64,000 bases of DNA from Spirochaetes bacterium ADurb.Bin133 (GTDB lineage Bacteria; Spirochaetota; GWE2-31-10; MWDO01): positions 88,886 to 152,885 of the forward strand of contig MWDO01000001.1 of assembly GCA_002070605.1 (NCBI GenBank), in the 5' to 3' direction. Position numbers and translations under genes: made by a program. This document shows positions 1 through 64,000 of this stretch, piece after piece. Position 1 is the first letter of the stretch. Every line of letters begins with the position of its first letter. Under the pieces are notes generated by a model. That model made no database searches and was not told the origin of the DNA. It was given only the letters and a program-made list of their open reading frames with translations.

Positions 1-2
1 AT

Positions 3-2495
3 ACCGAAAGAATTGTCTGGAAATCTGTAGATTTTACGTATAAATCGCGAACTTTAGATAGATACCTATCCATAAATGTTAAAGACGAGGCGGCGGCAGA
101 TATTGTCGATATGGTTTTGTATTTAGATAACGATCCGGCGGAGTTTTTTCGCAGAGACGGCGCCGGCTTTTATTTTATATACGATCCGCTAAAAACCAAA
201 TATTTTTCAGAGATAAAAATAGAATTGGATTATAAAAAGAAACCGGCGAACGTTGAAATATTTCCTATAAATTCTGTTAAAATTCTTCCGGATTTTACGG
301 AGGTAAAAAGCGTTACTTTTAGTAAATATATCGACGAAACCAATATTAATCTATTTTTAAAGAAAATCGACGGGAAAAGCGTCGTTAATTTGTTTGATTT
401 TGACAAAATTAAGCAAAACGAAATCAGACTGATATCGAGGTTTGACGCTAAAGAATTTGTAAATAAAATAAATTACAAATTTAAATTTATAATATTTATC
501 GGCTCCGTAATACTCGCTCTCTATATATTTTTTTTATACGATTCGATAAAGGCATTTTTTATCGATAAGCGGATTATTAAAAATATAATTGAAGAATCCG
601 GCGTAGAAACAAAAAAAATAGTCGAGAAGAGATCCGCGTTTATTACGGCGAATCCCGGAAAATACCGGATACCCGTCGTCGGTAAAGTTTTAGCGTATAT
701 TAATTCGGATTTTGCCGGATTTATTGCTATTATCATTTTGGTAGCGATATTTATAGGCGTAAAAGCGCCTTATATGAATTTATCTTTTGCCGGCGGGTCG
801 GTTACCGCGAAATATAACTCGTACGTAGAGCCGGCAAAATATATGGCTGAAAAAAATAATCCTTTTTGGAATCAAGCAAAATATTCGACAAACCCGATAA
901 ACAACCCGGACGGAGTTAGAAACGCGTTTGGCTCTATACCTATTTTGGAATGGGCGTTATACGTATGCTTTGAAATTTTTAAATTTAATTCTATCGAACT
1001 AAACGTCAGGATTGTTACGGCGCTTGTAGGCGTATTAATAATAATATTTTCATTTTTGGTAATTAGAAGATATTTTCCATTAAAAATGACAATTATAGCC
1101 GTTACTTTTATGGTTTTTAATCAAGTAATTCATATTTCTACTTTTATGACGGTTTACGATTCGATTATTATTCTGTTTTTTCTTATGTCGCTTTATAATC
1201 TATTGAAATATTTTCAAACCGGCGGGTTTTTACGTTTATATCTCGCTTCTATACTTCTCGGGATAGGATTTGCGGTCAAAATATCGCTTGCTATCTACTC
1301 GCTTCCTATTATCGCGATTCTTACTTTCTATAATATAAAAGACCCCGTCGCCAGAATAAAAATATTCTTTATAATAATCTTATTTTCTATTAGCGTCGTT
1401 TTAGCTCAAAGATATTCGATTTTTTATCTGATACAAAATACCGGTTTGGCTATATTTTTATCAATAACGTATATAGCGATTTATATTTTGTTATATTACG
1501 CTATTAAGTTAAATTATAATCGTTACGACGATATTTTAAGGAAAATCTCAAGAAATAAATATTATATCGCAGGCTTTATCGCATTATTAGTCGGTTTGTT
1601 GATTTTATTGATATATTTAAGAGGTTATTACAGGTTATTTCCATCGTTTATAACCGATATGAAATTGCTGTTTAATTTTGATTTTTATAGATATTTGTTA
1701 TTGAGAAGATACGCTAATTACTCCAGCGAGATAATTTTTATTATAGGAGTTTGGGGAGTTTTATTCTCGTTAATGTTTTATAAATCAAAAATATTTGCGC
1801 TTATATCGGCGTTTTTTGTCGGATCGGCGATTTATACCGTTATTGCGTCGAAATCTATCTATATACATCATTATTATACTATAATTATTATGATTACTAT
1901 TTTTATATCCGCCGCTTTGCCGATATATTATATTTTCAAGAAACTCGGTTCTAAAGCGGCTTCTTATATTTTCATATTGGTAGTTATGGTTTTTCTTACA
2001 AGAGCCAATTATCAGTATACGGCGCGCTTATTGTCTTATCAATACGAAGGGGCAAAGGCGGCGTCGGAGTATTTAAAAAATAATATGAACTCCGACGAGT
2101 ATTATATCCCTCTGGGGAATGCGTATTTTCCGACTCTTTATACTTCGATACCGGCGATTTACGATTATAGCGGATTTCTTTCTTCAAACGAGGTTAGGGA
2201 TATGGCGGCAAAAGAAGGGCTTAAAAAAGCGATGGACTTTTATAAAGTCAAATACGTCGTATCGGTACTTGATTCTATCGATTACTATATTTTTGCCAAC
2301 GCTTTATCCGAAGAGCGTTTAATACCGAGTTGGCCGAGAAGAACCGACGAAATTCTTGCCAAAATTGATAAAAACTACGATTACTATACCGACAAAGATA
2401 AAAGAGAAAAGACGCTAAAACAGTACGATATTAAAAGAAAAGTCGTTTTGGAAAAGAAAATCGGCGACGTCCGTATATATAAATTTATAAACTGA
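3..2495 (+). CDS. GT39-like integral membrane glycosyltransferase, 5' end outside window
   Basis: The reading frame is open from base 3, so the true start lies upstream; the first in-window ATG, at 111, has no convincing ribosome binding site. The protein has an extracytoplasmic-looking N-terminal part, a membrane segment near 490-540 and then roughly ten further hydrophobic segments. The stretch at 760-960 (first large loop, with YVEPAKYMAEK followed by a Pro/Trp-containing segment FGSIPILEWAL) has the arrangement of GT-C fold glycosyltransferases of the GT39/ArnT type, which move sugars from polyprenyl phosphates on the outer face of the inner membrane. Donor and acceptor cannot be told. 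The next gene starts 85 bases after the stop and shares short similar stretches in its exported part, so the two probably work together. The GT assignment rests on topology and loop pattern only. Confidence 0.6.
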   Translation, partial: TERIVWKSVDFTYKSRTLDRYLSINVKDEAAADIVDMVLYLDNDPAEFFRRDGAGFYFIYDPLKTKYFSEIKIELDYKKKPANVEIFPINSVKILPDFTEVKSVTFSKYIDETNINLFLKKIDGKSVVNLFDFDKIKQNEIRLISRFDAKEFVNKINYKFKFIIFIGSVILALYIFFLYDSIKAFFIDKRIIKNIIEESGVETKKIVEKRSAFITANPGKYRIPVVGKVLAYINSDFAGFIAIIILVAIFIGVKAPYMNLSFAGGSVTAKYNSYVEPAKYMAEKNNPFWNQAKYSTNPINNPDGVRNAFGSIPILEWALYVCFEIFKFNSIELNVRIVTALVGVLIIIFSFLVIRRYFPLKMTIIAVTFMVFNQVIHISTFMTVYDSIIILFFLMSLYNLLKYFQTGGFLRLYLASILLGIGFAVKISLAIYSLPIIAILTFYNIKDPVARIKIFFIIILFSISVVLAQRYSIFYLIQNTGLAIFLSITYIAIYILLYYAIKLNYNRYDDILRKISRNKYYIAGFIALLVGLLILLIYLRGYYRLFPSFITDMKLLFNFDFYRYLLLRRYANYSSEIIFIIGVWGVLFSLMFYKSKIFALISAFFVGSAIYTVIASKSIYIHHYYTIIIMITIFISAALPIYYIFKKLGSKAASYIFILVVMVFLTRANYQYTARLLSYQYEGAKAASEYLKNNMNSDEYYIPLGNAYFPTLYTSIPAIYDYSGFLSSNEVRDMAAKEGLKKAMDFYKVKYVVSVLDSIDYYIFANALSEERLIPSWPRRTDEILAKIDKNYDYYTDKDKREKTLKQYDIKRKVVLEKKIGDVRIYKFIN

Positions 2496-2580
2496 TAACT
2501 CTTTACAAAAATCGGAAAATCTAATATTATAGTCAAATTATTAATTGCAAATCAACTTTTTTCCATACGGAGGAGAATTT

Positions 2581-5500
2581 ATGTTTTTAAAGAATCTATT
2601 GTTTAAATATGGAATTATCAGAATTTTTTCTATATTGGGTATATTTATATTTTTATACGCGTTGATAGAGCTGGGATTTGATTGGTTTCCCGATACAATG
2701 GAGATCGAGTCTCGTTCGGCGGATTTAACAAGCGATTTTGAACTTGAAACCGAAAATTCTTATACTACAAACAAATTTAATTTGAACGATCTGGGATTGT
2801 ATAACGAAGATAAATTGGAAATAGGTTTCGCTAATTCAATAATTGACTCAAGCGACTTCCCGCTATTTAATAATATTCAGCTTTCGGATTTTAACATTAG
2901 GGACGGCGTCGCCTATGAAACATGGGAATTAAACGAGCAGAATATACCCTTGAACAGCTTTTATAGTTACTTTACGATAACTACCAATGGTAAGAATAGT
3001 TTTTTAACCGACCCTTCGGCGGATATTGAGAATGTAAGAATAAATTTGACAATTAACGGCGAAAATCAGGAATTTGTTAAGAGAGAAAATTTTACCTATT
3101 TTTTCAAAAAAAATAAGGACTGCAAAACGATAGAAAACTTAAAAATTGATTATATTACTAAGATAAATAACGGCGAAAAGACCGCGCTTAATATAATTTT
3201 GAAAGACCTTAATAAAAAAACCGAACTGAAAAATTTTGAAGTTAAAAACGGTTACGCTTACGAAGAGTGGGGATATTCGGCTTCTCTAGATAAAATGAAA
3301 AGCGAAAAAGATATAGCCAAGATATTAAGCGATATAATGGCGGATAAAACAACTTCGTCCGACGAAAAATCAGCATACCAAAATCTAATCGGCAAAGCTT
3401 ACCTCTTTAACGAAGCGGTAAAAAATTATATATTGAGCGAAAAACTTTCCGTCTCTGATTCATTTAAAACAATGGACGTTTTTGCTAAATACAAAGCTTT
3501 TAATCCGATTATAGTCGATCTGTCTTACAATAAAATCGCGGTATTAAAAAGTAAAAACGAGACGTTTATAAACGACGCCAGTTGCGATAGAGATACGATA
3601 GAAGCCGAATTAAAAATTAATGGTATAAAATGCCGATTTGACTCGATATATAACGATAAGAAGAATATTTTCTTTATATTTGAACTAAACGAAGCGTTAA
3701 GGAAATTTATCAACTCTGCCGAAACTCCAAACTTGATTACGGCGAGAGAACTAAATTTATCCGTTAAGTCAAAGATTATGAATTATAACAAAATAGATAT
3801 AACAAAAAATATAACGCAACGTTTATTAACCGTCGAAAAAGGGGAGAATAATGTCGTTGAAAAATGGAGTCTTGATTTTGACCGTAATATCTTGTCGTCG
3901 GGAGTATCCGACTATATTACTTTTAAACTGAATATTCCTTATTTTCAGAGCGCGATAGAGCTGACGGACGACGCAACCGTCGATAGCGCTAAATTTTATC
4001 TTGAAATTGACGGCTCAAAAATAATCGCCGCTAATATAGTAGGGGAAGAAGTTAATTTTTTTACCGACAAAGACATAAAAAAAAGTAAAGATATACGGTT
4101 TATAGCGGATTTTAATAGAGAATATTACGAGAATTCGATACTTGGATTTGATTCTAAAATAGTTTCAATGAAAAACGCCAAGCCCAAGATGGCTTCGTTT
4201 ATTATTTATAATAAAGAATACGACAGTTCGGTCTATAAGACGAGCCCGTATACGCATATATATGGCGTTGAGATCCAAAAAGTCGCGTACGATCCGCAAA
4301 AAATTAATATCGATTTGGCTTCGTTAAGTTGCGCGACTAAAGATTATATAGCCGTTAAATCGATAAAATTCTCAAAAAACATAAGATTGGTTAAGAAAAA
4401 GATGATAAAAATTATCGAAGGGGACGAGCTTTTGAAATTTCTCGAGCTTCCGCCGCTCGACGCATCGGCCGACGCGGAAAATAGTATCTCCTATATCTCG
4501 AGAGTCGGAAACGGCGTCGGCTCGGGATATATAGCGCAAAAAAACTCTTCTGTTTTAAACGGTCTATTCAAGGAAAATAAAAACAGTGTTTTTCTTGTAA
4601 TTATTGGAATCTGCGTTGTTTTATACTTTTTAAGTTACCCATTAATGAGTAAATCGGTAGTTCCTTATTTTCAGAAAAAGAGTAAAACGAATATTATCGT
4701 TCGATCGGCGTCGGCGCTGATAGTTTTAGCGTTGTCCATAACGGCTTTTGCGACCAGTCAATTGACGATAAGAGCCGAGTTTGCTAATAACGTTAAAAAC
4801 GGCAAGACCGACGTCTATTACGAGAATGTTAAAGGATTTGCAAAAAATACTCTGAAAACGGAAAAGGTTGTAACCAGAAATAAAATAAACTTTGTAGAGT
4901 TCAATTTACCGTTAACCGACGTAAAAAGGTTTGCTTTATCGACAAACGTCGGTCCGGACGCGTCGGTATATAAAAATATAGCTTTAAAAATCAGATATAT
5001 TAAGATCAAAAATTTTGATTCTACAAAAATTCAGACGGATTTTACCTCAAAAACTATCGGGTCTTCCTGCTATTTAATTTCTAATTTAGACGTTAAAAAT
5101 TGGTTGTCGTTGACGATAGTATTGTATTTAACAATTTCCGTATTTTTATCGTGCTATATATTTTTCTTATTTGACGGCATAGTTGGCGCCGTAAAAGATG
5201 TAGGAATTAAAAAAGAGACTTTAAATAAAATATACGAAGGCGGGAGTTTAGGGTCGTCGATTAAAAATATAGTTACTTTTCTTTTTATTTACGGTCTGGC
5301 TCTAATAACTATTAATAGCGTAAAGTTTAGTCTAAACAAATATATATATTATGCTTTATTCGGCGCGTTGGGAATATATCTGTTAGGAGCTTTTTGGCTT
5401 AGAATAAGAAGCGGGATATTAAGCGTTTTAAAAGTAGAAAAAGCTTTGGAAATAAAGAACGCAATAGTTAATTTTGCAAATAAAAATTTGGTTAAAAACG

Positions 5501-6144
5501 GCTTTAAACTGTTTTTAAACGCCTTAGTTATTGCTTTAACGCTGTATCTTTATTTTATACCGCATCTTTTAGAGGATTTTAGAGTTATAATATTAATTTT
5601 ATCTGGAATTGTTTTGATATTTATAGACTACGATATAATAATTAAAATAGTAGTTTTTGTAATAAAATTTGTAAAGCCAATAGTAGGATATATTAAATGC
5701 CAAATTCAAGGTAAGCCTTATGAACGGGAAAACGAACTAAATAAAAATAACGTTATTAAAAAAATTGAAAGCGCTTTGACCAAACGCGAAACTAACGCTT
5801 TGTATATTACTTTTATAGCGGTCGTTATTATATTATCAATTTCTCCGATTCTCAAGTTTATGAAAGAGGAAAAATCGTTTAATACTGTTTTAATTATCGT
5901 TACGATCGTATCCGGCATATTAGTATTCGCTTTCAATAAGAAAAAAATTGAAGCAATAGAGGCGGAAAGAGAAAAAGAGCTTGAAGAAGAAAAAAAACGC
6001 GAGAGGGAATTCGACGAAAAATTCAAAAAATTCGCTCCGCCGGAAGAGTTGAGTATATGGTATAACTTAAAGTTATTGTTTAAGAAATTTTCAAACGAAA
6101 ACGATGCCGAAAACAAAGAAAAAGATAAAGAGGGTAAAGAATAA
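2581..6144 (+). CDS. Large membrane protein of unknown function with long exported region
   Basis: I chose the ATG at 2581 because GGAGGAG ends seven bases before it; an in-frame start 36 bases upstream has no such site. The product is about 1187 residues. An N-terminal membrane anchor (residues about 8-32) is followed by some 630 residues of predicted beta-rich extracytoplasmic sequence, then at least seven more hydrophobic segments and a charged cytoplasmic tail rich in Glu and Lys (5940-6140). I do not recognise a family. A stretch at 4351-4380 (VKSIKFSKNI) and another near 5155 (YIFFLFDGI) resemble VKSVTFSKYI and YIFFLYDSI in the preceding GT39-like protein, so the two probably share an exported module. 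A role in cell-envelope glycan export or assembly is only a guess from that neighbour. Confidence 0.75.
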   Translation: MFLKNLLFKYGIIRIFSILGIFIFLYALIELGFDWFPDTMEIESRSADLTSDFELETENSYTTNKFNLNDLGLYNEDKLEIGFANSIIDSSDFPLFNNIQLSDFNIRDGVAYETWELNEQNIPLNSFYSYFTITTNGKNSFLTDPSADIENVRINLTINGENQEFVKRENFTYFFKKNKDCKTIENLKIDYITKINNGEKTALNIILKDLNKKTELKNFEVKNGYAYEEWGYSASLDKMKSEKDIAKILSDIMADKTTSSDEKSAYQNLIGKAYLFNEAVKNYILSEKLSVSDSFKTMDVFAKYKAFNPIIVDLSYNKIAVLKSKNETFINDASCDRDTIEAELKINGIKCRFDSIYNDKKNIFFIFELNEALRKFINSAETPNLITARELNLSVKSKIMNYNKIDITKNITQRLLTVEKGENNVVEKWSLDFDRNILSSGVSDYITFKLNIPYFQSAIELTDDATVDSAKFYLEIDGSKIIAANIVGEEVNFFTDKDIKKSKDIRFIADFNREYYENSILGFDSKIVSMKNAKPKMASFIIYNKEYDSSVYKTSPYTHIYGVEIQKVAYDPQKINIDLASLSCATKDYIAVKSIKFSKNIRLVKKKMIKIIEGDELLKFLELPPLDASADAENSISYISRVGNGVGSGYIAQKNSSVLNGLFKENKNSVFLVIIGICVVLYFLSYPLMSKSVVPYFQKKSKTNIIVRSASALIVLALSITAFATSQLTIRAEFANNVKNGKTDVYYENVKGFAKNTLKTEKVVTRNKINFVEFNLPLTDVKRFALSTNVGPDASVYKNIALKIRYIKIKNFDSTKIQTDFTSKTIGSSCYLISNLDVKNWLSLTIVLYLTISVFLSCYIFFLFDGIVGAVKDVGIKKETLNKIYEGGSLGSSIKNIVTFLFIYGLALITINSVKFSLNKYIYYALFGALGIYLLGAFWLRIRSGILSVLKVEKALEIKNAIVNFANKNLVKNGFKLFLNALVIALTLYLYFIPHLLEDFRVIILILSGIVLIFIDYDIIIKIVVFVIKFVKPIVGYIKCQIQGKPYERENELNKNNVIKKIESALTKRETNALYITFIAVVIILSISPILKFMKEEKSFNTVLIIVTIVSGILVFAFNKKKIEAIEAEREKELEEEKKREREFDEKFKKFAPPEELSIWYNLKLLFKKFSNENDAENKEKDKEGKE

Positions 6145-6216
6145 TCCCTACCGTCTTGTCGAATAGTTATTTTTTGTTTAATTTTTTAATAACAAAACCT
6201 GAAATAGAGGAGCTAT

Positions 6217-6984
6217 GTGTTATTTAAAGAAAATATTTTGATTCCCCAATGGAAGAAAGAATTTAATAATTTAATTTGCGGATTTACAACGCCCTTTTTT
6301 GGGAATATGGCTTTAACGAGACGGAGCGTTTCAACCAAGCGGACTCTTAAAGAGAACAGGGTTTTTCTTTCGGAAACTCTGAATATACCAAGTAATACCA
6401 TATTTTCTCCGCGCCAGACGCATTCAGATACGGTTTTGTATGTAAACGATAACAATGTCGGTCGAGGCGCTTATTCGCTAGACGGCGCTCAAGACGGCGA
6501 CGCCTGCATTACCGATAAAAAAAACATTTTACTTTTAGTATCATGGGCGGATTGTATTCCGGTTTTGCTGTTTGAAGAAGAAAAAGGCATCTGCGCGGCA
6601 ATTCATTCCGGATGGAGAGGAGCAAAAGAAAATATCGCGGCAAAGACGATAAAAAAAATAATCGAAATTGGCGGTAAAGAGAGTAATATATATGCGGCGG
6701 TAGGTCCCGGTATTAGAGATTGTTGTTATAAAGTCGGGATTGACGTTATTAAATATTTTGAAAACGATAATTATTCAGAATTTATCCGAAAAAACGACGG
6801 CGAGTATTATTTGGATTTACAATCGGTAGTTTGTCGGCAAATTATTTTATCGGGAGTCAAAAAAGAGAATATTGATAATTACGGCGAGTGTAATAGTTGC
6901 TCGACAAAAATAGAGTTCTTTTCATGCAGAAAAGACGGTAAAGAAAAGTTTGAGGGGCAAGCGGCGTTTATCGGAATTTATTAA
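6217..6984 (+). CDS. pgeF: Peptidoglycan editing factor / multicopper oxidase-like (PgeF, YfiH)
   Basis: A 255-residue protein of the cytoplasmic PgeF/YfiH (laccase-domain, formerly DUF152) family. Members bind zinc or copper; E. coli PgeF prevents wrong amino acids at position one of the peptidoglycan stem peptide, and others have purine nucleoside phosphorylase or adenosine deaminase activity. The family metal ligands are visible: the His in RQTHSDTV (about residue 69), the Cys in SWADCIPV (about 112) and the His in AIHSGWRG (about 129), followed by the family motif AVGPGIRDCCYKVG. The start is GTG at 6217 behind GAGGAG; the ATG two bases earlier is in another frame and stops at once. The murein link fits murG downstream, although a repeat element and a transporter lie between. 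Confidence 0.9.
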   Translation: MLFKENILIPQWKKEFNNLICGFTTPFFGNMALTRRSVSTKRTLKENRVFLSETLNIPSNTIFSPRQTHSDTVLYVNDNNVGRGAYSLDGAQDGDACITDKKNILLLVSWADCIPVLLFEEEKGICAAIHSGWRGAKENIAAKTIKKIIEIGGKESNIYAAVGPGIRDCCYKVGIDVIKYFENDNYSEFIRKNDGEYYLDLQSVVCRQIILSGVKKENIDNYGECNSCSTKIEFFSCRKDGKEKFEGQAAFIGIY

Positions 6985-7006
6985 AGTTTGATTAACTAAT
7001 TAGGAA

Positions 7007-7180
7007 GCGCCCGTCGGTCTTTTGGGGCGAGGAAAATAAATTCGACGCATATGCGTCTTTGGTTTGACACATATGCGTTAATTTTATCTTTGACGCATAT
7101 GCGCCGATTTTTCATCGAGGAGCGGCGCGCCGTATATGCAACTCATATGCGTTAATTTTCAAAAGAAGCCGACGGGGCGC
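7007..7180. repeat. Intergenic palindromic element 1 with terminal inverted repeats
   Basis: The 284-base gap between pgeF and the symporter gene is mostly this element. It starts with GCGCCCGTCGGTCTTTTGG (from 7007) and ends with the inverted counterpart at 7161-7180 (AAAAGAAGCCGACGGGGCGC). Inside are CATATG-centred boxes: GACGCATATGCGTC (a perfect palindrome, from 7043), TTGACACATATGCGTTAA (from 7064), TTGACGCATATGCG (from 7090) and an inverted ACTCATATGCGTTAA (from 7141). A GC-rich linker CGAGGAGCGGCGCGCCG lies at 7116-7132. The same parts recur at six other intergenic places. No reading frame of note is present. Confidence 0.8.
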
Positions 7181-7268
7181 AAAAAAAACAGATAAAATAT
7201 TTGCTATTCGGGTGAAAAAATCGTAAAACAATATTATTAATAAGATATTTAAACAAGGAGAATAAAAA

Positions 7269-8738
7269 ATGTTTGCTATTATTTTATTGGTTCTATTTTT
7301 AATTGCTATGATTTTTATTGGGATTTGGGGTATGAGGAAAACCTCGAATCTAAACGACTTTTTTTTGGGTAATCGAAATATAGGTCCGTGGATTTCTGCG
7401 ATGGCTTACGGCACGACCTATTTCTCGGCGGTTATGTTTATAGGATTTGCCGGGAAGCTTGGATGGGGGTTGGGATTAAACGTTCTTTGGATTTCATTAG
7501 GAAATACTGTATTCGGCGCTTTATTAGCTTGGTTGGTATTGGCAAAAAGAACCAGACGGATGACTCAGAATTTAAACGTTATGACAATGCCTGAATTTTT
7601 ACAAGAACGCTACCAATCAAAATATCTTAAGTTTTTTTCCTCCTTACTAATATTCTTTTTCCTATTACCCTATTCCGCTTCAGTTTTTCAGGGGTTGGGG
7701 TATCTTTTTGAAGTTAACTTTAAAATTAATTACGATATAGCTCTTTTAATAATGATTCTTATAACCGGCGTTTATCTGGTTCTTGGCGGATACTTTGCGA
7801 TAACGCTAAACGATTTTATACAAGGGATTATAATGCTGATCGGAACGGTATTAATGATAGGGATACTTCTGGGAGAAGGCGGCGGTTTGATGAAAACGGT
7901 AGCGAGTATTTCTCAAAAGTATTCGGAACACATTCCTAAGGCGAATCAACCGGGTTTTTGGACTATTGCCTCTTTAGTATTTATGACCTCTTTTGGAACT
8001 TGGGGACTTCCGCAAATGGTACAGAAGTTTTACGCAATTAAAAATGAGAGCGTTATTCCAAAAGCCGCTATAGTAACGACATTTTTTTCGTTGATAATCG
8101 TATTTTCCGCATATTTTGCGGGAGCGATGACGCATATTTTTTTTGACGAAACCTCTATCCCTCGTATCTCCCCTGAAGATGGAAGGATTAATTTCGACGC
8201 GTTAGTGCCTACGCTGTTAACGAATAAATTACCGGAAGTTTTAATGGCGGTTATTCTACTGTTGATATTATCGGCTTCTATGTCTACTTTATCGTCCTTG
8301 GTATTAGTTTCAAGTTCCGCGGTAGCGATCGATATGTATAAAGGTCATATCAATCCAAATATTTCTAAAAAGAATTCATTGTTAATGATGAGATTTTTGT
8401 CCGCGTTATTTATAATAATTTCCTTTTTTATAGCAAAATATAAATTTGCCGTCATAGTAACTCTTATGTCGCTATCTTGGGGCGCCGTCGCAGGAGCTCT
8501 TATGGCGCCGTATTTTTACGGCCTATATTGGAAGAGAGCTACAAAAGAAGGCGCTTTTGCCGGAATGTTGACGGGTTGCATCGTATCGACCTCTCTCTTT
8601 TTTATATTGGGCGAAAGTAAATCTCCTATGGCGTCTAGCATTGGAATGATAACTCCTTTTATTGTCGTTCCGATAGTCTCTTTATTTACCAAACCGCCAA
8701 AAGACGGAGTATTGAAAAAAGCGTTTGAAAACATTTGA
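7269..8738 (+). CDS. Sodium:solute symporter (SSS family, PutP-like)
   Basis: A 489-residue inner-membrane protein with about 13 hydrophobic segments, the usual number and length for the sodium/solute symporter family (PutP, PanF, vSGLT). Early family hallmarks are present: the Asn-Leu-Asn-Asp-Phe-Phe-Leu-Gly-Asn-Arg loop after the first helix, GPWISAMAYGTTYFSA in the second helix, TMPEFLQERY before the next helices and a Ser-rich helix near residues 335-350 (SASMSTLSSLVLVSSS), where the sodium-site serines of PutP lie. It probably takes up an amino acid, pantothenate or another organic solute with sodium; proline is possible, but the substrate cannot be read from sequence. AAGGAG precedes the ATG at normal spacing. 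murG follows almost at once, so the two may be co-transcribed without a functional link. Confidence 0.85.
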   Translation: MFAIILLVLFLIAMIFIGIWGMRKTSNLNDFFLGNRNIGPWISAMAYGTTYFSAVMFIGFAGKLGWGLGLNVLWISLGNTVFGALLAWLVLAKRTRRMTQNLNVMTMPEFLQERYQSKYLKFFSSLLIFFFLLPYSASVFQGLGYLFEVNFKINYDIALLIMILITGVYLVLGGYFAITLNDFIQGIIMLIGTVLMIGILLGEGGGLMKTVASISQKYSEHIPKANQPGFWTIASLVFMTSFGTWGLPQMVQKFYAIKNESVIPKAAIVTTFFSLIIVFSAYFAGAMTHIFFDETSIPRISPEDGRINFDALVPTLLTNKLPEVLMAVILLLILSASMSTLSSLVLVSSSAVAIDMYKGHINPNISKKNSLLMMRFLSALFIIISFFIAKYKFAVIVTLMSLSWGAVAGALMAPYFYGLYWKRATKEGAFAGMLTGCIVSTSLFFILGESKSPMASSIGMITPFIVVPIVSLFTKPPKDGVLKKAFENI

Positions 8739-8751
8739 TTTGGAGAGATAT

Positions 8752-9882
8752 TTGAATATAATAATTACCGGCGGCGGCTCGGGCGGTCATGTAATGCCGG
8801 CTTTGGCGATTATTGAGGAACTAAGAAATAGCCAAAACGCTTTTTTCAAAGACGTTAATATTCTATATGTAGGCTCTAAAAAAGGGATAGAAAAAAAAAT
8901 AATTGAAAAAAAAGGCGTTGAATTTAAATCAATATGTACCGGTAAGTTAAGGAGATATTTTTCTCTTCAAAACGTCTCCGATATTTTTAGAACTCTTTTT
9001 GGAATCGTTCAAAGCGCTTTGATAATAAATAAATTTAGTCCCGATATAATTTTTAGTACCGGCGGATTTGTATCGGTTCCGGTAGTTATCGCCGGTAAAA
9101 TAAAAAATATTCCTATTTTGATACATGAACAAACGGTAGACGCCGGATTGGCAAATAAAATTGCCGGTAGATTTGCTCAGAAAGTAGCTATTACGTTTCC
9201 GGAGAGCGGAAAATATTTCCAAAAAGAAAAAATTGTCTTAACCGGCATCCCTATGAGAAAAGAGATATTTCAAGGAAGCAAGGAGAGCGGATATAAGAGG
9301 TTTGGATTTGCCCCAAATATTCCTACAATTTTTTTTACGGGAGGCGGATTGGGGTGTCATGTTTTAAACGAAGCGGCTATGAGTATTATACCGGATCTTC
9401 TCAAGAAAAGTAATATTATCTATCAAACGGGCGCCGCTATGAACGGTCAAGATTTTCGCGATATGAAAAATTTGAGAGAATCCCTGCCCGATTATTTACA
9501 AAAAAGATTTTATTTAACCGAGTTTATTAACGAAGAAATAGCCGAAGTTTTTGCTCTAGCTGATTTGGCGGTAGCCAGAAGCGGAGCCGGAACGGTTAAC
9601 GAACTATTAACGATGAAAATTCCCGCCATATTTATACCTTTAGCGATTGCGACGAATAACGAACAGTTAAAAAATGCATTAATTACCGTTAATTTAGGCG
9701 GGGCGGAGGTTATTGAAGAAAAAGAGTTGAATTCCGCCCTTTTATTAGATAAAATTGAGGATATATTATTTACGGAGAAGATAACCGTTATGAAGAGGAA
9801 CTTGTCGGAAACCAAATTTGAAAACGGAGTCGACAAAGTTATCGGCGTAATGGAAAATATTTTGAAAAATAGTATAAAATAA
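8752..9882 (+). CDS. murG: MurG, lipid II-forming GlcNAc transferase
   Basis: This enzyme transfers GlcNAc from UDP-GlcNAc to undecaprenyl-diphospho-MurNAc-pentapeptide on the inner face of the cytoplasmic membrane, making lipid II. The N-terminal Gly-rich loop ITGGGSGGHVMPALAI, the HEQTVDAGLANK stretch (HEQN-x-x-x-G in most members), the second Gly-rich loop TGGGLGCHVLNE and the donor-binding ARSGAGTVNEL stretch are all in the right order over about 377 residues, close to the usual 355-370. The start is taken as TTG at 8752, six bases behind GGAG; an earlier in-frame TTG at 8725 overlaps the upstream gene. The HEQ and second Gly-rich motifs are slightly unusual, but the enzyme looks complete. 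No other division/cell-wall cluster gene is next to it. Confidence 0.93.
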   Translation: MNIIITGGGSGGHVMPALAIIEELRNSQNAFFKDVNILYVGSKKGIEKKIIEKKGVEFKSICTGKLRRYFSLQNVSDIFRTLFGIVQSALIINKFSPDIIFSTGGFVSVPVVIAGKIKNIPILIHEQTVDAGLANKIAGRFAQKVAITFPESGKYFQKEKIVLTGIPMRKEIFQGSKESGYKRFGFAPNIPTIFFTGGGLGCHVLNEAAMSIIPDLLKKSNIIYQTGAAMNGQDFRDMKNLRESLPDYLQKRFYLTEFINEEIAEVFALADLAVARSGAGTVNELLTMKIPAIFIPLAIATNNEQLKNALITVNLGGAEVIEEKELNSALLLDKIEDILFTEKITVMKRNLSETKFENGVDKVIGVMENILKNSIK

Positions 9883-9945
9883 TCAAAAAAAATTGTTTTT
9901 AAGAATGCATTATATTATACTTTCTTAAAAAAATAAGGAGTATTA

Positions 9946-10152
9946 ATGAACAAAATACAAATATCGAAAAATATGAATTTAAGAGAGTTAATATCAAAAT
10001 ATCCCGATTCGGCAAGAGTCTTTTCGGCTTACGGTATTGGATGTTTGGGATGCGCTTTATCGCATTACGAAACGATTGAACAAGGTATAACCGCTCACGG
10101 TATTAACGTTGACGAATTTATGAAAGATTTGAATGAGTTGGTGAACGAATAG
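9946..10152 (+). CDS. DUF1858-domain small protein
   Basis: A 68-residue protein that is essentially one DUF1858 domain. The pattern of an N-terminal helix with an LRELISKYPDSARVF stretch, a Gly-containing turn with two Cys (GIGCLGCALS) and a C-terminal helix matches this family, which appears alone or fused to ScdA/hybrid-cluster-related proteins. The two closely spaced Cys suggest a redox or metal-related role, which is inference. AAGGAG lies ahead of the ATG at 9946. It follows murG by 63 bases and is ended by a strong hairpin terminator. Confidence 0.8.
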   Translation: MNKIQISKNMNLRELISKYPDSARVFSAYGIGCLGCALSHYETIEQGITAHGINVDEFMKDLNELVNE

Positions 10153-10163
10153 TATTAACAATC

Positions 10164-10194
10164 CGGCGGCTCTCCAAGCGGCCGCCGATTTTTT
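10164..10194 (+). terminator. Rho-independent terminator after DUF1858 gene
   Basis: CGGCGGC (10164-10170) pairs perfectly with GCCGCCG (10181-10187) across a 10-base loop and is followed by ATTTTTT. It lies 12 bases after the stop codon of the DUF1858 gene, so it probably ends the transcript covering murG and that gene. Confidence 0.85.
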
Positions 10195-10229
10195 GAGGTT
10201 TGATTTATTATCTGGAGAAAATTTTATAA

Positions 10230-10410
10230 TTCGTTTTCTGGGGGGAAGAGAAATTAACGCATATGTGTCAAAGATAAAATCGACGCATATGATGTTAAGA
10301 ATAAAATTGACACATATGCGGCGCATTGAACTGAACTGAACTCTCGATTTCCACTCGCATACGCGCGGGACGCGAAATCGAGGGGGACGTCTCCCCGAAA
10401 AACTGACGAG
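10230..10410. repeat. Intergenic palindromic element 2 (degenerate ends)
   Basis: After the terminator, the gap before the next gene holds three CATATG boxes: TTAACGCATATGTGTCAA (10254-10271), CGACGCATATG (10281-10291) and TTGACACATATGCG (10308-10321). The left edge TTCGTTTTCTGGGGGG and the right edge CTCCCCGAAAAACTGACGAG (10391-10410) look like worn versions of the terminal repeats in elements 1 and 7. Inside, TGAAC is repeated three times (from 10327) and CTCGATTTC (10343-10351) is the exact inverse of GAAATCGAG (10374-10382). Confidence 0.7.
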
Positions 10411-10489
10411 TTACAAAAAAAAGGAAAATAAAAATTGACTTTTTTACAAATATATAGGAAAATTCATATAGATTTTGACGAGGTTAACG

Positions 10490-12133
10490 ATGTCTGATAG
10501 AAATAGGAATGTTGGTTTGCCGAATACCAATCAGGAAGAGATTTCTACTCCGTCGATAAAAATTGGAAAAAAAGAGAGTATAAGTTTTTTTCAGAGAATT
10601 TTAGATATTTTTTCCGGGACGGGGAGAGAGGAGAGAGTAAAAAATCGCTTATTAAAAGAGATAAGAAAAAATTTGGGGCAATTAAAACTTAAATTTTATC
10701 TAAGTAAAAAAGATCAGGTATTGCCCGCTTTTGGCTTTTTCTTTTACGATATATATAGATATTCCCAGAACTTTGCGAGATTTTTTGATATCAAAAATCA
10801 TAATAACAGTATAAAAATATTGCTATTTGACGCTCTTCTTAATAACAAACAGAAACAAATTAAATCTAAACTTGAAAGAAGCGGAGTCGAAGAGTTAATA
10901 AGAGGGCAAAGCGATCCGCAAAAAGCGATTCTCGAAGTAAAATCGCTTCTGAATGAATTTGTTAAATCTTTTGATCAGGAACTTGTTAGAAAAATTAACG
11001 CTACCTACAACCAAATTGTGGATTTGTCAAATATCATTAATTACGATTGGTTTTTCTTGTTGCATAAGTTTGATTCAAATATTTCGGAAGGCAATTTTAA
11101 TTATAAACCAAATTTTGAAATTTTAGAGGGAAAATATGTTTTAGACGATATAATAGCAATAAACGATTATATCGAGACGCTTAATTTATCCGGCGACTGG
11201 AAATATATCACAGAGTATATAAGTATGGTTTCGGAGGATAAAGGACTAAACGATATCTTCAAAAAAATGATAAATAATTTAAAAATTATTAAAAAAGACG
11301 GGTATTTGACAAAGATGGTTCAACTAATAACCAAAGATCCCTATTTTAGACCTAAGGATTTTCAATCAAAATCTAGAATTGTTCAAGATTATATTCACGA
11401 ATATCAAAGCGAAATTCAGAATTTAATTCGAGACGCCGTTAAAAGTATAAATCAAGAAAAAATAAATAAACTTTTAATGGACATATTTCAAACGACGGCA
11501 ATTGTTAGGATGAAGCAATATAATCAAAAACTTGAAGACAATTTATTGTCTAGAGGAGTTCAATCGCATTTTAAATATATTGCTCCGATTAATTATTTAA
11601 AAGCTTTTTTACTTGATATTGGGAAAGGGGAGATAAAATCAAGGATCGATCTCCTAATAATAAAAGGCGCGTGGGACACTAATTCTCATTCGTCGGAATA
11701 CTCGGCTATGTTAGAAGGTTTTACAAAGTTGTCCGATAAAATTATTGAATTTGACAACAGATGTTCGGAAGACGACGCGTGGGGGAGAGATTTACGAAGA
11801 TTGATGGTTGCCACTAAACATGATAACCGCGCAAAAATAATGTTGGTTAAACTTGTCGATAAAATTGACGCCGCAGCTAACCAATTGTTGCATGAGGGCA
11901 TATCGCAATTTGTTAAAGCCGGAAACCTTATAAAAAATATTTTAGAGGATAATAATTTAAAAAATCCCAAAATGATAATTAATATTCATAAAATTAAATG
12001 GGAATTCTCAAAAGATTTAAAAACCGATATGCTGGAAATTTATAAAAAACTGGCAAATATGGTAGTCCTTTTGAAGAACTACGTAAAACCCATGGAAGTT
12101 AAAGAAAATAGCGATAAAGAAAAAGGCGAATAA
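10490..12133 (+). CDS. Helical cytoplasmic protein, possibly spirochaete DUF5312-like
   Basis: A product of 547 residues starting at the ATG at 10490, which has GAGG six bases upstream; a TTG 15 bases earlier is less likely. It has no signal peptide or membrane segment and reads as mostly alpha-helical. The N-terminal region (residues about 25-100) has a short hydrophobic stretch, FFQRILDIFSG, then LKLKFYLSKKDQVLPAFGFF and FYDIYRY. That pattern reminds me of the DUF5312 family described from treponemes, but I cannot confirm it without a profile search. No catalytic motif is evident. It stands alone between a repeat element and the converging pan operon, 13 bases from panD. Confidence 0.7.
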   Translation: MSDRNRNVGLPNTNQEEISTPSIKIGKKESISFFQRILDIFSGTGREERVKNRLLKEIRKNLGQLKLKFYLSKKDQVLPAFGFFFYDIYRYSQNFARFFDIKNHNNSIKILLFDALLNNKQKQIKSKLERSGVEELIRGQSDPQKAILEVKSLLNEFVKSFDQELVRKINATYNQIVDLSNIINYDWFFLLHKFDSNISEGNFNYKPNFEILEGKYVLDDIIAINDYIETLNLSGDWKYITEYISMVSEDKGLNDIFKKMINNLKIIKKDGYLTKMVQLITKDPYFRPKDFQSKSRIVQDYIHEYQSEIQNLIRDAVKSINQEKINKLLMDIFQTTAIVRMKQYNQKLEDNLLSRGVQSHFKYIAPINYLKAFLLDIGKGEIKSRIDLLIIKGAWDTNSHSSEYSAMLEGFTKLSDKIIEFDNRCSEDDAWGRDLRRLMVATKHDNRAKIMLVKLVDKIDAAANQLLHEGISQFVKAGNLIKNILEDNNLKNPKMIINIHKIKWEFSKDLKTDMLEIYKKLANMVVLLKNYVKPMEVKENSDKEKGE

Positions 12134-12146
12134 TAAACGAATGCGC

Positions 12147-12503
12147 TTAATTACTTTTTTTAATCCGATTTTTTTTATCGACTTTTACAATTAGAGGTTC
12201 GTGTTTTTTTGCCTCTTCCTCAGGCATTATCCCATACGCTATAACGACTACTTCGTCGCCGGGATACCCTAAACGAGCGGCCGGACCGTTCAAGCAAACG
12301 ATACCCGACCCTCTTTCCCCGTCGATAATATAGGTTTCCAGACGACTGCCGTTATTCATATTTAGGACTTGGACTTTTTCATTCTCAAACATATTTGCTT
12401 TATCGAGCAAATCTCTGTCTATCGTTATACTCCCCTCGTATTCAAGGACCGCTTCGGTTATCGTAGCTCTATGAATTTTTGACTTCATCATAGTTACCAA
12501 CAT
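12147..12503 (-). CDS. panD: Aspartate 1-decarboxylase proenzyme
   Basis: This pyruvoyl enzyme makes beta-alanine from L-aspartate for pantothenate synthesis. The self-cleavage site is visible as Gly-Ser in [10 protein letters not shown], with the new pyruvoyl group arising from that Ser (about residue 27). The Tyr-Gly turn of E. coli PanD is matched by [17 protein letters not shown] and the length, 118, is typical. The first ATG aligns with the start of E. coli PanD and has GGAGAG upstream inside panC, whose last 10 bases it overlaps. It is the last gene of panB-panC-panD, so the operon makes both halves of pantothenate and joins them. Confidence 0.95.
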
Positions 12504-13348
12504 ATTTTCTCTCCAATTATGTGATTGTCTATCAATCTTGTTTTTCCAATATAAACTGCGATCGCTATTATATTTCCTTTTTCAATTAATTCGACGTTTT
12601 TCATGTTTTCATTTACAACGTTTACATAATCAATTTTAGCCGAATTAATCTCTTTTATTTTATTCTCAAAAAAACTAATAACATTTTTAGAATTAATCTC
12701 TCCGTCCTCGATTAATTTTACCGCTTCTTTTAGAGTTCTATTTATTACTAAAGAATCTATTCTCTCTTTTTCAGAAAGATAACGGTTTCTGGAGCTCATA
12801 GCGAGCCCGTCGGCTTCCCGAATTATAGAGCAGGGGATAATCTCTATATTAAAATTCAAGTCCTCAACCATCTTTTTTATAATATATAGTTGTTGAATAT
12901 CTTTTTTTCCAAAAAAAGCTCTATTTGGAGTCGTAATGTTAAATAATTTTGAAACTATAGTCGCGACCCCCCTAAAATGGCCCGGTCTTTTTGCTCCGCA
13001 AAGATTATCTCCGAGATCGCTAATATCGACAAAAGTTTTTAAATTATCTCCAATAATTTCTTCAACAGCCGGATTGAAAAGAATATCTACCTCGACTTCT
13101 TCGCAAATTTTTATATCTTGCTCTATCGGTCTTGGGTATTTATGAAAATCTTCATTAGGACCAAATTGAATAGGATTAACAAAAACCGATACTACCGTAA
13201 TATCGCAACTTTTTTTCGAACTTTCGATAAGAGATACGTGCCCCTTATGCAAAGCTCCCATTGTCGGTACTAATCCGATAGATTTATTGTTCTTTTTATA
13301 TTCGGATATCTTTTTGCGAACTTCTGAAATGTCTTTTAAATAATGCAA
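12494..13348 (-). CDS. panC: Pantothenate synthetase
   Basis: This enzyme joins pantoate and beta-alanine with ATP via a pantoyl-adenylate. The HIGH-like signature is present as [14 protein letters not shown] near residue 30, followed by [44 protein letters not shown] and the KMSKS-like loop [14 protein letters not shown]. Length, 284, is normal. The start is TTG at 13346-13348, with GGGGAG in the end of panB as binding site; panB stops one base before. Overlap with panD downstream implies translational coupling across the operon. Confidence 0.96.
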
Positions 13349-13349
13349 A

Positions 13350-14183
13350 TCAAAACTCCCCTTTCAAAATCTCTATTGTATCGTCCGAGATACTAAAAAC
13401 GTTGGATTCTCCGGGAAATTTAAGATTGTTGATTTCTTCTATGTAACTTGAAACTCCGATCTTAATAGATTCGCCAACGTTTACGAATTGTTTTACAAAT
13501 TTGGGTTTAAAATTTTGGCATACTCCGATAAGGTCGGTTATTACCAAAACTTGGCCGTCCGTATGTTTGCCCGAGCCAATTCCTATCGTTGGTATTTCTA
13601 GTTTTTCCGTTATTAATTTGGCCAGTTTCTCAGGAATACATTCAAGCGTTATTGCAAAAGCGCCGGCTTCTTGTAGTAAAAGCGCGTCTTTGATTATTTT
13701 TCTCGCATTGTCGAGACTTCTTCCTTGAACTTTAAAACCGCCAAAAACGTTTACCGATTGCGGAGTAAGCCCCAAATGCCCCATAACGGGTATCTTTGCC
13801 CTGACGAGAGCTTTAATCTCATCGATTATTTCTACGCCGCCTTCTACTTTTACGGCTTCGGCTCCCGACTCTTTTATTAATCTACCGGCGTTTTTAACGG
13901 TCTCTTCCGGCGATATCTGGAAAGATAAAAAAGGCATATCCGACACTATAAATTTATCTTTCGCCCCTTTTTTAACGGCTTTTGTGTGATAAATTATGTC
14001 GTCGATTGTAACCGATAGCGTATCGTCGTTCCCCTGAAAAGCCATTCCAAGAGAATCTCCGACTAAGATAGAATCTATATCTGTATCGTTAAGTAGAACG
14101 GCCGTCGAATAATCGTAACAAGTAACCATAGATATCTTTTCTTTTGATTTCTTCTCAGAAAAAATATTTATACTATTTTTCAT
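13350..14183 (-). CDS. panB: 3-methyl-2-oxobutanoate hydroxymethyltransferase
   Basis: This enzyme forms ketopantoate from 2-oxoisovalerate and 5,10-methylene-tetrahydrofolate, the first committed step of pantothenate synthesis. The TIM-barrel metal and substrate residues are recognisable: MVTCYDYSTA, the DSLGM stretch (ILVGDSLGMAFQG), SDMPFLSF, VKVEGG and VMGHLGLTPQSV, and the catalytic Glu in TLECIPEKLA, followed by GIGSGKHTDGQVLV. Length, 277, is normal. It is the first gene of the pan operon, with GGGGAAAG before the ATG. Ketopantoate reductase (PanE) is not in the window. Confidence 0.96.
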   Translation of the reverse strand: MKNSINIFSEKKSKEKISMVTCYDYSTAVLLNDTDIDSILVGDSLGMAFQGNDDTLSVTIDDIIYHTKAVKKGAKDKFIVSDMPFLSFQISPEETVKNAGRLIKESGAEAVKVEGGVEIIDEIKALVRAKIPVMGHLGLTPQSVNVFGGFKVQGRSLDNARKIIKDALLLQEAGAFAITLECIPEKLAKLITEKLEIPTIGIGSGKHTDGQVLVITDLIGVCQNFKPKFVKQFVNVGESIKIGVSSYIEEINNLKFPGESNVFSISDDTIEILKGEF

Positions 14184-14213
14184 TAACTTTCCCCAAAGTT
14201 ATAATTTACGACA

Positions 14214-14242
14214 ATATTATATTTTTTTCGATTAAAAATCAA
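14214..14242 (-). promoter_or_regulatory. Putative panB promoter
   Basis: On the minus strand TTGATT (14237-14242) is followed after 17 bases by TAATAT (14214-14219), a reasonable sigma-70 type pair 31 bases before the panB start. A shifted TATAAT (14216-14221) gives 15-base spacing. AT-rich background makes chance matches common, so this is tentative. Confidence 0.45.
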
Positions 14243-14300
14243 ACATAATATAATAATTTTATGCGTTCCCGCCGGTTTGTTACGGAAATAAAAAATAATT

Positions 14301-14816
14301 CTACGTAGAGTAGACGTATCTGGGATAATTTTCGATTAGAAGCGCGTATAATAGCTGTTTTCGAGCGGCTATATTTAACAGTTGTGTCATTTTACCCAAA
14401 AAGTCGTTCTTCAACTTATCAATCCTTAATTTCTTACCAACAATCTCAAGAAATCCTTCCAACCCGTATTTCATAACGCCGTTATAGAAAAACAAGATAA
14501 TATCGCGAACCGTCGAGGCCATACCAAATTCGTTATACAAAGAATGCCATCTTTTTATTTGAAGATAATCAGATTCGTTAATCCGGAGATATTTATCCAG
14601 CCTTTTATCGTTGGTATTGTCTATAACGGCGTATTCGGAGCGATGATTTCCGATTGTTCTCTTCATTTTTGACATTTTTTTATCAACAAGGCGAAACATA
14701 GTTTCAAACAGTTTACTGAACGTATTAATTTTGAACTCTTTTAGTAAAAAATCTATGACGTTGTTATTCATAGATTCCGACACTATAAAATGAAATAGAT
14801 GTTTTTTGTTTTTCAT
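14301..14816 (-). CDS. Hypothetical protein
   Basis: A 171-residue basic protein. The ATG at 14814-14816 is preferred because GGAG sits nine bases ahead of it; a longer start 36 bases upstream lacks one. It has no signal or membrane segment. The middle (LDKYLRINESDYLQIKRWHSLYNEFGMASTVRDIILFF) reads like a helix-turn-helix or ribbon-helix-helix type unit, slightly recalling leptospiral DUF1564 proteins, but this resemblance is weak. It sits alone between panB and hutH, next to a palindromic element 112 bases upstream of its start, so a DNA-binding role is conceivable. Confidence 0.6.
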   Translation of the reverse strand: MKNKKHLFHFIVSESMNNNVIDFLLKEFKINTFSKLFETMFRLVDKKMSKMKRTIGNHRSEYAVIDNTNDKRLDKYLRINESDYLQIKRWHSLYNEFGMASTVRDIILFFYNGVMKYGLEGFLEIVGKKLRIDKLKNDFLGKMTQLLNIAARKQLLYALLIENYPRYVYST

Positions 14817-14928
14817 AAAATTTTCTCCTTTTTCTTTGTATATATATAACAACTAAAAGTAGAAAACTCTTTACAAAAATTTGGATAAATTTTTAGAAAA
14901 TGACAAATAATTTACCGATTAAAAAAAA

Positions 14929-14977
14929 ATGACACATATGCGTCGATTTTCCCACCCTAAAAAACCGAAGCGCAATT
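14929..14977. repeat. Intergenic palindromic element 3 (single box, one end)
   Basis: ATGACACATATGCGTCGAT (from 14929) is a near-perfect CATATG palindrome. It is followed by TTTTCCCACCCTAAAAAACCGAAGCGC, the same order of parts as the right halves of elements 6 and 7 (box, T-rich tract, C-run, AAAAAACCG). The left arm is missing or worn away. It lies between the divergent hypothetical gene and hutH. Confidence 0.65.
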
Positions 14978-14993
14978 AGAAGATAATATTTCC

Positions 14994-15022
14994 TTGACAA
15001 AATGAGGAAAAAATAATAACAT
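14994..15022 (+). promoter_or_regulatory. Putative hutH promoter
   Basis: TTGACA (14994-14999), a perfect -35 hexamer, is followed after 17 bases by TAACAT (15017-15022). The hutH-like start is 71 bases further on. The -10 is imperfect, so confidence is moderate. Confidence 0.5.
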
Positions 15023-15092
15023 TACTTGTAATACTACAATCGAGCGTAAAATCTACCTCCTTCATAAATTTTATTAGTAAGGCGAGTCAAAA

Positions 15093-16682
15093 ATGGAAAA
15101 ATCTCTTATAATCGACGGCAACAATCTTAAGGTTGAAGACGTCTACAATGTCGTAAAAAATAATATATCGGTTAAATTTCCGGACGGCGATGATTTTAAA
15201 AAACAAATTAACGCAAGCAGGGAATATTTGGAAAGTTTTATAAAAAAGGGTTATCCGGTTTACGGCGTAACGACCGGATTTGGCGATTCTTGCCATAATC
15301 AGATAAACCATGGAAATGCTGAAAAACTTCAAGAATCTCTCGTAAATTATCATGGAATCGGTATTGGAGAAAATTTTACCGAAGGCGAAGGTAAAGCGGT
15401 AACGTTGGTTAGGTTGAATTCCAATATCAAAGGCTACTCCGGTATCAAGAGCGATACTGTAGAATTGATGAAAGAGTTTATAAACAGAGGGATCTCTCCG
15501 GTTATACCCCTTTTGGGTTCGGTTGGGGCTTCGGGCGATTTGACCCCGCTTAGTTATCTTGCCGCAACTTTAATGGGAAAGAGAAAAGTTTATTATAAGG
15601 GCGCGGTTGTAAACGCTATAGACGCTATCAATGCGGAAGGTTTGAAACCCGTTAGACTTCAAGCAAAAGAGGGGCTCGCTATAATGAATGGGACGTCCGT
15701 TATGACGGCTTTGGCGGCTCTGGCTTGGGTCGATCTTGATAAATTAGCTGATTTGTCCGATTTGATAACGGCGTTTACAGTTCAGATCGTTTTTGGCAAC
15801 GAGATACCTTTTAGAGAAAAAGTATCATTAATAAAGAATCATAAAGGACAGGTAGACAGCGCAAATTTTATTTACAATGCGATAAAGGGGTCAAAGAGGG
15901 TTCATCAATACGAGGAACTGCTTCGCAAAGTAGGCGCGATCGAATCAAAGTCATTTAAAAAACATGAAATAAAAATTCAAGATAGATATTCTATAAGGTG
16001 CGCGCCGCAAATAAACGGCGTTTTGAGAGATACGCTTGCCTTTTCAAAGGAGTGGATAGAAAACGAGCTAAATTCTGCAAACGACAATCCTTTAATCGAC
16101 GTAGAGAATTCGGTTATTTATAACAGCGGTAATTTTTACGGCGGTCACATATCGCTATGTTGCGACTATTTAAGGATCGCCTGCGCTAACGCCTCGGATT
16201 TATCGGATAAACAAGCGGAGCTTATCATCGACGGTAAATTTAACAACTTAACGGAAAACCTTGCGCCCAGACTATCGGATAATTCTGAACTAAAAGGGCT
16301 TGTATTTGGTTTTAAAGCGGCGCAAATTTCTATATCAGCTCTAAGAAGCGAGATACAATTTTTATCAAATCCGGTTAGTATTCATTCAAGCCCCACGGAG
16401 TCGATTAATCAGGATAAAGTCTCCTTGGGAACTATATCCGCGCGTAAATTAAGAGAACAGATTAATTTATTGTATTACCAATTTTCGATACATCTACTGG
16501 CTTGCCTTCAAGCTATGGATTTGGTCGGACCTAAAGAATTTAGTCCTATTTCGCTGAATTTTTATAATAAAGTTCGAAAATTTACTTCGTTTGTAAGCGA
16601 AGATAGACCGTTAGACGCCGAAGCGATGTTGTTAGCCGAATATCTTCAGAAGACTTCAATGAAAGATATGACGAGCGAATGA
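15093..16682 (+). CDS. hutH: Aromatic amino acid ammonia-lyase, probably histidine ammonia-lyase
   Basis: A 529-residue member of the MIO-dependent lyases, which remove ammonia from histidine, tyrosine or phenylalanine. The Ala-Ser-Gly triad that cyclises to the MIO cofactor is in GSVGASGDLTPLSYLAA (about residues 146-149). Other hallmarks are YGVTTGFG, the Asn in NGTSVMTALA, QDRYSIRCAPQINGVLRDT, and NDNPLIDVE. In the substrate-selectivity loop ESLVNYHGIGIG the His expected in histidine lyases is kept but the preceding Ser is Tyr, so tyrosine or another aromatic substrate is not excluded. hutU, hutI and other histidine-utilisation genes are not next to it. Instead its stop overlaps, by four bases, the start of an MBL-fold hydrolase gene. 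Confidence 0.88.
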   Translation: MEKSLIIDGNNLKVEDVYNVVKNNISVKFPDGDDFKKQINASREYLESFIKKGYPVYGVTTGFGDSCHNQINHGNAEKLQESLVNYHGIGIGENFTEGEGKAVTLVRLNSNIKGYSGIKSDTVELMKEFINRGISPVIPLLGSVGASGDLTPLSYLAATLMGKRKVYYKGAVVNAIDAINAEGLKPVRLQAKEGLAIMNGTSVMTALAALAWVDLDKLADLSDLITAFTVQIVFGNEIPFREKVSLIKNHKGQVDSANFIYNAIKGSKRVHQYEELLRKVGAIESKSFKKHEIKIQDRYSIRCAPQINGVLRDTLAFSKEWIENELNSANDNPLIDVENSVIYNSGNFYGGHISLCCDYLRIACANASDLSDKQAELIIDGKFNNLTENLAPRLSDNSELKGLVFGFKAAQISISALRSEIQFLSNPVSIHSSPTESINQDKVSLGTISARKLREQINLLYYQFSIHLLACLQAMDLVGPKEFSPISLNFYNKVRKFTSFVSEDRPLDAEAMLLAEYLQKTSMKDMTSE

Positions 16683-17629
16683 AATTTGAGACTATAGAAG
16701 ACGATATATTAGTTCTTAAAGGGAAATGGAGTTCAAATATATATTTCCTCAATTTTGGTAAGAGAGCTATAATAGACGCCGGACATCCAAAGGAGATAGA
16801 ACAAAATATTGCCGCTCTCCGTTCTAGCGGCTTGGATGTCAAAACGGTCGATTATTTATTTTTAACTCATTCGCACGGCGATCATGCGGGGAGTTGTAGC
16901 TATTGGAAAGAAATTAATCCTAATCTAAAAATATGCGCTTCGCATAGATACGAGGAATACCAAAATAAACGAAAAAAGTATTCGCTACTAAAAGGGGTAG
17001 AGGACGATTTTAACGAGTTTCATGTCGATATAAAACTAAAAGACGGCGATAAACTAGACCTATTAAACGAGCAAATCGAAATTATTGAAAATCCCGGGCA
17101 TACTATAGACTCCGTTTCATTTTTTCTACCCAAGAGGAGATACCTTTTTTCCGGGGACGAAATATATTATAAACTTATTCCGCAATTGGATTATTATCAA
17201 GATCTTTCCGTATCTCTTTCCGAGTATAAAGAGAGTATGAAGAAACTATCTAAATTAAATATTTTGAAAATATTTCCCGGACATGGAGACGAAATCTTAA
17301 AAACGAAGTCGACTTTCGAACTCTGCGCTAAGAAAATCAAAAGATTTGAGTCTGATAAAGAACTTATTTATATTAATAACTTTATTCCTTCGGTAGAACA
17401 TTACGTTTATAAAAACCCCGGTATTGATAAACAAAAAATTACCAAATTTTTCAAACAAAATTTATTGCTATTAAACGAAGATTCTTATATTAAAAATATC
17501 AGCGACGACGACCTAAACGCCTTATTTGAGAAAATATTGTCGCTGGCGTTAATTTTGAAAATAATAAGAATCGAGGACGACTTAATCTATCTTGATAGAG
17601 AGATAAACGACTATATTAGAAACGATTAA
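16679..17629 (+). CDS. Metallo-beta-lactamase-fold hydrolase
   Basis: A 316-residue cytoplasmic protein with the metal-binding signature HSHGDH (about residues 64-69, in LTHSHGDHAGS), then NPGHTIDSVSFF, FSGDEIYY and FPGHGDEI, the remaining metal ligands of the fold in proper order. A C-terminal helical region of about 100 residues, of the kind that follows the MBL core in LACTB2-like proteins, is present. The start overlaps the ammonia-lyase stop (ATGA), so the two are translationally coupled and may act on one pathway, for example on a thioester or lactone downstream of the lyase product; this is inference. Its last four bases overlap the converging vWA gene. Confidence 0.85.
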   Translation: MKFETIEDDILVLKGKWSSNIYFLNFGKRAIIDAGHPKEIEQNIAALRSSGLDVKTVDYLFLTHSHGDHAGSCSYWKEINPNLKICASHRYEEYQNKRKKYSLLKGVEDDFNEFHVDIKLKDGDKLDLLNEQIEIIENPGHTIDSVSFFLPKRRYLFSGDEIYYKLIPQLDYYQDLSVSLSEYKESMKKLSKLNILKIFPGHGDEILKTKSTFELCAKKIKRFESDKELIYINNFIPSVEHYVYKNPGIDKQKITKFFKQNLLLLNEDSYIKNISDDDLNALFEKILSLALILKIIRIEDDLIYLDREINDYIRND

Positions 17630-19470
17630 AAATCGTTAAATAATGAATTTATAAAAGATATTCTTTTTAATCTTTTTTTACTAAAAAACGATTTTGCTTT
17701 TTTAGCGTCTATGTCTTTATAAATAACCAGTCTTTCTCTATTGGTCGGTCTTTCATAAAAATTCTTATTAAACTTAGAAACAATGGTCAATTTGATTTGA
17801 TTTTTCAAAGATTTTTCTAAAGCTTCAAAAATTTCAGATAAATTATCGTATTTATCGAGATTGTAGAATCTATTTTTATTTGTCCCGACGACGGTTTGAT
17901 ACTCCTCAAATCTTTCATGACTTACTATATACAATAAATAAGGGGAGGTATCGAATATTCTGGCTATGTCGTCGGTTTTATACGATGTAAAATCAAACCC
18001 TTTATTAGCTTTATCCCCTTTGATATGAGGAGGAGCGTCGGTTATGAGTATGATTACTTTTTGAGAAGAGGGATTGAAATCCATTTCGCGCGCTTTGATA
18101 AGAGCGTCGTAAGGATTTTCCTCGTAATCGCCGCCGGATTGAGGATTAAAGCGGTCTATTTTTGAAATCGTCTCGTTAAAATCGTAAGATAGCGGATATA
18201 CCGTAATATCTTCTATCAAATCCGCAAAAGTAATAATTCCGATTCTAAATTCCGGTCGCTCGTTTTTAATGTTTTTTGAGAATTCTAAAAGATCTTTTTT
18301 TATCTTTTTATATTCGTCCAGCATACTGCCGGTTATATCTAAAACTAAAACAACGTCCAGCCCCCTATCTTTAAGGGTTAAAGTTTTTTGAGATATTTCG
18401 CGCTCTTCCCCTTCGACAATAAAAATATTTTTTTTATTTGGTTCTATATTGTTCGTCAAGTCGGTAAATATATCCTTATCCGATATATATATTTCTAAGT
18501 TCGGGTGATTAGAAAAGTCTACGCTATCAATTTGTATCTGATCCGAGTATAAAAAATCGTTAACCTCAAGTTCTTTTCCGTTTATTTGGAAAATTGCCGT
18601 AATCGCAAAAAAGAAAAACGTCAAAAATCTTTTAAGAAAATTTCCTCTGTTTTTTGATATTGTAAAAAAATTTCTTCTGCAATTTATCGTTTCGCCCTCG
18701 TCTATTTCGCTTTTCTTCTCAATAGTTTTATTATCGATATTTATAGGGAATCCCGGTCTGACGACCCATTTAAATTTATTTGTTAGAATTGTGAAAAAAG
18801 TAGATTTGATCGCATCCTTATCGTCTATCGTAATGTCCGAACCTCTATTTTTACCTACTTTGAAGACGTCGAATACCGGATAGTTGCTCCCGTCAAATTC
18901 GATCGATCCTCTGACAAAAATAGAGTAAATTATAGACTTCATTGAATAAAGAAAGAGAACAAAAACGGCGGCAAATAAAATTTGCGTTTTTAACATATCC
19001 GGTTCTTTAAGGTCTTGAAGTTGAAACGATATAACGTTAAAGACAAATTTTGATAAAATAAAATATATTATTAGCGAAACGTCTAAAACGGATTCTTTTA
19101 AAGAATTTTCAGAGTAAACGAGTCTGTTTCTAATAAAAGGGAGCGAGCCGATTAGTCCGAAAATGATATAATTAATTATACCCAATAATATTTGATTTGA
19201 GATAAAGAGATATTTTATAATATGTATAAAGAAAAAAACGGCGCCGAATATAGCCGATAAAATCGCGTTGATTTTAAGTTTTTCTTGAAAAGAATTTTTA
19301 GATCTGTCAAATCCTAGCGAAAATAAAAATAGAAATACAAAAACAAAACAGGTTTCAAATACCAAAGATAATAAAAAATATTGTATATTAAATAAATCTA
19401 AAAAATATTTCGACGCCGACAATACCAGTATAAGCGCCAAAAATATCAAAAAATTAATAATACGTTTCAT
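17626..19470 (-). CDS. Membrane protein with FHA-like and von Willebrand factor A domains
   Basis: A 614-residue protein. Six or so hydrophobic segments (residues 1-185) come first. A region near 195-275 with VGKNRGSDITIDD and a following Ser-Thr-rich stretch resembles a forkhead-associated domain, which binds phosphothreonine. Another hydrophobic segment follows near residue 285 (FLTFFFFAITAIFQI). The vWA domain begins about residue 370, with the metal-ion-dependent adhesion site DITGSM (usual D-x-S/T-x-S), a Thr in IGIITFADL and the third element ITDAPPH. Such vWA domains bind protein partners through a divalent metal. The orientation suggests the vWA part is outside the cytoplasm. GGGAGAAAG precedes the ATG. 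The next genes are thi genes, with 21 bases between, so it may simply end a long transcript. Confidence 0.75.
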   Translation of the reverse strand: MKRIINFLIFLALILVLSASKYFLDLFNIQYFLLSLVFETCFVFVFLFLFSLGFDRSKNSFQEKLKINAILSAIFGAVFFFIHIIKYLFISNQILLGIINYIIFGLIGSLPFIRNRLVYSENSLKESVLDVSLIIYFILSKFVFNVISFQLQDLKEPDMLKTQILFAAVFVLFLYSMKSIIYSIFVRGSIEFDGSNYPVFDVFKVGKNRGSDITIDDKDAIKSTFFTILTNKFKWVVRPGFPINIDNKTIEKKSEIDEGETINCRRNFFTISKNRGNFLKRFLTFFFFAITAIFQINGKELEVNDFLYSDQIQIDSVDFSNHPNLEIYISDKDIFTDLTNNIEPNKKNIFIVEGEEREISQKTLTLKDRGLDVVLVLDITGSMLDEYKKIKKDLLEFSKNIKNERPEFRIGIITFADLIEDITVYPLSYDFNETISKIDRFNPQSGGDYEENPYDALIKAREMDFNPSSQKVIILITDAPPHIKGDKANKGFDFTSYKTDDIARIFDTSPYLLYIVSHERFEEYQTVVGTNKNRFYNLDKYDNLSEIFEALEKSLKNQIKLTIVSKFNKNFYERPTNRERLVIYKDIDAKKAKSFFSKKRLKRISFINSLFNDF

Positions 19471-19491
19471 ATCTTTCTCCCAATTAATACT

Positions 19492-20124
19492 CTATAAATT
19501 CAATGAATTCCACCTATTAATCTCGTTAATAAGCTCCGAAGTTTTACCCGATATATCTTCTGCCATGGTAATTTCCGTAACCATAGCGATGTTTTTTACC
19601 CCCAGTTGTAAAAGAGATTCGATATTATCTTTTTTTATGCCGCCCATAACCGAAAATGGCAAAGAGGTTTTAGCGGTTTTTAAATATTCCAAACCAAGAG
19701 GGGGCGTCGCCGTCGTTTTGGTGTTTGTTTGAAATATCGGGCCAATATTTACGTACGTAGCTCCGTCGGTTTCAGCTTTTTTTAACTCGGCTAAGTTATG
19801 AGTAGATACTCCTATTATTAGATCCGGAGCCAGAGCGCGGGCGGCGAAACACGGCAGATCTTCTTGTCCTAAATGAACTCCGTCCGCGTCGGTCGCAAGC
19901 GCAATATCTAAATGATCGTTGATTATCAATCGCGCGTTATATTTTGCGGTTATTGTCCTAAAAATTACCGCTTGTTCGTAAATATCTTTTTTATGATCGA
20001 CTTTATTTCTTAATTGAACAATTTTTGCTCCGCCTTCTAATATCTGTTCAAGGACGTAAAACGGCGATCTGCCGGAACAAAACTCGACTGAAACGACCGG
20101 ATATAATCCAAATTCAAAGTCCAT
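19492..20124 (-). CDS. thiE: Thiamine-phosphate synthase
   Basis: ThiE couples the pyrimidine (HMP-PP) and thiazole phosphate moieties to give thiamine phosphate. The 210-residue TIM barrel has its pyrophosphate- and metal-binding signatures: IVQLRNK, INDHLDIALATDADGVHLGQEDLP, IGVSTHN, and YVNIGPIFQTNTKTT. It starts two bases after thiS in a compact thiG-thiH-thiS-thiE operon. Pyrimidine branch genes (thiC, thiD) and thiL are not in the window. Confidence 0.95.
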   Translation of the reverse strand: MDFEFGLYPVVSVEFCSGRSPFYVLEQILEGGAKIVQLRNKVDHKKDIYEQAVIFRTITAKYNARLIINDHLDIALATDADGVHLGQEDLPCFAARALAPDLIIGVSTHNLAELKKAETDGATYVNIGPIFQTNTKTTATPPLGLEYLKTAKTSLPFSVMGGIKKDNIESLLQLGVKNIAMVTEITMAEDISGKTSELINEINRWNSLNL

Positions 20125-20126
20125 AT

Positions 20127-20327
20127 CTATCCGCCCCCCACAAATTTGATAAGCTCTATATTGTCCTTGTCTTCAATCTTTATTTCTCGAAGAGCTCCCT
20201 TCTTGATGATAGAATCGTTATGTAAAACTATTACCTCGTCGGGGTTTATAGAAAGCGTCGTTAGTAAATCGACGATATTCGACTCTTCGCTAATTTCAAT
20301 AGTTTTGTTATTAACCGTTATAGTCAC
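20127..20327 (-). CDS. thiS: Thiamine sulfur carrier protein ThiS
   Basis: A 66-residue ubiquitin-like sulfur carrier that ends in Gly-Gly-Gly, the terminus that is adenylated and converted to a thiocarboxylate to supply sulfur to ThiG. The start is GTG at 20325-20327, inside the last codons of thiH (17-base overlap), with a G-run upstream as ribosome binding site. A ThiF-type activating enzyme is not present in this operon and must be encoded elsewhere or replaced by MoeB-like activity. Confidence 0.92.
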   Translation of the reverse strand: MTITVNNKTIEISEESNIVDLLTTLSINPDEVIVLHNDSIIKKGALREIKIEDKDNIELIKFVGGG

Positions 20328-21444
20328 CGAATACCCCCATAAAATTTACATCCCAGTCTTTAATAACGGGATCGTACCCTTTTGTTCTAATAATTGAGAT
20401 CATCTCTTTTAGTTCTCTCTTATCAGATACGTCGAATTGCCCCTGCGCTTCAGTTTTTATAGCATACCCACCCGGCGTGGTTTTGGAGCCGGCGCTTATA
20501 TGCGTTACGGCGAGTTCTACCAGTTTATCTCGAAAATCTGCTCTCTCTCTGGTGGATATAAAGAATGGGACGTCGTCTAAATATATTCTCATAACAGATA
20601 TAAGATGAATCATCTCCTTATCGGTAACAGGATTTGGTATTTTAAAGGAGGATGTTACGGGATTAATTCGCGGAAAACTAAGCGAAACTTCTTGACGCCA
20701 ATATTTTTTTCTCAAGTAGTCGATATGAAGAGCCAGATGCAGCGCTTCGTATCTCCAATCCGATAAGCCAAGTAAAGCCCCGATTCCGACTTTTCTCAAT
20801 CCGCCTATAAAAGCTCTTTCCGGCGTATCTAATCTATATTGGTAATCAGACTTCGCGCCTTTTAAATGCATCTTTTTATATACCTCTTTATCGTATGTCT
20901 CTTGATAAACCGTTAGCCCGCTTGCTCCGGCTTCGGAAAGAGTTTGATAGTTTTCCGAACTCATCGGATATACCTCAAGAGCGACGTATGTGAAATATTC
21001 TTTAGCAATTTTAACGCAGTCTTTTATATAATTGACGTCCGCTTTTTTAGGGGATTCGCCGGTTAACAGTAAAATACTGTCAAAGCCGATCTCCTTAATT
21101 TTTTGAACTTCAGACCTAACCTGTTCGAGACTCAAAGTAACTCTCTCTATCCGGCGGGCGTTGTGATAACCGCAGTAAACGCAGAGGTTATCGCACTCGT
21201 TTGAAAGATACAAAGGCGCGTAAAACGACATAGTTTTACCAAACCGTCTGATAGTATAACTCCGCGCCTTTGCCGCTAACGCGGGTAAAAAGCGTTCGGC
21301 GGAGTTGGATAAAAGGACGGCAAAATCGTAAATATCTATCGAGCGTTTTTCGACGATTTTTTCGACGTCGGCGGCTGTCGAATTTTCTATCAAAGGAACA
21401 AATTTTAAAAAGTCAAATTGTTTTAGATAATCAGAAAAGCTCAT
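20311..21444 (-). CDS. thiH: 2-iminoacetate synthase ThiH (radical SAM)
   Basis: This radical SAM tyrosine lyase makes dehydroglycine (2-iminoacetate) for thiazole formation and is the oxygen-sensitive alternative to glycine oxidase ThiO. The [4Fe-4S] cluster motif is CDNLCVYCG (C-x3-C-x2-C, about residues 82-89), preceded by YLSNE. Length, 377, equals E. coli ThiH. It overlaps thiG by four bases and thiS by 17, so the set is translationally coupled. Using ThiH rather than ThiO points to a life without much oxygen. Confidence 0.96.
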   Translation of the reverse strand: MSFSDYLKQFDFLKFVPLIENSTAADVEKIVEKRSIDIYDFAVLLSNSAERFLPALAAKARSYTIRRFGKTMSFYAPLYLSNECDNLCVYCGYHNARRIERVTLSLEQVRSEVQKIKEIGFDSILLLTGESPKKADVNYIKDCVKIAKEYFTYVALEVYPMSSENYQTLSEAGASGLTVYQETYDKEVYKKMHLKGAKSDYQYRLDTPERAFIGGLRKVGIGALLGLSDWRYEALHLALHIDYLRKKYWRQEVSLSFPRINPVTSSFKIPNPVTDKEMIHLISVMRIYLDDVPFFISTRERADFRDKLVELAVTHISAGSKTTPGGYAIKTEAQGQFDVSDKRELKEMISIIRTKGYDPVIKDWDVNFMGVFGDYNG

Positions 21445-22217
21445 AAATCTTTAATCCAATCGAGCGGACTCGACGCTTCCGCCTCGTCCTTTTCAGACGG
21501 CAAGCCGGATAGATATCCTTTTCTGCCGGCGTCGATCGCCAGTTTGAACGCAGTCGACATTCCTACCGGGTCTTTTGCCGTCGCAACCGCGGTATTTATC
21601 ATAACCGCCGACGCTCCGAGTTCCATAGCAAAGGCGGCGTCCGAGGGTTTGCCTATACCCGCGTCGATTATCACCGGTACAAAAGACTGTTTAATAATAA
21701 TTTTGATCATTGATAAAGTCTGAAGTCCGCCGTTAGTCCCTATCGGAGCTCCAAGAGGCATAACGGAAACGCAACCTATATCTTCCAGTTTTTTTGCCAG
21801 TATCGGGTCGGCGTTTATATAGGGCATTACTTTAAAGCCGTTCTTCGCAAGGTATTTAGCCGCTATTAGCGTCTCTTCGCCGTCCGGCAAAAGAAATCTG
21901 GGATCCGGGGTAATTTCCAATTTTACCCATTCTGAAAGTCCGCTAGCCATTGATATTTCAGCTATTTTTATAGCTTCTTTAGAGTTTCTTGCGCCCGAAG
22001 TGTTTGGAAGAACAACAATCTTATTTTTATCAATTCTAGACAATATATCATCTTGAGGATTATCCAGGTCTACTCGTCTGAGAGCCGCCGTAACCATCTG
22101 ACAACCCGAAGCCTCTATGGATTTGAGCATAATCTCGCCGGACGGATATTTACCCGTTCCAAGTATAAGGCGCGAATGAAATTCGACTCCGCCGAGGTAA
22201 AAAGGATCCTTATTCAT
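21441..22217 (-). CDS. thiG: Thiazole synthase ThiG
   Basis: ThiG condenses deoxyxylulose phosphate, dehydroglycine and ThiS thiocarboxylate into thiazole phosphate. The 258-residue barrel has the Schiff-base Lys in VKLEITPDPRFLLPD, then MPYINADPILAKKLEDIGC, MPLGAPIGTNGGL and IIDAGIGKPSDAAFAMELGA. It is first in the thi operon. The 89 bases upstream are too short and show no TPP riboswitch, so I see no sign of thiamine-responsive control at this spot. Confidence 0.96.
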   Translation of the reverse strand: MNKDPFYLGGVEFHSRLILGTGKYPSGEIMLKSIEASGCQMVTAALRRVDLDNPQDDILSRIDKNKIVVLPNTSGARNSKEAIKIAEISMASGLSEWVKLEITPDPRFLLPDGEETLIAAKYLAKNGFKVMPYINADPILAKKLEDIGCVSVMPLGAPIGTNGGLQTLSMIKIIIKQSFVPVIIDAGIGKPSDAAFAMELGASAVMINTAVATAKDPVGMSTAFKLAIDAGRKGYLSGLPSEKDEAEASSPLDWIKDL

Positions 22218-22306
22218 GTTGCATACTACTCGTTTGTTAGAATTTAGCGATATTTTGAATTTTTCGACGCGAATATAATAATCAAAAATTTTTAAAAAAT
22301 AAACGA

Positions 22307-23080
22307 TTATTTAATAATATTTACTTCTTTTTCAAACAATTTTTTTTCAAACAATTTTTTTAAGACGCTTTTATTTTTGTTTAAACTATAATAATTATTG
22401 ATATAATTTATTATAGTTAATCTCTGTTCGCTTGTAATGTTATATATGCAGGTTACAAAATCAATCGCGCGTTCAAGCATATTTATATTAATTAATAAAA
22501 CAAATACCTCCATTAAAAAATCAAATTGATTTCCGAATTTTGAAAAGTACTTATTGTAAAACTTAACCGCCGCTTCCATATTTGACAAGGCTATAAAATT
22601 AGCGCAAAGTAGAAAATAAAACTCTTTTGATTTGAACTTTATAATATTCTCTTCGCAATAAGACTCGGCTTGACGGTATTTTTCCGTGTAATATGCAATT
22701 AATGACCTGTGATATTCCAATCTCCTCTCTACGTCGGTTATGTCGATCAAATCGTCTTCGAGGTAAAGCTCCCAACCAATGTTGTTGAACCTCTGCGCCT
22801 CTTCAAATTCTCCGAGTTCGATAAGGCACTCAATTTTACTGAGTAAAGCCTCAAAATCGGAACTAACTTCAAACAATTTACCAAAAAAAAACGACGCCAG
22901 ATTGACTTTATTTGCCTCTCTTAATTTATTAGATAAAAGAAGAAATTTATCTTTAGACGAAAGAGATTTAAATTCTTTTTCCGATACTCCGCAATCTGTC
23001 GCCATTTTAGTAAGATTGTATCTCTTTTCGTATAAATTAAAAGTAGCGTCAATTTCTGATAAATCGTAAATCTCAAACAC
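22307..23080 (-). CDS. Hypothetical TPR-like helical protein
   Basis: A 257-residue cytoplasmic protein made of helical pairs with spacing near 34 residues (for example ALLSKIECLIELGEFEEAQRF and FYFLLCANFIALSNMEAAVKF), which reads as degenerate tetratricopeptide repeats. These normally mediate protein contacts. The start is GTG at 23078-23080 with AGGAG upstream. The adjacent hypothetical gene upstream (61-base gap) is in the same direction and could be its partner. No enzyme motif is seen. Confidence 0.7.
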   Translation of the reverse strand: MFEIYDLSEIDATFNLYEKRYNLTKMATDCGVSEKEFKSLSSKDKFLLLSNKLREANKVNLASFFFGKLFEVSSDFEALLSKIECLIELGEFEEAQRFNNIGWELYLEDDLIDITDVERRLEYHRSLIAYYTEKYRQAESYCEENIIKFKSKEFYFLLCANFIALSNMEAAVKFYNKYFSKFGNQFDFLMEVFVLLININMLERAIDFVTCIYNITSEQRLTIINYINNYYSLNKNKSVLKKLFEKKLFEKEVNIIK

Positions 23081-23141
23081 CTTATACTCCTGAAAATAAA
23101 TATATAGCGCTTTATAGAAAAAATCAAATTTCCATATTTGA

Positions 23142-23600
23142 CTAAAAAGGTAAATTCAGCTGTTTTGGATTTAACCTATTGCTTTTTCTATAATAATATT
23201 CTTCCGAAAAACTACTCTTCAATATCTCAATAATCTCTTTTTTTCTTTCAGAATTAATCGCTTCGTTTGACGTCTCCTTTTTTAATATTTTTTCAACATA
23301 ACTAAAAAATAGAGATACGTTTTTCAAAAAATCGAGATCAAGAAATATTTGAGGAAAATCTCTTTTTAACTCTTTAAAAAAAATTAGAACCAGGTTTGAT
23401 ATATACAACGCATAATTGTTATCTTTAGAATCGGATAATTGCCACATTCTATCTAAAATTGCGCGGAAATATTTTTGAATATCTTCCGGTTTGGAAGAAT
23501 CTCGTAGGTATGCAATCGTCTTTAGATTTTCCGTGAGTTTACTCTCTACCGACAAATTTTCCAGTTCGTCAAAAATAAATTCCACGTCGTTATAGAACAT
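23142..23600 (-). CDS. Hypothetical protein
   Basis: A 152-residue, mainly helical, charged protein with no signal peptide, membrane segment or recognised motif. GAGG precedes the ATG at 23600. It lies between the ClC gene and the TPR-like gene, all on the minus strand. I do not recognise it. Confidence 0.65.
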   Translation of the reverse strand: MFYNDVEFIFDELENLSVESKLTENLKTIAYLRDSSKPEDIQKYFRAILDRMWQLSDSKDNNYALYISNLVLIFFKELKRDFPQIFLDLDFLKNVSLFFSYVEKILKKETSNEAINSERKKEIIEILKSSFSEEYYYRKSNRLNPKQLNLPF

Positions 23601-23681
23601 AAATACGCCTCGTTTAATTTTAGTAAATTTACGGATTAACAGACTATAAAATGAAATTTTTTTAGATAATATTTAAGACGA

Positions 23682-25247
23682 TTACTTCATTTCTTCCGCG
23701 AGAGACGATATTTCCTTATTTACTTTGCCCGCTTTTTCAAGACTGGTTAGAACCATAAGATAGTCGTTTGGTAAAATGATCGTGTTCCCTTTTGGAATGA
23801 CTTCGTTATCGCCTCTTTTCATACCCACTATAAGAGTATCCGGAGGCCAATCGATTTCATTTATGCGCTTATTAGATAATTTTGATCCTATTGAGACCTG
23901 AATTTCCAAAATTATTTTATTCTCTTCGCCGACGTTTACCGTTACGTCCGAGCGTTTTTTTAAAAGACGATACAACAATACGTCGTAAATCGGCTTTGTT
24001 TTCAGAATATCGCTTGTTAGGTAGGCGACCATAGAGACGGTCATAAAAGGAAATAGGTGATTGAATGATCCGGTCATCTCGGTTATAAGTATGCTACCGG
24101 TTATCGGCGCTTTTACAATTGCGGAAAAATAGGCGCTCATAGCCAGAGCGATAAAATTTTTGATATAACTTTGATCGATCTGTTTAAACGCGCAGAGAAT
24201 GTCGCCGTAAATAGCGCCAAAAATAGCGCCTATACATAACAGCGGTAAAAAAATTCCTCCCGGAGCTCCGGAGCCGAAACTTGCGATAGTTAGGAAATAT
24301 TTTGATATAAATAGGACTACTAATATTTTCAATCCGTAATCAATTATCGTTAAATTATTTATAAGTATATGTCCTCCTCCGAGTATTTCGGGGAGAATGA
24401 ACCCAAAAACGAGCGCAAATAAAATCGGGATTATCGGTATAACAATTTGAGGAATAAATTTCAATTTTTCATACAATTTCATAGAGCCGATAATAGAAAG
24501 GTTAAATATAGTTCCTAAAATTCCCATTAGTATCCCTAATAAAATTAAATAAGAGTAGATACTGAAAGGGATTGTTTTCATAGCGGTAAAACTAAAAATC
24601 GGCGCTATTCCGATTATATTTTGAGCGATAAAGTCCGCCGTTAGCGACGCGGTTGCGCTGGATAAAAGAACGTAAGGGGAGAAATTTTTATGAAGCTCTT
24701 CCAGCGAAAAGATAATACCGGCAAGAGGAGCGTTAAATGCCGCCGATAGCCCGGCGCTTGCCCCCGCGGTAATAAGATATTTTTCGCGAAGCTTATCTTT
24801 TGCAAAGAGCTTATTTATCCCTTCGCCGCACGAAGCCCCTAGTTGAATAGAAGGTCCCTCTCTTCCGAGAGAAAGCCCGGCGACTATTGCAAGAACTCCC
24901 CCGATAAACTTTGATATAAGCGTCCTAATCCAATTTGACTCGACCTGATACGACAAAATTCCTTTTATTTGAGGAATACCGCTTCCTCCGGATAAAGGCT
25001 CTTTTTTTAGTATAAATCCGAGCGTCAATCCTATTCCGAGTAAAAGAAGAATCCAAAAAACTGTAAATATGAAATTATTATTTTTTAAGAAAATATACGC
25101 CGCGTCTCTATACTCGTCGGCTTTTTCTATACACACCCTGTAAAGTATTACCGTAAAGCCCGCCGCCAATCCGACTAATAAACTTTGCAAAAATATTTTC
25201 TCGCGAAAAGCCCGATTATTAAATAAATTCGATTTTTTTTTGTTCAT
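23682..25247 (-). CDS. ClC-family chloride/proton exchanger with TrkA-C domain
   Basis: A 521-residue inner-membrane protein. The three anion-selectivity signatures of the ClC family are present in order: GSGIPQIKG (about residue 88), GREGPSIQLGA (about 128) and GSGAPGGIFLPLL (about 325). The gating Glu of GREGP is kept, and the SLEELHKNF stretch keeps the internal proton-path Glu found in exchanger-type ClCs, so this is more likely a chloride/proton antiporter than a channel. The C-terminal 80 residues (IQVSIGSKLSNKRINEIDWP to YLMVLTSLEKAG) look like a TrkA-C (RCK_C) ligand-binding domain, an arrangement known in bacterial ClCs that hints at nucleotide control. Role: pH, halide or stress homeostasis. 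Confidence 0.93.
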   Translation of the reverse strand: MNKKKSNLFNNRAFREKIFLQSLLVGLAAGFTVILYRVCIEKADEYRDAAYIFLKNNNFIFTVFWILLLLGIGLTLGFILKKEPLSGGSGIPQIKGILSYQVESNWIRTLISKFIGGVLAIVAGLSLGREGPSIQLGASCGEGINKLFAKDKLREKYLITAGASAGLSAAFNAPLAGIIFSLEELHKNFSPYVLLSSATASLTADFIAQNIIGIAPIFSFTAMKTIPFSIYSYLILLGILMGILGTIFNLSIIGSMKLYEKLKFIPQIVIPIIPILFALVFGFILPEILGGGHILINNLTIIDYGLKILVVLFISKYFLTIASFGSGAPGGIFLPLLCIGAIFGAIYGDILCAFKQIDQSYIKNFIALAMSAYFSAIVKAPITGSILITEMTGSFNHLFPFMTVSMVAYLTSDILKTKPIYDVLLYRLLKKRSDVTVNVGEENKIILEIQVSIGSKLSNKRINEIDWPPDTLIVGMKRGDNEVIPKGNTIILPNDYLMVLTSLEKAGKVNKEISSLAEEMK

Positions 25248-25261
25248 ATCGCTAATTTTGT

Positions 25262-25912
25262 TTAAATTAATTTCGTTTTAATATTTTTTCTTAAGACAAT
25301 TTTTTTTAGTTTAGGAATAAGCATCGGCGTAGAATATTTATAATCTATAAAAAAACTGTCTTTCTTCTCTAACGCTTTCTCTTTTCGTTTAATATCTATA
25401 ATAAAAACAACAATTGTTAAAACGGTAAGCGACGAAGTTAGAATCGATACCGTCGAAAGAGACATGCCTACGGATAGAGCTATCAGTATAGAATAGTACG
25501 GATGCCGGATAAGCAGATAAAACCCTCTATTGTACGTATCCTCGCCGTGAAGGTCTCTGTGTCTTCTAGCGAAGAGAGCAAAAAGAAGTATGGAGTTTAA
25601 ATAGAGGATAAGACCTAAAGATCTAACGACAACGTCGATTATCGGCGGCAAGACTAACTGAAACAGACCGACTAACCCGGATATAAAGGATAAAAAAGTT
25701 AAGAAAAAAAATATTTCGCTCAGGAAAGCGCCAATTATCGAAATAAAGTTCTTTTTCTCTATAGAAGCTTTTTTTTGTCCCATAAAAATTGCGATGCCTC
25801 TAAAAAGAAATAAAATTGTAAAGGGTAAATAAAAAACGACTGAAAATACGATAACTCTGTGAGCGTCGTTATACCATACGTTAGAAATGTCGTAAGGCAG
25901 AGATATATACAT
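25262..25912 (-). CDS. Integral membrane methyltransferase-like protein (ICMT/PEMT fold)
   Basis: About 216 residues with five or six membrane segments. The C-terminal half holds the signature of the isoprenylcysteine carboxyl methyltransferase / phospholipid methyltransferase superfamily: GFYLLIRHPYYSILIAL, then a charged stretch KRKEKALEKKDSFFIDYKYSTP near the end. Such proteins bind SAM in the membrane and methylate lipid or prenylated substrates, but many bacterial members have no known substrate. I chose the ATG at 25910-25912, with AGGG seven bases ahead; an upstream TTG at 25969 in the same frame has no clear binding site. The ClC gene follows 14 bases after its stop, suggesting co-transcription. 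Confidence 0.7.
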   Translation of the reverse strand: MYISLPYDISNVWYNDAHRVIVFSVVFYLPFTILFLFRGIAIFMGQKKASIEKKNFISIIGAFLSEIFFFLTFLSFISGLVGLFQLVLPPIIDVVVRSLGLILYLNSILLFALFARRHRDLHGEDTYNRGFYLLIRHPYYSILIALSVGMSLSTVSILTSSLTVLTIVVFIIDIKRKEKALEKKDSFFIDYKYSTPMLIPKLKKIVLRKNIKTKLI

Positions 25913-26091
25913 TGCGTTTCCCTGAAAATGATATAGCGCAAAAGTATCATAAGGTATAGATAAAATCAAATATTTTATAAAAAAATTAATGAAATATAAA
26001 TACGAAAAACTATAAATATTATTAAAAAAATAGAATATTTTTTTTAATAATATTCGTTATCTTAACAAAAGTCTCGTTTTTTTCAAATTTA

Positions 26092-26100
26092 TGGTATAAT
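26092..26100 (+). promoter_or_regulatory. Extended -10 promoter of the Bmp-type lipoprotein gene
   Basis: TGGTATAAT is a perfect extended -10 element 25 bases before the ATG. No good -35 lies at 16-18 bases upstream, which extended -10 promoters do not require. The transcript would start in the short leader that carries AGGAG. Confidence 0.55.
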
Positions 26101-26125
26101 TAATATTGTAGATTAGGAGCGGATA

Positions 26126-27151
26126 ATGAAAATAAAATTTATGCTTGCGATGTTTATTATTCTATCGATTGCGTTGGGGTGTAAAAAAGAGAGCGTAAAA
26201 CAAGATGCGCCGGATAAAGAGATTACGATAGGGCTCGCTTTAGGCGTAGGGGGGCTAGGCGATCAATCTTTCAACGATATGCAATACAACGGATTAATTG
26301 AACTCTCTAAAAACTTTGACGTAAATTTATTCTACGAGATACCGACCGGCGATTCGGAAGAAGAGATGTATAAAATTCTCGATAAGCTCTGTTCCGAAGA
26401 AAAATGCGATTTTGTTATTGCGGGGGCGGGCTATCTTATGATAAATCCTCTCGATAAAATATCGGATAAATATAAAGATACAAAATTTGTTCTTATAGAC
26501 GATTACGCCGTATTAAAAGATAACGTTTCTTCTATAGTATTTGCTCAGGAGGAGGGCTCTTTCGTAGTAGGAAGTCTCGCCGCGTATTTTTCAAAAACTA
26601 AAAAAGTCGGGTTTATCGGGGCGGTAGATATGCAAGTAATTAAATCTTTTCTGAACGGATTTAAAAAAGGGATAGCTTACGCCGACGATTCAGTAGAATT
26701 GATTGAGGAATATATAAGTTTTGGGAAAGATAACGACTATTCCGGATATGATAACCCAAAAAGGGCTTATGAAATAGCTAAAAAGTTATACGATTCCGGT
26801 TGCGACGTTATATATTCGGTAGCCGGCGCTTCGGGGAACGGTATTATACAATGCGCCGCCGATATGAAAAAATACGTTATAGGGGTTGATTCCAATCAGG
26901 ACTTTATGGCGAAAGGGTACGTTTTAACAAGCATGATGAAAAGATTGGATAGAGCCGTTTACGATATTGCGGAAAATTTTATAAATGGAAATTTTGTCGG
27001 CAACAAAAATTATTTATACAGCTATAAAAACGGCGGAATAAGTACGACCGATATGAGATACTCCGAAACGCTTATTGGAGAAAATGTCTTAAAAAAAATA
27101 AGAGACATTGAGGCAAAAATATCTAAAGGCGAGATTTCCGTCAAAGACTAA
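26126..27151 (+). CDS. Bmp/PnrA-type substrate-binding lipoprotein
   Basis: A 341-residue lipoprotein. The signal peptide ends in the lipobox SIALGC, so the mature protein begins at Cys about residue 19 and is anchored to the membrane. The mature part is a basic membrane protein (BMP) family type I periplasmic-binding fold, with GLGDQSFNDMQYNGL, FVIAGAGYLM, IGAVDMQVIKSFLNGFKKG, and VAGASGNGIIQ with IGVDSNQD. Treponema PnrA (TmpC) of this family binds purine nucleosides for an ABC importer. The matching ATPase and permease genes are absent here; the flanking genes are unrelated, so it either uses a permease encoded elsewhere or acts as a sensor. Confidence 0.88.
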   Translation: MKIKFMLAMFIILSIALGCKKESVKQDAPDKEITIGLALGVGGLGDQSFNDMQYNGLIELSKNFDVNLFYEIPTGDSEEEMYKILDKLCSEEKCDFVIAGAGYLMINPLDKISDKYKDTKFVLIDDYAVLKDNVSSIVFAQEEGSFVVGSLAAYFSKTKKVGFIGAVDMQVIKSFLNGFKKGIAYADDSVELIEEYISFGKDNDYSGYDNPKRAYEIAKKLYDSGCDVIYSVAGASGNGIIQCAADMKKYVIGVDSNQDFMAKGYVLTSMMKRLDRAVYDIAENFINGNFVGNKNYLYSYKNGGISTTDMRYSETLIGENVLKKIRDIEAKISKGEISVKD

Positions 27152-27302
27152 GACGTCCGTTGGTTAAGAAAAAGAATCGTATGCGTTTTTAGCGGCAAGC
27201 GAAAAAACGAAGAATATTCTTCTATAAATATGTTGTAAAATATGTTGCATTGTTAAATAAAAGTAATATAATTTATTTCAGTTTATGTTTGAGGAGAATG
27301 TT

Positions 27303-28586
27303 ATGTACAGTTTGGACGATTCGTTAATGTCGGATAGTTCCGACGAGCCTCCTGGAGGACGCGTAAATGAAGAGTTATTATCCCGCCTATTGTCGTCGTC
27401 GAGCGACAATAATCGACTTGGGTTTGAAAGCGAGTATTTTTATAATACAGACAGACCTAAGCGTCCGTTAAACGATAGATCTAAAGACTTTATAGAACGA
27501 TATTATTCGCCGCATTTATCCGATCGTACGTGGAATGATTGGAGATGGCAGATACGGAATTCTATAGTAGATTACGATCGTCTGGAAAGTATGTTCGGGG
27601 AGGCGGTAGATAAAAGCGGTTTGGTTGAGAAGAAACTACCGTTTAGGATCACGCCTTACTATGCAAGCGTTGTTAAAAATTCAAAGCCGTTGCAAAAAAC
27701 GGTAATTCCTTCGATAAACGAACTAATAGTTTCGGATGGGGAGGCGATAGACCCCCTAAAAGAGGATTGCGATAGTCCCGTAAAGCGTATAGTTCACAGA
27801 TATCCGGATAGAGTTTTATTTTTAGCTACAAATTTTTGTTCGACTAATTGCCGTTATTGCACCAGATCGAGGATAGTGTCGAATAACGATTTCTTTAAAA
27901 AACAGACGGTCGAATGGGAGCGGGCTTTTAAATATATAAGGGAGCGCAAAGAGATTAGAGATATAATAATATCCGGAGGAGATCCGTTGACGTTGCCGGA
28001 TATATCTTTAAACTATCTTTTAAATAATATTTTTTCAATTCCGCATATAGAAATGGTAAGAATTGGGACAAAAGTCCCGGCGGTTATGCCCATGCGTATA
28101 AATAAGCGGTTAATAAAGATACTGAAAAACTACAAGCCGCTGTATATGAGTATTCATTTTACGCATCCGGACGAGATAACCGAAGAGGTATCTAAAGCGT
28201 GTAATATGTTGGCCGACGCGGGAATAGTAATGGGGTCGCAAACGGTGTTGCTTAAAGAGGTAAACGATAATCCTCAAACTATAAAGAGCCTATTTCATAA
28301 ACTTTTAAAAATCAGAGTTAAACCGTATTATTTATACCAATGCGACCCGATAATGGGGGCTTCGCACTTTAGGACTCCCGTAGAAAAAGGTATAGAGATA
28401 ATAGATAAGCTTAGAGGCTGGACTTCGGGGTATGCGATACCTCATTATGTTATAGACGCGCCGGGAGGGGGAGGGAAAATACCGTTATTACCGGATTACT
28501 ACCGCGGTAGAGGCGAAAACGGAGCGGTTTTGCTAAGAAATTATGAAAACAATAGATATAGTTACCCCGATTATAACCTTGCTTGA
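27303..28586 (+). CDS. kamA: Lysine 2,3-aminomutase family radical SAM enzyme
   Basis: The ATG at 27303 is used because GAGGAG lies six bases before it; the ATG at 27285 overlaps that binding site. The product has 427 residues, close to the 416 of clostridial KamA and longer than EpmB (about 340). The radical SAM motif is CSTNCRYC (about residues 179-186). KamA uses PLP and SAM to turn L-lysine into beta-lysine. The PLP lysine is in DAPGGGGKIP (about 391) and both Asp residues that bind the lysine side-chain amine in KamA are kept (YQCDPI and YVIDAPG), whereas glutamate aminomutases replace them. The N-terminal 40 residues are Ser/Asp-rich and variable. It heads a cluster with two ATP-grasp ligases and a GNAT acetyltransferase; the first ligase begins 59 bases on. 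Confidence 0.9.
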   Translation: MYSLDDSLMSDSSDEPPGGRVNEELLSRLLSSSSDNNRLGFESEYFYNTDRPKRPLNDRSKDFIERYYSPHLSDRTWNDWRWQIRNSIVDYDRLESMFGEAVDKSGLVEKKLPFRITPYYASVVKNSKPLQKTVIPSINELIVSDGEAIDPLKEDCDSPVKRIVHRYPDRVLFLATNFCSTNCRYCTRSRIVSNNDFFKKQTVEWERAFKYIRERKEIRDIIISGGDPLTLPDISLNYLLNNIFSIPHIEMVRIGTKVPAVMPMRINKRLIKILKNYKPLYMSIHFTHPDEITEEVSKACNMLADAGIVMGSQTVLLKEVNDNPQTIKSLFHKLLKIRVKPYYLYQCDPIMGASHFRTPVEKGIEIIDKLRGWTSGYAIPHYVIDAPGGGGKIPLLPDYYRGRGENGAVLLRNYENNRYSYPDYNLA

Positions 28587-28645
28587 TAATTTAGTTAATG
28601 TCGTAAATTGAGCGCGTAAAAATGATTTATATATAGGAAGAAACA

Positions 28646-29632
28646 ATGAAGATAGGTTTAACGTACGATTTGAAAGAGGATTATCTAAAAGAGGGTTATA
28701 GCGTCGAGGAAACGGCGGAGCTTGATACTCCGGAAACGGTAAATAGGATAGAGTCGGCGATTAATAAACTTGGATATGAAACCGAGCGTATAGGCAACAT
28801 TAGGTCTTTGGTCGGAAGATTAAACGATAACGCCAGATGGGATATGGTTTTTAATATATGCGAAGGGATAAACGGGACTTATTCCAGAGAGTCGCAAGTT
28901 CCGGCTCTTTTGGAGGCTTATAATATCGCTTATACGTTTTCCGATCCTATCGTTTTGGGGATTTCTCTTAAAAAAGATTTAGCCAAAACGATTGTTAGAG
29001 CGAACGGATTTAAAACGCCCGATTTTTTTGTTATTAAAGGTCCGGAAGACGTAGAGAAAATCGATTTGCCTTATCCGTTATTTGTTAAGCCGCTCGCCGA
29101 AGGGTCGAGTAAAGGAGTCGCCGATAAATCAAAAGTTGGAAACAAAAATCAACTAAAATCAGCCTCCTTAGAGCTTCTTAAAAAATTTAAGCAACCCGTT
29201 TTAGTCGAGACTTACTGTTCGGGAAGGGAGTTTACAGCCGGTTTAATCGGAACGGGAATAAAAGCGGAATGTATAGGCGGCGTGGAGGTGGTTTTAACTG
29301 AAAAAGCCGAAAAAAATGCATATTCTTATAAAAATAAGACGATGTGCGAAGAAGCGGTAGAATACAAGCCGATTACGGATAAAAAACTGGACGAGGAGAT
29401 AAAAAAGTTCGCCGTAGACGCGTGGAGGACTTTGGAATGCCGAGACGCAGGAAGAATCGATATTATGCTTGATAAAAACGGCGATATAAATTTTATTGAA
29501 GTAAATCCTTTAGCCGGATTAAATCCGAACTATTCGGATTTGCCTATAATGTTTTCCATGTTGGGGAGAAGTTACGAAGAGTTAATAGAACTTATTGTTA
29601 ATTCGGCTTTGGATAGAGTAGAAAAGAGGTAA
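28646..29632 (+). CDS. ATP-grasp ligase, D-Ala-D-Ala ligase-like (first of pair)
   Basis: A 328-residue ATP-grasp protein. ATP-binding and metal motifs are present: PLFVKPLAEGSSKGV (phosphate loop), ETYCSGREFTAGLIG, and GRIDIMLDKNGDINFIEVNP (magnesium-binding Asp and Glu/Asn), followed by LAGLNPNYSDLP as in Ddl. The N-terminal third lacks the close match to Ddl that a housekeeping enzyme would show, and a second ligase follows, so it probably joins an amino or carboxylic acid other than D-alanine. Databases often name such genes ddl by default. It is followed by the second ligase after a single base. Confidence 0.85.
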   Translation: MKIGLTYDLKEDYLKEGYSVEETAELDTPETVNRIESAINKLGYETERIGNIRSLVGRLNDNARWDMVFNICEGINGTYSRESQVPALLEAYNIAYTFSDPIVLGISLKKDLAKTIVRANGFKTPDFFVIKGPEDVEKIDLPYPLFVKPLAEGSSKGVADKSKVGNKNQLKSASLELLKKFKQPVLVETYCSGREFTAGLIGTGIKAECIGGVEVVLTEKAEKNAYSYKNKTMCEEAVEYKPITDKKLDEEIKKFAVDAWRTLECRDAGRIDIMLDKNGDINFIEVNPLAGLNPNYSDLPIMFSMLGRSYEELIELIVNSALDRVEKR

Positions 29633-29633
29633 T

Positions 29634-30620
29634 ATGAAAAAAAATGTCGTTATAGCTTGCGATTATATTAAGAACCTTGATAGCGCGGCGGCGGACGCGC
29701 TCGATAATTTGAGTCAAGTCAATCTTATTCATCGATCGCTTACAAATTTGGGTTATAATACTTTGACTTTACAATTTGACGGTAATCTTTTAAACATAAA
29801 GGGCGCTTTGGAGAAGAATCGTCCGGCGTTTGTTTTTAATCTCGTGGAGGACGAAGCGTATATCTCTATAGCTCCGTTTTTTTTTGAAAGCATTAATCTT
29901 CCATATACAGGGTGTAGAGCGGACTCAATTTATCATACTCATAACAAACTTATATTTAAAAGATTTTTAAAATTTATCTCATTCCAAAAAAATATTCTTA
30001 CTCCGCGCTACGTTACCGCAAAGGATTTGTCGGAGTTTGTTCCGGATAAAAAGTACATATTAAAGCCGACGGATAGGCACTCTTCGATAAGTATTGATGA
30101 AAATTCCGTCAAATATTTTCAGAACGCTAAAGATATAAAAAGAGAGATACTTGATAGACAAAAAAAATATAACTTCGATTTCTACGCCGAGGAGTATATC
30201 GAAGGGAGGGAATTCAATATCTCTTTGCTAAACGGTAAGATTCTTCCGAGAGCGGAAATTATTTTTAAAGATTATAAGGAGGACGTTCCAAAGATCGTTT
30301 GTTATAAATCAAAATGGGACGAGTCTTCCTTCGAATACAAAAATACTATTAGGTCTTTTGATAGAAAAATTGAGGATCAGAAATTATTTGACGATATGGA
30401 CGACGTTATAATATTTTTGTCCCGCGTATTAAGCATAAAGACGTACGCTAGATTTGATTTTAGAATTGATAAAAACGGTAATTGTTATTTGCTGGAAATA
30501 AACGCAAACCCGTGTTTAAACGACGATAGCGGATTTTACGCGGCGGCTAATAGGGGCGGATTGTCTTACGACGAGATGGTTAGCGCTATAATCAAGTCGA
30601 GTTTAAAGAGTTATTTATGA
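29634..30620 (+). CDS. ATP-grasp ligase, D-Ala-D-Ala ligase-like (second of pair)
   Basis: Also 328 residues, but clearly diverged from its neighbour. It has the family motifs in altered form: LPYTGCRADSIYHTHNKLIFK, YILKPTDRHSSISID (phosphate loop with Arg-His instead of the Gly-Ser run), EEYIEGREFNISLLNG and RFDFRIDKNGNCYLLEINANP. The closing Glu-x-Asn-x-x-Pro for magnesium is intact, so it should be active. It starts one base after the first ligase with GAGG upstream and overlaps the GNAT gene by four bases, so the three are translated together. The pair may make two successive amide bonds or form a heterodimer; both are inference. Confidence 0.83.
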   Translation: MKKNVVIACDYIKNLDSAAADALDNLSQVNLIHRSLTNLGYNTLTLQFDGNLLNIKGALEKNRPAFVFNLVEDEAYISIAPFFFESINLPYTGCRADSIYHTHNKLIFKRFLKFISFQKNILTPRYVTAKDLSEFVPDKKYILKPTDRHSSISIDENSVKYFQNAKDIKREILDRQKKYNFDFYAEEYIEGREFNISLLNGKILPRAEIIFKDYKEDVPKIVCYKSKWDESSFEYKNTIRSFDRKIEDQKLFDDMDDVIIFLSRVLSIKTYARFDFRIDKNGNCYLLEINANPCLNDDSGFYAAANRGGLSYDEMVSAIIKSSLKSYL

Positions 30621-31108
30621 TTAATTTAGACAAATATCAAATTAGAGATTACGTTAAGGAAAGCGACGCCGAAGTAATCGAAAAAATTACAAGAGAAACA
30701 AACTATTTTACGAAAGAGGAGACTTTGATCGCTAGAGAATTGGTCGAGGAACGTCTTCAAAAAGGAATAAAAAGCAGTTATCTTTTTAATATTCTTGAAA
30801 AGGAGAGCGAAATTGCCGCTTATAGTTGCTTTGGAGAGGTTCCATGTTCTTATATCAGCTACGATCTCTATTGGATTGTAGTTAGAAACGATTTGAGAGG
30901 GAATGGAATCGGCGCTTATCTATTGAAAAAAAGCGAGGAGTATATAAAGAAACTCGGCGGTTATCAAATCTATCTGGAGACGTCGTCAAAAGATCTGTAC
31001 GCCCCTACAAGGAATTTTTATATAAAAAACGGTTACAAAGAGTCGGCGGTATTTAAAGACTTCTACAATTTTAACGACAATAAAATAATTTTTAATAAAA
31101 TTCTATAA
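30617..31108 (+). CDS. GNAT-family N-acetyltransferase
   Basis: A 163-residue acetyltransferase. The acetyl-CoA pyrophosphate loop is RGNGIGAYLL (Q/R-x-x-G-x-G/A, about residues 95-104), preceded by the beta-4 strand DLYWIVVRNDL and followed by ETSSKDLYAPTRNFYIKNGY. This subtype, with the YDLYWI strand and the Tyr-x-x-x-Arg-x-Phe-Tyr helix, is one I associate with ATP-grasp/Ddl-like gene pairs. In methanogens and some bacteria KamA is paired with a GNAT enzyme (AblB) that makes the osmolyte N-epsilon-acetyl-beta-lysine; here the ligases in between suggest a different final product. It is the last gene of the cluster. Confidence 0.85.
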   Translation: MINLDKYQIRDYVKESDAEVIEKITRETNYFTKEETLIARELVEERLQKGIKSSYLFNILEKESEIAAYSCFGEVPCSYISYDLYWIVVRNDLRGNGIGAYLLKKSEEYIKKLGGYQIYLETSSKDLYAPTRNFYIKNGYKESAVFKDFYNFNDNKIIFNKIL

Positions 31109-31176
31109 AAAACTCCCCTAAATAACATACTATCGGAAGTTTTATTCATTCATAGCTGAGTTTAAAAATAAACTCG

Positions 31177-33285
31177 CTATTTTTTTCTGGCTACAACAAA
31201 CGTAATATCGTCCTTTTGTTCTTTTAAGAAGTGGAAAACGTCATTAATTATCTCTTCCTCTATATCTTTAACCGGTTTATCGCCAATTTCTTCCAGTTTC
31301 TTTATTAATCTCTCCATATCGTATTGTTCGTCTTTGGCGTTTGTACATTCGATAAGTCCGTCGGTATATAAGAAAAAGAGATCTCCCTGTTCAAGTTTAA
31401 AGCTGGATTCAACTGTGCTTTTTTCAATATCCGGTATAAGCCCGAGCCATACTCCGTTCGTTTCAAGACGTTCAACTTTTTTCGTTTTACTTCTGTATAT
31501 CAGCACGTCCAAATGGCAGCCGGATAACTGAACCGTTCCGTCGGGATTAGCGACCATAAAGGATATTGTCATAAAATGATCTTCGCCTAATCTCTGTTTA
31601 ATGTTTTGGTACATAACTTTATTTACTTGAGCTACAAGCTTATCCGAACTTATAGTAGGATCGTTTAACAATATTGTGTTAAAAGCGGTCTGCGCCATCA
31701 TCATTATAAGTCCCGACGTTAATCCGTGCCCCGATACGTCCCCTATGCCAAACCATATTCTCCCGTTTGTCTCTCCGATAAGATCGTAATAATCCCCGCC
31801 TACTTCGGCCGCCGGAATCATCGTCGCCGTTATATCGTAATGCTCTCTCTGAGGTATCGCCGGCAATAGACAGGTTTGTATTTTGGAAGCTAACTCTAAC
31901 TCTGATTTTTCTCTTTCAGCGGAGAGCAACCTATCCTGATACGCCTTGATGTTTTTGATCATCTGATTGAAATTCTCGGAGAGAATACCGATTTCGTCGT
32001 TATATTTTGACTCGATAAAGTGATTATAATTGCCTTGCGCTACGACATGAGTCGCGCTTACGAGAGTATTGATAGGTCTTGTAAAAGTTTTACTAAACAT
32101 ATAGCTTATCAAAACAATAAGCAATATCATAATTCCGGAAAATAAAACGATTATTCGAACTACTGCGACTATAGGTTTCTGAAACTGTTTAACCGGATGA
32201 AAGTATACGTACTTAGTCTGAGAGTCTTCTCCAAATCCCAAAACGGTAAGGTATTTTTCATTATTATGCGTTACAATATTCTTTTCATAAAAAACGTCCA
32301 TATCCCCCTCGGCCATTTTAGTCAGGAGTTCGTTTACTTGCGGGGTTTGTAAAATAGCGCTATCGACATTGAGCATTTTGTAATCGTCAAAATTCATCAA
32401 ATCGACTTTTTCATCTTTTTCATAATCGATTATCGATTTTTCCGTTTCCTTGTCAAAAATATAAGTTTTTTTCTCGTTGTCAAAAACAAAATCTTCCTCT
32501 TCAAGAGGGTGATTAAACGACATAACGTTGTTAAAACTGTCAAGAACGTATAGAGTTCCAAAATTCAAGGATTCGATTTCGTTATAAAAACTGCTCAGAA
32601 ACCCCGGTTTTAGCGCCACTAATAAAAATTTGGTAAAAGTATCCGTTTCCTTTTCCGGAGGGACCGCATAATAGGGATATATCATTACTGGAGAATCGGC
32701 GTAAATTCCCGTAATAATGCCTTCGGTTAGTCTGCCAAAGACCAATTTTACTTTATTATCCGACTTCAATTTTAAAAACAGAGGATCCTTTAGGAGCAGA
32801 TCTATATCAAGTCGAATTTGATTGTCAATAAGAAGATGTTGTTTGTAATCGGTTTTGTCGTTTATAGATTTTTTATCAAGCTCGACTACGTAGAGCATAC
32901 CCTCAATCTTCTCTTCAAAAGTATTTCTTAATCCGCCCCGAGTAGTAACGTTTCCGATCATCATCTGACCTATATCTATTTCGTCTTGAGCAGATTTATA
33001 CTCGGCAACCCTAAATCCTTCGACTAGAGCGGGGATATCGAGCATATTAGATAAAGTTCTCGCATTTTGATTATATAAAAATTCGACGTTCTTACTTACT
33101 TGCTGAATAAGAGTCGAGTAACTCTCTCTACCTTGATTTTCCAAGTGATTGTAAAGCCGCCAGCTCGTAAAGGAAACTACTACCACTAATGGGATGATTG
33201 CGGTCGGCAATATTATAAAAATCAGCTTAGATCTAATTTTCAAGTATGACCAGAATCCTTTTTTTGTCTTTTTACTGTCGCTCAT
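31177..33285 (-). CDS. Membrane-bound SpoIIE/RsbU-type serine phosphatase with HAMP domain
   Basis: A 702-residue protein. A membrane segment at residues about 20-42 and a second at about 375-397 enclose a large extracytoplasmic sensor domain (probably double-Cache-like). A HAMP linker follows (SKTFTRPINTLVSATHVVAQGNY), then a short coiled coil ending in ASKIQTCLLPAIP and a PP2C-type SpoIIE domain with metal Asp residues in GGDYYDLI, GIGDVSGHGLTSGL and LYTDGLIECTN. Such enzymes dephosphorylate Ser/Thr on anti-sigma antagonists and so switch stress or motility programmes, the partner being unlinked here. AGGGG precedes the ATG. A similar but shorter phosphatase gene lies about 6 kb further along. 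Confidence 0.9.
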   Translation of the reverse strand: MSDSKKTKKGFWSYLKIRSKLIFIILPTAIIPLVVVVSFTSWRLYNHLENQGRESYSTLIQQVSKNVEFLYNQNARTLSNMLDIPALVEGFRVAEYKSAQDEIDIGQMMIGNVTTRGGLRNTFEEKIEGMLYVVELDKKSINDKTDYKQHLLIDNQIRLDIDLLLKDPLFLKLKSDNKVKLVFGRLTEGIITGIYADSPVMIYPYYAVPPEKETDTFTKFLLVALKPGFLSSFYNEIESLNFGTLYVLDSFNNVMSFNHPLEEEDFVFDNEKKTYIFDKETEKSIIDYEKDEKVDLMNFDDYKMLNVDSAILQTPQVNELLTKMAEGDMDVFYEKNIVTHNNEKYLTVLGFGEDSQTKYVYFHPVKQFQKPIVAVVRIIVLFSGIMILLIVLISYMFSKTFTRPINTLVSATHVVAQGNYNHFIESKYNDEIGILSENFNQMIKNIKAYQDRLLSAEREKSELELASKIQTCLLPAIPQREHYDITATMIPAAEVGGDYYDLIGETNGRIWFGIGDVSGHGLTSGLIMMMAQTAFNTILLNDPTISSDKLVAQVNKVMYQNIKQRLGEDHFMTISFMVANPDGTVQLSGCHLDVLIYRSKTKKVERLETNGVWLGLIPDIEKSTVESSFKLEQGDLFFLYTDGLIECTNAKDEQYDMERLIKKLEEIGDKPVKDIEEEIINDVFHFLKEQKDDITFVVARKK

Positions 33286-33604
33286 AAGTTCCCCTAAAAA
33301 TTAATTTATAAAATATGTTATCATAAAAAAAGTTAATAATCAAAAAAAAATAGTATAATTATATTTTTTATATTTTTCATCAAATTTTAAAATTTTATAT
33401 CAAAAATTTTTTCGAAACGCCTTAGCGCAAAAATAAATATCAAAGAAACATAGTTAATTTTACTAAAAAAAGAATATATTTTCAAGAGATATATTAAAAA
33501 CATTATAAAATTTACGGACGAATAAAACTTATTTTATTGCATTATTTTAAAAATAGTATTAAAAAAAAAGGAGTTATTTAGGAAACGGCGACAAGGAAAT
33601 TGTG
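33286..33604. other. AT-rich intergenic region without recognised feature
   Basis: About 320 bases between the divergent phosphatase and bioB genes. It is very AT-rich and must hold both promoters, but hexamer matches are too many to choose from. No CATATG element, tRNA, hairpin terminator or credible small gene is seen. Confidence 0.6.
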
Positions 33605-34546
33605 ATGATAAGAAAAGAGATTGATTTTAAGAATTCCGGCGAGATTTTAGAATTCATTAAACAGGTTTCATTTGGCGAAATTTTAGATTATTCCGAATAC
33701 TTGAGAATGAAATATTTTTCGAATAATATCGAATTATGTTCAATTTACAACGTTAAATCGGGACGTTGCTCGGAAGATTGCGCTTTTTGTTCGCAGTCGT
33801 CTTTTCACAAGACCGAGATAGCCGAATATGAAATTGGCGGCTCGGAAAATATTTTACGATTGGCCGGGGATATGGCGGCTAGAAAGGTCAAATATTTTTC
33901 GCTGGTTTCAAGCGGTAGGTCTTTGAACGAAGCCGAGTTTTCAAAAATTATCAATATTTTTGAAAATATTAATAGAGACGCCGATATTTTTCTTTGCGCG
34001 TCGCTTGGATTTTTAACGGCAAAGCAGGCGGAGGAGTTGAAGAGAGCGGGAGTCGTTAAATATCACCATAATTTGGAAACCGGGCCCGGATATTTTAATA
34101 AAATTTGCTCGACGCATAGTTATGAAGATAAATTAAATACGATTAAGATTGCGAAAGCCTGCGGTCTTGAAGCGTGTTCCGGCGGAATATTTGGAATAGG
34201 CGAAACGCTAAAAGATAGGATCGAAATGGCGCTTAAAATTAAAAGATTGGAGATAAAGTCTATTCCGCTAAATATTTTGAAGCCGATAAAAGGGACTCGC
34301 CTCGATAAGAACGCCCCCTTATCGGAAGAAGAACTTTTGCTCTCTTTTGCTCTTTTTAGGATAATTAATCCTTCGGCATATATAAGAATAGCGGGCGGAA
34401 GACCGTTTTTTAAGGCAAATGAGAATGAAAAACTTTTGAAAAGCGGAGTAAACGCAATTATGGTTGGAAATTATTTAACGACTACGGGCGTGCCGGTTGA
34501 AGAGGATATGAGATTTCTAAAAGAAAATAGTCTTAGATTATCGTAA
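33605..34546 (+). CDS. bioB: Biotin synthase
   Basis: This radical SAM enzyme inserts sulfur into dethiobiotin. The [4Fe-4S] motif is CSEDCAFC (C-x3-C-x2-C, about residues 55-62) in the family context YNVKSGRCSEDCAFCSQSS. Also present are YHHNLETGPGYF, EACSGGIFGIGET and the RIAGGR stretch with the Arg that, in E. coli BioB, binds the [2Fe-2S] sulfur-donor cluster. At 313 residues it is shorter than E. coli BioB (346). The ATG at 33605 fits AGGA seven bases upstream better than the GTG just before it. Other bio genes are not in the window, so this may serve salvage of dethiobiotin or a pathway completed elsewhere. It overlaps purB tail to tail by nine bases. Confidence 0.93.
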   Translation: MIRKEIDFKNSGEILEFIKQVSFGEILDYSEYLRMKYFSNNIELCSIYNVKSGRCSEDCAFCSQSSFHKTEIAEYEIGGSENILRLAGDMAARKVKYFSLVSSGRSLNEAEFSKIINIFENINRDADIFLCASLGFLTAKQAEELKRAGVVKYHHNLETGPGYFNKICSTHSYEDKLNTIKIAKACGLEACSGGIFGIGETLKDRIEMALKIKRLEIKSIPLNILKPIKGTRLDKNAPLSEEELLLSFALFRIINPSAYIRIAGGRPFFKANENEKLLKSGVNAIMVGNYLTTTGVPVEEDMRFLKENSLRLS

Positions 34547-35974
34547 AATCTTTGGATCGAAATTCTCAACGATTTTCTGAGAAAGCCCGATATAATTTGA
34601 CGGCGTTATCTCCAGAAGTTTCTTTTTTTTGTTTTCGTCTATTGCTATTTTATTTGCGAATTTACGGAAATCTTCAATAGTTACGGCTTTGCCTCTGGTT
34701 ATCTCTTTGAGAGCTTCATACGGCTTATCAAAACCCGATATTCTGAGAAGATTTTGAAACGCTTCGGCGATAACTTCGGGATTATTTTCAAGGTCTTCGA
34801 GAATTTTATTTTTATCTACTTCTATTTTGGAAAGTCCCTTTTGTATGGATTGATAAGCGACGAGAGTATGCGCGAAAGCTACTCCGATATTCCTCTGGAC
34901 CGAGCTGTCGCTTAAGTCTCTCTGCAATCGCGAAATGGGCAGTTTTGACGCGAAAAAGTCGAAAAGAGCGTTTGCTACTCCTATATTTGCTTCGGCGTTC
35001 TCAAAATCAATAGGATTTACTTTATGCGGCATCGCCGAAGACCCGATTTCCCCTTTAACTGTTTTTTGTTTGATCCATTTATCCGATATATATCTCCATA
35101 TATCGAGAGAAAAGTCGAGTAAAATGTTATTTATTCTTCTAAACGAATCGAATACTCTGATAAACGAGTCGTGAGGTTCAATTTGAGTCGTAATCGGATT
35201 GCAGACGACAATTATCGGGTCGGAACTATAAAAACGGGAATTCCCGGAATTTTTAGCGGTATTAAATTTATTGATAAATGTATCTGTAAAATTTATCCAA
35301 TCTATCTCCGGTTTAATGAAGTTATGAGCGTTATAGCCGCCCGTCGCGCCGTTTAGTTTGACTGAAATCTTGTTGTTATATAAATAAGCAAATTCGGCTT
35401 TTAATCTGTTTACAAAGACTAATATTTCTTTACCGAACGTCGTCGGGCTCGCCGGCTGTCCGTGAGTGCGGGCTAACGTCGGCGTATCTTTATAATCCGA
35501 CGCGATATTATATAACGCTTCGTATAGTTTTACCGCTTCGGGAAACATCAGATCGTTAACGGCGTCTTTTATCATAAGACCGTAGCAGATATTATTTATA
35601 TCTTCGCTGGTCAAAGCTAAATGAACGTATTCCAAAACGTCGGCAAGCGAGCTCTCTTTAAGTTTTAATTTTATATAGTACTCTACCGCCTTTACGTCGT
35701 GGTTAGTCGCCGGAATATCGCCGTATCCTTTAGTTTCGATATCCTTTACTATCTGCGCGTCGGTTTCGGTTAGGTTCGTCAGGTTTTTTAAATATTTTAT
35801 CTCTTCTTCGGTAAATTTTCGAACGACGGCGCCGTTTTGCGAGAGCTCGATCAGATAGTTTATTTCGACTGCGACTCTATACTTTATGAGAGCGTATTCG
35901 CTGAAGTATTGAGATAAAGCCTTGGTTTTTGAAGAGTATCTTCCGTCGATGGGAGATATTGAAGAGAGAGCCAT
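34538..35974 (-). CDS. purB: Adenylosuccinate lyase
   Basis: PurB cleaves fumarate from SAICAR and from adenylosuccinate in purine synthesis. The superfamily signature is GSSAMPHKVNPIDFENAE (about residues 303-320). The N-terminus ALSSISPIDGRYSSKTKALSQYFSEYALIKYR is of the E. coli PurB subtype, as is the length of 478. The ATG follows AGGAG. The gene is single, with an unrelated chemoreceptor-like gene upstream and bioB converging on it. Confidence 0.95.
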   Translation of the reverse strand: MALSSISPIDGRYSSKTKALSQYFSEYALIKYRVAVEINYLIELSQNGAVVRKFTEEEIKYLKNLTNLTETDAQIVKDIETKGYGDIPATNHDVKAVEYYIKLKLKESSLADVLEYVHLALTSEDINNICYGLMIKDAVNDLMFPEAVKLYEALYNIASDYKDTPTLARTHGQPASPTTFGKEILVFVNRLKAEFAYLYNNKISVKLNGATGGYNAHNFIKPEIDWINFTDTFINKFNTAKNSGNSRFYSSDPIIVVCNPITTQIEPHDSFIRVFDSFRRINNILLDFSLDIWRYISDKWIKQKTVKGEIGSSAMPHKVNPIDFENAEANIGVANALFDFFASKLPISRLQRDLSDSSVQRNIGVAFAHTLVAYQSIQKGLSKIEVDKNKILEDLENNPEVIAEAFQNLLRISGFDKPYEALKEITRGKAVTIEDFRKFANKIAIDENKKKKLLEITPSNYIGLSQKIVENFDPKILR

Positions 35975-36073
35975 ATAGTCTCCTTATTTTAAATCTAAGC
36001 GGATAGCCGGATTTATTTTGTTGATTTAATATAATCCGGATAATATTTGAATTTGGCTTAAAAGTCAAATTAT

Positions 36074-37480
36074 TTAATTAGACGATTTTGACGCCGCCTC
36101 GACTAATTCAAGTCCGAGTTTTCTGTTGGACTTAATAACTTGATTTAACTTTTTTGAGTCCCTATCAAAATTGTTGTTGACGACTTCTATCTCTTTCGAC
36201 AATTCGAGGTTTTCAGTCGAAGCCTGATTTATTACTTCGAGACCGTTTGAAATTTCTTTTCCGCCCTTATCCAACTCTTGCGTTGCAAAAGATATTTGTT
36301 GAAAAACTTTTGAAATATTTTCAAGTTTTTCCGATATTTTCGTGAATATCTCGTTGACTTTATTATTTAAGTTAGCTCCGTTAGAGATTTTAATTTTTGA
36401 TTCTTTTAACAAATCCCCTACGTTGAGAGCGGCGGTCGTCGATTTCTCCGCGAGTTTTCTGATCTCCGTCGCTACGACCGCAAAGCCTTTTCCGGCGTCT
36501 CCGGCGCGAGCCGCTTCAATAGCCGCGTTTAAAGCCAATAAATTGGTGTTTTCCGCTATTTCGTTTATGGACTCGATACTCTCTATCATCATTTTACTGA
36601 ATTTGACAAGTTCGATCATTTCCAGACTGCTTCCTTTAAGCGAATTCATACCTACTTGTACTTCGCTAACGATGTTGTTCATATCTTCCGACGCGTGAGT
36701 CGCGTTTTTGCTTATCTCCTCGATAGAAGCCATTAACTCTTCCGTAGAAGCGGATATCTGTTCGACGCTCGAAGCTTGGCTTTCCGACGCGCTCATCAGG
36801 CGTTTGGATATTTGGCTGTTTTTTTCGCCTAAGCTTTTTATTGATTCTGAAAGCTCCTTTACGACGGAAAGCGTTTTTAACGCGGACTCCTTATCCTCTT
36901 TTATCTCGTTTTCCGTTGTTTTTGATCTGTTAAAAATCTTGTTAATCAGGCCTGTGGTATATACCGAGAAGAAAGTCCCCCAAATAAAGGCAAATAATCT
37001 TATAAGAATCTCCGATCTGGCGTTAAAAAACTCCGGTAAGAAAATGTCGCGGTATATTATAAATATAACTGCGTTGATAACTAAGTTAATTGTTGAAACG
37101 TATATTATCAAACCTACGTCCATATATAATATAAACATAAGAAGATAAGCGAAGGATAATATCCAGACTTCATGGTTGGTATCCAAACTTATATACGTGT
37201 ATATCGGGACAATAAGGCTATACGTTGTCGCAAGAAAATATTTTGCTATGCGTAATTTGTTCTTGAAAGCAAATATTACAATCGTTGAAATAAGATTCAG
37301 CGACGAAGAGCCTATGATAAATATGCCGACATTTTTTACTATTAACGATAACTCCTTTTTCTGGGTCAGCATAGAGACGACATATACTAAACTTCCGACA
37401 AGTATTACTAGCCATAGAAAATTTATTATACTCTTATTGATTTTATTTACGTCTACCGAGCTCATTGTATGATTTTTCAT
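36074..37480 (-). CDS. Methyl-accepting chemotaxis-like protein with polytopic N-terminus
   Basis: A 468-residue protein. The first 185 residues form about six membrane segments with very short loops instead of the usual two helices and periplasmic sensor. No HAMP domain is apparent. The C-terminal 270 residues are a coiled-coil signalling domain with the highly conserved hairpin tip [18 protein letters not shown] and [17 protein letters not shown] that binds CheA and CheW. It therefore probably senses something in or near the membrane, or inside the cell, and feeds chemotaxis. No other che or flagellar genes are in the window. Confidence 0.9.
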
Positions 37481-37620
37481 AGGTTATCCTACTATTAATA
37501 GTTTTACTTCATTTATCGGAATATTAAGCCATATCATAACACTATTTTTTACAAGAATTACAAGATTTTTTATTGAAGTTAATATTAAAAAATTGTATCA
37601 TTATCGTCGAGGAGTATAAA

Positions 37621-37908
37621 ATGAACGGAAATCAGCAAAACAAAGAGATTAAAATAAAAATTAACGACTCTGAGTTAAAAGGGCAATATGCAAATCAAAT
37701 AGCGATTATGCATACCAGAGAGGATTTTGTTATAGATTTTATCGCGATGTATCCGCCCGAAGCTATCGTAGGCGCCAGGATTATTACCAATCCCATATCT
37801 TTAAAAAGAATGTCAAACGCAATAGCGGTAAATTTAAAAAAATACGAGGAGCAGTTTGGCGAAATTATAGAGGAAGAGATACGTCCGGTCGACGACAAGG
37901 TTAATTAA
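37621..37908 (+). CDS. DUF3467 family protein
   Basis: A 95-residue cytoplasmic protein with the DUF3467 core: YANQIAIMHTREDFVIDFI, then PPEAIVGARIITNPISLKRM and NLKKYEEQFG. The function of the family is unknown. I chose the ATG at 37621, behind GAGGAG, over one 48 bases upstream. Its stop codon overlaps by one base the start of a lipoprotein gene, so the two are translated together, which may be a clue to its role. Confidence 0.88.
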   Translation: MNGNQQNKEIKIKINDSELKGQYANQIAIMHTREDFVIDFIAMYPPEAIVGARIITNPISLKRMSNAIAVNLKKYEEQFGEIIEEEIRPVDDKVN

Positions 37909-38870
37909 TGAAACGTCTGATTCCGATTGCTATCTTCGTATTGCCGCTGTTATTTACCGGTTGCGCAGATAATAGGGAAGATTTTTATATATTTAACAGT
38001 AAAGATTATTTTTCGGTATACAAGGACAAAGGGGAGACGTTCTCGCTTGTAAAAAGCTTTTTCATGAGGAATTCTTATAAGACAAATCAGGTCAAACTTA
38101 GTAAATTTTCTACTTTTCCCGCTGAAATAAGTAAAATAGCCGCTAAAAAAAACAGAGGAACGATTTTTATGGAAAATTTCTTATATTCGTCCTCTTTTAA
38201 TTTAAAACAAAACTTTGCTAATAAAAAATATAAATTAATAACTTACAATATAGAAGAACTAAACGATTCGGAAAAAGTTGCCTCCACTATTAACTTTTAT
38301 CCGGATTCAAAAATTTTAGCGGATCGGATAATAAGTATTTTAAAAAAGCGATCAAAAACAAAGAACCTATCGGATTGCGCGATAATTATTTCAAATCAAT
38401 TTCAAATTTGCAATAATCTGGAGAAATATATAAAATCTAAATACGGCGGTATTTTTTTTAATAACAACTCTTCAAACAGCGTTATAGTAAAAGATTGGAT
38501 GCTAAAAAACAAAAATCTCTATAAGGCGATAGCGCTTTTTGGGTTTGATCTGAATGCGGCGATAAAAGAACTGGATTTTGACGCTTTTAAAGATAACGTT
38601 TTAATAGAAGTATTAACAGATTACGGAGCCGTATATAAAACTATAGACTATTCGATAAATTTGGATTATGTCAAATTAGTTCAACACGGGCTTCATTCTA
38701 AAAAAACCAAAAAGTATCTGTCCAAAGTTAATAGCGATAACAAAATTGAAAACCTCTTAATTTCAAATAGGAATATTGTAAAAGAGAAAAAATATAGTTA
38801 TAAATACAAAAATAAAATTTTATTAACCGTAAAGAATATTTTTGAAAAGTTTAAGAAAAAATCAAAATAA
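37908..38870 (+). CDS. Hypothetical lipoprotein
   Basis: A 320-residue protein with a signal peptide ending in the lipobox LLFTGC (Cys at residue about 19). The mature part is basic at the C-terminus (KKSK end). Alternating strand and helix segments (for example NRGTIFMENFLY, YKLITYNIEEL, LSDCAIIISNQF and KNVLIEVLTDYGAVY) suggest a fold like type I periplasmic-binding proteins, but I recognise no family. It starts at the stop of the DUF3467 gene, with AAGG inside that gene. Confidence 0.75.
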   Translation: MKRLIPIAIFVLPLLFTGCADNREDFYIFNSKDYFSVYKDKGETFSLVKSFFMRNSYKTNQVKLSKFSTFPAEISKIAAKKNRGTIFMENFLYSSSFNLKQNFANKKYKLITYNIEELNDSEKVASTINFYPDSKILADRIISILKKRSKTKNLSDCAIIISNQFQICNNLEKYIKSKYGGIFFNNNSSNSVIVKDWMLKNKNLYKAIALFGFDLNAAIKELDFDAFKDNVLIEVLTDYGAVYKTIDYSINLDYVKLVQHGLHSKKTKKYLSKVNSDNKIENLLISNRNIVKEKKYSYKYKNKILLTVKNIFEKFKKKSK

Positions 38871-38954
38871 AATTTTTAATAAAATTTTATTTTTGTTGTT
38901 TTTTGTTGTTTATTAATATACAATGAATTTATCTATAAATTTTGAGAAAAGCTT

Positions 38955-40448
38955 ATGAATATTGGAAATTCTCTTCAAACAAAGATGTCGATAGTTCTCC
39001 TTACGTCGATTTTGTCTATTATGATTACGAGCGGGATCGTCTTATATTATATACAGAGGTTCGAGCTCCAAAAAGAAATTGTAAACGATTCAAAACTATC
39101 CTTTAGACGCTTGACAAATTCTCTGAAAGAGCCTTTATGGAATATGGATTATAAGGAGACAAAAAATATCGCGTCGATTGAAATGGAGAATCACGACGTT
39201 TTATCAATACTGGTTTATAACGACAAAAAAGAGAGGATACTGGGCTACTCAAAAGACGAATATTTCAATATAATAGAAGTCTCGGAGCCCCCCTCTAATC
39301 ATAAATTTTTGTTTTATGAGGACGTAATAACGAAAGAAGGACAAGATATAGGCTACCTTAAAATTTATTTTACAGATATATTTCTCAAGCGTTCTTTGCA
39401 AATTCTAATACTAAAATTAATAATCCAAACGATTATTTTGACGATTATCTCTTTGGTCGTTATTTATTTTGCGTTAAATGTCCAGATAATAAATCCGGTT
39501 ATTTTAATGAATAGGACCGTTGGGGAATTCGCAAACAAGCGGTTTGACGCAAGAATCGAAGTAAAAACTAAAGACGAATTGGGCTCTTTGTCGGAAAATT
39601 TTAACAATATGGCTAAAACGATACAAGATTATAGCGAGCGTATGGAGGAGCTTGTCGCCGTAAGAACCGAGGAGTTGAGAGTCGCCAACGACGATCTTCT
39701 TAAGGCAAACGACCAAATGAAAAAAGAGCTTCAAATGGCTCAGAAAATTCAAAAAGCGATTATTCCGAAAACGTTTCCTTTGGTTAACGAATTCGAATTT
39801 TCAGGTATGTATATACCTATGGATTCTTTAGGCGGCGATTATTACGACGTTATAAAAATATCGAATACTAAAATCGGTATGTTAATAGCGGACGTTTGCG
39901 GTCATGGAGTTCCGGCGGCTTTGATTACCACTATGGCTAAGGTTTCGTTCGCCTCCGCCGCTAGAGAGAATAAATCCGCAGGAGAGATAGTGGATCAAGT
40001 TAACGGCGAGCTATACAAAATAATCGGAAATATGGAATATTTAACGGCATTTTTTTGCATAGTCGATATAGAAGAAGAGACGATCGAATATACAAACGCC
40101 GGTCATCCTTCCGTATTTATAGTAAAAAAAGAGGGAAATATAATCGAACTCGGTCAAAACGCTCCGATTATTGGATTTTTGAATGATATAAAGTTTACCT
40201 CAGACAGAGAAAAACTGGAAGATGGAGACAGAATAGTTTTGTACACCGACGGAGTAACCGAAGCGATGAATAAAGACGGAATTCTTTTCGACGTCGGCAG
40301 ATTAAAAAAGATTTTAACTTCAGGTAAAGATATAAAGATAAGCGAATTATTAGAGCATATAACAAAAGAAATTAACCATTTCACAGAAGATAGCGAAATT
40401 AACGACGACGTTACTATGTTAGTCGGCGATTATTTTAAAAAAAGATAG
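38955..40448 (+). CDS. Membrane-bound SpoIIE/RsbU-type serine phosphatase with HAMP domain
   Basis: A 497-residue relative of the 702-residue phosphatase. Membrane helices at about residues 12-32 and 150-175 enclose a small extracytoplasmic domain of about 115 residues. HAMP (NPVILMNRTVGEFANKRFD to ELGSLSENFNNMAKTI), a long coiled coil and a PP2C-type domain follow, with metal-binding GGDYYDVI, ADVCGHGVPAAL, NAGHPSVF and LYTDGVTEAM. It probably controls an anti-anti-sigma or similar partner in response to an outside signal. A family-3 solute-binding lipoprotein gene starts 24 bases after it and could provide the ligand signal; this is inference. Confidence 0.9.
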   Translation: MNIGNSLQTKMSIVLLTSILSIMITSGIVLYYIQRFELQKEIVNDSKLSFRRLTNSLKEPLWNMDYKETKNIASIEMENHDVLSILVYNDKKERILGYSKDEYFNIIEVSEPPSNHKFLFYEDVITKEGQDIGYLKIYFTDIFLKRSLQILILKLIIQTIILTIISLVVIYFALNVQIINPVILMNRTVGEFANKRFDARIEVKTKDELGSLSENFNNMAKTIQDYSERMEELVAVRTEELRVANDDLLKANDQMKKELQMAQKIQKAIIPKTFPLVNEFEFSGMYIPMDSLGGDYYDVIKISNTKIGMLIADVCGHGVPAALITTMAKVSFASAARENKSAGEIVDQVNGELYKIIGNMEYLTAFFCIVDIEEETIEYTNAGHPSVFIVKKEGNIIELGQNAPIIGFLNDIKFTSDREKLEDGDRIVLYTDGVTEAMNKDGILFDVGRLKKILTSGKDIKISELLEHITKEINHFTEDSEINDDVTMLVGDYFKKR

Positions 40449-40472
40449 AAAATAATTTTAAGGAGATTTTTT

Positions 40473-41300
40473 ATGAAACGTTTTTATTTGATTGTTTTTT
40501 TAGCGCTGATTTTATCGTCGATAGGGTGTAAAAAACAAGAAACCGCTACGGTTACGACAATTTCGACGGAAACAAACGACGCGGACGAAGGCGTTAGAGA
40601 ATTTATAATCGCCGGTATTCCGGAAGAGCCAAACAGATGGTTTGACGCAAACGGAAAAATGGTAGGTATAGATATAGACATTATTGAGTATATTATGAAG
40701 AAAATGGAAATTCCGTATAAAATTATTCTGGAGTCCTCGTCGGCCAGACTTGAAGCAAATTGGATGAGCGACCAACCCCCTTACGATCTTGTTTTTACCT
40801 ATTCTCATAAAGCGGAGAGAGAGACTTATCTATATTACGCTAAAGAGTCGCATATCGAATTTTCATGGAATTTTTTTATTAGAAAGGAAGACGAGGGAAA
40901 GTATAAATTTGAAAAATGGGAAGACCTCAAGCCGTATAAAATCGGCGCGACTCAGGGTATCTCGTATTCCGATGAATTTTGGAAAGCGCATGCCGACGGT
41001 CTATTCGATCTCGATATAGTTCAAAAAAATGAAATTCAAATGGATAAACTTCTTGCAAAAAGAATAGATATGGTTCCATTAAATACGCAAGCGACTCTTT
41101 GCGAAGCAAAAAAGAACGGATTCTTAGATAAAATATCGTATTTACCGAAGCCGATCAAATCAAAGCCGTATTATAATACCTTTGTTAAGAAATCTAGTTA
41201 TCCGGATTTAAACGGTATAATGGTAAAATACGATGAAATTCTTAAAGAGATGAAAGCCGACGGAACGTTAAAATCTTTACTATCTAAATACGGATTATAA
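40473..41300 (+). CDS. Family-3 solute-binding lipoprotein
   Basis: A 275-residue lipoprotein with lipobox SSIGC (Cys about residue 19). The mature region matches extracellular solute-binding protein family 3, which binds polar amino acids: IPEEPNRWFDANGKMVGIDIDIIEYIM, YDLVFTYSHKAERETYLYYA, YKIGATQGISY and ending LKEMKADGTLKSLLSKYGL. Its permease and ATPase genes are not adjacent; instead it follows a membrane phosphatase gene, so it may serve sensing as well as transport. AAGGAG precedes the ATG. Its end overlaps gpmI by six bases, tail to tail. Confidence 0.88.
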   Translation: MKRFYLIVFLALILSSIGCKKQETATVTTISTETNDADEGVREFIIAGIPEEPNRWFDANGKMVGIDIDIIEYIMKKMEIPYKIILESSSARLEANWMSDQPPYDLVFTYSHKAERETYLYYAKESHIEFSWNFFIRKEDEGKYKFEKWEDLKPYKIGATQGISYSDEFWKAHADGLFDLDIVQKNEIQMDKLLAKRIDMVPLNTQATLCEAKKNGFLDKISYLPKPIKSKPYYNTFVKKSSYPDLNGIMVKYDEILKEMKADGTLKSLLSKYGL

Positions 41301-42869
41301 CCTCTCTATTATCGAAATTCCATCCATGACTTTTGGTTTTTCCAGTTTCATTATATCCAAAAGAGTCGGGATAAGGTCTGCGAGTTTTCCGTCGGTCGGC
41401 TTGATTCGTATTTTATCTTTTTGCAACTCTTTATCGTTGGAAATAATAGATAGCCACACCATATTGTTTGTATGCGCAGTCATCGGGGCGCCGGAGGTAT
41501 AATCGATCATCTGTTCGGCGTTGCCGTGATCCGAGGTTAGAAGAACTACGCCGTCTTTCTTTAGTATCTCGTTAACGACAAGCCCTACGCATTCGTCGAC
41601 GACTTCGCAAGCTTTTTTAGCCGGCTCAAATCTTCCGCAGTGACCTACCATATCGGGATTTGCAAAATTAAGAACTATCACGTCGTATTTATCGCTTTTT
41701 ATCGCTTCGATGGCTTTATCTTTTACTTCGTAAGCGCTCATTTCAGGTTTTTCGTAATATTCGCTAACGTCCTTTGGCGAAGGGATTAGTATTCTGTCCT
41801 CCCCTTCAAAAACGACGTCGGATTGACCGTTAAAAAAGAAAGTAACATGCGCAAATTTCTCGGTTTCGGCTATTCGAAGTTGTTTTAAGCCCTTATCTGC
41901 AAGATATTGCCCAAAAAGATGCGAAAGATCCGCCGGGGGAAACGCTATTTCGACTTCCGCTCTGGAACTTTTCGCTACGTCTTCGTAATACTCCGTGAAA
42001 CAAATATATTTAAGATTATTATATTTTTTAGTTTCAAATTCTTTAAATCCGTCTAAAACAAACGCTTTTGTAAGTTCTCTTGTTCTATCCAGGCGGTAAT
42101 TAAAGAATATAGCGCAATCTCCGTCTTCTACCGGTTTAAAGCCGGTTATCGTTCTCGGTTTGATAAATTCGTCGTTTTCGCCTTTGGAGTATGCGTCGTT
42201 GACAGCGTCGTAAATAGAAGGAAAATTGCCATAGTTTTTACCCGTCGTCAACATATCGTAAGCCAACTGTACTCTATCCCATCTATTGTCTCTATCCATC
42301 GAGTAGTATCTGCCTGTAATGGATGCAAAAATCCCTATACCGGTTTTATTCATCTCGTTTTCAACTACTTTTATATATCCTTTTGCGGACTGAGGAGGAG
42401 TGTCTCTTCCGTCTGAAAATACGTGAATCAAAATCTGATCTTTTTTTAGCCCCAATTTTTGAGCCAAAACTAGAATCGCGATCAGGTGATCGCTATGGGA
42501 GTGAACTCCCTGATCTTGAACCAAGCCCCATATATGAACTTTTTTTCCGTCGGCTTTGGCGCTATTAAGGGCTTTTATTAAGACTTTGTTATCGTAAAAA
42601 GTCCCGTTTTCGATCTCTTTATTAATCCTAACGAGCGATTGATAAACGACTCTTCCGGCGCCCATATTCAAGTGCCCTACTTCGGACGATCCCTGATTGG
42701 AAGGGGGGAGTCCTACGTTTTCGCCCGAAGCGACTATAAGCGCCGTCGGGTAATTGGCGACGTAATTATCGTGATTTGGCGTATGCGCATGATAAACGGC
42801 GTTAGCTCTAAAATCCGGATTGTACCCCCAGCCGTCTCTTATAAGAAGCATATATGGTTTTTTTGACAT
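41295..42869 (-). CDS. gpmI: 2,3-bisphosphoglycerate-independent phosphoglycerate mutase
   Basis: GpmI interconverts 3- and 2-phosphoglycerate in glycolysis using two manganese ions and a phosphoserine. The catalytic Ser is in NQGSSEVGHLNMGAGR (about residue 61; more usual MGNSEVGH), and the alkaline-phosphatase-like metal motifs RDGWG at the start and LTSDHGNAEQM and MTAHTNN near the end are complete. Length, 524, is normal. The Leu of the usual LDGWG is Arg here. It is monocistronic, with a repeat array upstream of its start. Confidence 0.95.
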   Translation of the reverse strand: MSKKPYMLLIRDGWGYNPDFRANAVYHAHTPNHDNYVANYPTALIVASGENVGLPPSNQGSSEVGHLNMGAGRVVYQSLVRINKEIENGTFYDNKVLIKALNSAKADGKKVHIWGLVQDQGVHSHSDHLIAILVLAQKLGLKKDQILIHVFSDGRDTPPQSAKGYIKVVENEMNKTGIGIFASITGRYYSMDRDNRWDRVQLAYDMLTTGKNYGNFPSIYDAVNDAYSKGENDEFIKPRTITGFKPVEDGDCAIFFNYRLDRTRELTKAFVLDGFKEFETKKYNNLKYICFTEYYEDVAKSSRAEVEIAFPPADLSHLFGQYLADKGLKQLRIAETEKFAHVTFFFNGQSDVVFEGEDRILIPSPKDVSEYYEKPEMSAYEVKDKAIEAIKSDKYDVIVLNFANPDMVGHCGRFEPAKKACEVVDECVGLVVNEILKKDGVVLLTSDHGNAEQMIDYTSGAPMTAHTNNMVWLSIISNDKELQKDKIRIKPTDGKLADLIPTLLDIMKLEKPKVMDGISIIERL

Positions 42870-42948
42870 AATTTTTCCCTTGTTATTAAAGATAAATCTA
42901 AAATATTATAAAAAAAAAATGAAGTCAATACAATTATTACTTAAATAT

Positions 42949-43190
42949 CGCCCCGTCAATTTATTGGGGGAAAATAATTTGACACATATGGAGCTGCATG
43001 CGCCGCGTCGCGCTCCCCGACGAATAATTTGACGCATATGGGTCTCATAACCGCCGCCGCGCTTCCTGATAGAAATTGACACATATGGATCTATACTCGC
43101 CGCGTCGCGCTCCTCGAGAGAAAATGACACATATGGAGCTATACGGCGCTGTGTTCCCCGAGAAAATTTGACACATATGGGTCAAAAAAA
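42949..43190. repeat. Intergenic palindromic element 4: tandem array of five CATATG boxes
   Basis: The 404-base gap between gpmI and the MBL-fold gene holds five boxes at 42979-42990 (TTGACACATATG), 43029-43040 (TTGACGCATATG), 43076-43087 (TTGACACATATG), 43124-43135 (ATGACACATATG) and 43168-43179 (TTGACACATATG), the start-to-start distances being 50, 47, 48 and 44. The linkers resemble each other (G-A/G-x-CT, GC-rich core like CGCCGCGTCGCGCTCC, then CGA and AAAA), so the unit is a tandem repeat of about 48 bases. The left end CCCCGTCAATTTATTGGGGG (42951-42970) is the family terminal sequence. The last box, with GGTCAA after it, is an almost perfect 18-base palindrome. Confidence 0.85.
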
Positions 43191-43273
43191 ATATTTAAAG
43201 AAAATCCTTGAAATATTTAATATAATCGGTAAATATATATTTTAGATGAGAATATTTCTCTGGGAGGGGAGTT

Positions 43274-44167
43274 TTGTTTAAAGTAAAGTTTTGGGGCGTG
43301 CGAGGGTCTCTGCCTTGTCCCGGACCTACCACCGCAAAATACGGCGGCAATACCGCTTGTATTCAGATTAAATTGGATCAGGATTATCAGATAATTATCG
43401 ACAGCGGAACGGGTATCAGAGAGTTGTCGGCTTCTCTTCTATCCGATCCGGAAGTAAAGAAACCTTTAAAGATTTTTTTGTTTTTAACTCACACTCATTG
43501 GGATCACATTATGGGATTCCCTTTTTTTACGCCGATATACATACCGAACGCGGAACTTACTATCCACGGTCCGGTATCCTTTGAGGACGAGCCGCTTGAA
43601 AAAGTTATCGGAGGGCAGTTGACTTACAGATATTTCCCGATACGCATAGAGGAGCTCAAATCTAAAATCGACTACGTCAGATTAAAAGAGGGGAGTTTAG
43701 ATTTGCCAAACGGAGTAAAGGTCAGTTATAAATTCTTAAATCACCCCATACTGTGTCTTGGGTATAGAATCGAATATGAAAATAAGATCCTGGCTACATG
43801 CTACGATCACGAGCCTTTTGCAAATTTATTTGAAGGGGATCCCGAAAATGAAGAGGAGGGAAAAAACGCAGCTCTTGAGCAGAATTATAGAGTTTCTCAA
43901 TTTTATAAAAACGCCGATCTGTTAATACACGATTCTCAATACTCTACTTCCGAATATAAAAAATATGTAGGCTGGGGACACTCTACATATAAATACGCTA
44001 TAACTCAAGCGCTTAAAGCCAACGTAAAAAATTTGGCGCTGTTTCACCACGACCCAAACAGAACGGACAAACAACTTGATAATATAAAGGAGACGTTTAA
44101 TCCAAAATTCTTAAAATACGGTTTAAACGTATTTCCGGCTTATGAAAAACAAGAGATCGAGCTATGA
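43274..44167 (+). CDS. Metallo-beta-lactamase-fold hydrolase (beta-lactamase superfamily domain 2)
   Basis: A 297-residue cytoplasmic protein with FWGVRGSLPCPGPTTAKYGGN at the start, the metal site THTHWDH (about residues 74-80), LIHDSQYS and GWGHSTYKYA, and a closing LFHHDPNRTD. This is the RNase Z/phosphodiesterase-like branch of the fold, in which some members cleave cyclic phosphates. The start is TTG at 43274 behind GGAGGGGAG. Its stop overlaps the dnaE start by four bases (ATGA). The coupling to dnaE may be incidental. Confidence 0.85.
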   Translation: MFKVKFWGVRGSLPCPGPTTAKYGGNTACIQIKLDQDYQIIIDSGTGIRELSASLLSDPEVKKPLKIFLFLTHTHWDHIMGFPFFTPIYIPNAELTIHGPVSFEDEPLEKVIGGQLTYRYFPIRIEELKSKIDYVRLKEGSLDLPNGVKVSYKFLNHPILCLGYRIEYENKILATCYDHEPFANLFEGDPENEEEGKNAALEQNYRVSQFYKNADLLIHDSQYSTSEYKKYVGWGHSTYKYAITQALKANVKNLALFHHDPNRTDKQLDNIKETFNPKFLKYGLNVFPAYEKQEIEL

Positions 44168-47100
44168 GTAAATTTGACTTTGTACATCTGCACAATCATA
44201 CCGAGTATTCTTTATTAGACGGAATGATTTCGTTAGATACGAAAGAGAAAAAAGATCATAACCTTTTCAGCGCTTTAAAAAAACATAATATGAACGCCGT
44301 CGCTATTACGGATCACGGAAATATGTTTGGAGCCGTCGAATTTTATAAAAGATGTAAAGAAAGAGATAATAAGATCAAACCGATAATCGGCTCCGAATTT
44401 TATATCGCTCCGGGCTCAAGATTTGACAAAAATCCCCAGAAGAGCAACTCCCACATAGTATTGCTGGCAAAATCAAACGAGGGCTATAAAAATCTGATTA
44501 AGTTATCTTCCTTATCGTATATCGAGGGATTTTATTACAACCCCAGAATCGACAAAGAACTTCTTGAGAAATATTCGGGCGGATTAATTTGTTTGTCCGC
44601 GTGTATCGCCGGAGAAATACCAAAATTAATATTAGAGGGCAAAATAGACGAAGCGGAAAAAAAAGCTTTATACTATAGGGAACTCTTCGGTAAAGATTCG
44701 TTTTTTCTGGAAATGCAAATTCACGGCATAAGGGAAGAGAAAATCGTCGCAAAAGCCTTATACCAGATGTCGATAAAACTTCAGATACCTTTAGTCGCCA
44801 CTAACGATTGTCACTATCTTGAAAGAGAGGACGCCGAGGCTCACGATATTTTATTGTGCATCGGTACAAAAAATAAATTATCAGACCCGAAAAGATTGAA
44901 ATTTCATGGAACGGATTTTTATTTTAAATCGGAAGAGGAGATGTATAGACTCTTTAAAGATATACCCAAATCTCTCTCCAACACTCGCGTTATAGCCGAT
45001 ATGTGTTCGGTCGACATAAAATTGGGCAATCCCATATTGCCCGATTTTGAAGTGCCGCAAGGATATTCAAAAGAGAGCTATCTGAAAGAGTTATCCGAAA
45101 ACGGACTTAAAAAAAGGTATCGTAATCCGGATCAAAACTTAATAAATCGTCTGAATATGGAAATAGACGTTATCAATCGAATGGGCTTTGCCGGATATTT
45201 TCTTATAGTTTGGGATTTTATTAATTACGCCAAAACCAACAATATTTGGGTGGGACCCGGAAGAGGCTCGGGGGCGGGAAGCATAGTCGCTTACAGTCTC
45301 GGAATTACAAATATCGATCCGATAAAATACGATCTGATTTTTGAAAGATTTTTAAACGAAAAAAGAGTAAGTATGCCGGACTTTGATATAGACTTTTGTC
45401 AGGAGAGAAGGCAGGAGGTTATCGATTACGTAGTCCGAAAATACACCAAAGAAAAGGTGTCGCAAATAGTTACTTTTTCTAAGATGAAAGCCAAAGCCGT
45501 TATCAAAGACGTAGGCAGAGTATTGGACGTCCCGTTAAGCAGAGTAAATCAGATAACAAAATACATAACCGAAGGAAAAGATTTAAAAAAGGAGATAATG
45601 GAAACTCCGGAGTTAAAAGAAATTTTCTATAACGGAACGGATAATGAAAAAAAACTCCTAAACTCCTCAATAAAACTTGAAAAACTATCCAGACACACCT
45701 CGGTGCACGCCGCGGGCGTCGTTATAGGCAAGAGCGCGATAACGGATTTTGTTCCTCTCCAGATAGTAAAAGATAAGATAAATAAAGGCGGCGATATTAT
45801 TACTACTCAATATCCCGGACCGCAACTTGAAGAGTGCGGTTTGGTCAAAATGGACTTTTTGGGATTAATTACGCTGACTTTGATGAGAAACTGTATACAA
45901 CTCCTCGAAGATAAGGGAATAACTTTGGATATAAATAATATCCCTTTAGACGATCAGAAAGTTTTCGAGTTGTTTGCTAAGGGGGACGTCGAAGCCATAT
46001 TCCAATTTGAAAGTCAGGGAATGAAAAAATATTTAATGAAACTCCGCCCAAACTGCCTTGAAGACCTTATAGCGATGAACGCGCTTTACAGACCCGGTCC
46101 TATGAATCAAATTGAAACTTATATTAAACGAAAGCATCTTGAAGAGAGAGTAGAATACGACCACCCTCTAGTCGAACCCATACTAAAAGAGACTTACGGC
46201 ATAATGATCTATCAAGAACAGGTAATGAAGATTTCACAAGTAGTAGCCGGTTACGATCTTGGCAGCGCGGATCTATTGAGAAGAGCGATGGGTAAAAAAA
46301 AGATCGACGAGATGTTGAAAAATAAAAGAATCTTTGTTTACGGCAACGAAGAGGAGCGAAATAAAATAATTGAAGAAAACAGACAGTTATCTCTAGAAAA
46401 TAAAAAACCTAAAGAGGTTCCGCCGGTTATACCCGGGGCGATAAAAAACGGTCTGGACGAGAAGACGGCGACGGCGATATTTGAAAAAATGGAGAAATTT
46501 GCCGAATACGGCTTCAACAAGAGCCACGCCGCGGCATACGCCTACGTAGCTTATCAAACCGCCTATTTAAAAGCCTACTACCCGATTGAATTTATGGCTT
46601 CGGTGTTAAATTCGGAAGTCGGCAAACCGGATAAACTTAAATATTACGTACAGAGTTTAAAAGAGCTAAATATTGAACTTTTACCGCCCGACGTTAATTG
46701 TTCTCAAAAGGCGTTTTCCGTTGAAGACGGCAAAATCCGCTACGCTCTTTACGGGATTAAAGGGGTCGGGGAATCGGCCGCCGATAACATCGTCCGTTCA
46801 AGACGCGAAAAAGGCAAATATAAGGATTATAACGATTTTCTGCGCTCTTTAGATCTGCATATAGTAAATAAAGGGGTATTGGAAGCGCTGATATTATCGG
46901 GAGCGCTCGACTCGCTAAAAAAATCCAGAAAATTTATGATGGAAACTCTCAACGATTCAATAAAAGAGGCGATAGATTTTCAGACGGACAAAAGAATCGG
47001 TCAAATAGCTCTTTTTGAGGAGGAGTCGGAAGAGAACGACGTCGCGCCTATAAACGACGACGAATGGGATATAAACGAGAAATTAAAGAGAGAACGGGAG

Positions 47101-47736
47101 ATTCTCGGATTTTATCTTTCAGGCAATCCTCTAGACCCTTTTCTACGGGTAATAAAAAGAACGGCGTCGCACAATACAAAATCTCTAAAAAAGATTAACT
47201 TAGTAGTTGAAGAAAGAAAATACTCCTCTCAAATAAAAGTCTCTTTAGCCGGTATTATTACCGAAATAAACGTTTTTCGCGGCGAAAACAACAAAAAATG
47301 GGCAAAAATAAAAATCGAAGATTTATACGGAGATATAGACGCTTTCGTATATGGGGGGGATAAAGTCGATAATATAATAAATAGTATCGAATTATATAAA
47401 ATTGTCGTAATAAAGGGGGCGTATAGAATGTTACAAAACGGAAACAAATCATTAATTGCAGACTCTATGGAGGATATAGAAAAAACCGTCGAGCGGGATA
47501 TTTCTGAATTTCATATTTACTTAAAAGACAAAAAAGTGGTTGACGACGAATTAATCTCTTTTAAGAATACTCTATTGAGTCTGCACGGAAGTTTATCTCT
47601 ATACTTTCATATTAAGAGTAAAGAGAATAAAGAATATATAGTTTACTCGAGCGATATAAAAGCTCCAAACGATAAAGAATTCTGCAACCAATTTCAATCA
47701 AAGTACGATTTTATCGAAAAAATCAGAGTTCTTTAG
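44164..47736 (+). CDS. dnaE: DNA polymerase III alpha subunit
   Basis: The catalytic subunit of the replicative polymerase, 1190 residues. The N-terminal PHP domain begins FVHLHNHTEYSLLDGM. The polymerase core holds GPGRGSGAGSIVAYSLGI (about residue 365) and the catalytic Asp pair in MPDFDIDF (about 404), with the third acidic residue further on and ALYRPGPM plus the NKSHAAAYA stretch characteristic of the DnaE type rather than PolC. A helix-hairpin-helix region and an OB-fold (ISLAGIITEINVF in slightly different form at about 1025) close the protein. Start is ATG overlapping the preceding MBL gene. Its end overlaps a converging hypothetical gene by 14 bases. Confidence 0.97.
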   Translation: MSKFDFVHLHNHTEYSLLDGMISLDTKEKKDHNLFSALKKHNMNAVAITDHGNMFGAVEFYKRCKERDNKIKPIIGSEFYIAPGSRFDKNPQKSNSHIVLLAKSNEGYKNLIKLSSLSYIEGFYYNPRIDKELLEKYSGGLICLSACIAGEIPKLILEGKIDEAEKKALYYRELFGKDSFFLEMQIHGIREEKIVAKALYQMSIKLQIPLVATNDCHYLEREDAEAHDILLCIGTKNKLSDPKRLKFHGTDFYFKSEEEMYRLFKDIPKSLSNTRVIADMCSVDIKLGNPILPDFEVPQGYSKESYLKELSENGLKKRYRNPDQNLINRLNMEIDVINRMGFAGYFLIVWDFINYAKTNNIWVGPGRGSGAGSIVAYSLGITNIDPIKYDLIFERFLNEKRVSMPDFDIDFCQERRQEVIDYVVRKYTKEKVSQIVTFSKMKAKAVIKDVGRVLDVPLSRVNQITKYITEGKDLKKEIMETPELKEIFYNGTDNEKKLLNSSIKLEKLSRHTSVHAAGVVIGKSAITDFVPLQIVKDKINKGGDIITTQYPGPQLEECGLVKMDFLGLITLTLMRNCIQLLEDKGITLDINNIPLDDQKVFELFAKGDVEAIFQFESQGMKKYLMKLRPNCLEDLIAMNALYRPGPMNQIETYIKRKHLEERVEYDHPLVEPILKETYGIMIYQEQVMKISQVVAGYDLGSADLLRRAMGKKKIDEMLKNKRIFVYGNEEERNKIIEENRQLSLENKKPKEVPPVIPGAIKNGLDEKTATAIFEKMEKFAEYGFNKSHAAAYAYVAYQTAYLKAYYPIEFMASVLNSEVGKPDKLKYYVQSLKELNIELLPPDVNCSQKAFSVEDGKIRYALYGIKGVGESAADNIVRSRREKGKYKDYNDFLRSLDLHIVNKGVLEALILSGALDSLKKSRKFMMETLNDSIKEAIDFQTDKRIGQIALFEEESEENDVAPINDDEWDINEKLKREREILGFYLSGNPLDPFLRVIKRTASHNTKSLKKINLVVEERKYSSQIKVSLAGIITEINVFRGENNKKWAKIKIEDLYGDIDAFVYGGDKVDNIINSIELYKIVVIKGAYRMLQNGNKSLIADSMEDIEKTVERDISEFHIYLKDKKVVDDELISFKNTLLSLHGSLSLYFHIKSKENKEYIVYSSDIKAPNDKEFCNQFQSKYDFIEKIRVL

Positions 47737-48364
47737 CCGCCTGTTCTTTTTTAAGCCGAACAAGATAGCGAAAAGATAAAATCAGGTATCGCAAATATAA
47801 TAAAAACAAAACGGCGACCGTTAAAAGAGCCGGTATAGAGAGAAACAAAACTTTAGAAGTTATCTCTATATTGTTAAATTTTATAAAACCGCAAATTCTA
47901 AAAGTATTAAATAGATAATATGGAAGCGCTATTCCAAACAGTATAATACCGGACAAATTTTTCCATTTCCTTGATAATTCGACGTTTTTAAAATATTTTA
48001 AACCGTTCTCCAATATTTTTGAAATAAAAACCAGAGTTAAAGACATAAGAAAAGGTAAGAAACTCTGAATTTCCTGAAATATCTTATATTTAAACAGAAA
48101 AAATTCAAGCAAATTTAAAACAAATATCAAATATATGAATATTTCTGCGACAAACAGATACACAAACGGGTATATGCGTCTTGATATGATAAGTCCGATC
48201 ATAATAAGAATCGTTCCTATAATTTCAAATCCAAAAATATTCAAGACGTTAAATTCGTCCAATAAAAAATAAGTAACGTATCTGGGTTTTACGACCCAAA
48301 AAATTATCCCTATTAAAATAAGTTTAAACGAATTAATTAATTCGTTCGTCTGATTTTTATCCAT
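47723..48364 (-). CDS. Hypothetical membrane protein
   Basis: A 213-residue protein with about six hydrophobic segments and short loops, ending in a charged tail (VRLKKEQAAKEL). I recognise no family. It faces away from mcsA and overlaps the end of dnaE tail to tail. Confidence 0.7.
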   Translation of the reverse strand: MDKNQTNELINSFKLILIGIIFWVVKPRYVTYFLLDEFNVLNIFGFEIIGTILIMIGLIISRRIYPFVYLFVAEIFIYLIFVLNLLEFFLFKYKIFQEIQSFLPFLMSLTLVFISKILENGLKYFKNVELSRKWKNLSGIILFGIALPYYLFNTFRICGFIKFNNIEITSKVLFLSIPALLTVAVLFLLYLRYLILSFRYLVRLKKEQAAKEL

Positions 48365-48460
48365 TTTGTCTCTCCATAAAACTATTTTAACTTATATCAC
48401 TTTTTTTTTAAATAGTAGACTAATATTTTGTAAAAATTACTGAATTTTATTATAGTTTTA

Positions 48461-48489
48461 TTGCCTTATGAAGTTTTTTTTTGTATTAT
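48461..48489 (+). promoter_or_regulatory. Putative mcsA operon promoter
   Basis: TTGCCT (48461-48466), 17 bases, TATTAT (48484-48489). An alternative TTGTAA/TATAGT pair with 17-base spacing lies just upstream (about 48428-48456). Neither overlaps a recognisable CtsR operator. Tentative in this AT-rich gap. Confidence 0.35.
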
Positions 48490-48527
48490 TAATATGAAAT
48501 TTACTTAATAACTTTGAGGAATATATA

Positions 48528-49076
48528 GTGGTATGCGATTTGTGTAAAAAAGAAGAGGCGATATTTCATTTTCAGGAGAATTCAAAGTCCGGTAGGAGAA
48601 AAATAAATTTATGTATGAATTGCGCCTTAAAAAAAGGGTTCAGTTTTTCCATGTTTCAATTTCAAGATATATTAATAGATTTTTTGTTAAATGTTTTCTC
48701 GCCCGATCAAAACCCCGGACATTCGTTGGGAAACGTAGCGTTTGAAGCGGATATTTGCCCCTCGTGCGGCAGAAGTTTCCATAGCATAGTTGAGACCGGA
48801 GAAGTCGGTTGCTCTATTTGCTATAACGTATATAACGGCTACGTTAGCAATTTTATCTATGCCAAAAATAATTCGCTTAATTATTTGGGCAAATATCCGG
48901 CAAGATACAGAGAGATAACCGTGCATAGAGAGAAATTGTTAGAGTTAAAAAACGAACTAAACGAATCGATTCTTACTCAAGATTTTATGAAAGCGGCTAA
49001 AGTTAGAGATAAAATTAAGGAGATAAAACGGGAATTTAAGTCGACCAGAAGGCAAAAAGGGAGACTTAATGAATAA
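48528..49076 (+). CDS. mcsA: McsA, zinc-binding partner of McsB and ClpC
   Basis: A 182-residue protein with paired zinc-ribbon motifs: CDLC with CMNC near the start (residues about 3-31) and CPSC with CSIC (about 83-106). A UVR domain follows (ELKNELNESILTQDFMKAAKVRDKIKEIKREF, about 139-170), as in UvrB/UvrC and ClpC. In Bacillus, McsA activates the arginine kinase McsB and stabilises it in the heat-shock operon ctsR-mcsA-mcsB-clpC. ctsR is missing here. The start is GTG at 48528, seven bases after GAGGA. The gene overlaps mcsB by eight bases. Confidence 0.93.
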   Translation: MVCDLCKKEEAIFHFQENSKSGRRKINLCMNCALKKGFSFSMFQFQDILIDFLLNVFSPDQNPGHSLGNVAFEADICPSCGRSFHSIVETGEVGCSICYNVYNGYVSNFIYAKNNSLNYLGKYPARYREITVHREKLLELKNELNESILTQDFMKAAKVRDKIKEIKREFKSTRRQKGRLNE

Positions 49077-50100
49077 AGTATTGAAAAATACTGACAGTTT
49101 GCGCATATATTCTCTGCTTTATTCAAAAATCAGACTTGTTCGAAATATCAATAAATATCCTTTTGTAAGTTCTATGAGTAAAGACGAAAAAGATGAAGTT
49201 TACGCTCAACTATTAGATATTTTATCTCGAAACAGTTTAGATTTTTCTCTTTTAAACGATCAAATAAACGATCAAACGGATAACGTTTCAAATATTGATT
49301 TTAACTACGCTCTCTACTTAGCGGACGAAGAGAGAAAAATCGATAAAAATATCGTATTAGTTAATAAATTCAATACCGTTTTAGATATTAACAGAGGCAA
49401 TCACATTGAATTTTATAATTATAGTTTTAAATCCGATTTTTTACATCTGTATAAAAATATAACTACTTTAGAAGAGATCTTTGAAAATTATTTTAATTTT
49501 TACGCGACTAAGAGATTTGGCTTTCTGTCGCCAAAAATTAACGATACGGGTTTGGGATTAAAAGTTTCGACGGTTCTTCATCTGCCGGGTTTTACGGCGC
49601 TCGCAAACCGAAACGCTCTTTTTGAAGATTTTAATAAACGGGGTTATGAGATAAAAGAGTGGAAATTTGAAGGAAAATGTTATAAAAACTTTTACGTAGC
49701 GTCCTCAAATTTAAATTTTGGAGTTAGCGAAGATAAACTGCTGGAGAGATTTCAATTAGGCATAAATTCTATTTTGGATATGGAAAATGTCGAATTATTG
49801 AAATTTTACGACAAGAATAAGGAAGGATTTGTCGATATTATTTTAAGAAGTTACGGAATACTAAGTTACGCGACAAAACTAAAATTTGAAGAAACTATCG
49901 AGTATTTATCCAATATTCTTATAGGATTAAAACTCGGAACGCTCAAAGTTAAAAACTGGAGTTTATTCGATTTAGGGGAGTTGTTTTCCGCTATCCTTAG
50001 TAATAAGCTGTTGTCGGAGTTTAATAAAACGGATAACGACGAGGCGCAAAGAGAAATTATCAAAAAGTTTATTTCAAATATAGGAGCGATCAATGATTAA
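49069..50100 (+). CDS. mcsB: McsB-like guanidino-kinase homologue, catalytic residues apparently lost
   Basis: The position (between mcsA and clpC), the length (343) and several stretches identify McsB: IYSLLYSKIRLVRNINKYPF near the start (usual SSRIRLARNL), ATKRFGFLSP, VSTVLHLPGF, and VDIILRSYGILSYATKL with SNILIGLKLG near the end. In Bacillus McsB phosphorylates arginines on proteins to target them to ClpC/ClpP. Here the family's active-site elements are altered: NEEDHxR-like is NRGNHIEFY (about residue 108), the Cys-Pro-[ST]-Asn-x-Gly-Thr loop reads KINDTGLGLK (about 155, no Cys), and the Arg-Gly-x-x-Gly-Glu loop is KEWKFEGKC (about 195). It therefore looks like a pseudokinase that may act as an adaptor. 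Overlaps clpC by eight bases; the frame is open, so it is not a broken gene. Confidence 0.85.
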   Translation: MNKVLKNTDSLRIYSLLYSKIRLVRNINKYPFVSSMSKDEKDEVYAQLLDILSRNSLDFSLLNDQINDQTDNVSNIDFNYALYLADEERKIDKNIVLVNKFNTVLDINRGNHIEFYNYSFKSDFLHLYKNITTLEEIFENYFNFYATKRFGFLSPKINDTGLGLKVSTVLHLPGFTALANRNALFEDFNKRGYEIKEWKFEGKCYKNFYVASSNLNFGVSEDKLLERFQLGINSILDMENVELLKFYDKNKEGFVDIILRSYGILSYATKLKFEETIEYLSNILIGLKLGTLKVKNWSLFDLGELFSAILSNKLLSEFNKTDNDEAQREIIKKFISNIGAIND

Positions 50101-52570
50101 TAAAGGATTCACCAGCAGAGCTAATAAAATAATAAGATTTCTCGCGCAGGAAGAGGCAAAAAAATTTAACGCCGACAAACTTCTGCCGGAACATATAGTA
50201 TTGGCGATTTTTAGAGAACAGGAAGGAGTCGCCGTTAAAACTTTACAATTACTCGGAGCGGATATTTACGACCTCATACTTGACATTGAAGAGTATCTTG
50301 AAAAAAGAAACGGGCCTATGTATCTCGGAGACGTTATACCGTCTCAAGAGGTTCAAAGAATGATCGATTTGAGCATAGACGAGTCGAAAAACATGGGGTA
50401 TAACTACGTCGGAACGGAACATCTTCTTCTTGCCGCTATGCAGGAGCCGGGGTCTTTTATTGCGCAAATTCTTGAGGAACGCGCCATTACCGCAACAAAA
50501 TTTAGAGAGGGCGTTATCAAAATTATAGGATTTGGGAAGGTTCTTACAAAAAAAGATACCGCTAAAAAAACCCCCCTTCTCGACGATTTCGGCAGAGATC
50601 TGACGCTTTTAGCAAAAAAAGGGAAACTCGACAAAGTTATCGGAAGAGACGTTGAAATAGAGAGAGTTATTCAGATATTATCGAGAAGAACAAAAAACAA
50701 TCCGGTATTAATTGGCGAACCGGGAGTGGGAAAAACCGCTATCGTCGAGGGGCTTGCTCAAAAAATTGTTGAAAACAACGTTCCTGAAACTTTGATAAAC
50801 AAAAGAGTCGTGGTTTTGGATCTCGGACAAATTGTCGCTGGGACAAAGTACCGCGGAGAATTTGAAGATAGAATAAAAAAAATTATGAAAGAGACGACGG
50901 AGGCGTCTAATATTGTCCTTTTTTTAGACGAACTGCACACAATTATTGGAGCCGGCGGCTCTGAAGGGTCTTTAGACGCCTCTAATATGCTAAAACCAGC
51001 GCTTTCGAGAGGAGAATTGCAGTGCATAGGGGCGACGACGCTTAACGAATATAAAAAATACATTGAAAAAGACGCCGCGCTGGAGAGAAGATTTCAACCG
51101 ATAGTCGTAGACGAACCGAACGTTAACGATACTATCTCGATACTTAGGGGCATCAAGAATCTTTACGAAGAACATCATAACGTCGTATACACCGACAAGG
51201 CTTTGGAACTTTCGGCAAAGCTAAGCCATAGATATATTGCCGATCGGTATTTACCCGATAAAGCTATCGATATAATCGACGAAGCGGGTTCGAGAGTAAG
51301 ATTAAAAAACTCTACTAAACCGGTTGAGTTGTATATTATCGATAAAGAGATTGAAGATCTTAACGCTAAGAAGAATAGATTGATAAAAGAGCAACTTTTT
51401 GAAGAGTGCGAAGATATAAAAAATCAGATTGACAGACTAACGCTCGATAAAGAAAATATCATTAACGAGTGGCAAAAGAGCAATATGAGAGACAGATTCA
51501 TAGTAGACGAAGAGGATATATTGGAAGTTTTGTCAATTATAACGAAAATTCCTTTATCAAAAATGGTTGAAAAAGATACTCAAAAATTGTTGAATATTGA
51601 AAACGAACTGCGTAAGCGGGTCGTGGGACAGGACGAACCGATAAAAGTAATAGCCTCGGCAATCAGAAGATCCAGGATGGGGCTTGGTTCAAAAAGAAGA
51701 CCTACCGGTTCGTTTATTTTTCTTGGACCTACCGGGGTTGGAAAAACGGAATTAGCCCGATCTCTTGCTAACTTTTTATTTGGCGACGACGACTCCCTGA
51801 TACGTATAGATATGTCCGATTATATGGAAAAACACAACGTTTCAAGACTCGTGGGGGCTCCTCCCGGATACGTAGGCTATGAAGAGGGGGGCGTATTAAC
51901 GGAAAAAATTAGAAGGAAGCCTTATTCGGTAATACTTCTTGACGAAATTGAAAAAGCGCACCCCGACGTTTTCAATATTTTACTTCAGATTTTGGAAGAG
52001 GGGGAAATTGCCGATAATCTTGGTCATAATATCTCTTTCAGAAATACCATAATAATTATGACAAGCAACGTCGGGGCTCGTCAGATAAACAAAGAGAGCT
52101 CTTTAGGTTTTTTTCAAAATAACGACGGTTCCGAATACAAGGAGATAAAATCCTCCGCGATGAACGAACTAAAAAAATTTTTTAATCCCGAATTTCTTAA
52201 TAGAATAGACGAAACGGTGGTGTTTCGCTCTTTGGCAAAAGAGGATTTGATACAAATAGTCGATATTATGTTTGTTGAAACTAAAAACAATTTAAAAGAG
52301 AAAAATATCGAAATTGAATTAACCGAAGCGGCAAAAAACTTTATCATAGAAAAACGGTACGATAAAAAATATGGAGCCCGTACGCTTAGAAGAGCTATAC
52401 AAACGGATATTTCCGACGCGATATCCTTAGAAATTTTAAACTCGAGGATAAAAGAGGGCGATATTATCGAGATTGGCATTACCGACAACAACCTGACTTT
52501 TATAAAACGCAACGAAGATTTTCAAGATCAGGTCAAGCCTAAGAAAAAAGTAAAGGTTGCCGTTGACTAG
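50093..52570 (+). CDS. clpC: ATP-dependent Clp protease ATPase subunit ClpC
   Basis: An 825-residue double AAA+ unfoldase that feeds substrates to ClpP. The N-terminal repeat domain begins FTSRANKIIRFLAQEEAKKF. The first Walker A is GEPGVGKTAIVEG (about residue 209), with LFLDELHTIIGAG as Walker B. A middle domain with a UVR-like stretch (NRLIKEQLFEECEDIKNQID) is typical of ClpC as opposed to ClpB. The second Walker A is GPTGVGKTELARS (about 546), followed by VGAPPGYVGYEEGG and FFNPEFLNRID. The ClpC N-domain recognises phosphoarginine in Bacillus, so a dead McsB upstream would be surprising. The end overlaps the next gene. clpP is not in the window. Confidence 0.96.
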   Translation: MINKGFTSRANKIIRFLAQEEAKKFNADKLLPEHIVLAIFREQEGVAVKTLQLLGADIYDLILDIEEYLEKRNGPMYLGDVIPSQEVQRMIDLSIDESKNMGYNYVGTEHLLLAAMQEPGSFIAQILEERAITATKFREGVIKIIGFGKVLTKKDTAKKTPLLDDFGRDLTLLAKKGKLDKVIGRDVEIERVIQILSRRTKNNPVLIGEPGVGKTAIVEGLAQKIVENNVPETLINKRVVVLDLGQIVAGTKYRGEFEDRIKKIMKETTEASNIVLFLDELHTIIGAGGSEGSLDASNMLKPALSRGELQCIGATTLNEYKKYIEKDAALERRFQPIVVDEPNVNDTISILRGIKNLYEEHHNVVYTDKALELSAKLSHRYIADRYLPDKAIDIIDEAGSRVRLKNSTKPVELYIIDKEIEDLNAKKNRLIKEQLFEECEDIKNQIDRLTLDKENIINEWQKSNMRDRFIVDEEDILEVLSIITKIPLSKMVEKDTQKLLNIENELRKRVVGQDEPIKVIASAIRRSRMGLGSKRRPTGSFIFLGPTGVGKTELARSLANFLFGDDDSLIRIDMSDYMEKHNVSRLVGAPPGYVGYEEGGVLTEKIRRKPYSVILLDEIEKAHPDVFNILLQILEEGEIADNLGHNISFRNTIIIMTSNVGARQINKESSLGFFQNNDGSEYKEIKSSAMNELKKFFNPEFLNRIDETVVFRSLAKEDLIQIVDIMFVETKNNLKEKNIEIELTEAAKNFIIEKRYDKKYGARTLRRAIQTDISDAISLEILNSRIKEGDIIEIGITDNNLTFIKRNEDFQDQVKPKKKVKVAVD

Positions 52571-55271
52571 ATTATTGTTTATAATCTCGTTTTTAATCGT
52601 CTCCGCCGGCGCTTTTTCTAACGAGCTTCAGGATTTTAATTTATCTTTGTCGTATTATAGAGACGGTTTTTATGAAATTGCCGAAAAGTCTTTTACGGAA
52701 TTTGTAAATAAAAACCCCTCTTCGACTTACAAATCTAAGGCGCTGTATTATCTGTCTTTGTCTCAAATAAAAATTAATAAGATAAAAGAGTCCGTCGGCA
52801 ATTTATCAAAAATATCAAACGACAAAAATTTTGAATACTACAATGAAGCCGCTTACTATCTTATTTTAGGACTGTTCTTAACCGGCGAAAACGCCAAATC
52901 TGAAAGCGCTATAAAAAACCTGAATATCGGCTCGTTTTCAGAAGAGAGAAAGGAGAAAATATTATACGTCTCTATAGTTAATAATATCAACCTCAACAAT
53001 AAAAAAGCGTCGCTTGCAAAATCCAAAACCTATTTCGAAACGACCGGATACGTAAAATACCGCTATGAAATCCAAAAATATCTGCTAAACTATTTTATAA
53101 CGAACGAAGATTATCAAAACGCGGTTCAGATTTTTGAAGCCGCTCTTTTAGAAAATAAATTTCCGGAAACAGACAAAACTCTTCTTTTTTACAATTACGT
53201 TTTATCTCTGTCAAAATTGAATCGTTACGACGAATTAATATATTTCGTTAATAAATACGTAGACTTTTTCGACGACGATATATATAAAATATTTGCCGAC
53301 GCTCTATATGAAACTAAAAAATATAACGAATCTATAAATATACTGAATATTATTCATAAAAACAACGGCAAAGATATGGATATAATAAAAAAAATTGCGG
53401 TCATATATATAGAGCTTAATGATTTATATAAGGCGATAGAGACCGTCGAACCCTATTCCAACAATAACAAAGAGTTTATTCAGATGTTATGCGATTTGTA
53501 CTACAGAATTAATAATCCGGATAAGTGCCGTTACTATCTATCAAAACTGAGTTTCAACGAATTAAACGACGTAAATTTAAGAATTTTCTTTAATATAGCC
53601 AATTACTTTGATAAACAGGACGATATACTGCTTTTTTACGATAATATAGATAAAATCGATAAATTTAACTCAAACGACAGAAATCAGGTCTTATACAAAA
53701 TCGCCGAAGTTCTTTACAACCGCAAGATTTACGATAAATGCGCTTTTATTCTCGACAAATGGCTAAAAGAATTTACCGACGACGTAAACTACGATAAGAT
53801 GTTAATGATGAAGGCGATTACTCTTAAAAACGATAAGCGCTACGAACAGGCGATAATAGAACTATCAAAAATACAAAAATTAAAAAAGAAGGACGCGCTT
53901 TATTACGAAAGTTTTGTCGAACAGGGGGAGCTCTACTTTACGCTGAGAGAATACGGCTCCGCTATAAATTGTTATAACGAATATTTAAATTCTAAAGATT
54001 ATAACGAAAGAAAAAAAGAGGTACTGCTTCAACTTGGAAATTCTTACTACAACATCAAGAATTTTAACAATTCATACAGGACGTACGCCGAATATGCCAA
54101 TATCTACGGATATTCTGAAAATTTATACGTTAAGATCGCTAATTCTCTTATAAAATCCGAGAAATATGCCGAATTATTGAACTATTTCTCCGATAAAACC
54201 GGCATAGGAGATTATTGCCAATATATGATCGTTTATTCTAATTACAAATTAAACAATTACGCAAAAGTCGTTAACTTTAAAGAGATTAATAAAAATTCGG
54301 CTTACCTGTTAGACGCTTTGTATTTATCCGCGCTTAGCAGGGCTCAAAATAGATATTTCGACAATATCGAAGAGGAGTATAACCAAATCAAGCGATATTT
54401 ATCTGAAAAAGATCCGGTTAAATACGATAAAGTTGTCGCTATAAAAAAAGAGTATTTCAAATTATTTGTTAGATTAAATAAAATTTCAAATTTAGACAAT
54501 TTTTTCTCTATTATAAATAGCGATATTATTTATTTTCAAGGATATACGTATGATAAAAATCTCTATTACGACGAGGCAAAGAGGCATTATAATATATTAT
54601 TAAACAACAAGCAATACAAGGAGTTATCCGAAAACGAGCTTAGCGTAATTTTTGATTTTTATAGAAATAATAACGACTTAGATTCCTCTTTACTCGTCGT
54701 AGACGCTTTACTCTCCAAACTTTACCATGAAAAATTTGTAACGGAAAAATTTGACATACTAATAGAAAAAAAAGAGATTAAAGCCGCCTCGGAAATTCTG
54801 AATAATGAAAAAACGAAAGCCTTTAAGGATTATTTTCAAGTATGTATAACGTTTGAAGAAAACGGCAATAAAAATGAGTATAAAAACGGGCTTGTAAAAT
54901 TAATTAATAATAAAAAAATTAATACGTACTTATCAAAACATATACTTTTAAAATACCTCAAATTTGAGTTTAACGACAATAACTACAATACCGTTTTGAA
55001 ATACGTTACAAAAATTTCGGACGAAGAATTTGTGAATTTATCGCCGGAGATCAAATATTTAGAGGGGCTATCGTATTATCAGATCGGAGATGAAAAAAGC
55101 GCCGTACAGCTTTTTTTAAAAATGTTTTATATGTATTCTCAATACTCTTACTGGGTAGAGAAAGCCATAAGGCAGGTCGTCTCTATTTATTCCAAAAACG
55201 GAGAGACGGAGAGAGCAAATAAAGCGATCGAGATGTTTGAGGATAAGTTTTTTAAACTGCGTTCGTTATAA
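52563..55271 (+). CDS. Large exported TPR-repeat protein
   Basis: About 902 residues. The start is taken as TTG at 52563, six bases after AAGG; an in-frame TTG at 52557 would leave no spacing. Residues 1-19 (RLLFIISFLIVSAGAF) form a signal peptide, probably cut before Asn-Glu-Leu. The rest is a succession of helix pairs every 34-37 residues (for example YYLSLSQIKINKIKESVGNL, ALYETKKYNESINILNII and LYFTLREYGSAINCYNEYL), i.e. about 20 degenerate TPR units. Such proteins organise envelope complexes. It overlaps clpC by eight bases, so it is coupled to the mcsA-mcsB-clpC transcript. I do not recognise a specific family. Confidence 0.8.
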   Translation: MTRLLFIISFLIVSAGAFSNELQDFNLSLSYYRDGFYEIAEKSFTEFVNKNPSSTYKSKALYYLSLSQIKINKIKESVGNLSKISNDKNFEYYNEAAYYLILGLFLTGENAKSESAIKNLNIGSFSEERKEKILYVSIVNNINLNNKKASLAKSKTYFETTGYVKYRYEIQKYLLNYFITNEDYQNAVQIFEAALLENKFPETDKTLLFYNYVLSLSKLNRYDELIYFVNKYVDFFDDDIYKIFADALYETKKYNESINILNIIHKNNGKDMDIIKKIAVIYIELNDLYKAIETVEPYSNNNKEFIQMLCDLYYRINNPDKCRYYLSKLSFNELNDVNLRIFFNIANYFDKQDDILLFYDNIDKIDKFNSNDRNQVLYKIAEVLYNRKIYDKCAFILDKWLKEFTDDVNYDKMLMMKAITLKNDKRYEQAIIELSKIQKLKKKDALYYESFVEQGELYFTLREYGSAINCYNEYLNSKDYNERKKEVLLQLGNSYYNIKNFNNSYRTYAEYANIYGYSENLYVKIANSLIKSEKYAELLNYFSDKTGIGDYCQYMIVYSNYKLNNYAKVVNFKEINKNSAYLLDALYLSALSRAQNRYFDNIEEEYNQIKRYLSEKDPVKYDKVVAIKKEYFKLFVRLNKISNLDNFFSIINSDIIYFQGYTYDKNLYYDEAKRHYNILLNNKQYKELSENELSVIFDFYRNNNDLDSSLLVVDALLSKLYHEKFVTEKFDILIEKKEIKAASEILNNEKTKAFKDYFQVCITFEENGNKNEYKNGLVKLINNKKINTYLSKHILLKYLKFEFNDNNYNTVLKYVTKISDEEFVNLSPEIKYLEGLSYYQIGDEKSAVQLFLKMFYMYSQYSYWVEKAIRQVVSIYSKNGETERANKAIEMFEDKFFKLRSL

Positions 55272-56591
55272 CTATTTTTTATTTCTTATCGATTCAATTT
55301 TTTCGATAATACTCTTCAATTTCTTCTCAAAACCGATCTCTTTTGGATTGTAATATTTCCTGCCCGAAAGCTCGTCGGGAAGGCATTTCATAGCGGTAAT
55401 CCCTTCCGGGTAGTCGTGAGCGTATTGATACCCTTCGCCGTAGCCTATCTCTTTCATCAAATTTGTCGGAGCGTTTCTTATATTTAGCGGTATAGATAGA
55501 TCGGGATAGTTTTCTACGTCTTTTTTAGCGGAATTATACGCGGCATATAGCGCGTTGGACTTTGGCGCCAGCGCGTTGTACGCGACGGCTTGGACGATAG
55601 ATAAATTTGCTTCGGGCATACCAAGATGAGAAATCGCCTCTTTTGCCGCGATAGATACTATCAGCGCGTTTGGATCGGCCATACCTACGTCTTCCGAACT
55701 AAATCTTATTACCCGACGAATTATATATAGAGGGTCCTCTCCGGACTCGAGCATTTTTACCGCGTAGTATATCGCCGCGTCGACGTCCGAATTTCGCATA
55801 GATTTGTGAAGAGCCGAAATATAATCGTAATGAAAATCCCCTTTTTTATCGTAATTCGGAAGTCTCCCTTGAACGATCTTCTCTATTAAATCCTTATCAA
55901 TATTTACGGCGTTTTCGTTATTTTTCAGAAATTTTAACGACATCTCGATTATTCCTAAAGATCTTCTGGCGTCTCCCGACGATATGTCGATAATTTTCGA
56001 TTTATTATCTTCGTCGAGCGTTATAAAAATATTCTCGTTATTTTTCAAATACTCTATCGCTCTATCAATTAATAAACCGATATTATCGTCGCTAAGTCTT
56101 TTCAATACGAAAACTCTCATTCTTGAAAGTAACGGAGATACAATTGAAAATGAAGGATTTTCCGTCGTAGCGCCTATTAATATCACCGACCCCTTCTCAA
56201 CGTAAGGAAGAAAAGCGTCTTGTTGAGCTTTGTTAAATCTATGTATCTCGTCGATGAAAATAATCGTCCTAACGCCGCTGTTGAAGAAAACCTCCTCCGC
56301 CTCCTCCATCATCGTTTTGACCTCTTTTATACCCGTAATAACCGCGCTGAAGCTTTTCCAAATGTTTTTGGTGTTTTTTGAAATGACGTTAGCTATAGAC
56401 GTTTTACCGGAGCCGGGAGGTCCCCATAAAATAAACGACGATAAATTGTCCTCTTTTATCATGTTGCTTAAAAGACTATTATCTTTAAACAACTCCTCTT
56501 GACCCAATATGTCATTAATTAATCTCGGTCTCAGCTTTTCGGATAGCGGCATACGCGAATTGTCGTTAAATAGCGAGTTGTTGTCTTTCAT
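55272..56591 (-). CDS. rarA: Replication-associated recombination protein A (RarA/MgsA)
   Basis: A 439-residue AAA+ ATPase that acts at stalled replication forks, related to the clamp-loader subunits and RuvB. Walker A is WGPPGSGKTS (about residue 48-57), Walker B IIFIDEIHRFNKAQQD, followed by ATTENPSF and the arginine-finger region LLSRMRVF. The C-terminal MgsA tetramerisation domain includes RRVIRFSSEDVGMADP and AVAYNALAPKSNALYAAYN. The ATG at 56589-56591 is chosen because GAGGT sits ahead of it; a longer start at 56618 has no binding site and overlaps truA. Confidence 0.94.
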   Translation of the reverse strand: MKDNNSLFNDNSRMPLSEKLRPRLINDILGQEELFKDNSLLSNMIKEDNLSSFILWGPPGSGKTSIANVISKNTKNIWKSFSAVITGIKEVKTMMEEAEEVFFNSGVRTIIFIDEIHRFNKAQQDAFLPYVEKGSVILIGATTENPSFSIVSPLLSRMRVFVLKRLSDDNIGLLIDRAIEYLKNNENIFITLDEDNKSKIIDISSGDARRSLGIIEMSLKFLKNNENAVNIDKDLIEKIVQGRLPNYDKKGDFHYDYISALHKSMRNSDVDAAIYYAVKMLESGEDPLYIIRRVIRFSSEDVGMADPNALIVSIAAKEAISHLGMPEANLSIVQAVAYNALAPKSNALYAAYNSAKKDVENYPDLSIPLNIRNAPTNLMKEIGYGEGYQYAHDYPEGITAMKCLPDELSGRKYYNPKEIGFEKKLKSIIEKIESIRNKK

Positions 56592-56614
56592 ATTTTTACC
56601 TCGAAAAACATAGA

Positions 56615-57361
56615 TCAAACCTTGTTGTAATATACTTTTTTTAAAATTAACCCTTTTGGAGGGTAAGTAACGCCGGCGACTTTTCTCTCTTTTGATTCCA
56701 AAATCTCTTTTATCGTTTCCGGCGAACGGTTTTCTTTATAAAGATCCAAAATAGTTCCTACCATTATCCTGACCATATTTTGTAGAAAGGCGTTGCCAAT
56801 AATCTTACATACTACCAAATTTCCGTTTCTTGTAAAATCAATACTATCGACCCGTCTGATTTTTGTTTTATTTTGATCGCCCGAAGAGCAAAAGGAGGTA
56901 AAATCGTATTCTCCAATCAGATACTTAGCGTATTCGTTTAATCTCTCCGTATCAAGATCGCCCCAATAAATATGCGTATAATACCTCTGATGTAGCGCCG
57001 ATATAGTTTTATCGTTTACAATTTGATACCAATACTCTCTCGCGTAAGCCGTTCTACGGGAATTAAAAGAGTCCGGAACAAATTCGCAGTTATTGATCCT
57101 TATATCTTTTGGAAGCAAAGAGTTCAAGGCTAACAGCCAATTATTCTCCTTCATATTATTGGTCGCATGAAAATTTACCACCTGTCCTTCGGCGTGAACT
57201 CCGGCGTCGGTTCTTCCCGCGCAAATGATTGAAATTCTTTCGCTTTTTAATACGCTAGTTATTCCTTTTTTTAAAAAATCTTCAATCCCGTTTCCATTTT
57301 TTTGCGATTGGAAACCGGAGTAGTCTGTTCCGTCGTAAGAAAGCGTCAATTTGATGTTCAT
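56615..57361 (-). CDS. truA: tRNA pseudouridine synthase A
   Basis: TruA converts U38-U40 in the tRNA anticodon arm to pseudouridine. The catalytic Asp is in AGRTDAGVHAEGQVVNF (about residue 52). FNSRRTAYAREYWYQI, YLIGEYDFTSFCSSG and GNAFLQNMVRIMVGTILDL are the other family motifs in order. Length, 248, is typical. Its start overlaps the end of the DUF2225 gene by four bases, so translation is coupled. Confidence 0.96.
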   Translation of the reverse strand: MNIKLTLSYDGTDYSGFQSQKNGNGIEDFLKKGITSVLKSERISIICAGRTDAGVHAEGQVVNFHATNNMKENNWLLALNSLLPKDIRINNCEFVPDSFNSRRTAYAREYWYQIVNDKTISALHQRYYTHIYWGDLDTERLNEYAKYLIGEYDFTSFCSSGDQNKTKIRRVDSIDFTRNGNLVVCKIIGNAFLQNMVRIMVGTILDLYKENRSPETIKEILESKERKVAGVTYPPKGLILKKVYYNKV

Positions 57362-58221
57362 TGAATCTCTTTCAGCTCGTTTGAGACTATATCGTAGAAA
57401 TCCTTAGATTTTTCAAGAATTTCTTTCGGTTTGTTAATATTTGACTTACCCATGCCAAAAAGTTTGCCAAAATATAATTTTGCTTTTTCCAGATCTTTTT
57501 TTCTTCTTTCAGGATCGCTTTTATCTCCATAATAATACAATAATACTGCGTTCAAATACGTCAAACCGTCGTATCCGTAATCTTTATCAATATCAGGACC
57601 TAAAAATTTCATATTTTCCATAATTTGTTCTTTTTTACGGTTAAGTTCGAAAGCCTGCTCGTACATAAATAGAGCTTTTCGATAAAACAACTCGCTTAAA
57701 TAATCAAAATATCGGTTTGGTTTCTCTTTATTTAGGTCTTCGTATAAAAATGCGGCTCTAATTAGACATATAGCCTGTTTAATAACCGGAAGAAATTTTT
57801 TATTAAAATACTCGTAACACCCCGCCGCTAACGCAAAACTTGCCGCTCCCGATTCAAGAGTCCTGTATTTAGAAAAATCAACCGGCGCTCCGCTAAGTTT
57901 ATTTGCATAATCGATTCTTTCGCTCGTCTGAGATTCGATTTTTTCAATATTTTCGCTCGGAACTTTATCAAAATCCATAGGCATAGCCGCGTAATAACAG
58001 GTCGGACAGACCATAATCGAATAGACCAAAGGATAAATTTTACCAAAATTCGCGCTCGGTTTATAAGTCCTATGCAACTTATCGGTAATATCCCCGGCAA
58101 TCAATCTTCCGCCGCTTGACATAAGCTTCTCATAAAAAAACATCTCTCCGCATATCGGACAAATAATTTTCTCTGTCGGAGTTATAAACGTAATTTTAGG
58201 TCTGATTCTATCGTCGCTCAT
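57358..58221 (-). CDS. DUF2225 family protein
   Basis: A 287-residue cytoplasmic protein with two Cys pairs, CPIC (residues 21-24) and CPTC (about 72-75), which could bind zinc; the second sits in YSIMVCPTCYYAAMPMDF. The C-terminal 150 residues are TPR-like helices (KALFMYEQAFELNRKKEQ, LTYLNAVLLYYYGDK). This matches DUF2225, a family common in spirochaetes and clostridia with no settled function. It precedes truA with overlapping codons and follows pdxJ by 22 bases. Confidence 0.88.
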   Translation of the reverse strand: MSDDRIRPKITFITPTEKIICPICGEMFFYEKLMSSGGRLIAGDITDKLHRTYKPSANFGKIYPLVYSIMVCPTCYYAAMPMDFDKVPSENIEKIESQTSERIDYANKLSGAPVDFSKYRTLESGAASFALAAGCYEYFNKKFLPVIKQAICLIRAAFLYEDLNKEKPNRYFDYLSELFYRKALFMYEQAFELNRKKEQIMENMKFLGPDIDKDYGYDGLTYLNAVLLYYYGDKSDPERRKKDLEKAKLYFGKLFGMGKSNINKPKEILEKSKDFYDIVSNELKEIQ

Positions 58222-58243
58222 ACGCCGTTCCTATTAATTATTT

Positions 58244-58975
58244 TTATACTTTACGTTCGGAGTTTCTTATTAAGGATTTCATGGCGCTTGTCGATTTTGC
58301 AAGACCGACAAAAAGAGCTCGAGCAACTATCGAATACCCGATATTTAACTCTTCAATCCCGTCAATTTTACAAATTTCTTCCACGTTATGGAAGTTGAGT
58401 CCATGACCCGCGCAAACTTTTATCCCCATCTCTTTTACCTTTTTAGAAAACTCTTTTATATCGCTAAGTATTTTGTTTTTTTCCTTAAAGTTTTTCGAAT
58501 TAGCGTAACCTCCGGTGTGTATTTCTACGTCGTCGGGAGCTAACGAACAAATTTTATCGATCAAACTAACGTCGGGTTCGATAAACAAACTTATCAATAT
58601 GCCGTTTCTTTTTAATTCGTCTATATAATCCTTAATCTTATCGAAATTACCCGCAAGATTCAGCCCCCCCTCCGTCGTAATCTCTTCTCTTTTTTCCGGG
58701 ACTAACGTAACCTTAACCGGCTTGGCGGCTAACGCCTTTTCTAAAACGTCCTTATTGCACGCCATCTCTAAGTTGACGTAAGTCGAAACGTTGTTATTCA
58801 ACAAAAACAGATCGTCGTCTCTTATGTGTCTTCGATCTTCTCTTAGATGAATTGTAATAAAATCGCCGCCGTTCTGTTCGATTATCGCCGCCGCCGCCAA
58901 CAAAGACGGAAAAAAATCGCCCCGGGCGTTTCTTAAAGTAGCGATATGGTCTATATTTATCCCAAGTTTTATCAA
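58244..58975 (-). CDS. pdxJ: Pyridoxine 5'-phosphate synthase
   Basis: PdxJ condenses deoxyxylulose phosphate with 3-amino-2-oxopropyl phosphate to pyridoxine phosphate, the deoxyxylulose-dependent B6 route. The 243-residue barrel starts KLGINIDHIATLRNARG and has the phosphate-, substrate- and catalysis-related stretches ITIHLREDRRHI, VNLEMACNKDV, VTLVPEKREEITTEGGLN, ISLFIEPD, VEIHTGGYAN, AGHGLNFHNV and LNIGYSIVARALFVGL. The other pathway genes are not close. It is the first gene of the pdxJ-DUF2225-truA-rarA group. Confidence 0.96.
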   Translation of the reverse strand: MIKLGINIDHIATLRNARGDFFPSLLAAAAIIEQNGGDFITIHLREDRRHIRDDDLFLLNNNVSTYVNLEMACNKDVLEKALAAKPVKVTLVPEKREEITTEGGLNLAGNFDKIKDYIDELKRNGILISLFIEPDVSLIDKICSLAPDDVEIHTGGYANSKNFKEKNKILSDIKEFSKKVKEMGIKVCAGHGLNFHNVEEICKIDGIEELNIGYSIVARALFVGLAKSTSAMKSLIRNSERKV

Positions 58976-59068
58976 AATATTCTCCGGATTTAAAAACGTT
59001 CTCCTTATATAATACCACTATTTATTATTAAATTCAATGATAAATATCTCCGTTATTTTTTTATTTAA

Positions 59069-59190
59069 GACGCCGTCGGTTTTTGGGGAAATTTGACACA
59101 TATGACACCGAAAATAAATTGATACATATGCGTCAAATTTTAAATACGGCGCGCTCCATATGCGTCAAATTTATATCGGGGAGCGGCGCG
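59069..59190. repeat. Intergenic palindromic element 5 (left arm beside hicA)
   Basis: Begins CGCCGTCGGTTTTTGGGG (59071-59088), the family end sequence, and has TTGACACATATG (from 59093), TTGATACATATGCGTCAA (from 59119, a near-perfect palindrome), CATATGCGTCAA (59157-59168) and the GC-rich linker GGGGAGCGGCGCGACG (59178-59193). The last part touches the 3' end of hicA. A matching inverted end is not found here but 780 bases on, beyond hicB (element 6). Confidence 0.8.
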
Positions 59191-59193
59191 ACG

Positions 59194-59418
59194 TTATAAT
59201 TTAATAAAATTACTAGGATTAATATTCGCTTGTTTTAAAATAGCTTTTAATGTTCCTTCAGACATATCTTTATTATGTCTTGGTATAGTAGTAAATCTCA
59301 TGGTATTTTTATTATACCATATTTCATGACTTCCTTCGGCTTGTCGGTAAAGTTCAAAACCGCATTTTTTAAGATTGTTTATAATTTCTTTATATTTATA
59401 ACCTGATAATCTACTCAT
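59194..59418 (-). CDS. hicA: HicA-type mRNA interferase toxin
   Basis: A 74-residue HicA (YcfA) protein with a double-stranded RNA-binding-like fold. The family pattern is clear: GYKYKEIINNLKKCGFELYRQAEGSHEIWYN, with the catalytic His in GSHEIW (about residue 30), then TTIPRHNKDMSEGTLKAILKQANI. HicA cleaves mRNA and is held inactive by HicB. The start lies one base after hicB, so the pair is one operon in the antitoxin-first order. The 3' end abuts a repeat element. Confidence 0.93.
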   Translation of the reverse strand: MSRLSGYKYKEIINNLKKCGFELYRQAEGSHEIWYNKNTMRFTTIPRHNKDMSEGTLKAILKQANINPSNFIKL

Positions 59419-59419
59419 A

Positions 59420-59644
59420 TTACATGCTTACAATAAGCGGAAGATCAAATTTTTCGTCAACAAAGGGTATATTTTTTTTAATATTTGATTGGGCTTCAAG
59501 TAATTTCTCGGCTACGTCCTTCGCTATTTTTAACAACTCAGATACCGTATCGGCTTGAACAACTAATCCCTGAATATCGTCGGACGTTCCAAGATAACAA
59601 CCTTCGGGTAATTTTTCAACATGTAATAAAATTTTTTTTTCCAT
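59420..59644 (-). CDS. hicB: HicB-type antitoxin
   Basis: A 74-residue HicB-like protein: a partial RNase H fold with VEKLPEGCYLGTSDDIQGLVVQADTVSELLKIAKDVAEKLLE, the part that blocks HicA. The ATG at 59642-59644, with AGGA upstream, is preferred to one 39 bases earlier. It lacks the C-terminal helix-turn-helix or ribbon-helix-helix seen in many HicB proteins, so autoregulation, if any, must use another mechanism or another protein. Confidence 0.88.
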   Translation of the reverse strand: MEKKILLHVEKLPEGCYLGTSDDIQGLVVQADTVSELLKIAKDVAEKLLEAQSNIKKNIPFVDEKFDLPLIVSM

Positions 59645-59769
59645 GATTGTTCCTAAAGTCTTGATGTTTGAAATATAATGCAATAATTTAAGAAAATCAA
59701 TAATATTTTTTAATTACCCGTCGCCCCTCGATTTTGCGCCCAAATTTTTCGACAGGCTCAGAATGACAA

Positions 59770-59886
59770 GTCGAGGAGCGGCGCGGCGCATGCAGTTCCA
59801 TATGTGTCAATTTTTTATCAGGGATCGCCGCGGCGAGTATAGCTCCATGTGTGTCATTTTTCTTTTCCCCCAAAAAACCGGCGTGG
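59770..59886. repeat. Intergenic palindromic element 6 (right arm beside hicB)
   Basis: The 290-base gap upstream of the ATPase gene is largely this element, in the opposite orientation to element 5. It has the linker CGAGGAGCGGCGCGGCGCA (from 59772), CATATGTGTCAA (from 59799), a second linker GGATCGCCGCGGCGAG, CATGTGTGTCAT (from 59846) and the end CCCCCAAAAAACCGGCG (59867-59883). A leading stretch TTCGACAGGCTCAGAATGACA (59748-59768) is outside the usual unit. Read on the minus strand, it matches two units of the array at 42949-43190. Confidence 0.8.
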
Positions 59887-59909
59887 ATTTTAAAAATCTA
59901 AAATAACAT

Positions 59910-59938
59910 TTGACAAAAAGAGTTGTTTCAACTATACT
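59910..59938 (+). promoter_or_regulatory. Strong promoter of the AAA_14 ATPase gene
   Basis: TTGACA (59910-59915), 17-base spacer, TATACT (59933-59938): close to a perfect sigma-70 promoter, 36 bases before the ATG. Its -10 box lies inside an 18-base palindrome. Confidence 0.75.
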
Positions 59939-59943
59939 TGAAA
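59926..59943. promoter_or_regulatory. Operator-like palindrome over the -10 box
   Basis: TTTCAACTATACTTGAAA is an inverted repeat with arms TTTCAA/TTGAAA and a shared core. It covers the -10 hexamer, so a bound protein would block RNA polymerase. A second copy lies exactly 40 bases downstream. Confidence 0.65.
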
Positions 59944-59965
59944 TTATGTGGATAAAATCACGAGG

Positions 59966-59983
59966 TTTCAAGTATGGTTGAAA
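59966..59983. promoter_or_regulatory. Operator-like palindrome over the start codon
   Basis: TTTCAAGTATGGTTGAAA has the same arms as the upstream copy (centre to centre 40 bases, about four helical turns). It covers the ATG at 59974-59976. The two copies are also inverse to each other with one mismatch, so the mRNA leader could form a hairpin that hides the start. Confidence 0.65.
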
Positions 59984-61236
59984 TAATTGCAAAACATAAC
60001 TTTTGGAATAACGAAGAGATTAATACCGGATTTATAAGAGAGCGCTATCAATCTAAAATTATCTCTTATCTCGATAACTCTTTAGTAAAGGTCTTAGTTG
60101 GACAGAGAAGGGTAGGTAAGAGCTATATTATGAGAATGCTCATTGATTATCTTTTGAAGACAAGAGATATTAGTCCGAAAAATATACTCTATATAAATAA
60201 AGAGATATATGATTTTGATTTCATTAATACGGCTCAGTCTCTTGATAATATCGTAAAAACTTATACCGAAACTATAAATCCGACGGGGAAAATATACATT
60301 TTTATAGATGAAATACAAGAGATTGCAGGTTGGGAAAAGGTAGTAAATTCGCTATCGCAAGATTATTTGAAAAAGTATGAAATATTTATATCCGGATCAA
60401 ACTCTAATCTCTTATCAAAAGAGTTAGCCACTTATTTAAGCGGAAGATATATACAATTTGAAATCTTACCGTTTTCTTATAAAGAGTATCTTGATTATTA
60501 TAAATTAGATAATACAAAGTCAAATTTTCTTGAATATTTAAAAAATGGCGGAATGCCTGAAACATTACGTCTATCCGGGAACGAATTAATAAGAAATTAT
60601 CTTGAACAACTTCTTAATTCAATTATTTTAAAGGATATAGTAACCCGATATAATATAAGAGACGCCGCGCTGCTTGAGCGACTCGTTTTTTATATTATAG
60701 ATTCATCCGGTTCTCTTTTTTCGGTAAATAGAATTGTTAATTATTTTAATTCTCATAAGATAAAAACTAACAATGAAACCGTTGGGAATTATTTAAAATT
60801 TATAGAGGATACTTTTTTCATACACAGTCTTGAAAGATATGATATCAAGGGGAAAAGTATATTAGCGTCGGATAAAAAATATTACCTCAACGATACGGGA
60901 TTTAAATTCTATTTGACCTCGTCTTTTAATATGAATATTGGTCGATTTCTTGAAAATCTTGTTTATCTGCATCTCAGAAGATTTCATTATCGGATATTTA
61001 TTGGAAAAATTGCTGAAAATGAAATTGATTTTATCGCAGAAAAGGATGGCAATAAAAAATATATTCAGGTAACATATCTTCTTTCTGATGAATCGATAAT
61101 TAAAAGGGAATTTGGCAATCTTTCGTTGATAAATGATAATTACGAAAAAATAGTTTTGTCTTTAGACGACGTTGAAATGGGTAACCTAAATGGAATAAAA
61201 CATATGAAAATCTGGGAATTTCTATTTTCAATGTAA
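59974..61236 (+). CDS. AAA_14/DUF4143 ATPase
   Basis: A 420-residue protein of the widespread AAA_14 plus DUF4143 family. Walker A is GQRRVGKSY (about residues 43-51), Walker B IYIFIDEIQEI (about 107-117), with the ISGSNSNLL sensor stretch and LSGRYIQFEILPFSYKEYL after it. A middle part (LLERLVFYIIDSSGSLFSVNRIVNYF and TVGNYLKFIEDTFFIHSLERYD) reads as a winged-helix unit, and the DUF4143 part ends in a nuclease-like NEIDFIAEKDG motif. Their role is uncertain; many sit in variable, mobile or toxin-antitoxin-rich regions. The gene stands with hicBA between repeat elements. Its own promoter carries paired palindromes, so it may be self-regulated. Confidence 0.9.
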   Translation: MVEIIAKHNFWNNEEINTGFIRERYQSKIISYLDNSLVKVLVGQRRVGKSYIMRMLIDYLLKTRDISPKNILYINKEIYDFDFINTAQSLDNIVKTYTETINPTGKIYIFIDEIQEIAGWEKVVNSLSQDYLKKYEIFISGSNSNLLSKELATYLSGRYIQFEILPFSYKEYLDYYKLDNTKSNFLEYLKNGGMPETLRLSGNELIRNYLEQLLNSIILKDIVTRYNIRDAALLERLVFYIIDSSGSLFSVNRIVNYFNSHKIKTNNETVGNYLKFIEDTFFIHSLERYDIKGKSILASDKKYYLNDTGFKFYLTSSFNMNIGRFLENLVYLHLRRFHYRIFIGKIAENEIDFIAEKDGNKKYIQVTYLLSDESIIKREFGNLSLINDNYEKIVLSLDDVEMGNLNGIKHMKIWEFLFSM

Positions 61237-61275
61237 TTAAAAATAGTAAAAATTGTTTGGTTAAGAATTTTTTCT

Positions 61276-61368
61276 TTTTTGTACCCCGTCGGTTTTTATC
61301 GAGGAGCGCCGCGACGCATATGCGTCGAATTTTCTTTTCCCCCCAAAAAAACCGACAGGGTACAAAAA
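61276..61368. repeat. Intergenic palindromic element 7: compact copy with 22-base terminal inverted repeats
   Basis: The best-preserved short copy. The left end at 61276-61297 (ending CCCCGTCGGTTTTT) and the right end at 61347-61368 (AAAAACCGACAGGGTAC and As) are inverse over 22 bases with one mismatch. Between them are ATCGAGGAGCGCCG and a perfect 16-base palindrome CGACGCATATGCGTCG (61312-61327). The whole could fold into one hairpin. It lies 40 bases after the ATPase stop; the remaining 200 bases to yajC show nothing further that I can name. Confidence 0.88.
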
Positions 61369-61569
61369 GTATTTATTCAAATTTAATTTAATAAATCTTG
61401 ACTTTAAATAAGATAAATGATAATTTTTTTATCTAAATTTTTCAACTCTTATTTTAAACCATTTTTTAAGATTGAAAACTGCGGAGACTTTATTATATCA
61501 TAGGTTTTAATAGATATTAAGTAATAAAGAATAGAGTAGTAAAAAATATTTAGCGAAGGAGTTATGTTA

Positions 61570-62013
61570 ATGAACGATATTTTATTTATGCTCGCGGACG
61601 GTACGGCGGCGCCGGTTGGCGGTAGTAATCCGCTGGTAATGATTGTTTTTATGGTAGTTTTTATAGCGTTTTTTTATTTCGTCGTTATAAGACCTCAAAA
61701 TAAGAAAAAGAAAGAGATGGAAATTATGATGAACAATCTGAAAAAGGGCGATAAGGTCGTTACGATCGGCGGTATTATGGGGAAGGTCTCTTCCGTTAAG
61801 GACAATACGGTCGTCGTAAAAGTCTGCGATAATTCGGAAATTACTTTTGAAAAACAGGCGATAGCGAGAGTAGTTTTGCCTCAAAATAAAAATACGAAAA
61901 TTGAGAAAAAGGACGATAAGAAAAGTATTGAGGGGAGAAACAGTTCTGCGGTAGATAGCGATAATTCTGGTTCAGAAGACGGTAGCGACGGTAAGGAAGA
62001 ATCAAAATCATAG
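61570..62013 (+). CDS. yajC: YajC, Sec translocase auxiliary subunit
   Basis: A 147-residue YajC protein, a small partner of SecDF in the inner membrane. It has one membrane helix (about residues 21-42), then VIRPQNKKKKEME and the YajC core LKKGDKVVTIGGIMGKVSSV, followed by a long acidic, Ser/Asp-rich tail (about residues 115-147) that most YajC proteins lack. AAGGAG favours the second ATG (61570) over the ATG at 61564. It is the first gene of yajC-secD-secF. Confidence 0.94.
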   Translation: MNDILFMLADGTAAPVGGSNPLVMIVFMVVFIAFFYFVVIRPQNKKKKEMEIMMNNLKKGDKVVTIGGIMGKVSSVKDNTVVVKVCDNSEITFEKQAIARVVLPQNKNTKIEKKDDKKSIEGRNSSAVDSDNSGSEDGSDGKEESKS

Positions 62014-62029
62014 AAAGCGGGGGAATGTC

Positions 62030-63847
62030 ATGACAAAAAGAACGAGATTTTTTATTTTTGCGGTTTCGGTAGCTTTTATATTATATTTTTTGACGCCTTC
62101 TATTAGATGGTATTTTATGTTTTCCGAAAACGATAAATATGAAGCCGGTCTGCTTGGAGATACGTTGAAAAGCGAAATCGGCAAAAGAGTCTCCGAGGCG
62201 ACGAGCGCGTTATCAAAAGGCGAGGAGACGGATAAGTTTGTCGGCGAATTGGAGGCGATCAGAAAAAGCTTTTTAAAAGAGGTAAAAAAAATTAACAAAG
62301 CTAACGTAGGCGAAGATCCGATCGATATGAGAAAAGATTACTCGTATGCCGATATGTACGATATTTTGTTGAAAAAAAGGAAAAAAGAAAAATTTGTAGA
62401 CAGTTTTTTCAAAAACATTCTTGAAGATTATTATTCTGCAAGATTCTCGAAAAAAAGAGCCGTTAAAAACGGCATTATTAAGCTGGGGTTGGATTTACAG
62501 GGAGGAGCGTACGCCGTAATTTCCGTAAATTTTGATCACCCTTCGATGAAAGGTAAAAAATTTACCGCTCAGGAAAAAAGCGAGATGATAGACAGCGCCG
62601 TAATAAAGATTGAAAACAGAATTAATAGATTCGGGGTGTCGGAAACGTCGATTCAGAAGATGAAAGAGCAGGATAAGATTCTAATAAACCTTCCCGGCGT
62701 AAAAGAGACCAGCGAATTGAGATCGATTATTGAAACCGTCGGAATTTTGGAATTTAAGGTTGTGTCAAAAGAGGGGTCTGAGATCTTATCTAAGATATAT
62801 CAGGAGGCGGGCGCTAAGGGCGAATCGATAGTCGACGAAGAGAGTCAGCTTTTAGAAGTTTATCAAAAAATGTTGCCGGCGAATACGGAAGCCCTTTACG
62901 TGTCAAACAAAGACGAATGGGGCGTGGAAAAAGAGAATAAACAGATGCTTGTCGTGGAAAAAGAGTCTCTACTTGGCGAAAACGTCAAAATTCAATCCGC
63001 ATCGGTACAAACGGGTAATTTAGGTCAATATGTAATAAATTTTGTTCTCGACGGCGAAGACGCTAAAAGATGGGCGGAGGTAACGGGAGCGAACGTAGGG
63101 AGACAGATAGCGATTATCCTAGACGATATTATATTGGAAACGCCGGTTGTTCAAGAGAAAATTACCGGGGGTAGGAGCCAGATAACTCTCGGCAACGCTC
63201 CTATCGAACATTTGCAAAACATCGCTTTGATTTTGAAATCGGGAAGCATGAACGTGCCTCTTGAGATATCTGAAGAAAACAGCGTAGGCGCAAGTCTCGG
63301 TCAGGATACCATCTCAAAAGCTTTATGGGCTTGTTTGTGGGGGGTAATAGCCGTGTTTCTTTTTATGTTTTTGTATTACAATATTGGCGGTATTATAGCG
63401 GATATAGCGGTTGTTTTGAATATATTTTTTCTTCTCGGCGGTTTGGCTCTGTTTGGCGGAACTCTTACGCTGCCGGGTATCGCCGGTATAGTGCTAACCG
63501 TAGGTATGGCGGTAGACGCGAATATAATTATTTTTGAGAGAATTAAAGAAGAGTTTAGATCCGGAAAGACGTTGAAAACCGCTATTAGTTTGGGTTACGA
63601 TAGGGCGTTTTGGACTATTATGGACTCAAACTTAACGACGTTTGCCGCCGGTATAGGGCTGACTTTATTTGGAACGGGAGCGATTAAAGGTTTTGCGGTA
63701 ACTCTTTGCTTGGGTATTGTCAGTTCGCTTTATACGGCGTTGTTTGTTTCAAAACTAGAGATTGACTGGTTAATGAGCGTTAAGGAATTCAAATCTTTAA
63801 GAATTTTATCCTTGCTCAGAGGAGGAAATAAAAAGTATGAAAACTAA
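62030..63847 (+). CDS. secD: SecD, protein-export membrane protein
   Basis: SecD with SecF uses the proton gradient to help pull proteins out of the SecYEG channel. The 605-residue protein has a first membrane helix (residues about 7-30), the D1 motif GLDLQGGAYAVI (about 153-164), a large periplasmic P1 region, and the C-terminal five-helix bundle with SVGASLGQDTI, GIAGIVLTVGMAVDANIIIFERIKEE (about 483-508) and the closing helices. About 120 residues between the first helix and D1 are longer than in E. coli and rich in Lys and Glu. GGGGGA lies before the ATG. It overlaps secF by 11 bases. Confidence 0.96.
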   Translation: MTKRTRFFIFAVSVAFILYFLTPSIRWYFMFSENDKYEAGLLGDTLKSEIGKRVSEATSALSKGEETDKFVGELEAIRKSFLKEVKKINKANVGEDPIDMRKDYSYADMYDILLKKRKKEKFVDSFFKNILEDYYSARFSKKRAVKNGIIKLGLDLQGGAYAVISVNFDHPSMKGKKFTAQEKSEMIDSAVIKIENRINRFGVSETSIQKMKEQDKILINLPGVKETSELRSIIETVGILEFKVVSKEGSEILSKIYQEAGAKGESIVDEESQLLEVYQKMLPANTEALYVSNKDEWGVEKENKQMLVVEKESLLGENVKIQSASVQTGNLGQYVINFVLDGEDAKRWAEVTGANVGRQIAIILDDIILETPVVQEKITGGRSQITLGNAPIEHLQNIALILKSGSMNVPLEISEENSVGASLGQDTISKALWACLWGVIAVFLFMFLYYNIGGIIADIAVVLNIFFLLGGLALFGGTLTLPGIAGIVLTVGMAVDANIIIFERIKEEFRSGKTLKTAISLGYDRAFWTIMDSNLTTFAAGIGLTLFGTGAIKGFAVTLCLGIVSSLYTALFVSKLEIDWLMSVKEFKSLRILSLLRGGNKKYEN

Positions 63848-64000
63848 TTTTAAATTTATAGAACGAAGTCGAGTATTTCTGATCTTTTCTTTAGTTCTTA
63901 TCTTAGTCAGTATGTGGTTTTTCCTCGGACCAAAAAACGTTAATTTGGGGGTATTTACCCCTCGAGGTTTTAACCTTGGCGTTGATTTTCAGGGCGGTAT
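63837..64000 (+). CDS. secF: SecF, protein-export membrane protein (3' end outside window)
   Basis: Only the first 54 residues are in the window. They show a membrane helix after NFKFIERSRVF and the SecF motif NLGVDFQGG. The ATG at 63837 overlaps secD and has GGAGG upstream. The gene continues beyond the right edge. Confidence 0.93.
   Translation, partial: MKTNFKFIERSRVFLIFSLVLILVSMWFFLGPKNVNLGVFTPRGFNLGVDFQGG

Follow-up and report, generated by a model that had tools for sequence, protein, structure and literature searches.

A conserved KamA, ATP-grasp, ATP-grasp and GNAT operon that may direct the synthesis of a beta-lysine-derived metabolite

Gene content of the operon

Within the window, by which we mean the whole stretch of 64,000 nucleotides analysed, four genes form a single operon:

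27303–28586, + strand: KamA, a KamA-family radical SAM/PLP aminomutase, lysine 2,3-aminomutase-like (TIGR00238, 2A5H, kept residues)
28646–29632, + strand: Lig1, a Ddl-like ATP-grasp ligase with an acidic N-terminal insert (own clade, residues)
29634–30620, + strand: Lig2, a second Ddl-like ATP-grasp ligase (own clade, residues, AF2 model)
30617–31108, + strand: GNAT, an N-acetyltransferase, ortholog of Dde_3044 (PDB 2R7H) (AF2, profile, structure match)

KamA and Lig1 are separated by 59 bp and Lig1 and Lig2 by 1 base, whilst Lig2 and GNAT overlap by 4 bases; when the sequence was re-read, the positions agreed with those of an earlier, sequence-only reading. The KamA ORF is open from 27285, the start given by the ORF caller; as a GAGGAG Shine–Dalgarno sequence lies immediately 5' of the ATG at 27303, the latter start is preferred (KamA residue numbers below count from 27285; subtract 6 for 27303).

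KamA exceeds the TIGR00238 (KamA family) cut-off and matches lysine 2,3-aminomutase 2A5H with 371 bits over an alignment of 352 residues. The sequence-only reading had claimed that KamA retains the PLP Lys together with the two Asp residues that bind lysine, and this extends to the whole group: Cys185/189/192 (CxxxCxxC), the lysine-binding pair Asp354 and Asp391, and the PLP residue Lys398 are identical in all 74 cluster KamAs. These conserved residues support a predicted specificity for lysine. In the profile search KamA nevertheless scored under the cut-off of every curated equivalog, including AblA (TIGR03820; 436 bits vs 525.4) and EpmB (TIGR03821; 237 vs 369).

Both ligases match Dala_Dala_lig_C, and their best curated profile names are all Ddl or Van, but among the profiles listed they fall under all NCBIfam Ddl cut-offs. 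The genome encodes a distinct Ddl elsewhere, scoring 275 bits, whereas the two operon ligases score 136 and 73 (TIGR01205 cut-off 245.65). Moreover, true Ddl, Lig1 and Lig2 form three distinct clades in the phylogeny (SH-aLRT 100 for Lig1 and 98 for Lig2). With the Ddl fold, to which the closest solved structures of the Lig2 AF2 model (pLDDT 92) belong, they share the two ATP-binding Lys and the Mg-binding Asp/Glu/Asn, retained at 98–100 % in both clades, and the carboxylate-binding acceptor Arg. They differ at the donor site, where Glu15, His63 and Tyr216 of Ddl are all replaced and invariant acids have been gained: in Lig1, His63 is Glu, and Glu15 and Tyr216 are lost; in Lig2, Tyr216 is Trp and His63 is Glu (each 100 %). 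As such, both are predicted to keep ATP-grasp catalysis without the donor-site residues of Ddl. Given the separate Ddl, the separate clades and the replaced donor residues, neither is the Ddl of the cell, and the description of the pair as diverged ligases in the sequence-only reading holds on both the genome search and the phylogeny.

The AF2 model of the GNAT (pLDDT 96) superimposes on 2R7H with a TM score of 0.94 at 36 % identity, and its profile match to 2R7H reaches 185.7 bits, the next chain scoring 32.6; it is the ortholog of Dde_3044, crystallized as 2R7H. Our literature search found no published function for this protein, which was deposited as a 'putative D-alanine N-acetyltransferase', a label in keeping with the earlier suspicion that automatic naming would turn the ligases into D-Ala-D-Ala ligases and so conceal the pathway. 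The AblB-type acetyltransferase profile TIGR03827 had no match in the whole genome. Additionally, about a quarter of related loci carry a fifth gene, a fusion of a GNAT with an HDAC domain closest to acetylpolyamine amidohydrolases (9gkz, 235 bits; 6phr, 230 bits), which we assign to a putative acetylpolyamine amidohydrolase class of deacetylases; a search of the window's own genome found no such deacetylase.

Recurrence of the gene set

All four genes were present at 41 of 50 well-flanked loci selected by Lig1 alone, with complete sets in ten named phyla. In an independent second sample (n=40), seeded with a GNAT from outside the window, Lig1 and Lig2 were found at 40/40 loci and KamA alongside at 33/40. 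As the order is conserved at these independently seeded loci, the association is not due to chance, and the co-occurrence expected by the sequence-only reading is thus found in many other genomes. Phylum-wide, every genome with a cluster-type KamA (score >428 bits) also carries Lig1 or Lig2 (17/17). One genome has a ligase cluster without KamA, yet an unlinked KamA was met elsewhere when 1.6 Mb were walked. GNAT occurs at 42 of the 44 loci with Lig2 and at none without it, whilst the KamA–Lig1 pair also occurs by itself, which suggests a pathway order of KamA, Lig1, Lig2 and GNAT. Gene fusions join Lig1 to Lig2 at one locus (L015) and Lig2 to GNAT at two (L044 and L113). Spirochaetes ORFs of 640–730 aa matching Lig1 or Lig2 were also considered as ligase fusions; the one read, at L037, proved to be a methyltransferase-like and ATP-grasp fusion and was set aside.

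Beside the operon we found no conserved transporter or osmotic regulator, only lineage-specific neighbour genes, and a plasmid search gave only remote Ddl-like matches. At two loci a Peptidase S58 was seen, fused to a Lig1 cousin (L175) or beside KamA–Lig1 (L111); beta-aminopeptidases are among the members of this family. A literature search found no description of the KamA–Lig1–Lig2–GNAT operon; related operons may be mentioned in a survey, published in 2009, of the gene neighbourhoods of ATP-grasp amidoligases.

Proposed pathway and alternatives

We propose, with a probability of about 0.6, that the operon encodes a dedicated small-molecule pathway running from lysine through beta-lysine to a ligated and then acetylated metabolite. 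From the genes, conservation, clades, residues and fusions observed, we infer substrates, order, acetyl position and role as follows. KamA would convert L-lysine to beta-lysine; Lig1, with its acid-rich donor site, would activate a cationic donor, which is most probably beta-lysine, to its acyl phosphate and couple it to a carboxylate-bearing acceptor; Lig2 would form a second amide bond; and GNAT would N-acetylate an amine of the product straight after the Lig2 step. In many relatives, the GNAT/acetylpolyamine-amidohydrolase fusion may strip acetyl groups, either as part of turnover or because these serve as protection. The predicted end point is a beta-lysine di- or tripeptide kept inside the cell, possibly N-acetylated, that acts as a solute, a store or a stress metabolite. 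The S58 peptidases add support, although at two loci only. Against the proposal stand the KamA scores below the equivalog cut-offs, the lack of a conserved neighbouring transporter or osmotic regulator, the absence of the deacetylase from the window's genome and the five loci with polyamine genes described below. The beta-lysine peptide or amide foreseen in the sequence-only reading remains a plausible product, and its overall interpretation is partly supported.

The ligases might instead attach a carboxylate, beta-lysine or some other, to a polyamine (such as putrescine, agmatine or homospermidine), the aminoacyl-polyamine then being acetylated and deacetylated. This would fit the kinship of the deacetylase domain with acetylpolyamine amidohydrolases, as well as five loci (L223, L227, L228, L232 and L237) where the gene immediately upstream of Lig1 encodes a pyruvoyl arginine decarboxylase, four of them with an agmatinase and/or deoxyhypusine-synthase-like gene. 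As the wider gene order is common to all five, however, they may be one lineage; these polyamine genes were not found at the remaining loci examined, and both ligases retain the acceptor Arg that binds a carboxylate. We regard such a conjugate as unlikely. Less probable again is a variant of AblA/AblB in which N-epsilon-acetyl-beta-lysine is the end product, with the ligases serving some other function: KamA and an acetyltransferase are present, following a known osmolyte logic, but the GNAT is not AblB, is linked more tightly to the ligases (40/40) than to KamA (33/40), and is found fused to Lig2. It is very improbable that KamA supplies beta-lysylation of EF-P beside cell-wall or housekeeping enzymes adjacent by chance; some KamA relatives do serve EF-P, and an EpmA-like gene is present in the genome (287.0 bits vs a cut-off of 286.9), but a second KamA elsewhere could fill that role, the window's KamA falls well short of EpmB, the operon is conserved across many phyla and the true Ddl is separate. 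Despite the Ddl fold and Ddl/Van profile names, the sub-threshold scores, separate clades and replaced donor residues make a peptidoglycan-modifying D-Ala-D-Ala or D-Ala-D-X ligase barely credible.

Beyond the dedicated pathway itself, we tentatively suggest, at somewhat less than even odds, that it is an unrecognized route, present in ∼30 % of the sampled species of the phylum of Smithella G162 and in at least nine other phyla, whose products, acetylated beta-lysine peptides (or beta-lysyl-polyamines), form a new class and serve a general function in the cell. Current annotation splits the set into 'KamA family protein', two copies of 'D-alanine--D-alanine ligase' and 'GNAT', and in many genomes the pathway probably goes unnoticed. 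It would bring a beta-amino-acid metabolite into bacterial chemistry, and is amenable to testing, comprising four small enzymes, one with a solved ortholog, and having relatives common in anaerobes.

Relation to known systems

In pyrrolysine synthesis (PylB/PylC), a radical SAM rearrangement of lysine is likewise followed by an ATP-grasp ligase; here an aminomutase takes the place of PylB, and the Lig2 of one relative matches PylC weakly (26 bits, cut-off 248). The N-epsilon-acetyl-beta-lysine osmolyte pathway is described for Pelobacter carbinolicus and methanogens (PMC3543383). AblA/AblB also pairs a KamA-type aminomutase with an adjoining GNAT, but the present operon has a GNAT of another family, two intervening ATP-grasp ligases and, often in relatives, a deacetylase fusion. 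In the NAGGN pathway (Ngs/AsnO), an ATP-grasp ligase and a GNAT yield an acetylated dipeptide osmolyte, N-acetylglutaminylglutamine amide. The NAGGN synthetase profile TIGR03103 had no match in the complete Lig2 and GNAT profile lists. The combination of ATP-grasp and GNAT is nonetheless common to both systems, being fused at the two Lig2–GNAT loci, whilst the operon described here differs in having KamA in place of the amidotransferase and two ligases.

The operon and its ligases

All four genes proposed from sequence alone were recovered in the window as described; the names in brackets are those given by Pfam and NCBIfam:

27303-28586, + strand: KamA, a lysine 2,3-aminomutase-like enzyme (KamA family radical SAM)
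28646-29632, + strand: Lig1, a Ddl-like ATP-grasp ligase (Dala_Dala_lig_C)
29634-30620, + strand: Lig2, a second such ligase (Dala_Dala_lig_C)
30617-31108, + strand: GNAT, an acetyltransferase (GNAT)

One base separates Lig1 from Lig2, and Lig2 and GNAT overlap by four; the KamA ORF is open from 27285, with a Shine-Dalgarno sequence (GAGGAG) ahead of the ATG at 27303. None of the four passed the equivalog cut-offs shown in this search. A PnrA-like (Bmp) lipoprotein gene lies just upstream on the same strand (26126-27151), and was seen as a conserved operon neighbour in none of the other loci. The genome comprises 2.99 Mb in 103 contigs, a near relative being the Spirochaetes MAG L039 (87% Lig1 identity).

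A role for Lig1 or Lig2 as the cell's own Ddl was ruled out. Using TIGR01205 (cut-off 245.65 bits), we found a true Ddl on contig C30 of this genome at 275 bits, with Lig1 at 136 and Lig2 at 73. In a maximum-likelihood tree of 90 rows, the true Ddls formed one clade (SH-aLRT 99), Lig1 a separate one (100), including two paralogues first labelled otherwise that prove to be Lig1, and Lig2 a third (98); L024, labelled Lig2, was placed outside the latter with a distant paralogue group. As a separate Ddl exceeds the cut-off and the three clades are distinct, neither ligase is the only Ddl of the genome, and the view that both are something other than housekeeping Ddl stands.

We also aligned 100 Lig1, 85 Lig2 and 19 true Ddl sequences. 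Lig1 and Lig2 retain, at 98-100%, the ATP-grasp residues (Lys, Lys, Asp, Glu, Asn) and the acceptor Arg (Ddl Arg255). Neither has Ddl Glu15 or His63, both of which are invariant in the true Ddls; Glu takes the place of His63 in 100% of each clade. At the Tyr216 position, Lig2 has Trp (100%) and Lig1 most often Glu. An N-terminal insert is present in Lig1, and its Asp8, Glu25 and Asp27 are invariant where Ddl has its donor site; judging by the alignment, this would suit a donor bearing additional amines, for instance beta-lysine. The modelled Lig2 structure (pLDDT 92) adopts the Ddl fold.

Conservation of the gene set

A Lig1 profile scan of 84,980 species genomes yielded at least 541 confirmed relatives, the best 80 of which were retained. 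Among these, 50 loci were well flanked (≥2.5 kb upstream and ≥4.5 kb downstream): KamA was present in 46, Lig2 in 44, GNAT in 42 (never without Lig2) and a fifth gene, a GNAT+HDAC fusion, in 14. Because loci were chosen by Lig1 alone, the neighbouring genes are independent evidence. Going by record titles, many of them coarse MAG names, complete sets among the best 80 loci occur in Thermodesulfobacteriota, Myxococcota, Pseudomonadota, Bacteroidota, Planctomycetota, Spirochaetota, Acidobacteriota, Ignavibacteriota, Aminicenantota and Krumholzibacteriota. Within 150 genomes of the window's phylum, 17 had a KamA above 428 bits, and all 17 had Lig1 or Lig2; the remaining KamAs scored ≤387 bits.

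The GNAT provided a second and independent seed. Its AlphaFold model (pLDDT 96) matches PDB 2R7H at TM 0.94, rmsd 0.7 and 36% identity, and the profile search gave 2R7H 185.7 bits, the next chain scoring 32.6. This protein, Dde_3044 from a Desulfovibrio, was deposited as a 'putative D-alanine N-acetyltransferase'. With its sequence as query, a GNAT of this type was found in 119 of 395 genomes sampled evenly across the phylum to which a Smithella (G162) belongs; at the 40 of these places that were inspected, Lig1 and Lig2 adjoined on the same strand in every case, with KamA in 33. Co-occurrence of all four genes, on which the sequence-only reading depended, was seen from either seed (41/50 Lig1-seeded and 33/40 GNAT-seeded loci).

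Operon variants and related genes

The GNAT+HDAC fusion lies within or next to the operon in 19 of the best 80 loci and elsewhere in the genome in some relatives. Its HDAC half is nearest to acetylpolyamine amidohydrolases, and the window's genome has no HDAC domain of that kind. In L105 (5740-6213) ligases, GNAT and HDAC fusion accompany a KamA found only as an N-terminal fragment, possibly a broken or misassembled locus. Lig1 and Lig2 are fused in L015, and Lig2 and GNAT in L044 and L113.

Lig2 and GNAT are both missing from L051, L090, L111 and L179, which have KamA and Lig1; in L179 a CxxCxxCC-like protein separates KamA from Lig1, an arrangement shared by several Planctomycetota. Such YkgJ-like genes (L102:7512-7997, L179:7309-7860 and others) were found in Planctomycetota and one relative of the window's family, there below the Pfam cut-off. 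Adjoining KamA-Lig1 in L111 is a peptidase S58 gene (8962-10230), 63% identical to the S58 part of L175:6332-9482, where a Lig1-cousin ATP-grasp is fused to S58 and followed by an HDAC-domain gene; these were the only two such loci. DmpA belongs to the S58 family, as do the BapA beta-aminopeptidases, which cleave N-terminal beta-amino acids; a link of this kind has thin backing from two loci.

Five loci with diverged Lig1-Lig2-GNAT (L223, L227, L228, L232 and L237) carry a pyruvoyl arginine decarboxylase immediately upstream of Lig1, four of them with an agmatinase and/or deoxyhypusine-synthase-like gene. None has KamA near the ligases; in the genome of L228 (G359) it lies elsewhere on the chromosome.

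Related ligase genes were also observed. A second, more distant KamA and Ddl-like pair, without Lig2 or GNAT, occurs within a single family (f6) belonging to the same phylum (L167:6865-9113, L168:6918-9108, L169:6694-8975, L170:8145-10389). ORFs of 640-730 aa in L029-L038 (e.g. L037:388-2328) end in a Ddl-like ATP-grasp, the N-terminal half of the L037 protein being methyltransferase-like. In L171:5533-7554 and L176:6731-8751, a Lig2-like ligase and a putative zinc metallopeptidase (Peptidase_Mx) form a pair.

Proposed pathway and role

That the operon is one functional unit acting on small molecules by ATP-dependent amide formation is well supported. By alignment to 2A5H, the CxxxCxxC cysteines, Asp354, Asp391 and the PLP-binding Lys398 of KamA (numbered from 27285) are identical in 74/74 cluster KamAs, bearing out the lysine-binding and PLP residues first read from the window. 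We take the two Asp to be equivalent to Asp293 and Asp330 in the clostridial aminomutase, where this pair binds the amine of the lysine side chain. As both are replaced in glutamate 2,3-aminomutases, their retention favours a lysine-type substrate. KamA would likely supply beta-lysine, and Lig1 would probably act directly after it, since KamA and Lig1 form the minimal unit; Lig2 and GNAT likely follow as one module, and the acetylation could be either the last step or a protective one.

Supply of EF-P modification by this KamA is unlikely, as the genome has another KamA, and also an EpmA-like gene, elsewhere. This second KamA (L120:1495-2622), possibly EpmB-like, is 41% identical and keeps both Asp; the glycine motif ahead of its PLP Lys is shortened.

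No description of this operon was found among the papers searched. Related operons may have been noted in a survey from 2009 that covered the gene neighbourhoods of ATP-grasp amidoligases, and we do not claim priority. The enzyme classes are already known; the gene combination and its product are, as far as we have seen, apparently uncharacterized. No conserved transporter or regulator was found beside the operon. By analogy with NAGGN and N-epsilon-acetyl-beta-lysine, the latter an osmolyte (PMC3543383), the product of the operon may plausibly serve as an osmolyte.

Follow-up and report, generated by a model that had tools for sequence, protein, structure and literature searches.

A hicBA toxin-antitoxin (TA) pair in the window, by which we mean the whole 64,000-nt stretch of DNA that was analysed, lies between two arms of a multicopy repeat family. 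We consider it probable that hicBA is a self-contained module in an intergenic island of this family, that the two arms (E5 and E6) are one-ended copies or halves joined by a 15.9-kb inversion, and that TA modules generally survive between direct repeats that delete what lies between them. The features of the locus are as follows.

59069 to 59193, plus strand: E5, the left end of a repeat element with boxes in the order ++--; it ends within a 47-nt repeat unit and is without a right end
59176 to 59193, plus strand: left copy of an 18-bp direct repeat derived from the unit, flanking hicBA
59194 to 59418, minus strand: hicA toxin gene, 74 aa (Pfam HicA_toxin, 4.8e-20)
59420 to 59644, minus strand: hicB-like antitoxin gene, 74 aa, upstream of hicA (Pfam DUF1902, 1.5e-6; PHROG HicB-like, 0.0017, a weak match)
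59672 to 59700, minus strand: promoter-like site of hicBA, TTGATT-17-TATATT, a consensus match only, within the module and outside both arms
59770 to 59886, plus strand: E6, a repeat unit with boxes in the order -- and a right end, without a left end
59771 to 59788, plus strand: right copy of the 18-bp direct repeat, matching the left copy at 89%
59974 to 61236, plus strand: AAA_14/DUF4143 ATPase gene (Pfam, 6.6e-33 and 1.5e-15), absent from the corresponding junctions of the sister genome G001
61276 to 61368, plus strand: E7, a short two-ended element in the interval between the ATPase gene and yajC

The HicA toxin adjoins a HicB-like antitoxin, as in type II HicBA systems, and the pair is probably active. 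As the preliminary description had it, E5 carries a left end (CGCCGTCGGTTTTTGGGG at 59069) and E6 the inverted right end (CCCCCAAAAAACCGGCG at 59886), these outer ends being inverted copies of each other (I13). In neither arm could we recognise a second end, and hicA does end flush with the repeat, its stop codon starting at 59194, the base directly after the end of the repeat unit at 59193. The boxes of the arms had been taken to point in opposite directions, which was a misreading: because their order is ++-- in E5 and -- in E6, the boxes that face hicBA from its two sides point the same way. Only the outer ends of the arms are inverted, and the inner repeats are direct. The minus strand of E5, downstream of hicA, gave a hairpin fold (z, -3.75). 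Just upstream of the AAA_14/DUF4143 gene, a 21-nt inverted repeat (90%) at 59923-59986 lies beside a strong promoter-like match. Within the window, no Rfam match at gathering score was found (attC was sought), and repeats were otherwise read by eye.

The repeat family is a transposable element: its ends are inverted, its target duplications are 9 bp long, and its interior is a minisatellite of 26- to 48-nt box units. In the genome of the window (G000), we counted 1,238 boxes (TGACRCATATG), compared with 0 for the reversed pattern used as a control; there are 65 in G001, the one other genome of the genus that was searched, and 0 to 3 in nine other genomes. The inverted end (CGTCRGTTTTTTGGGG, at most 1 mismatch) was found 320 times in G000 and 0 times in the control, and the inverted-end sequence of the family is about GTAATCCGTCAGTTTTTTGGGG. 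In the 716 kb sampled, 60 of 175 spacings between same-strand boxes were 46 to 48 nt, and a second peak lay at 26 to 27 nt. For target duplications, we compared the 9-mers flanking 59 two-ended elements with those of mismatched element pairs. The flanks matched at 8 or more of the 9 bases in 22 of the 59 (compared with 2.1% of mismatched pairs) and perfectly in 16 (compared with 0.1%). Terminal inverted repeats on the short copies and a target duplication of fixed length (9 bp) are the marks of a miniature inverted-repeat element (MITE). Three members of the family in the window, apart from those at the hicBA locus and the inversion junctions, are listed here.

7009 to 7183, plus strand: E1, boxes and two ends, partly decayed
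10220 to 10412, plus strand: E2, boxes and a right end
14266 to 14975, minus strand: a gene-bearing family member, with an unclassified 171-aa gene at 14301-14816

The ends of IS66 begin with GTAA, and its duplications are 8 bp long. We considered IS66 as the parent element and rejected it, as the duplications here are 9 bp rather than 8 bp and the genome has no Pfam IS66 transposase. The box 16-mer gave 13 single matches in viral contigs. A 19-mer of the family matched one contig in the genome-contig collection, MWCQ01000044.1 (L093), in which a long array of family box units (1996-3160) follows a gene resembling malQ; this contig belongs to a MAG labelled Firmicutes bacterium ADurb.Bin193 and is possibly misbinned. 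We also saw a CRISPR-like array at L052:16636-19961, in which GGTTTGATCTTTGATTTTGATATGG occurs 15 times at intervals that are mostly 65-66 bp.

The family exists both as short copies and as copies carrying the 171-aa gene, which was also seen in the sampled stretches L052, L050, L124, L127, and L130. Nine sampled copies encode the full-length protein, with 916 synonymous and 471 nonsynonymous single changes. Across 60 genomes, G000 had 59 matches to the protein, two of them with a stop, and G001 had 12, seven of them with a stop; G005 had 4 weak matches, and the remaining 57 genomes had none. Among 19 copies of the gene (a table in which two rows, L171/L127_12581 and L190/W_14301, are duplicates, that is, copies seen twice), the left end was recognisable by pattern upstream in 15 and the right end downstream in 9, and boxes were present upstream in all but one. 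A box lay about 125 bp upstream of the gene in most copies checked. The protein matched no Pfam, NCBIfam, or PHROG family and had no relatives in viral contigs, and its predicted structure was unusable (pLDDT, 39; pTM, 0.27). As a gene-bearing element whose protein falls outside three family libraries, this is a mobile element of an unclassified kind.

In structure, the family resembles BrickBuilt, a MITE of Porphyromonas gingivalis with 23-nt units and 19 copies (PMC4596501); the likeness is structural and implies no kinship. Both are inverted-repeat elements with an internal tandem minisatellite, many intergenic copies, and a restricted host range. Unlike BrickBuilt, the family described here has units of ~26-48 nt, >1,000 boxes, gene-bearing copies, 9-bp duplications, and TA modules between its copies. 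The 23-nt tandem unit that BrickBuilt has between its inverted leader and tail was not what we found, as same-strand spacings of 46-48 and 26-27 nt dominate.

The preliminary description had offered, as its simplest reading, a single element of about 815 bases with hicBA as its cargo, or else two elements that jointly move or recombine the pair. We examined 150 box clusters in the 716 kb sampled: 35 had a left end only, 41 a right end only, 49 neither, and 25 both, so that one-ended copies (76/150) are half of the repeat family. A cluster with only a left end was followed within 3 kb by one with only a right end in 5 of 61 neighbouring pairs, compared with 3.9 expected from independent ends. 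The bracket around hicBA is a chance-level arrangement and not special. The preliminary description also suggested looking for direct repeats just outside 59069 and 59886. The flanks of E5 and E6 match at 6 of 9 bases, and because about a third of mismatched pairs (~33%) reach that level, there is no sign of a target duplication common to the two arms, although this is a weak test in that old elements can lose their duplications. Elsewhere in the genome there is no second copy of hicBA (the next-nearest HicA is 46% identical), and we found neither further copies nor a pair of empty and filled sites, the G001 site being rearranged and not simply empty.

On these grounds we think it rather improbable that hicBA entered an existing element and moves, or once moved, as cargo between its inverted ends, although several features would suit such a composite. 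The left arm has only a left end and the right arm only a right end, all four boxes nearest hicBA have the same direction, and both arms keep the phase of the 47-nt unit; merging the 18-bp repeats would give a box spacing of 47 nt, comparable with the 46 to 48 nt so common in the family. A similar second bracket surrounds two modules at L042:2760-4290, and gene-bearing family members exist. Against this stand the chance-level frequency of brackets, the flanks of E5 and E6, the single copy of hicBA, and the position of the site at an inversion junction. Although the arms exist, hicBA is not made mobile by them; we take the locus to be a recombination junction with a self-contained hicBA next to it. 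The junction involves the following features.

43184 to 59063, no strand assigned: 15.9-kb block inverted relative to the sister genome G001, with both breakpoints at repeat elements
42953 to 43184, plus strand: E4, a box array with a left end, which fills the other inversion junction, between gpmI and a metallo-hydrolase gene

The comparison with a sister was made with one genome, G001, which is 86% complete, and G000 and G001 are both draft assemblies (103 and 490 contigs, respectively). At the first G001 junction, the counterpart of window positions 54883-59063 is followed by 230 nt and then by 42939-42600 inverted; at the second, 61659-61367 inverted is followed by 64 nt and then by 43184-52859. 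This order at both junctions shows that the two genomes carry the block 43184-59063 in opposite orientations. In the window, one junction is filled by E4 and the other by E5, hicBA, E6, the AAA_14/DUF4143 gene, and E7; none of these is present at the G001 junctions, which have no boxes. Relatives with hicBA and no arms had been named as speaking against the preliminary description; since the G001 junctions are without hicBA and without arms, this one relative is not such a case. The earlier suggestion that elements recombine around the TA pair gained from the comparison, as synteny with G001 breaks exactly at the elements, and from the strong association of modules with the family described below.

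E4 and E6 share units in inverted orientation (42 nt at 88% and 35 nt at 89%), which is what inversion by recombination between them needs, and we infer that the elements caused the inversion. Recombination between element arrays would have inverted the 15.9-kb block and brought E5 and E6 face to face, so that E5 and E6 would be two one-ended copies or two halves and not the ends of a hicBA transposon. E5 and E4 were also tried as the two ends of a single insertion (flanks, 8/9), and this was rejected, the control pair E4/E6 being equally good. On the polarity of the inversion, gpmI or yajC was beside the metallo-hydrolase gene in 0 of 7 outgroup loci (L157-L163). It is highly improbable that the rearrangement is an assembly artefact at repeats. 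The draft state of both genomes and the contigs that end in arrays would allow for one, but the arrays at the junction have ~42 bp at 88% in common, which is short for misjoining, and the absence of boxes from the G001 junctions does not favour it.

TA modules in G000 are concentrated between elements of the family. The enrichment test covered two toxin families genome-wide, HicA (7 matches) and ParE (12 matches), with mechanical ORFs of contig C1 as gene proxies. Boxes were present on both sides within 850 bp in 11 of the 19 HicA/ParE matches, compared with 5 of 138 gene proxies (Fisher p, ~1e-8), and an exact box was present on at least one side within 850 bp in 17/19 and 37/138, respectively. 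For random 250-bp stretches, the values were 2.9% for both sides and 17.6% for at least one side. In an intergenic-matched control (genes flanked on each side by an intergenic gap of 100 bp or more), boxes in both gaps were found for 1 of 19 genes (p, 0.001 compared with the modules). Only 2 of the 19 HicA/ParE matches had no box within 1,200 bp. The gaps between neighbouring clusters contain HEPN/MNT, HicB, ParE, RelB-like, and DUF433/DUF5615 proteins, as well as HipA, PIN, Phd/YefM, addiction-module, and AbiEii proteins. At L139 (C45:5000-23833), we saw a run of several different TA modules separated by repeat elements.

We also compared gaps with and without modules across all sampled stretches for direct repeats, scoring the flanks of 20 module gaps and 41 others in direct and inverted orientation and ranking them against cross-locus comparisons. 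The module list was compiled by hand, with Pfam support for most; the modules at L122:9061 and L041:16839 have no Pfam match, and these and the HEPN/MNT remnant of L042 were assigned by eye, while L126, L137, L139, and L140 had been sampled partly for their toxin matches. Locus-matched direct repeats (top tenth) flanked 14 of the 20 module gaps and 5 of the 41 others (Fisher, 1e-5), and direct similarity of the flanks exceeded inverted similarity in 17/20 and 23/41, respectively (Fisher, 0.04). The hicBA of the window is a weak case of such a direct repeat (score, 43 direct and 29 inverted; rank, 0.24). At L051:15769-18534, hipBA lies between 359-bp direct copies of the whole element that are 99.7% identical, and the downstream copy, which has a perfect 9-bp duplication, lies within the final codons of hipA and provides the stop codon of that gene.

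These results hint that modules and repeats influence each other's survival. Homologous recombination between directly repeated elements would keep deleting dispensable DNA in between, and TA modules would resist deletion because losing them is toxic; modules may thus accumulate between direct repeats and be shuffled together with them. We infer both the recombination pathway and the selective cause, and the idea builds on published proposals for module-stabilised superintegrons (parts of PMC5543033). Survivorship most simply explains the enrichment and the direct repeats together. Its main rival, because elements also insert beside resident modules, is passive accumulation, in which permissive intergenic islands receive both modules and repeats without any interaction between the two. 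Both kinds of DNA are dispensable and lie between genes, elements occupy 16 of the 52 intergenic gaps on contig C1 that measure 100 bp or more, and at hipBA an intact element has clearly inserted beside a resident module. Passive accumulation, however, does not predict locus-matched direct repeats around modules alone, and we regard it as possible but on the unlikely side.

Modules also recur in the sister genome. Four G000 modules align to G001 at 90 to 93% over 252 to 577 bp. In the loci compared, nothing else of at least 120 bp aligns around three of them, and the fourth, the HicB of L041, has no aligned neighbour beside its G001 counterpart; the exception is a tandem-repeat gene common to L041 and L087, belonging to two different modules. 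The HicB-like gene at L041:16462-16686 is 90% identical to the HicB of a G001 HicAB pair and has a box 18 bp away, and no hicA was seen beside it. There are no boxes at 10 G001 module loci, so that modules do not need the box family.

A second, palindromic repeat, TTTTAGTATATTCAAAACGGGAATTCCCG (also given as ATATTCAAAACGGGAA; palindrome sequence, GACRCATATGYGTC), flanks TA modules in both genomes.

L198, L199, L200, L201, and L203 (G001), and L042, L075, L090, and others (G000): palindromic repeat TTTTAGTATATTCAAAACGGGAATTCCCG at modules

Three G001 modules lie between two direct copies of this repeat 653-828 bp apart, and another two are accompanied by a single copy on the 3' side. Allowing no more than 1 mismatch, we counted 9 copies in 70.6 kb of G001 module contigs, which were chosen for their modules, compared with 0 in 125 kb of other G001 stretches. 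Of 32 copies sampled in G000, 29 have a box no more than 150 bp away and 11 have a listed module no more than 400 bp away; no copy was found near the hicBA of the window. A third repeat (CTTGTCCTACGCGGACAG...GGGCGAAACGCCCTTGACCCG) was seen at L087:1960-2170 and L092:1170-1230, where it forms the 5' side of a common ParE module in both genomes. The modules might be gene cassettes of an integron-like site-specific system, with the palindromic repeat and the box arrays as recombination sites. The arrangement of the palindromic repeat at the five G001 modules, its frequency in module contigs, and the four modules that match without aligning surroundings would agree with this, but the integron consensus core, sought by eye, was not seen, the distance and orientation between module and repeat vary, and the palindromic repeat does not accompany hicBA. 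We judge such a system quite improbable.

Vibrio superintegrons hold many TA modules, as cassettes, among repeated sites, and the modules have been proposed to stabilise the array against loss (PMC5543033; PMC8191803, which cites Szekeres 2007). The many modules among repeated sites in G000 are similar, whereas here the repeats are a transposable element, the modules are scattered over the chromosome, and no attC site was identified in the window. In pneumococcus, a BOX element upstream of yefM-yoeB supplies a promoter (passages of PMC6162744). There too, a short repeat element stands beside a chromosomal TA operon, but hicBA has its own promoter-like site (a consensus match) outside the arms. 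The Correia elements of Neisseria are abundant small inverted-repeat elements for which inversion of the element is reported (PMC10969869, in part); here it is a 15.9-kb block between elements that is inverted. The nearest known kinds are minisatellite-bearing MITEs (PMC4596501) and integron TA cassettes. A literature search by title and abstract opening found no description of TA modules between such elements.

A wider picture, tentative and in our view doubtful, is that of a chromosome-wide landscape of TA cassettes without an integron. Direct transposable repeats (box arrays and the palindromic repeat) would bound modules and shuffle them between positions and between sister species, the toxicity of deletion would give mutual protection, and the family would be spread by an undescribed mobile element whose sole gene encodes the new 171-aa protein. 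The bracket itself, at an inversion junction, is of ordinary frequency; what deserves follow-up is the repeat family and its association with TA modules. The debate over whether chromosomal TA modules anchor DNA against deletion has drawn mainly on integrons and islands. Here, unrelated modules (HicBA, ParE, RelB-like, PIN-domain, HEPN/MNT, HipBA, and AbiE) lie between direct transposable repeats, which offers many cases for strain comparison.
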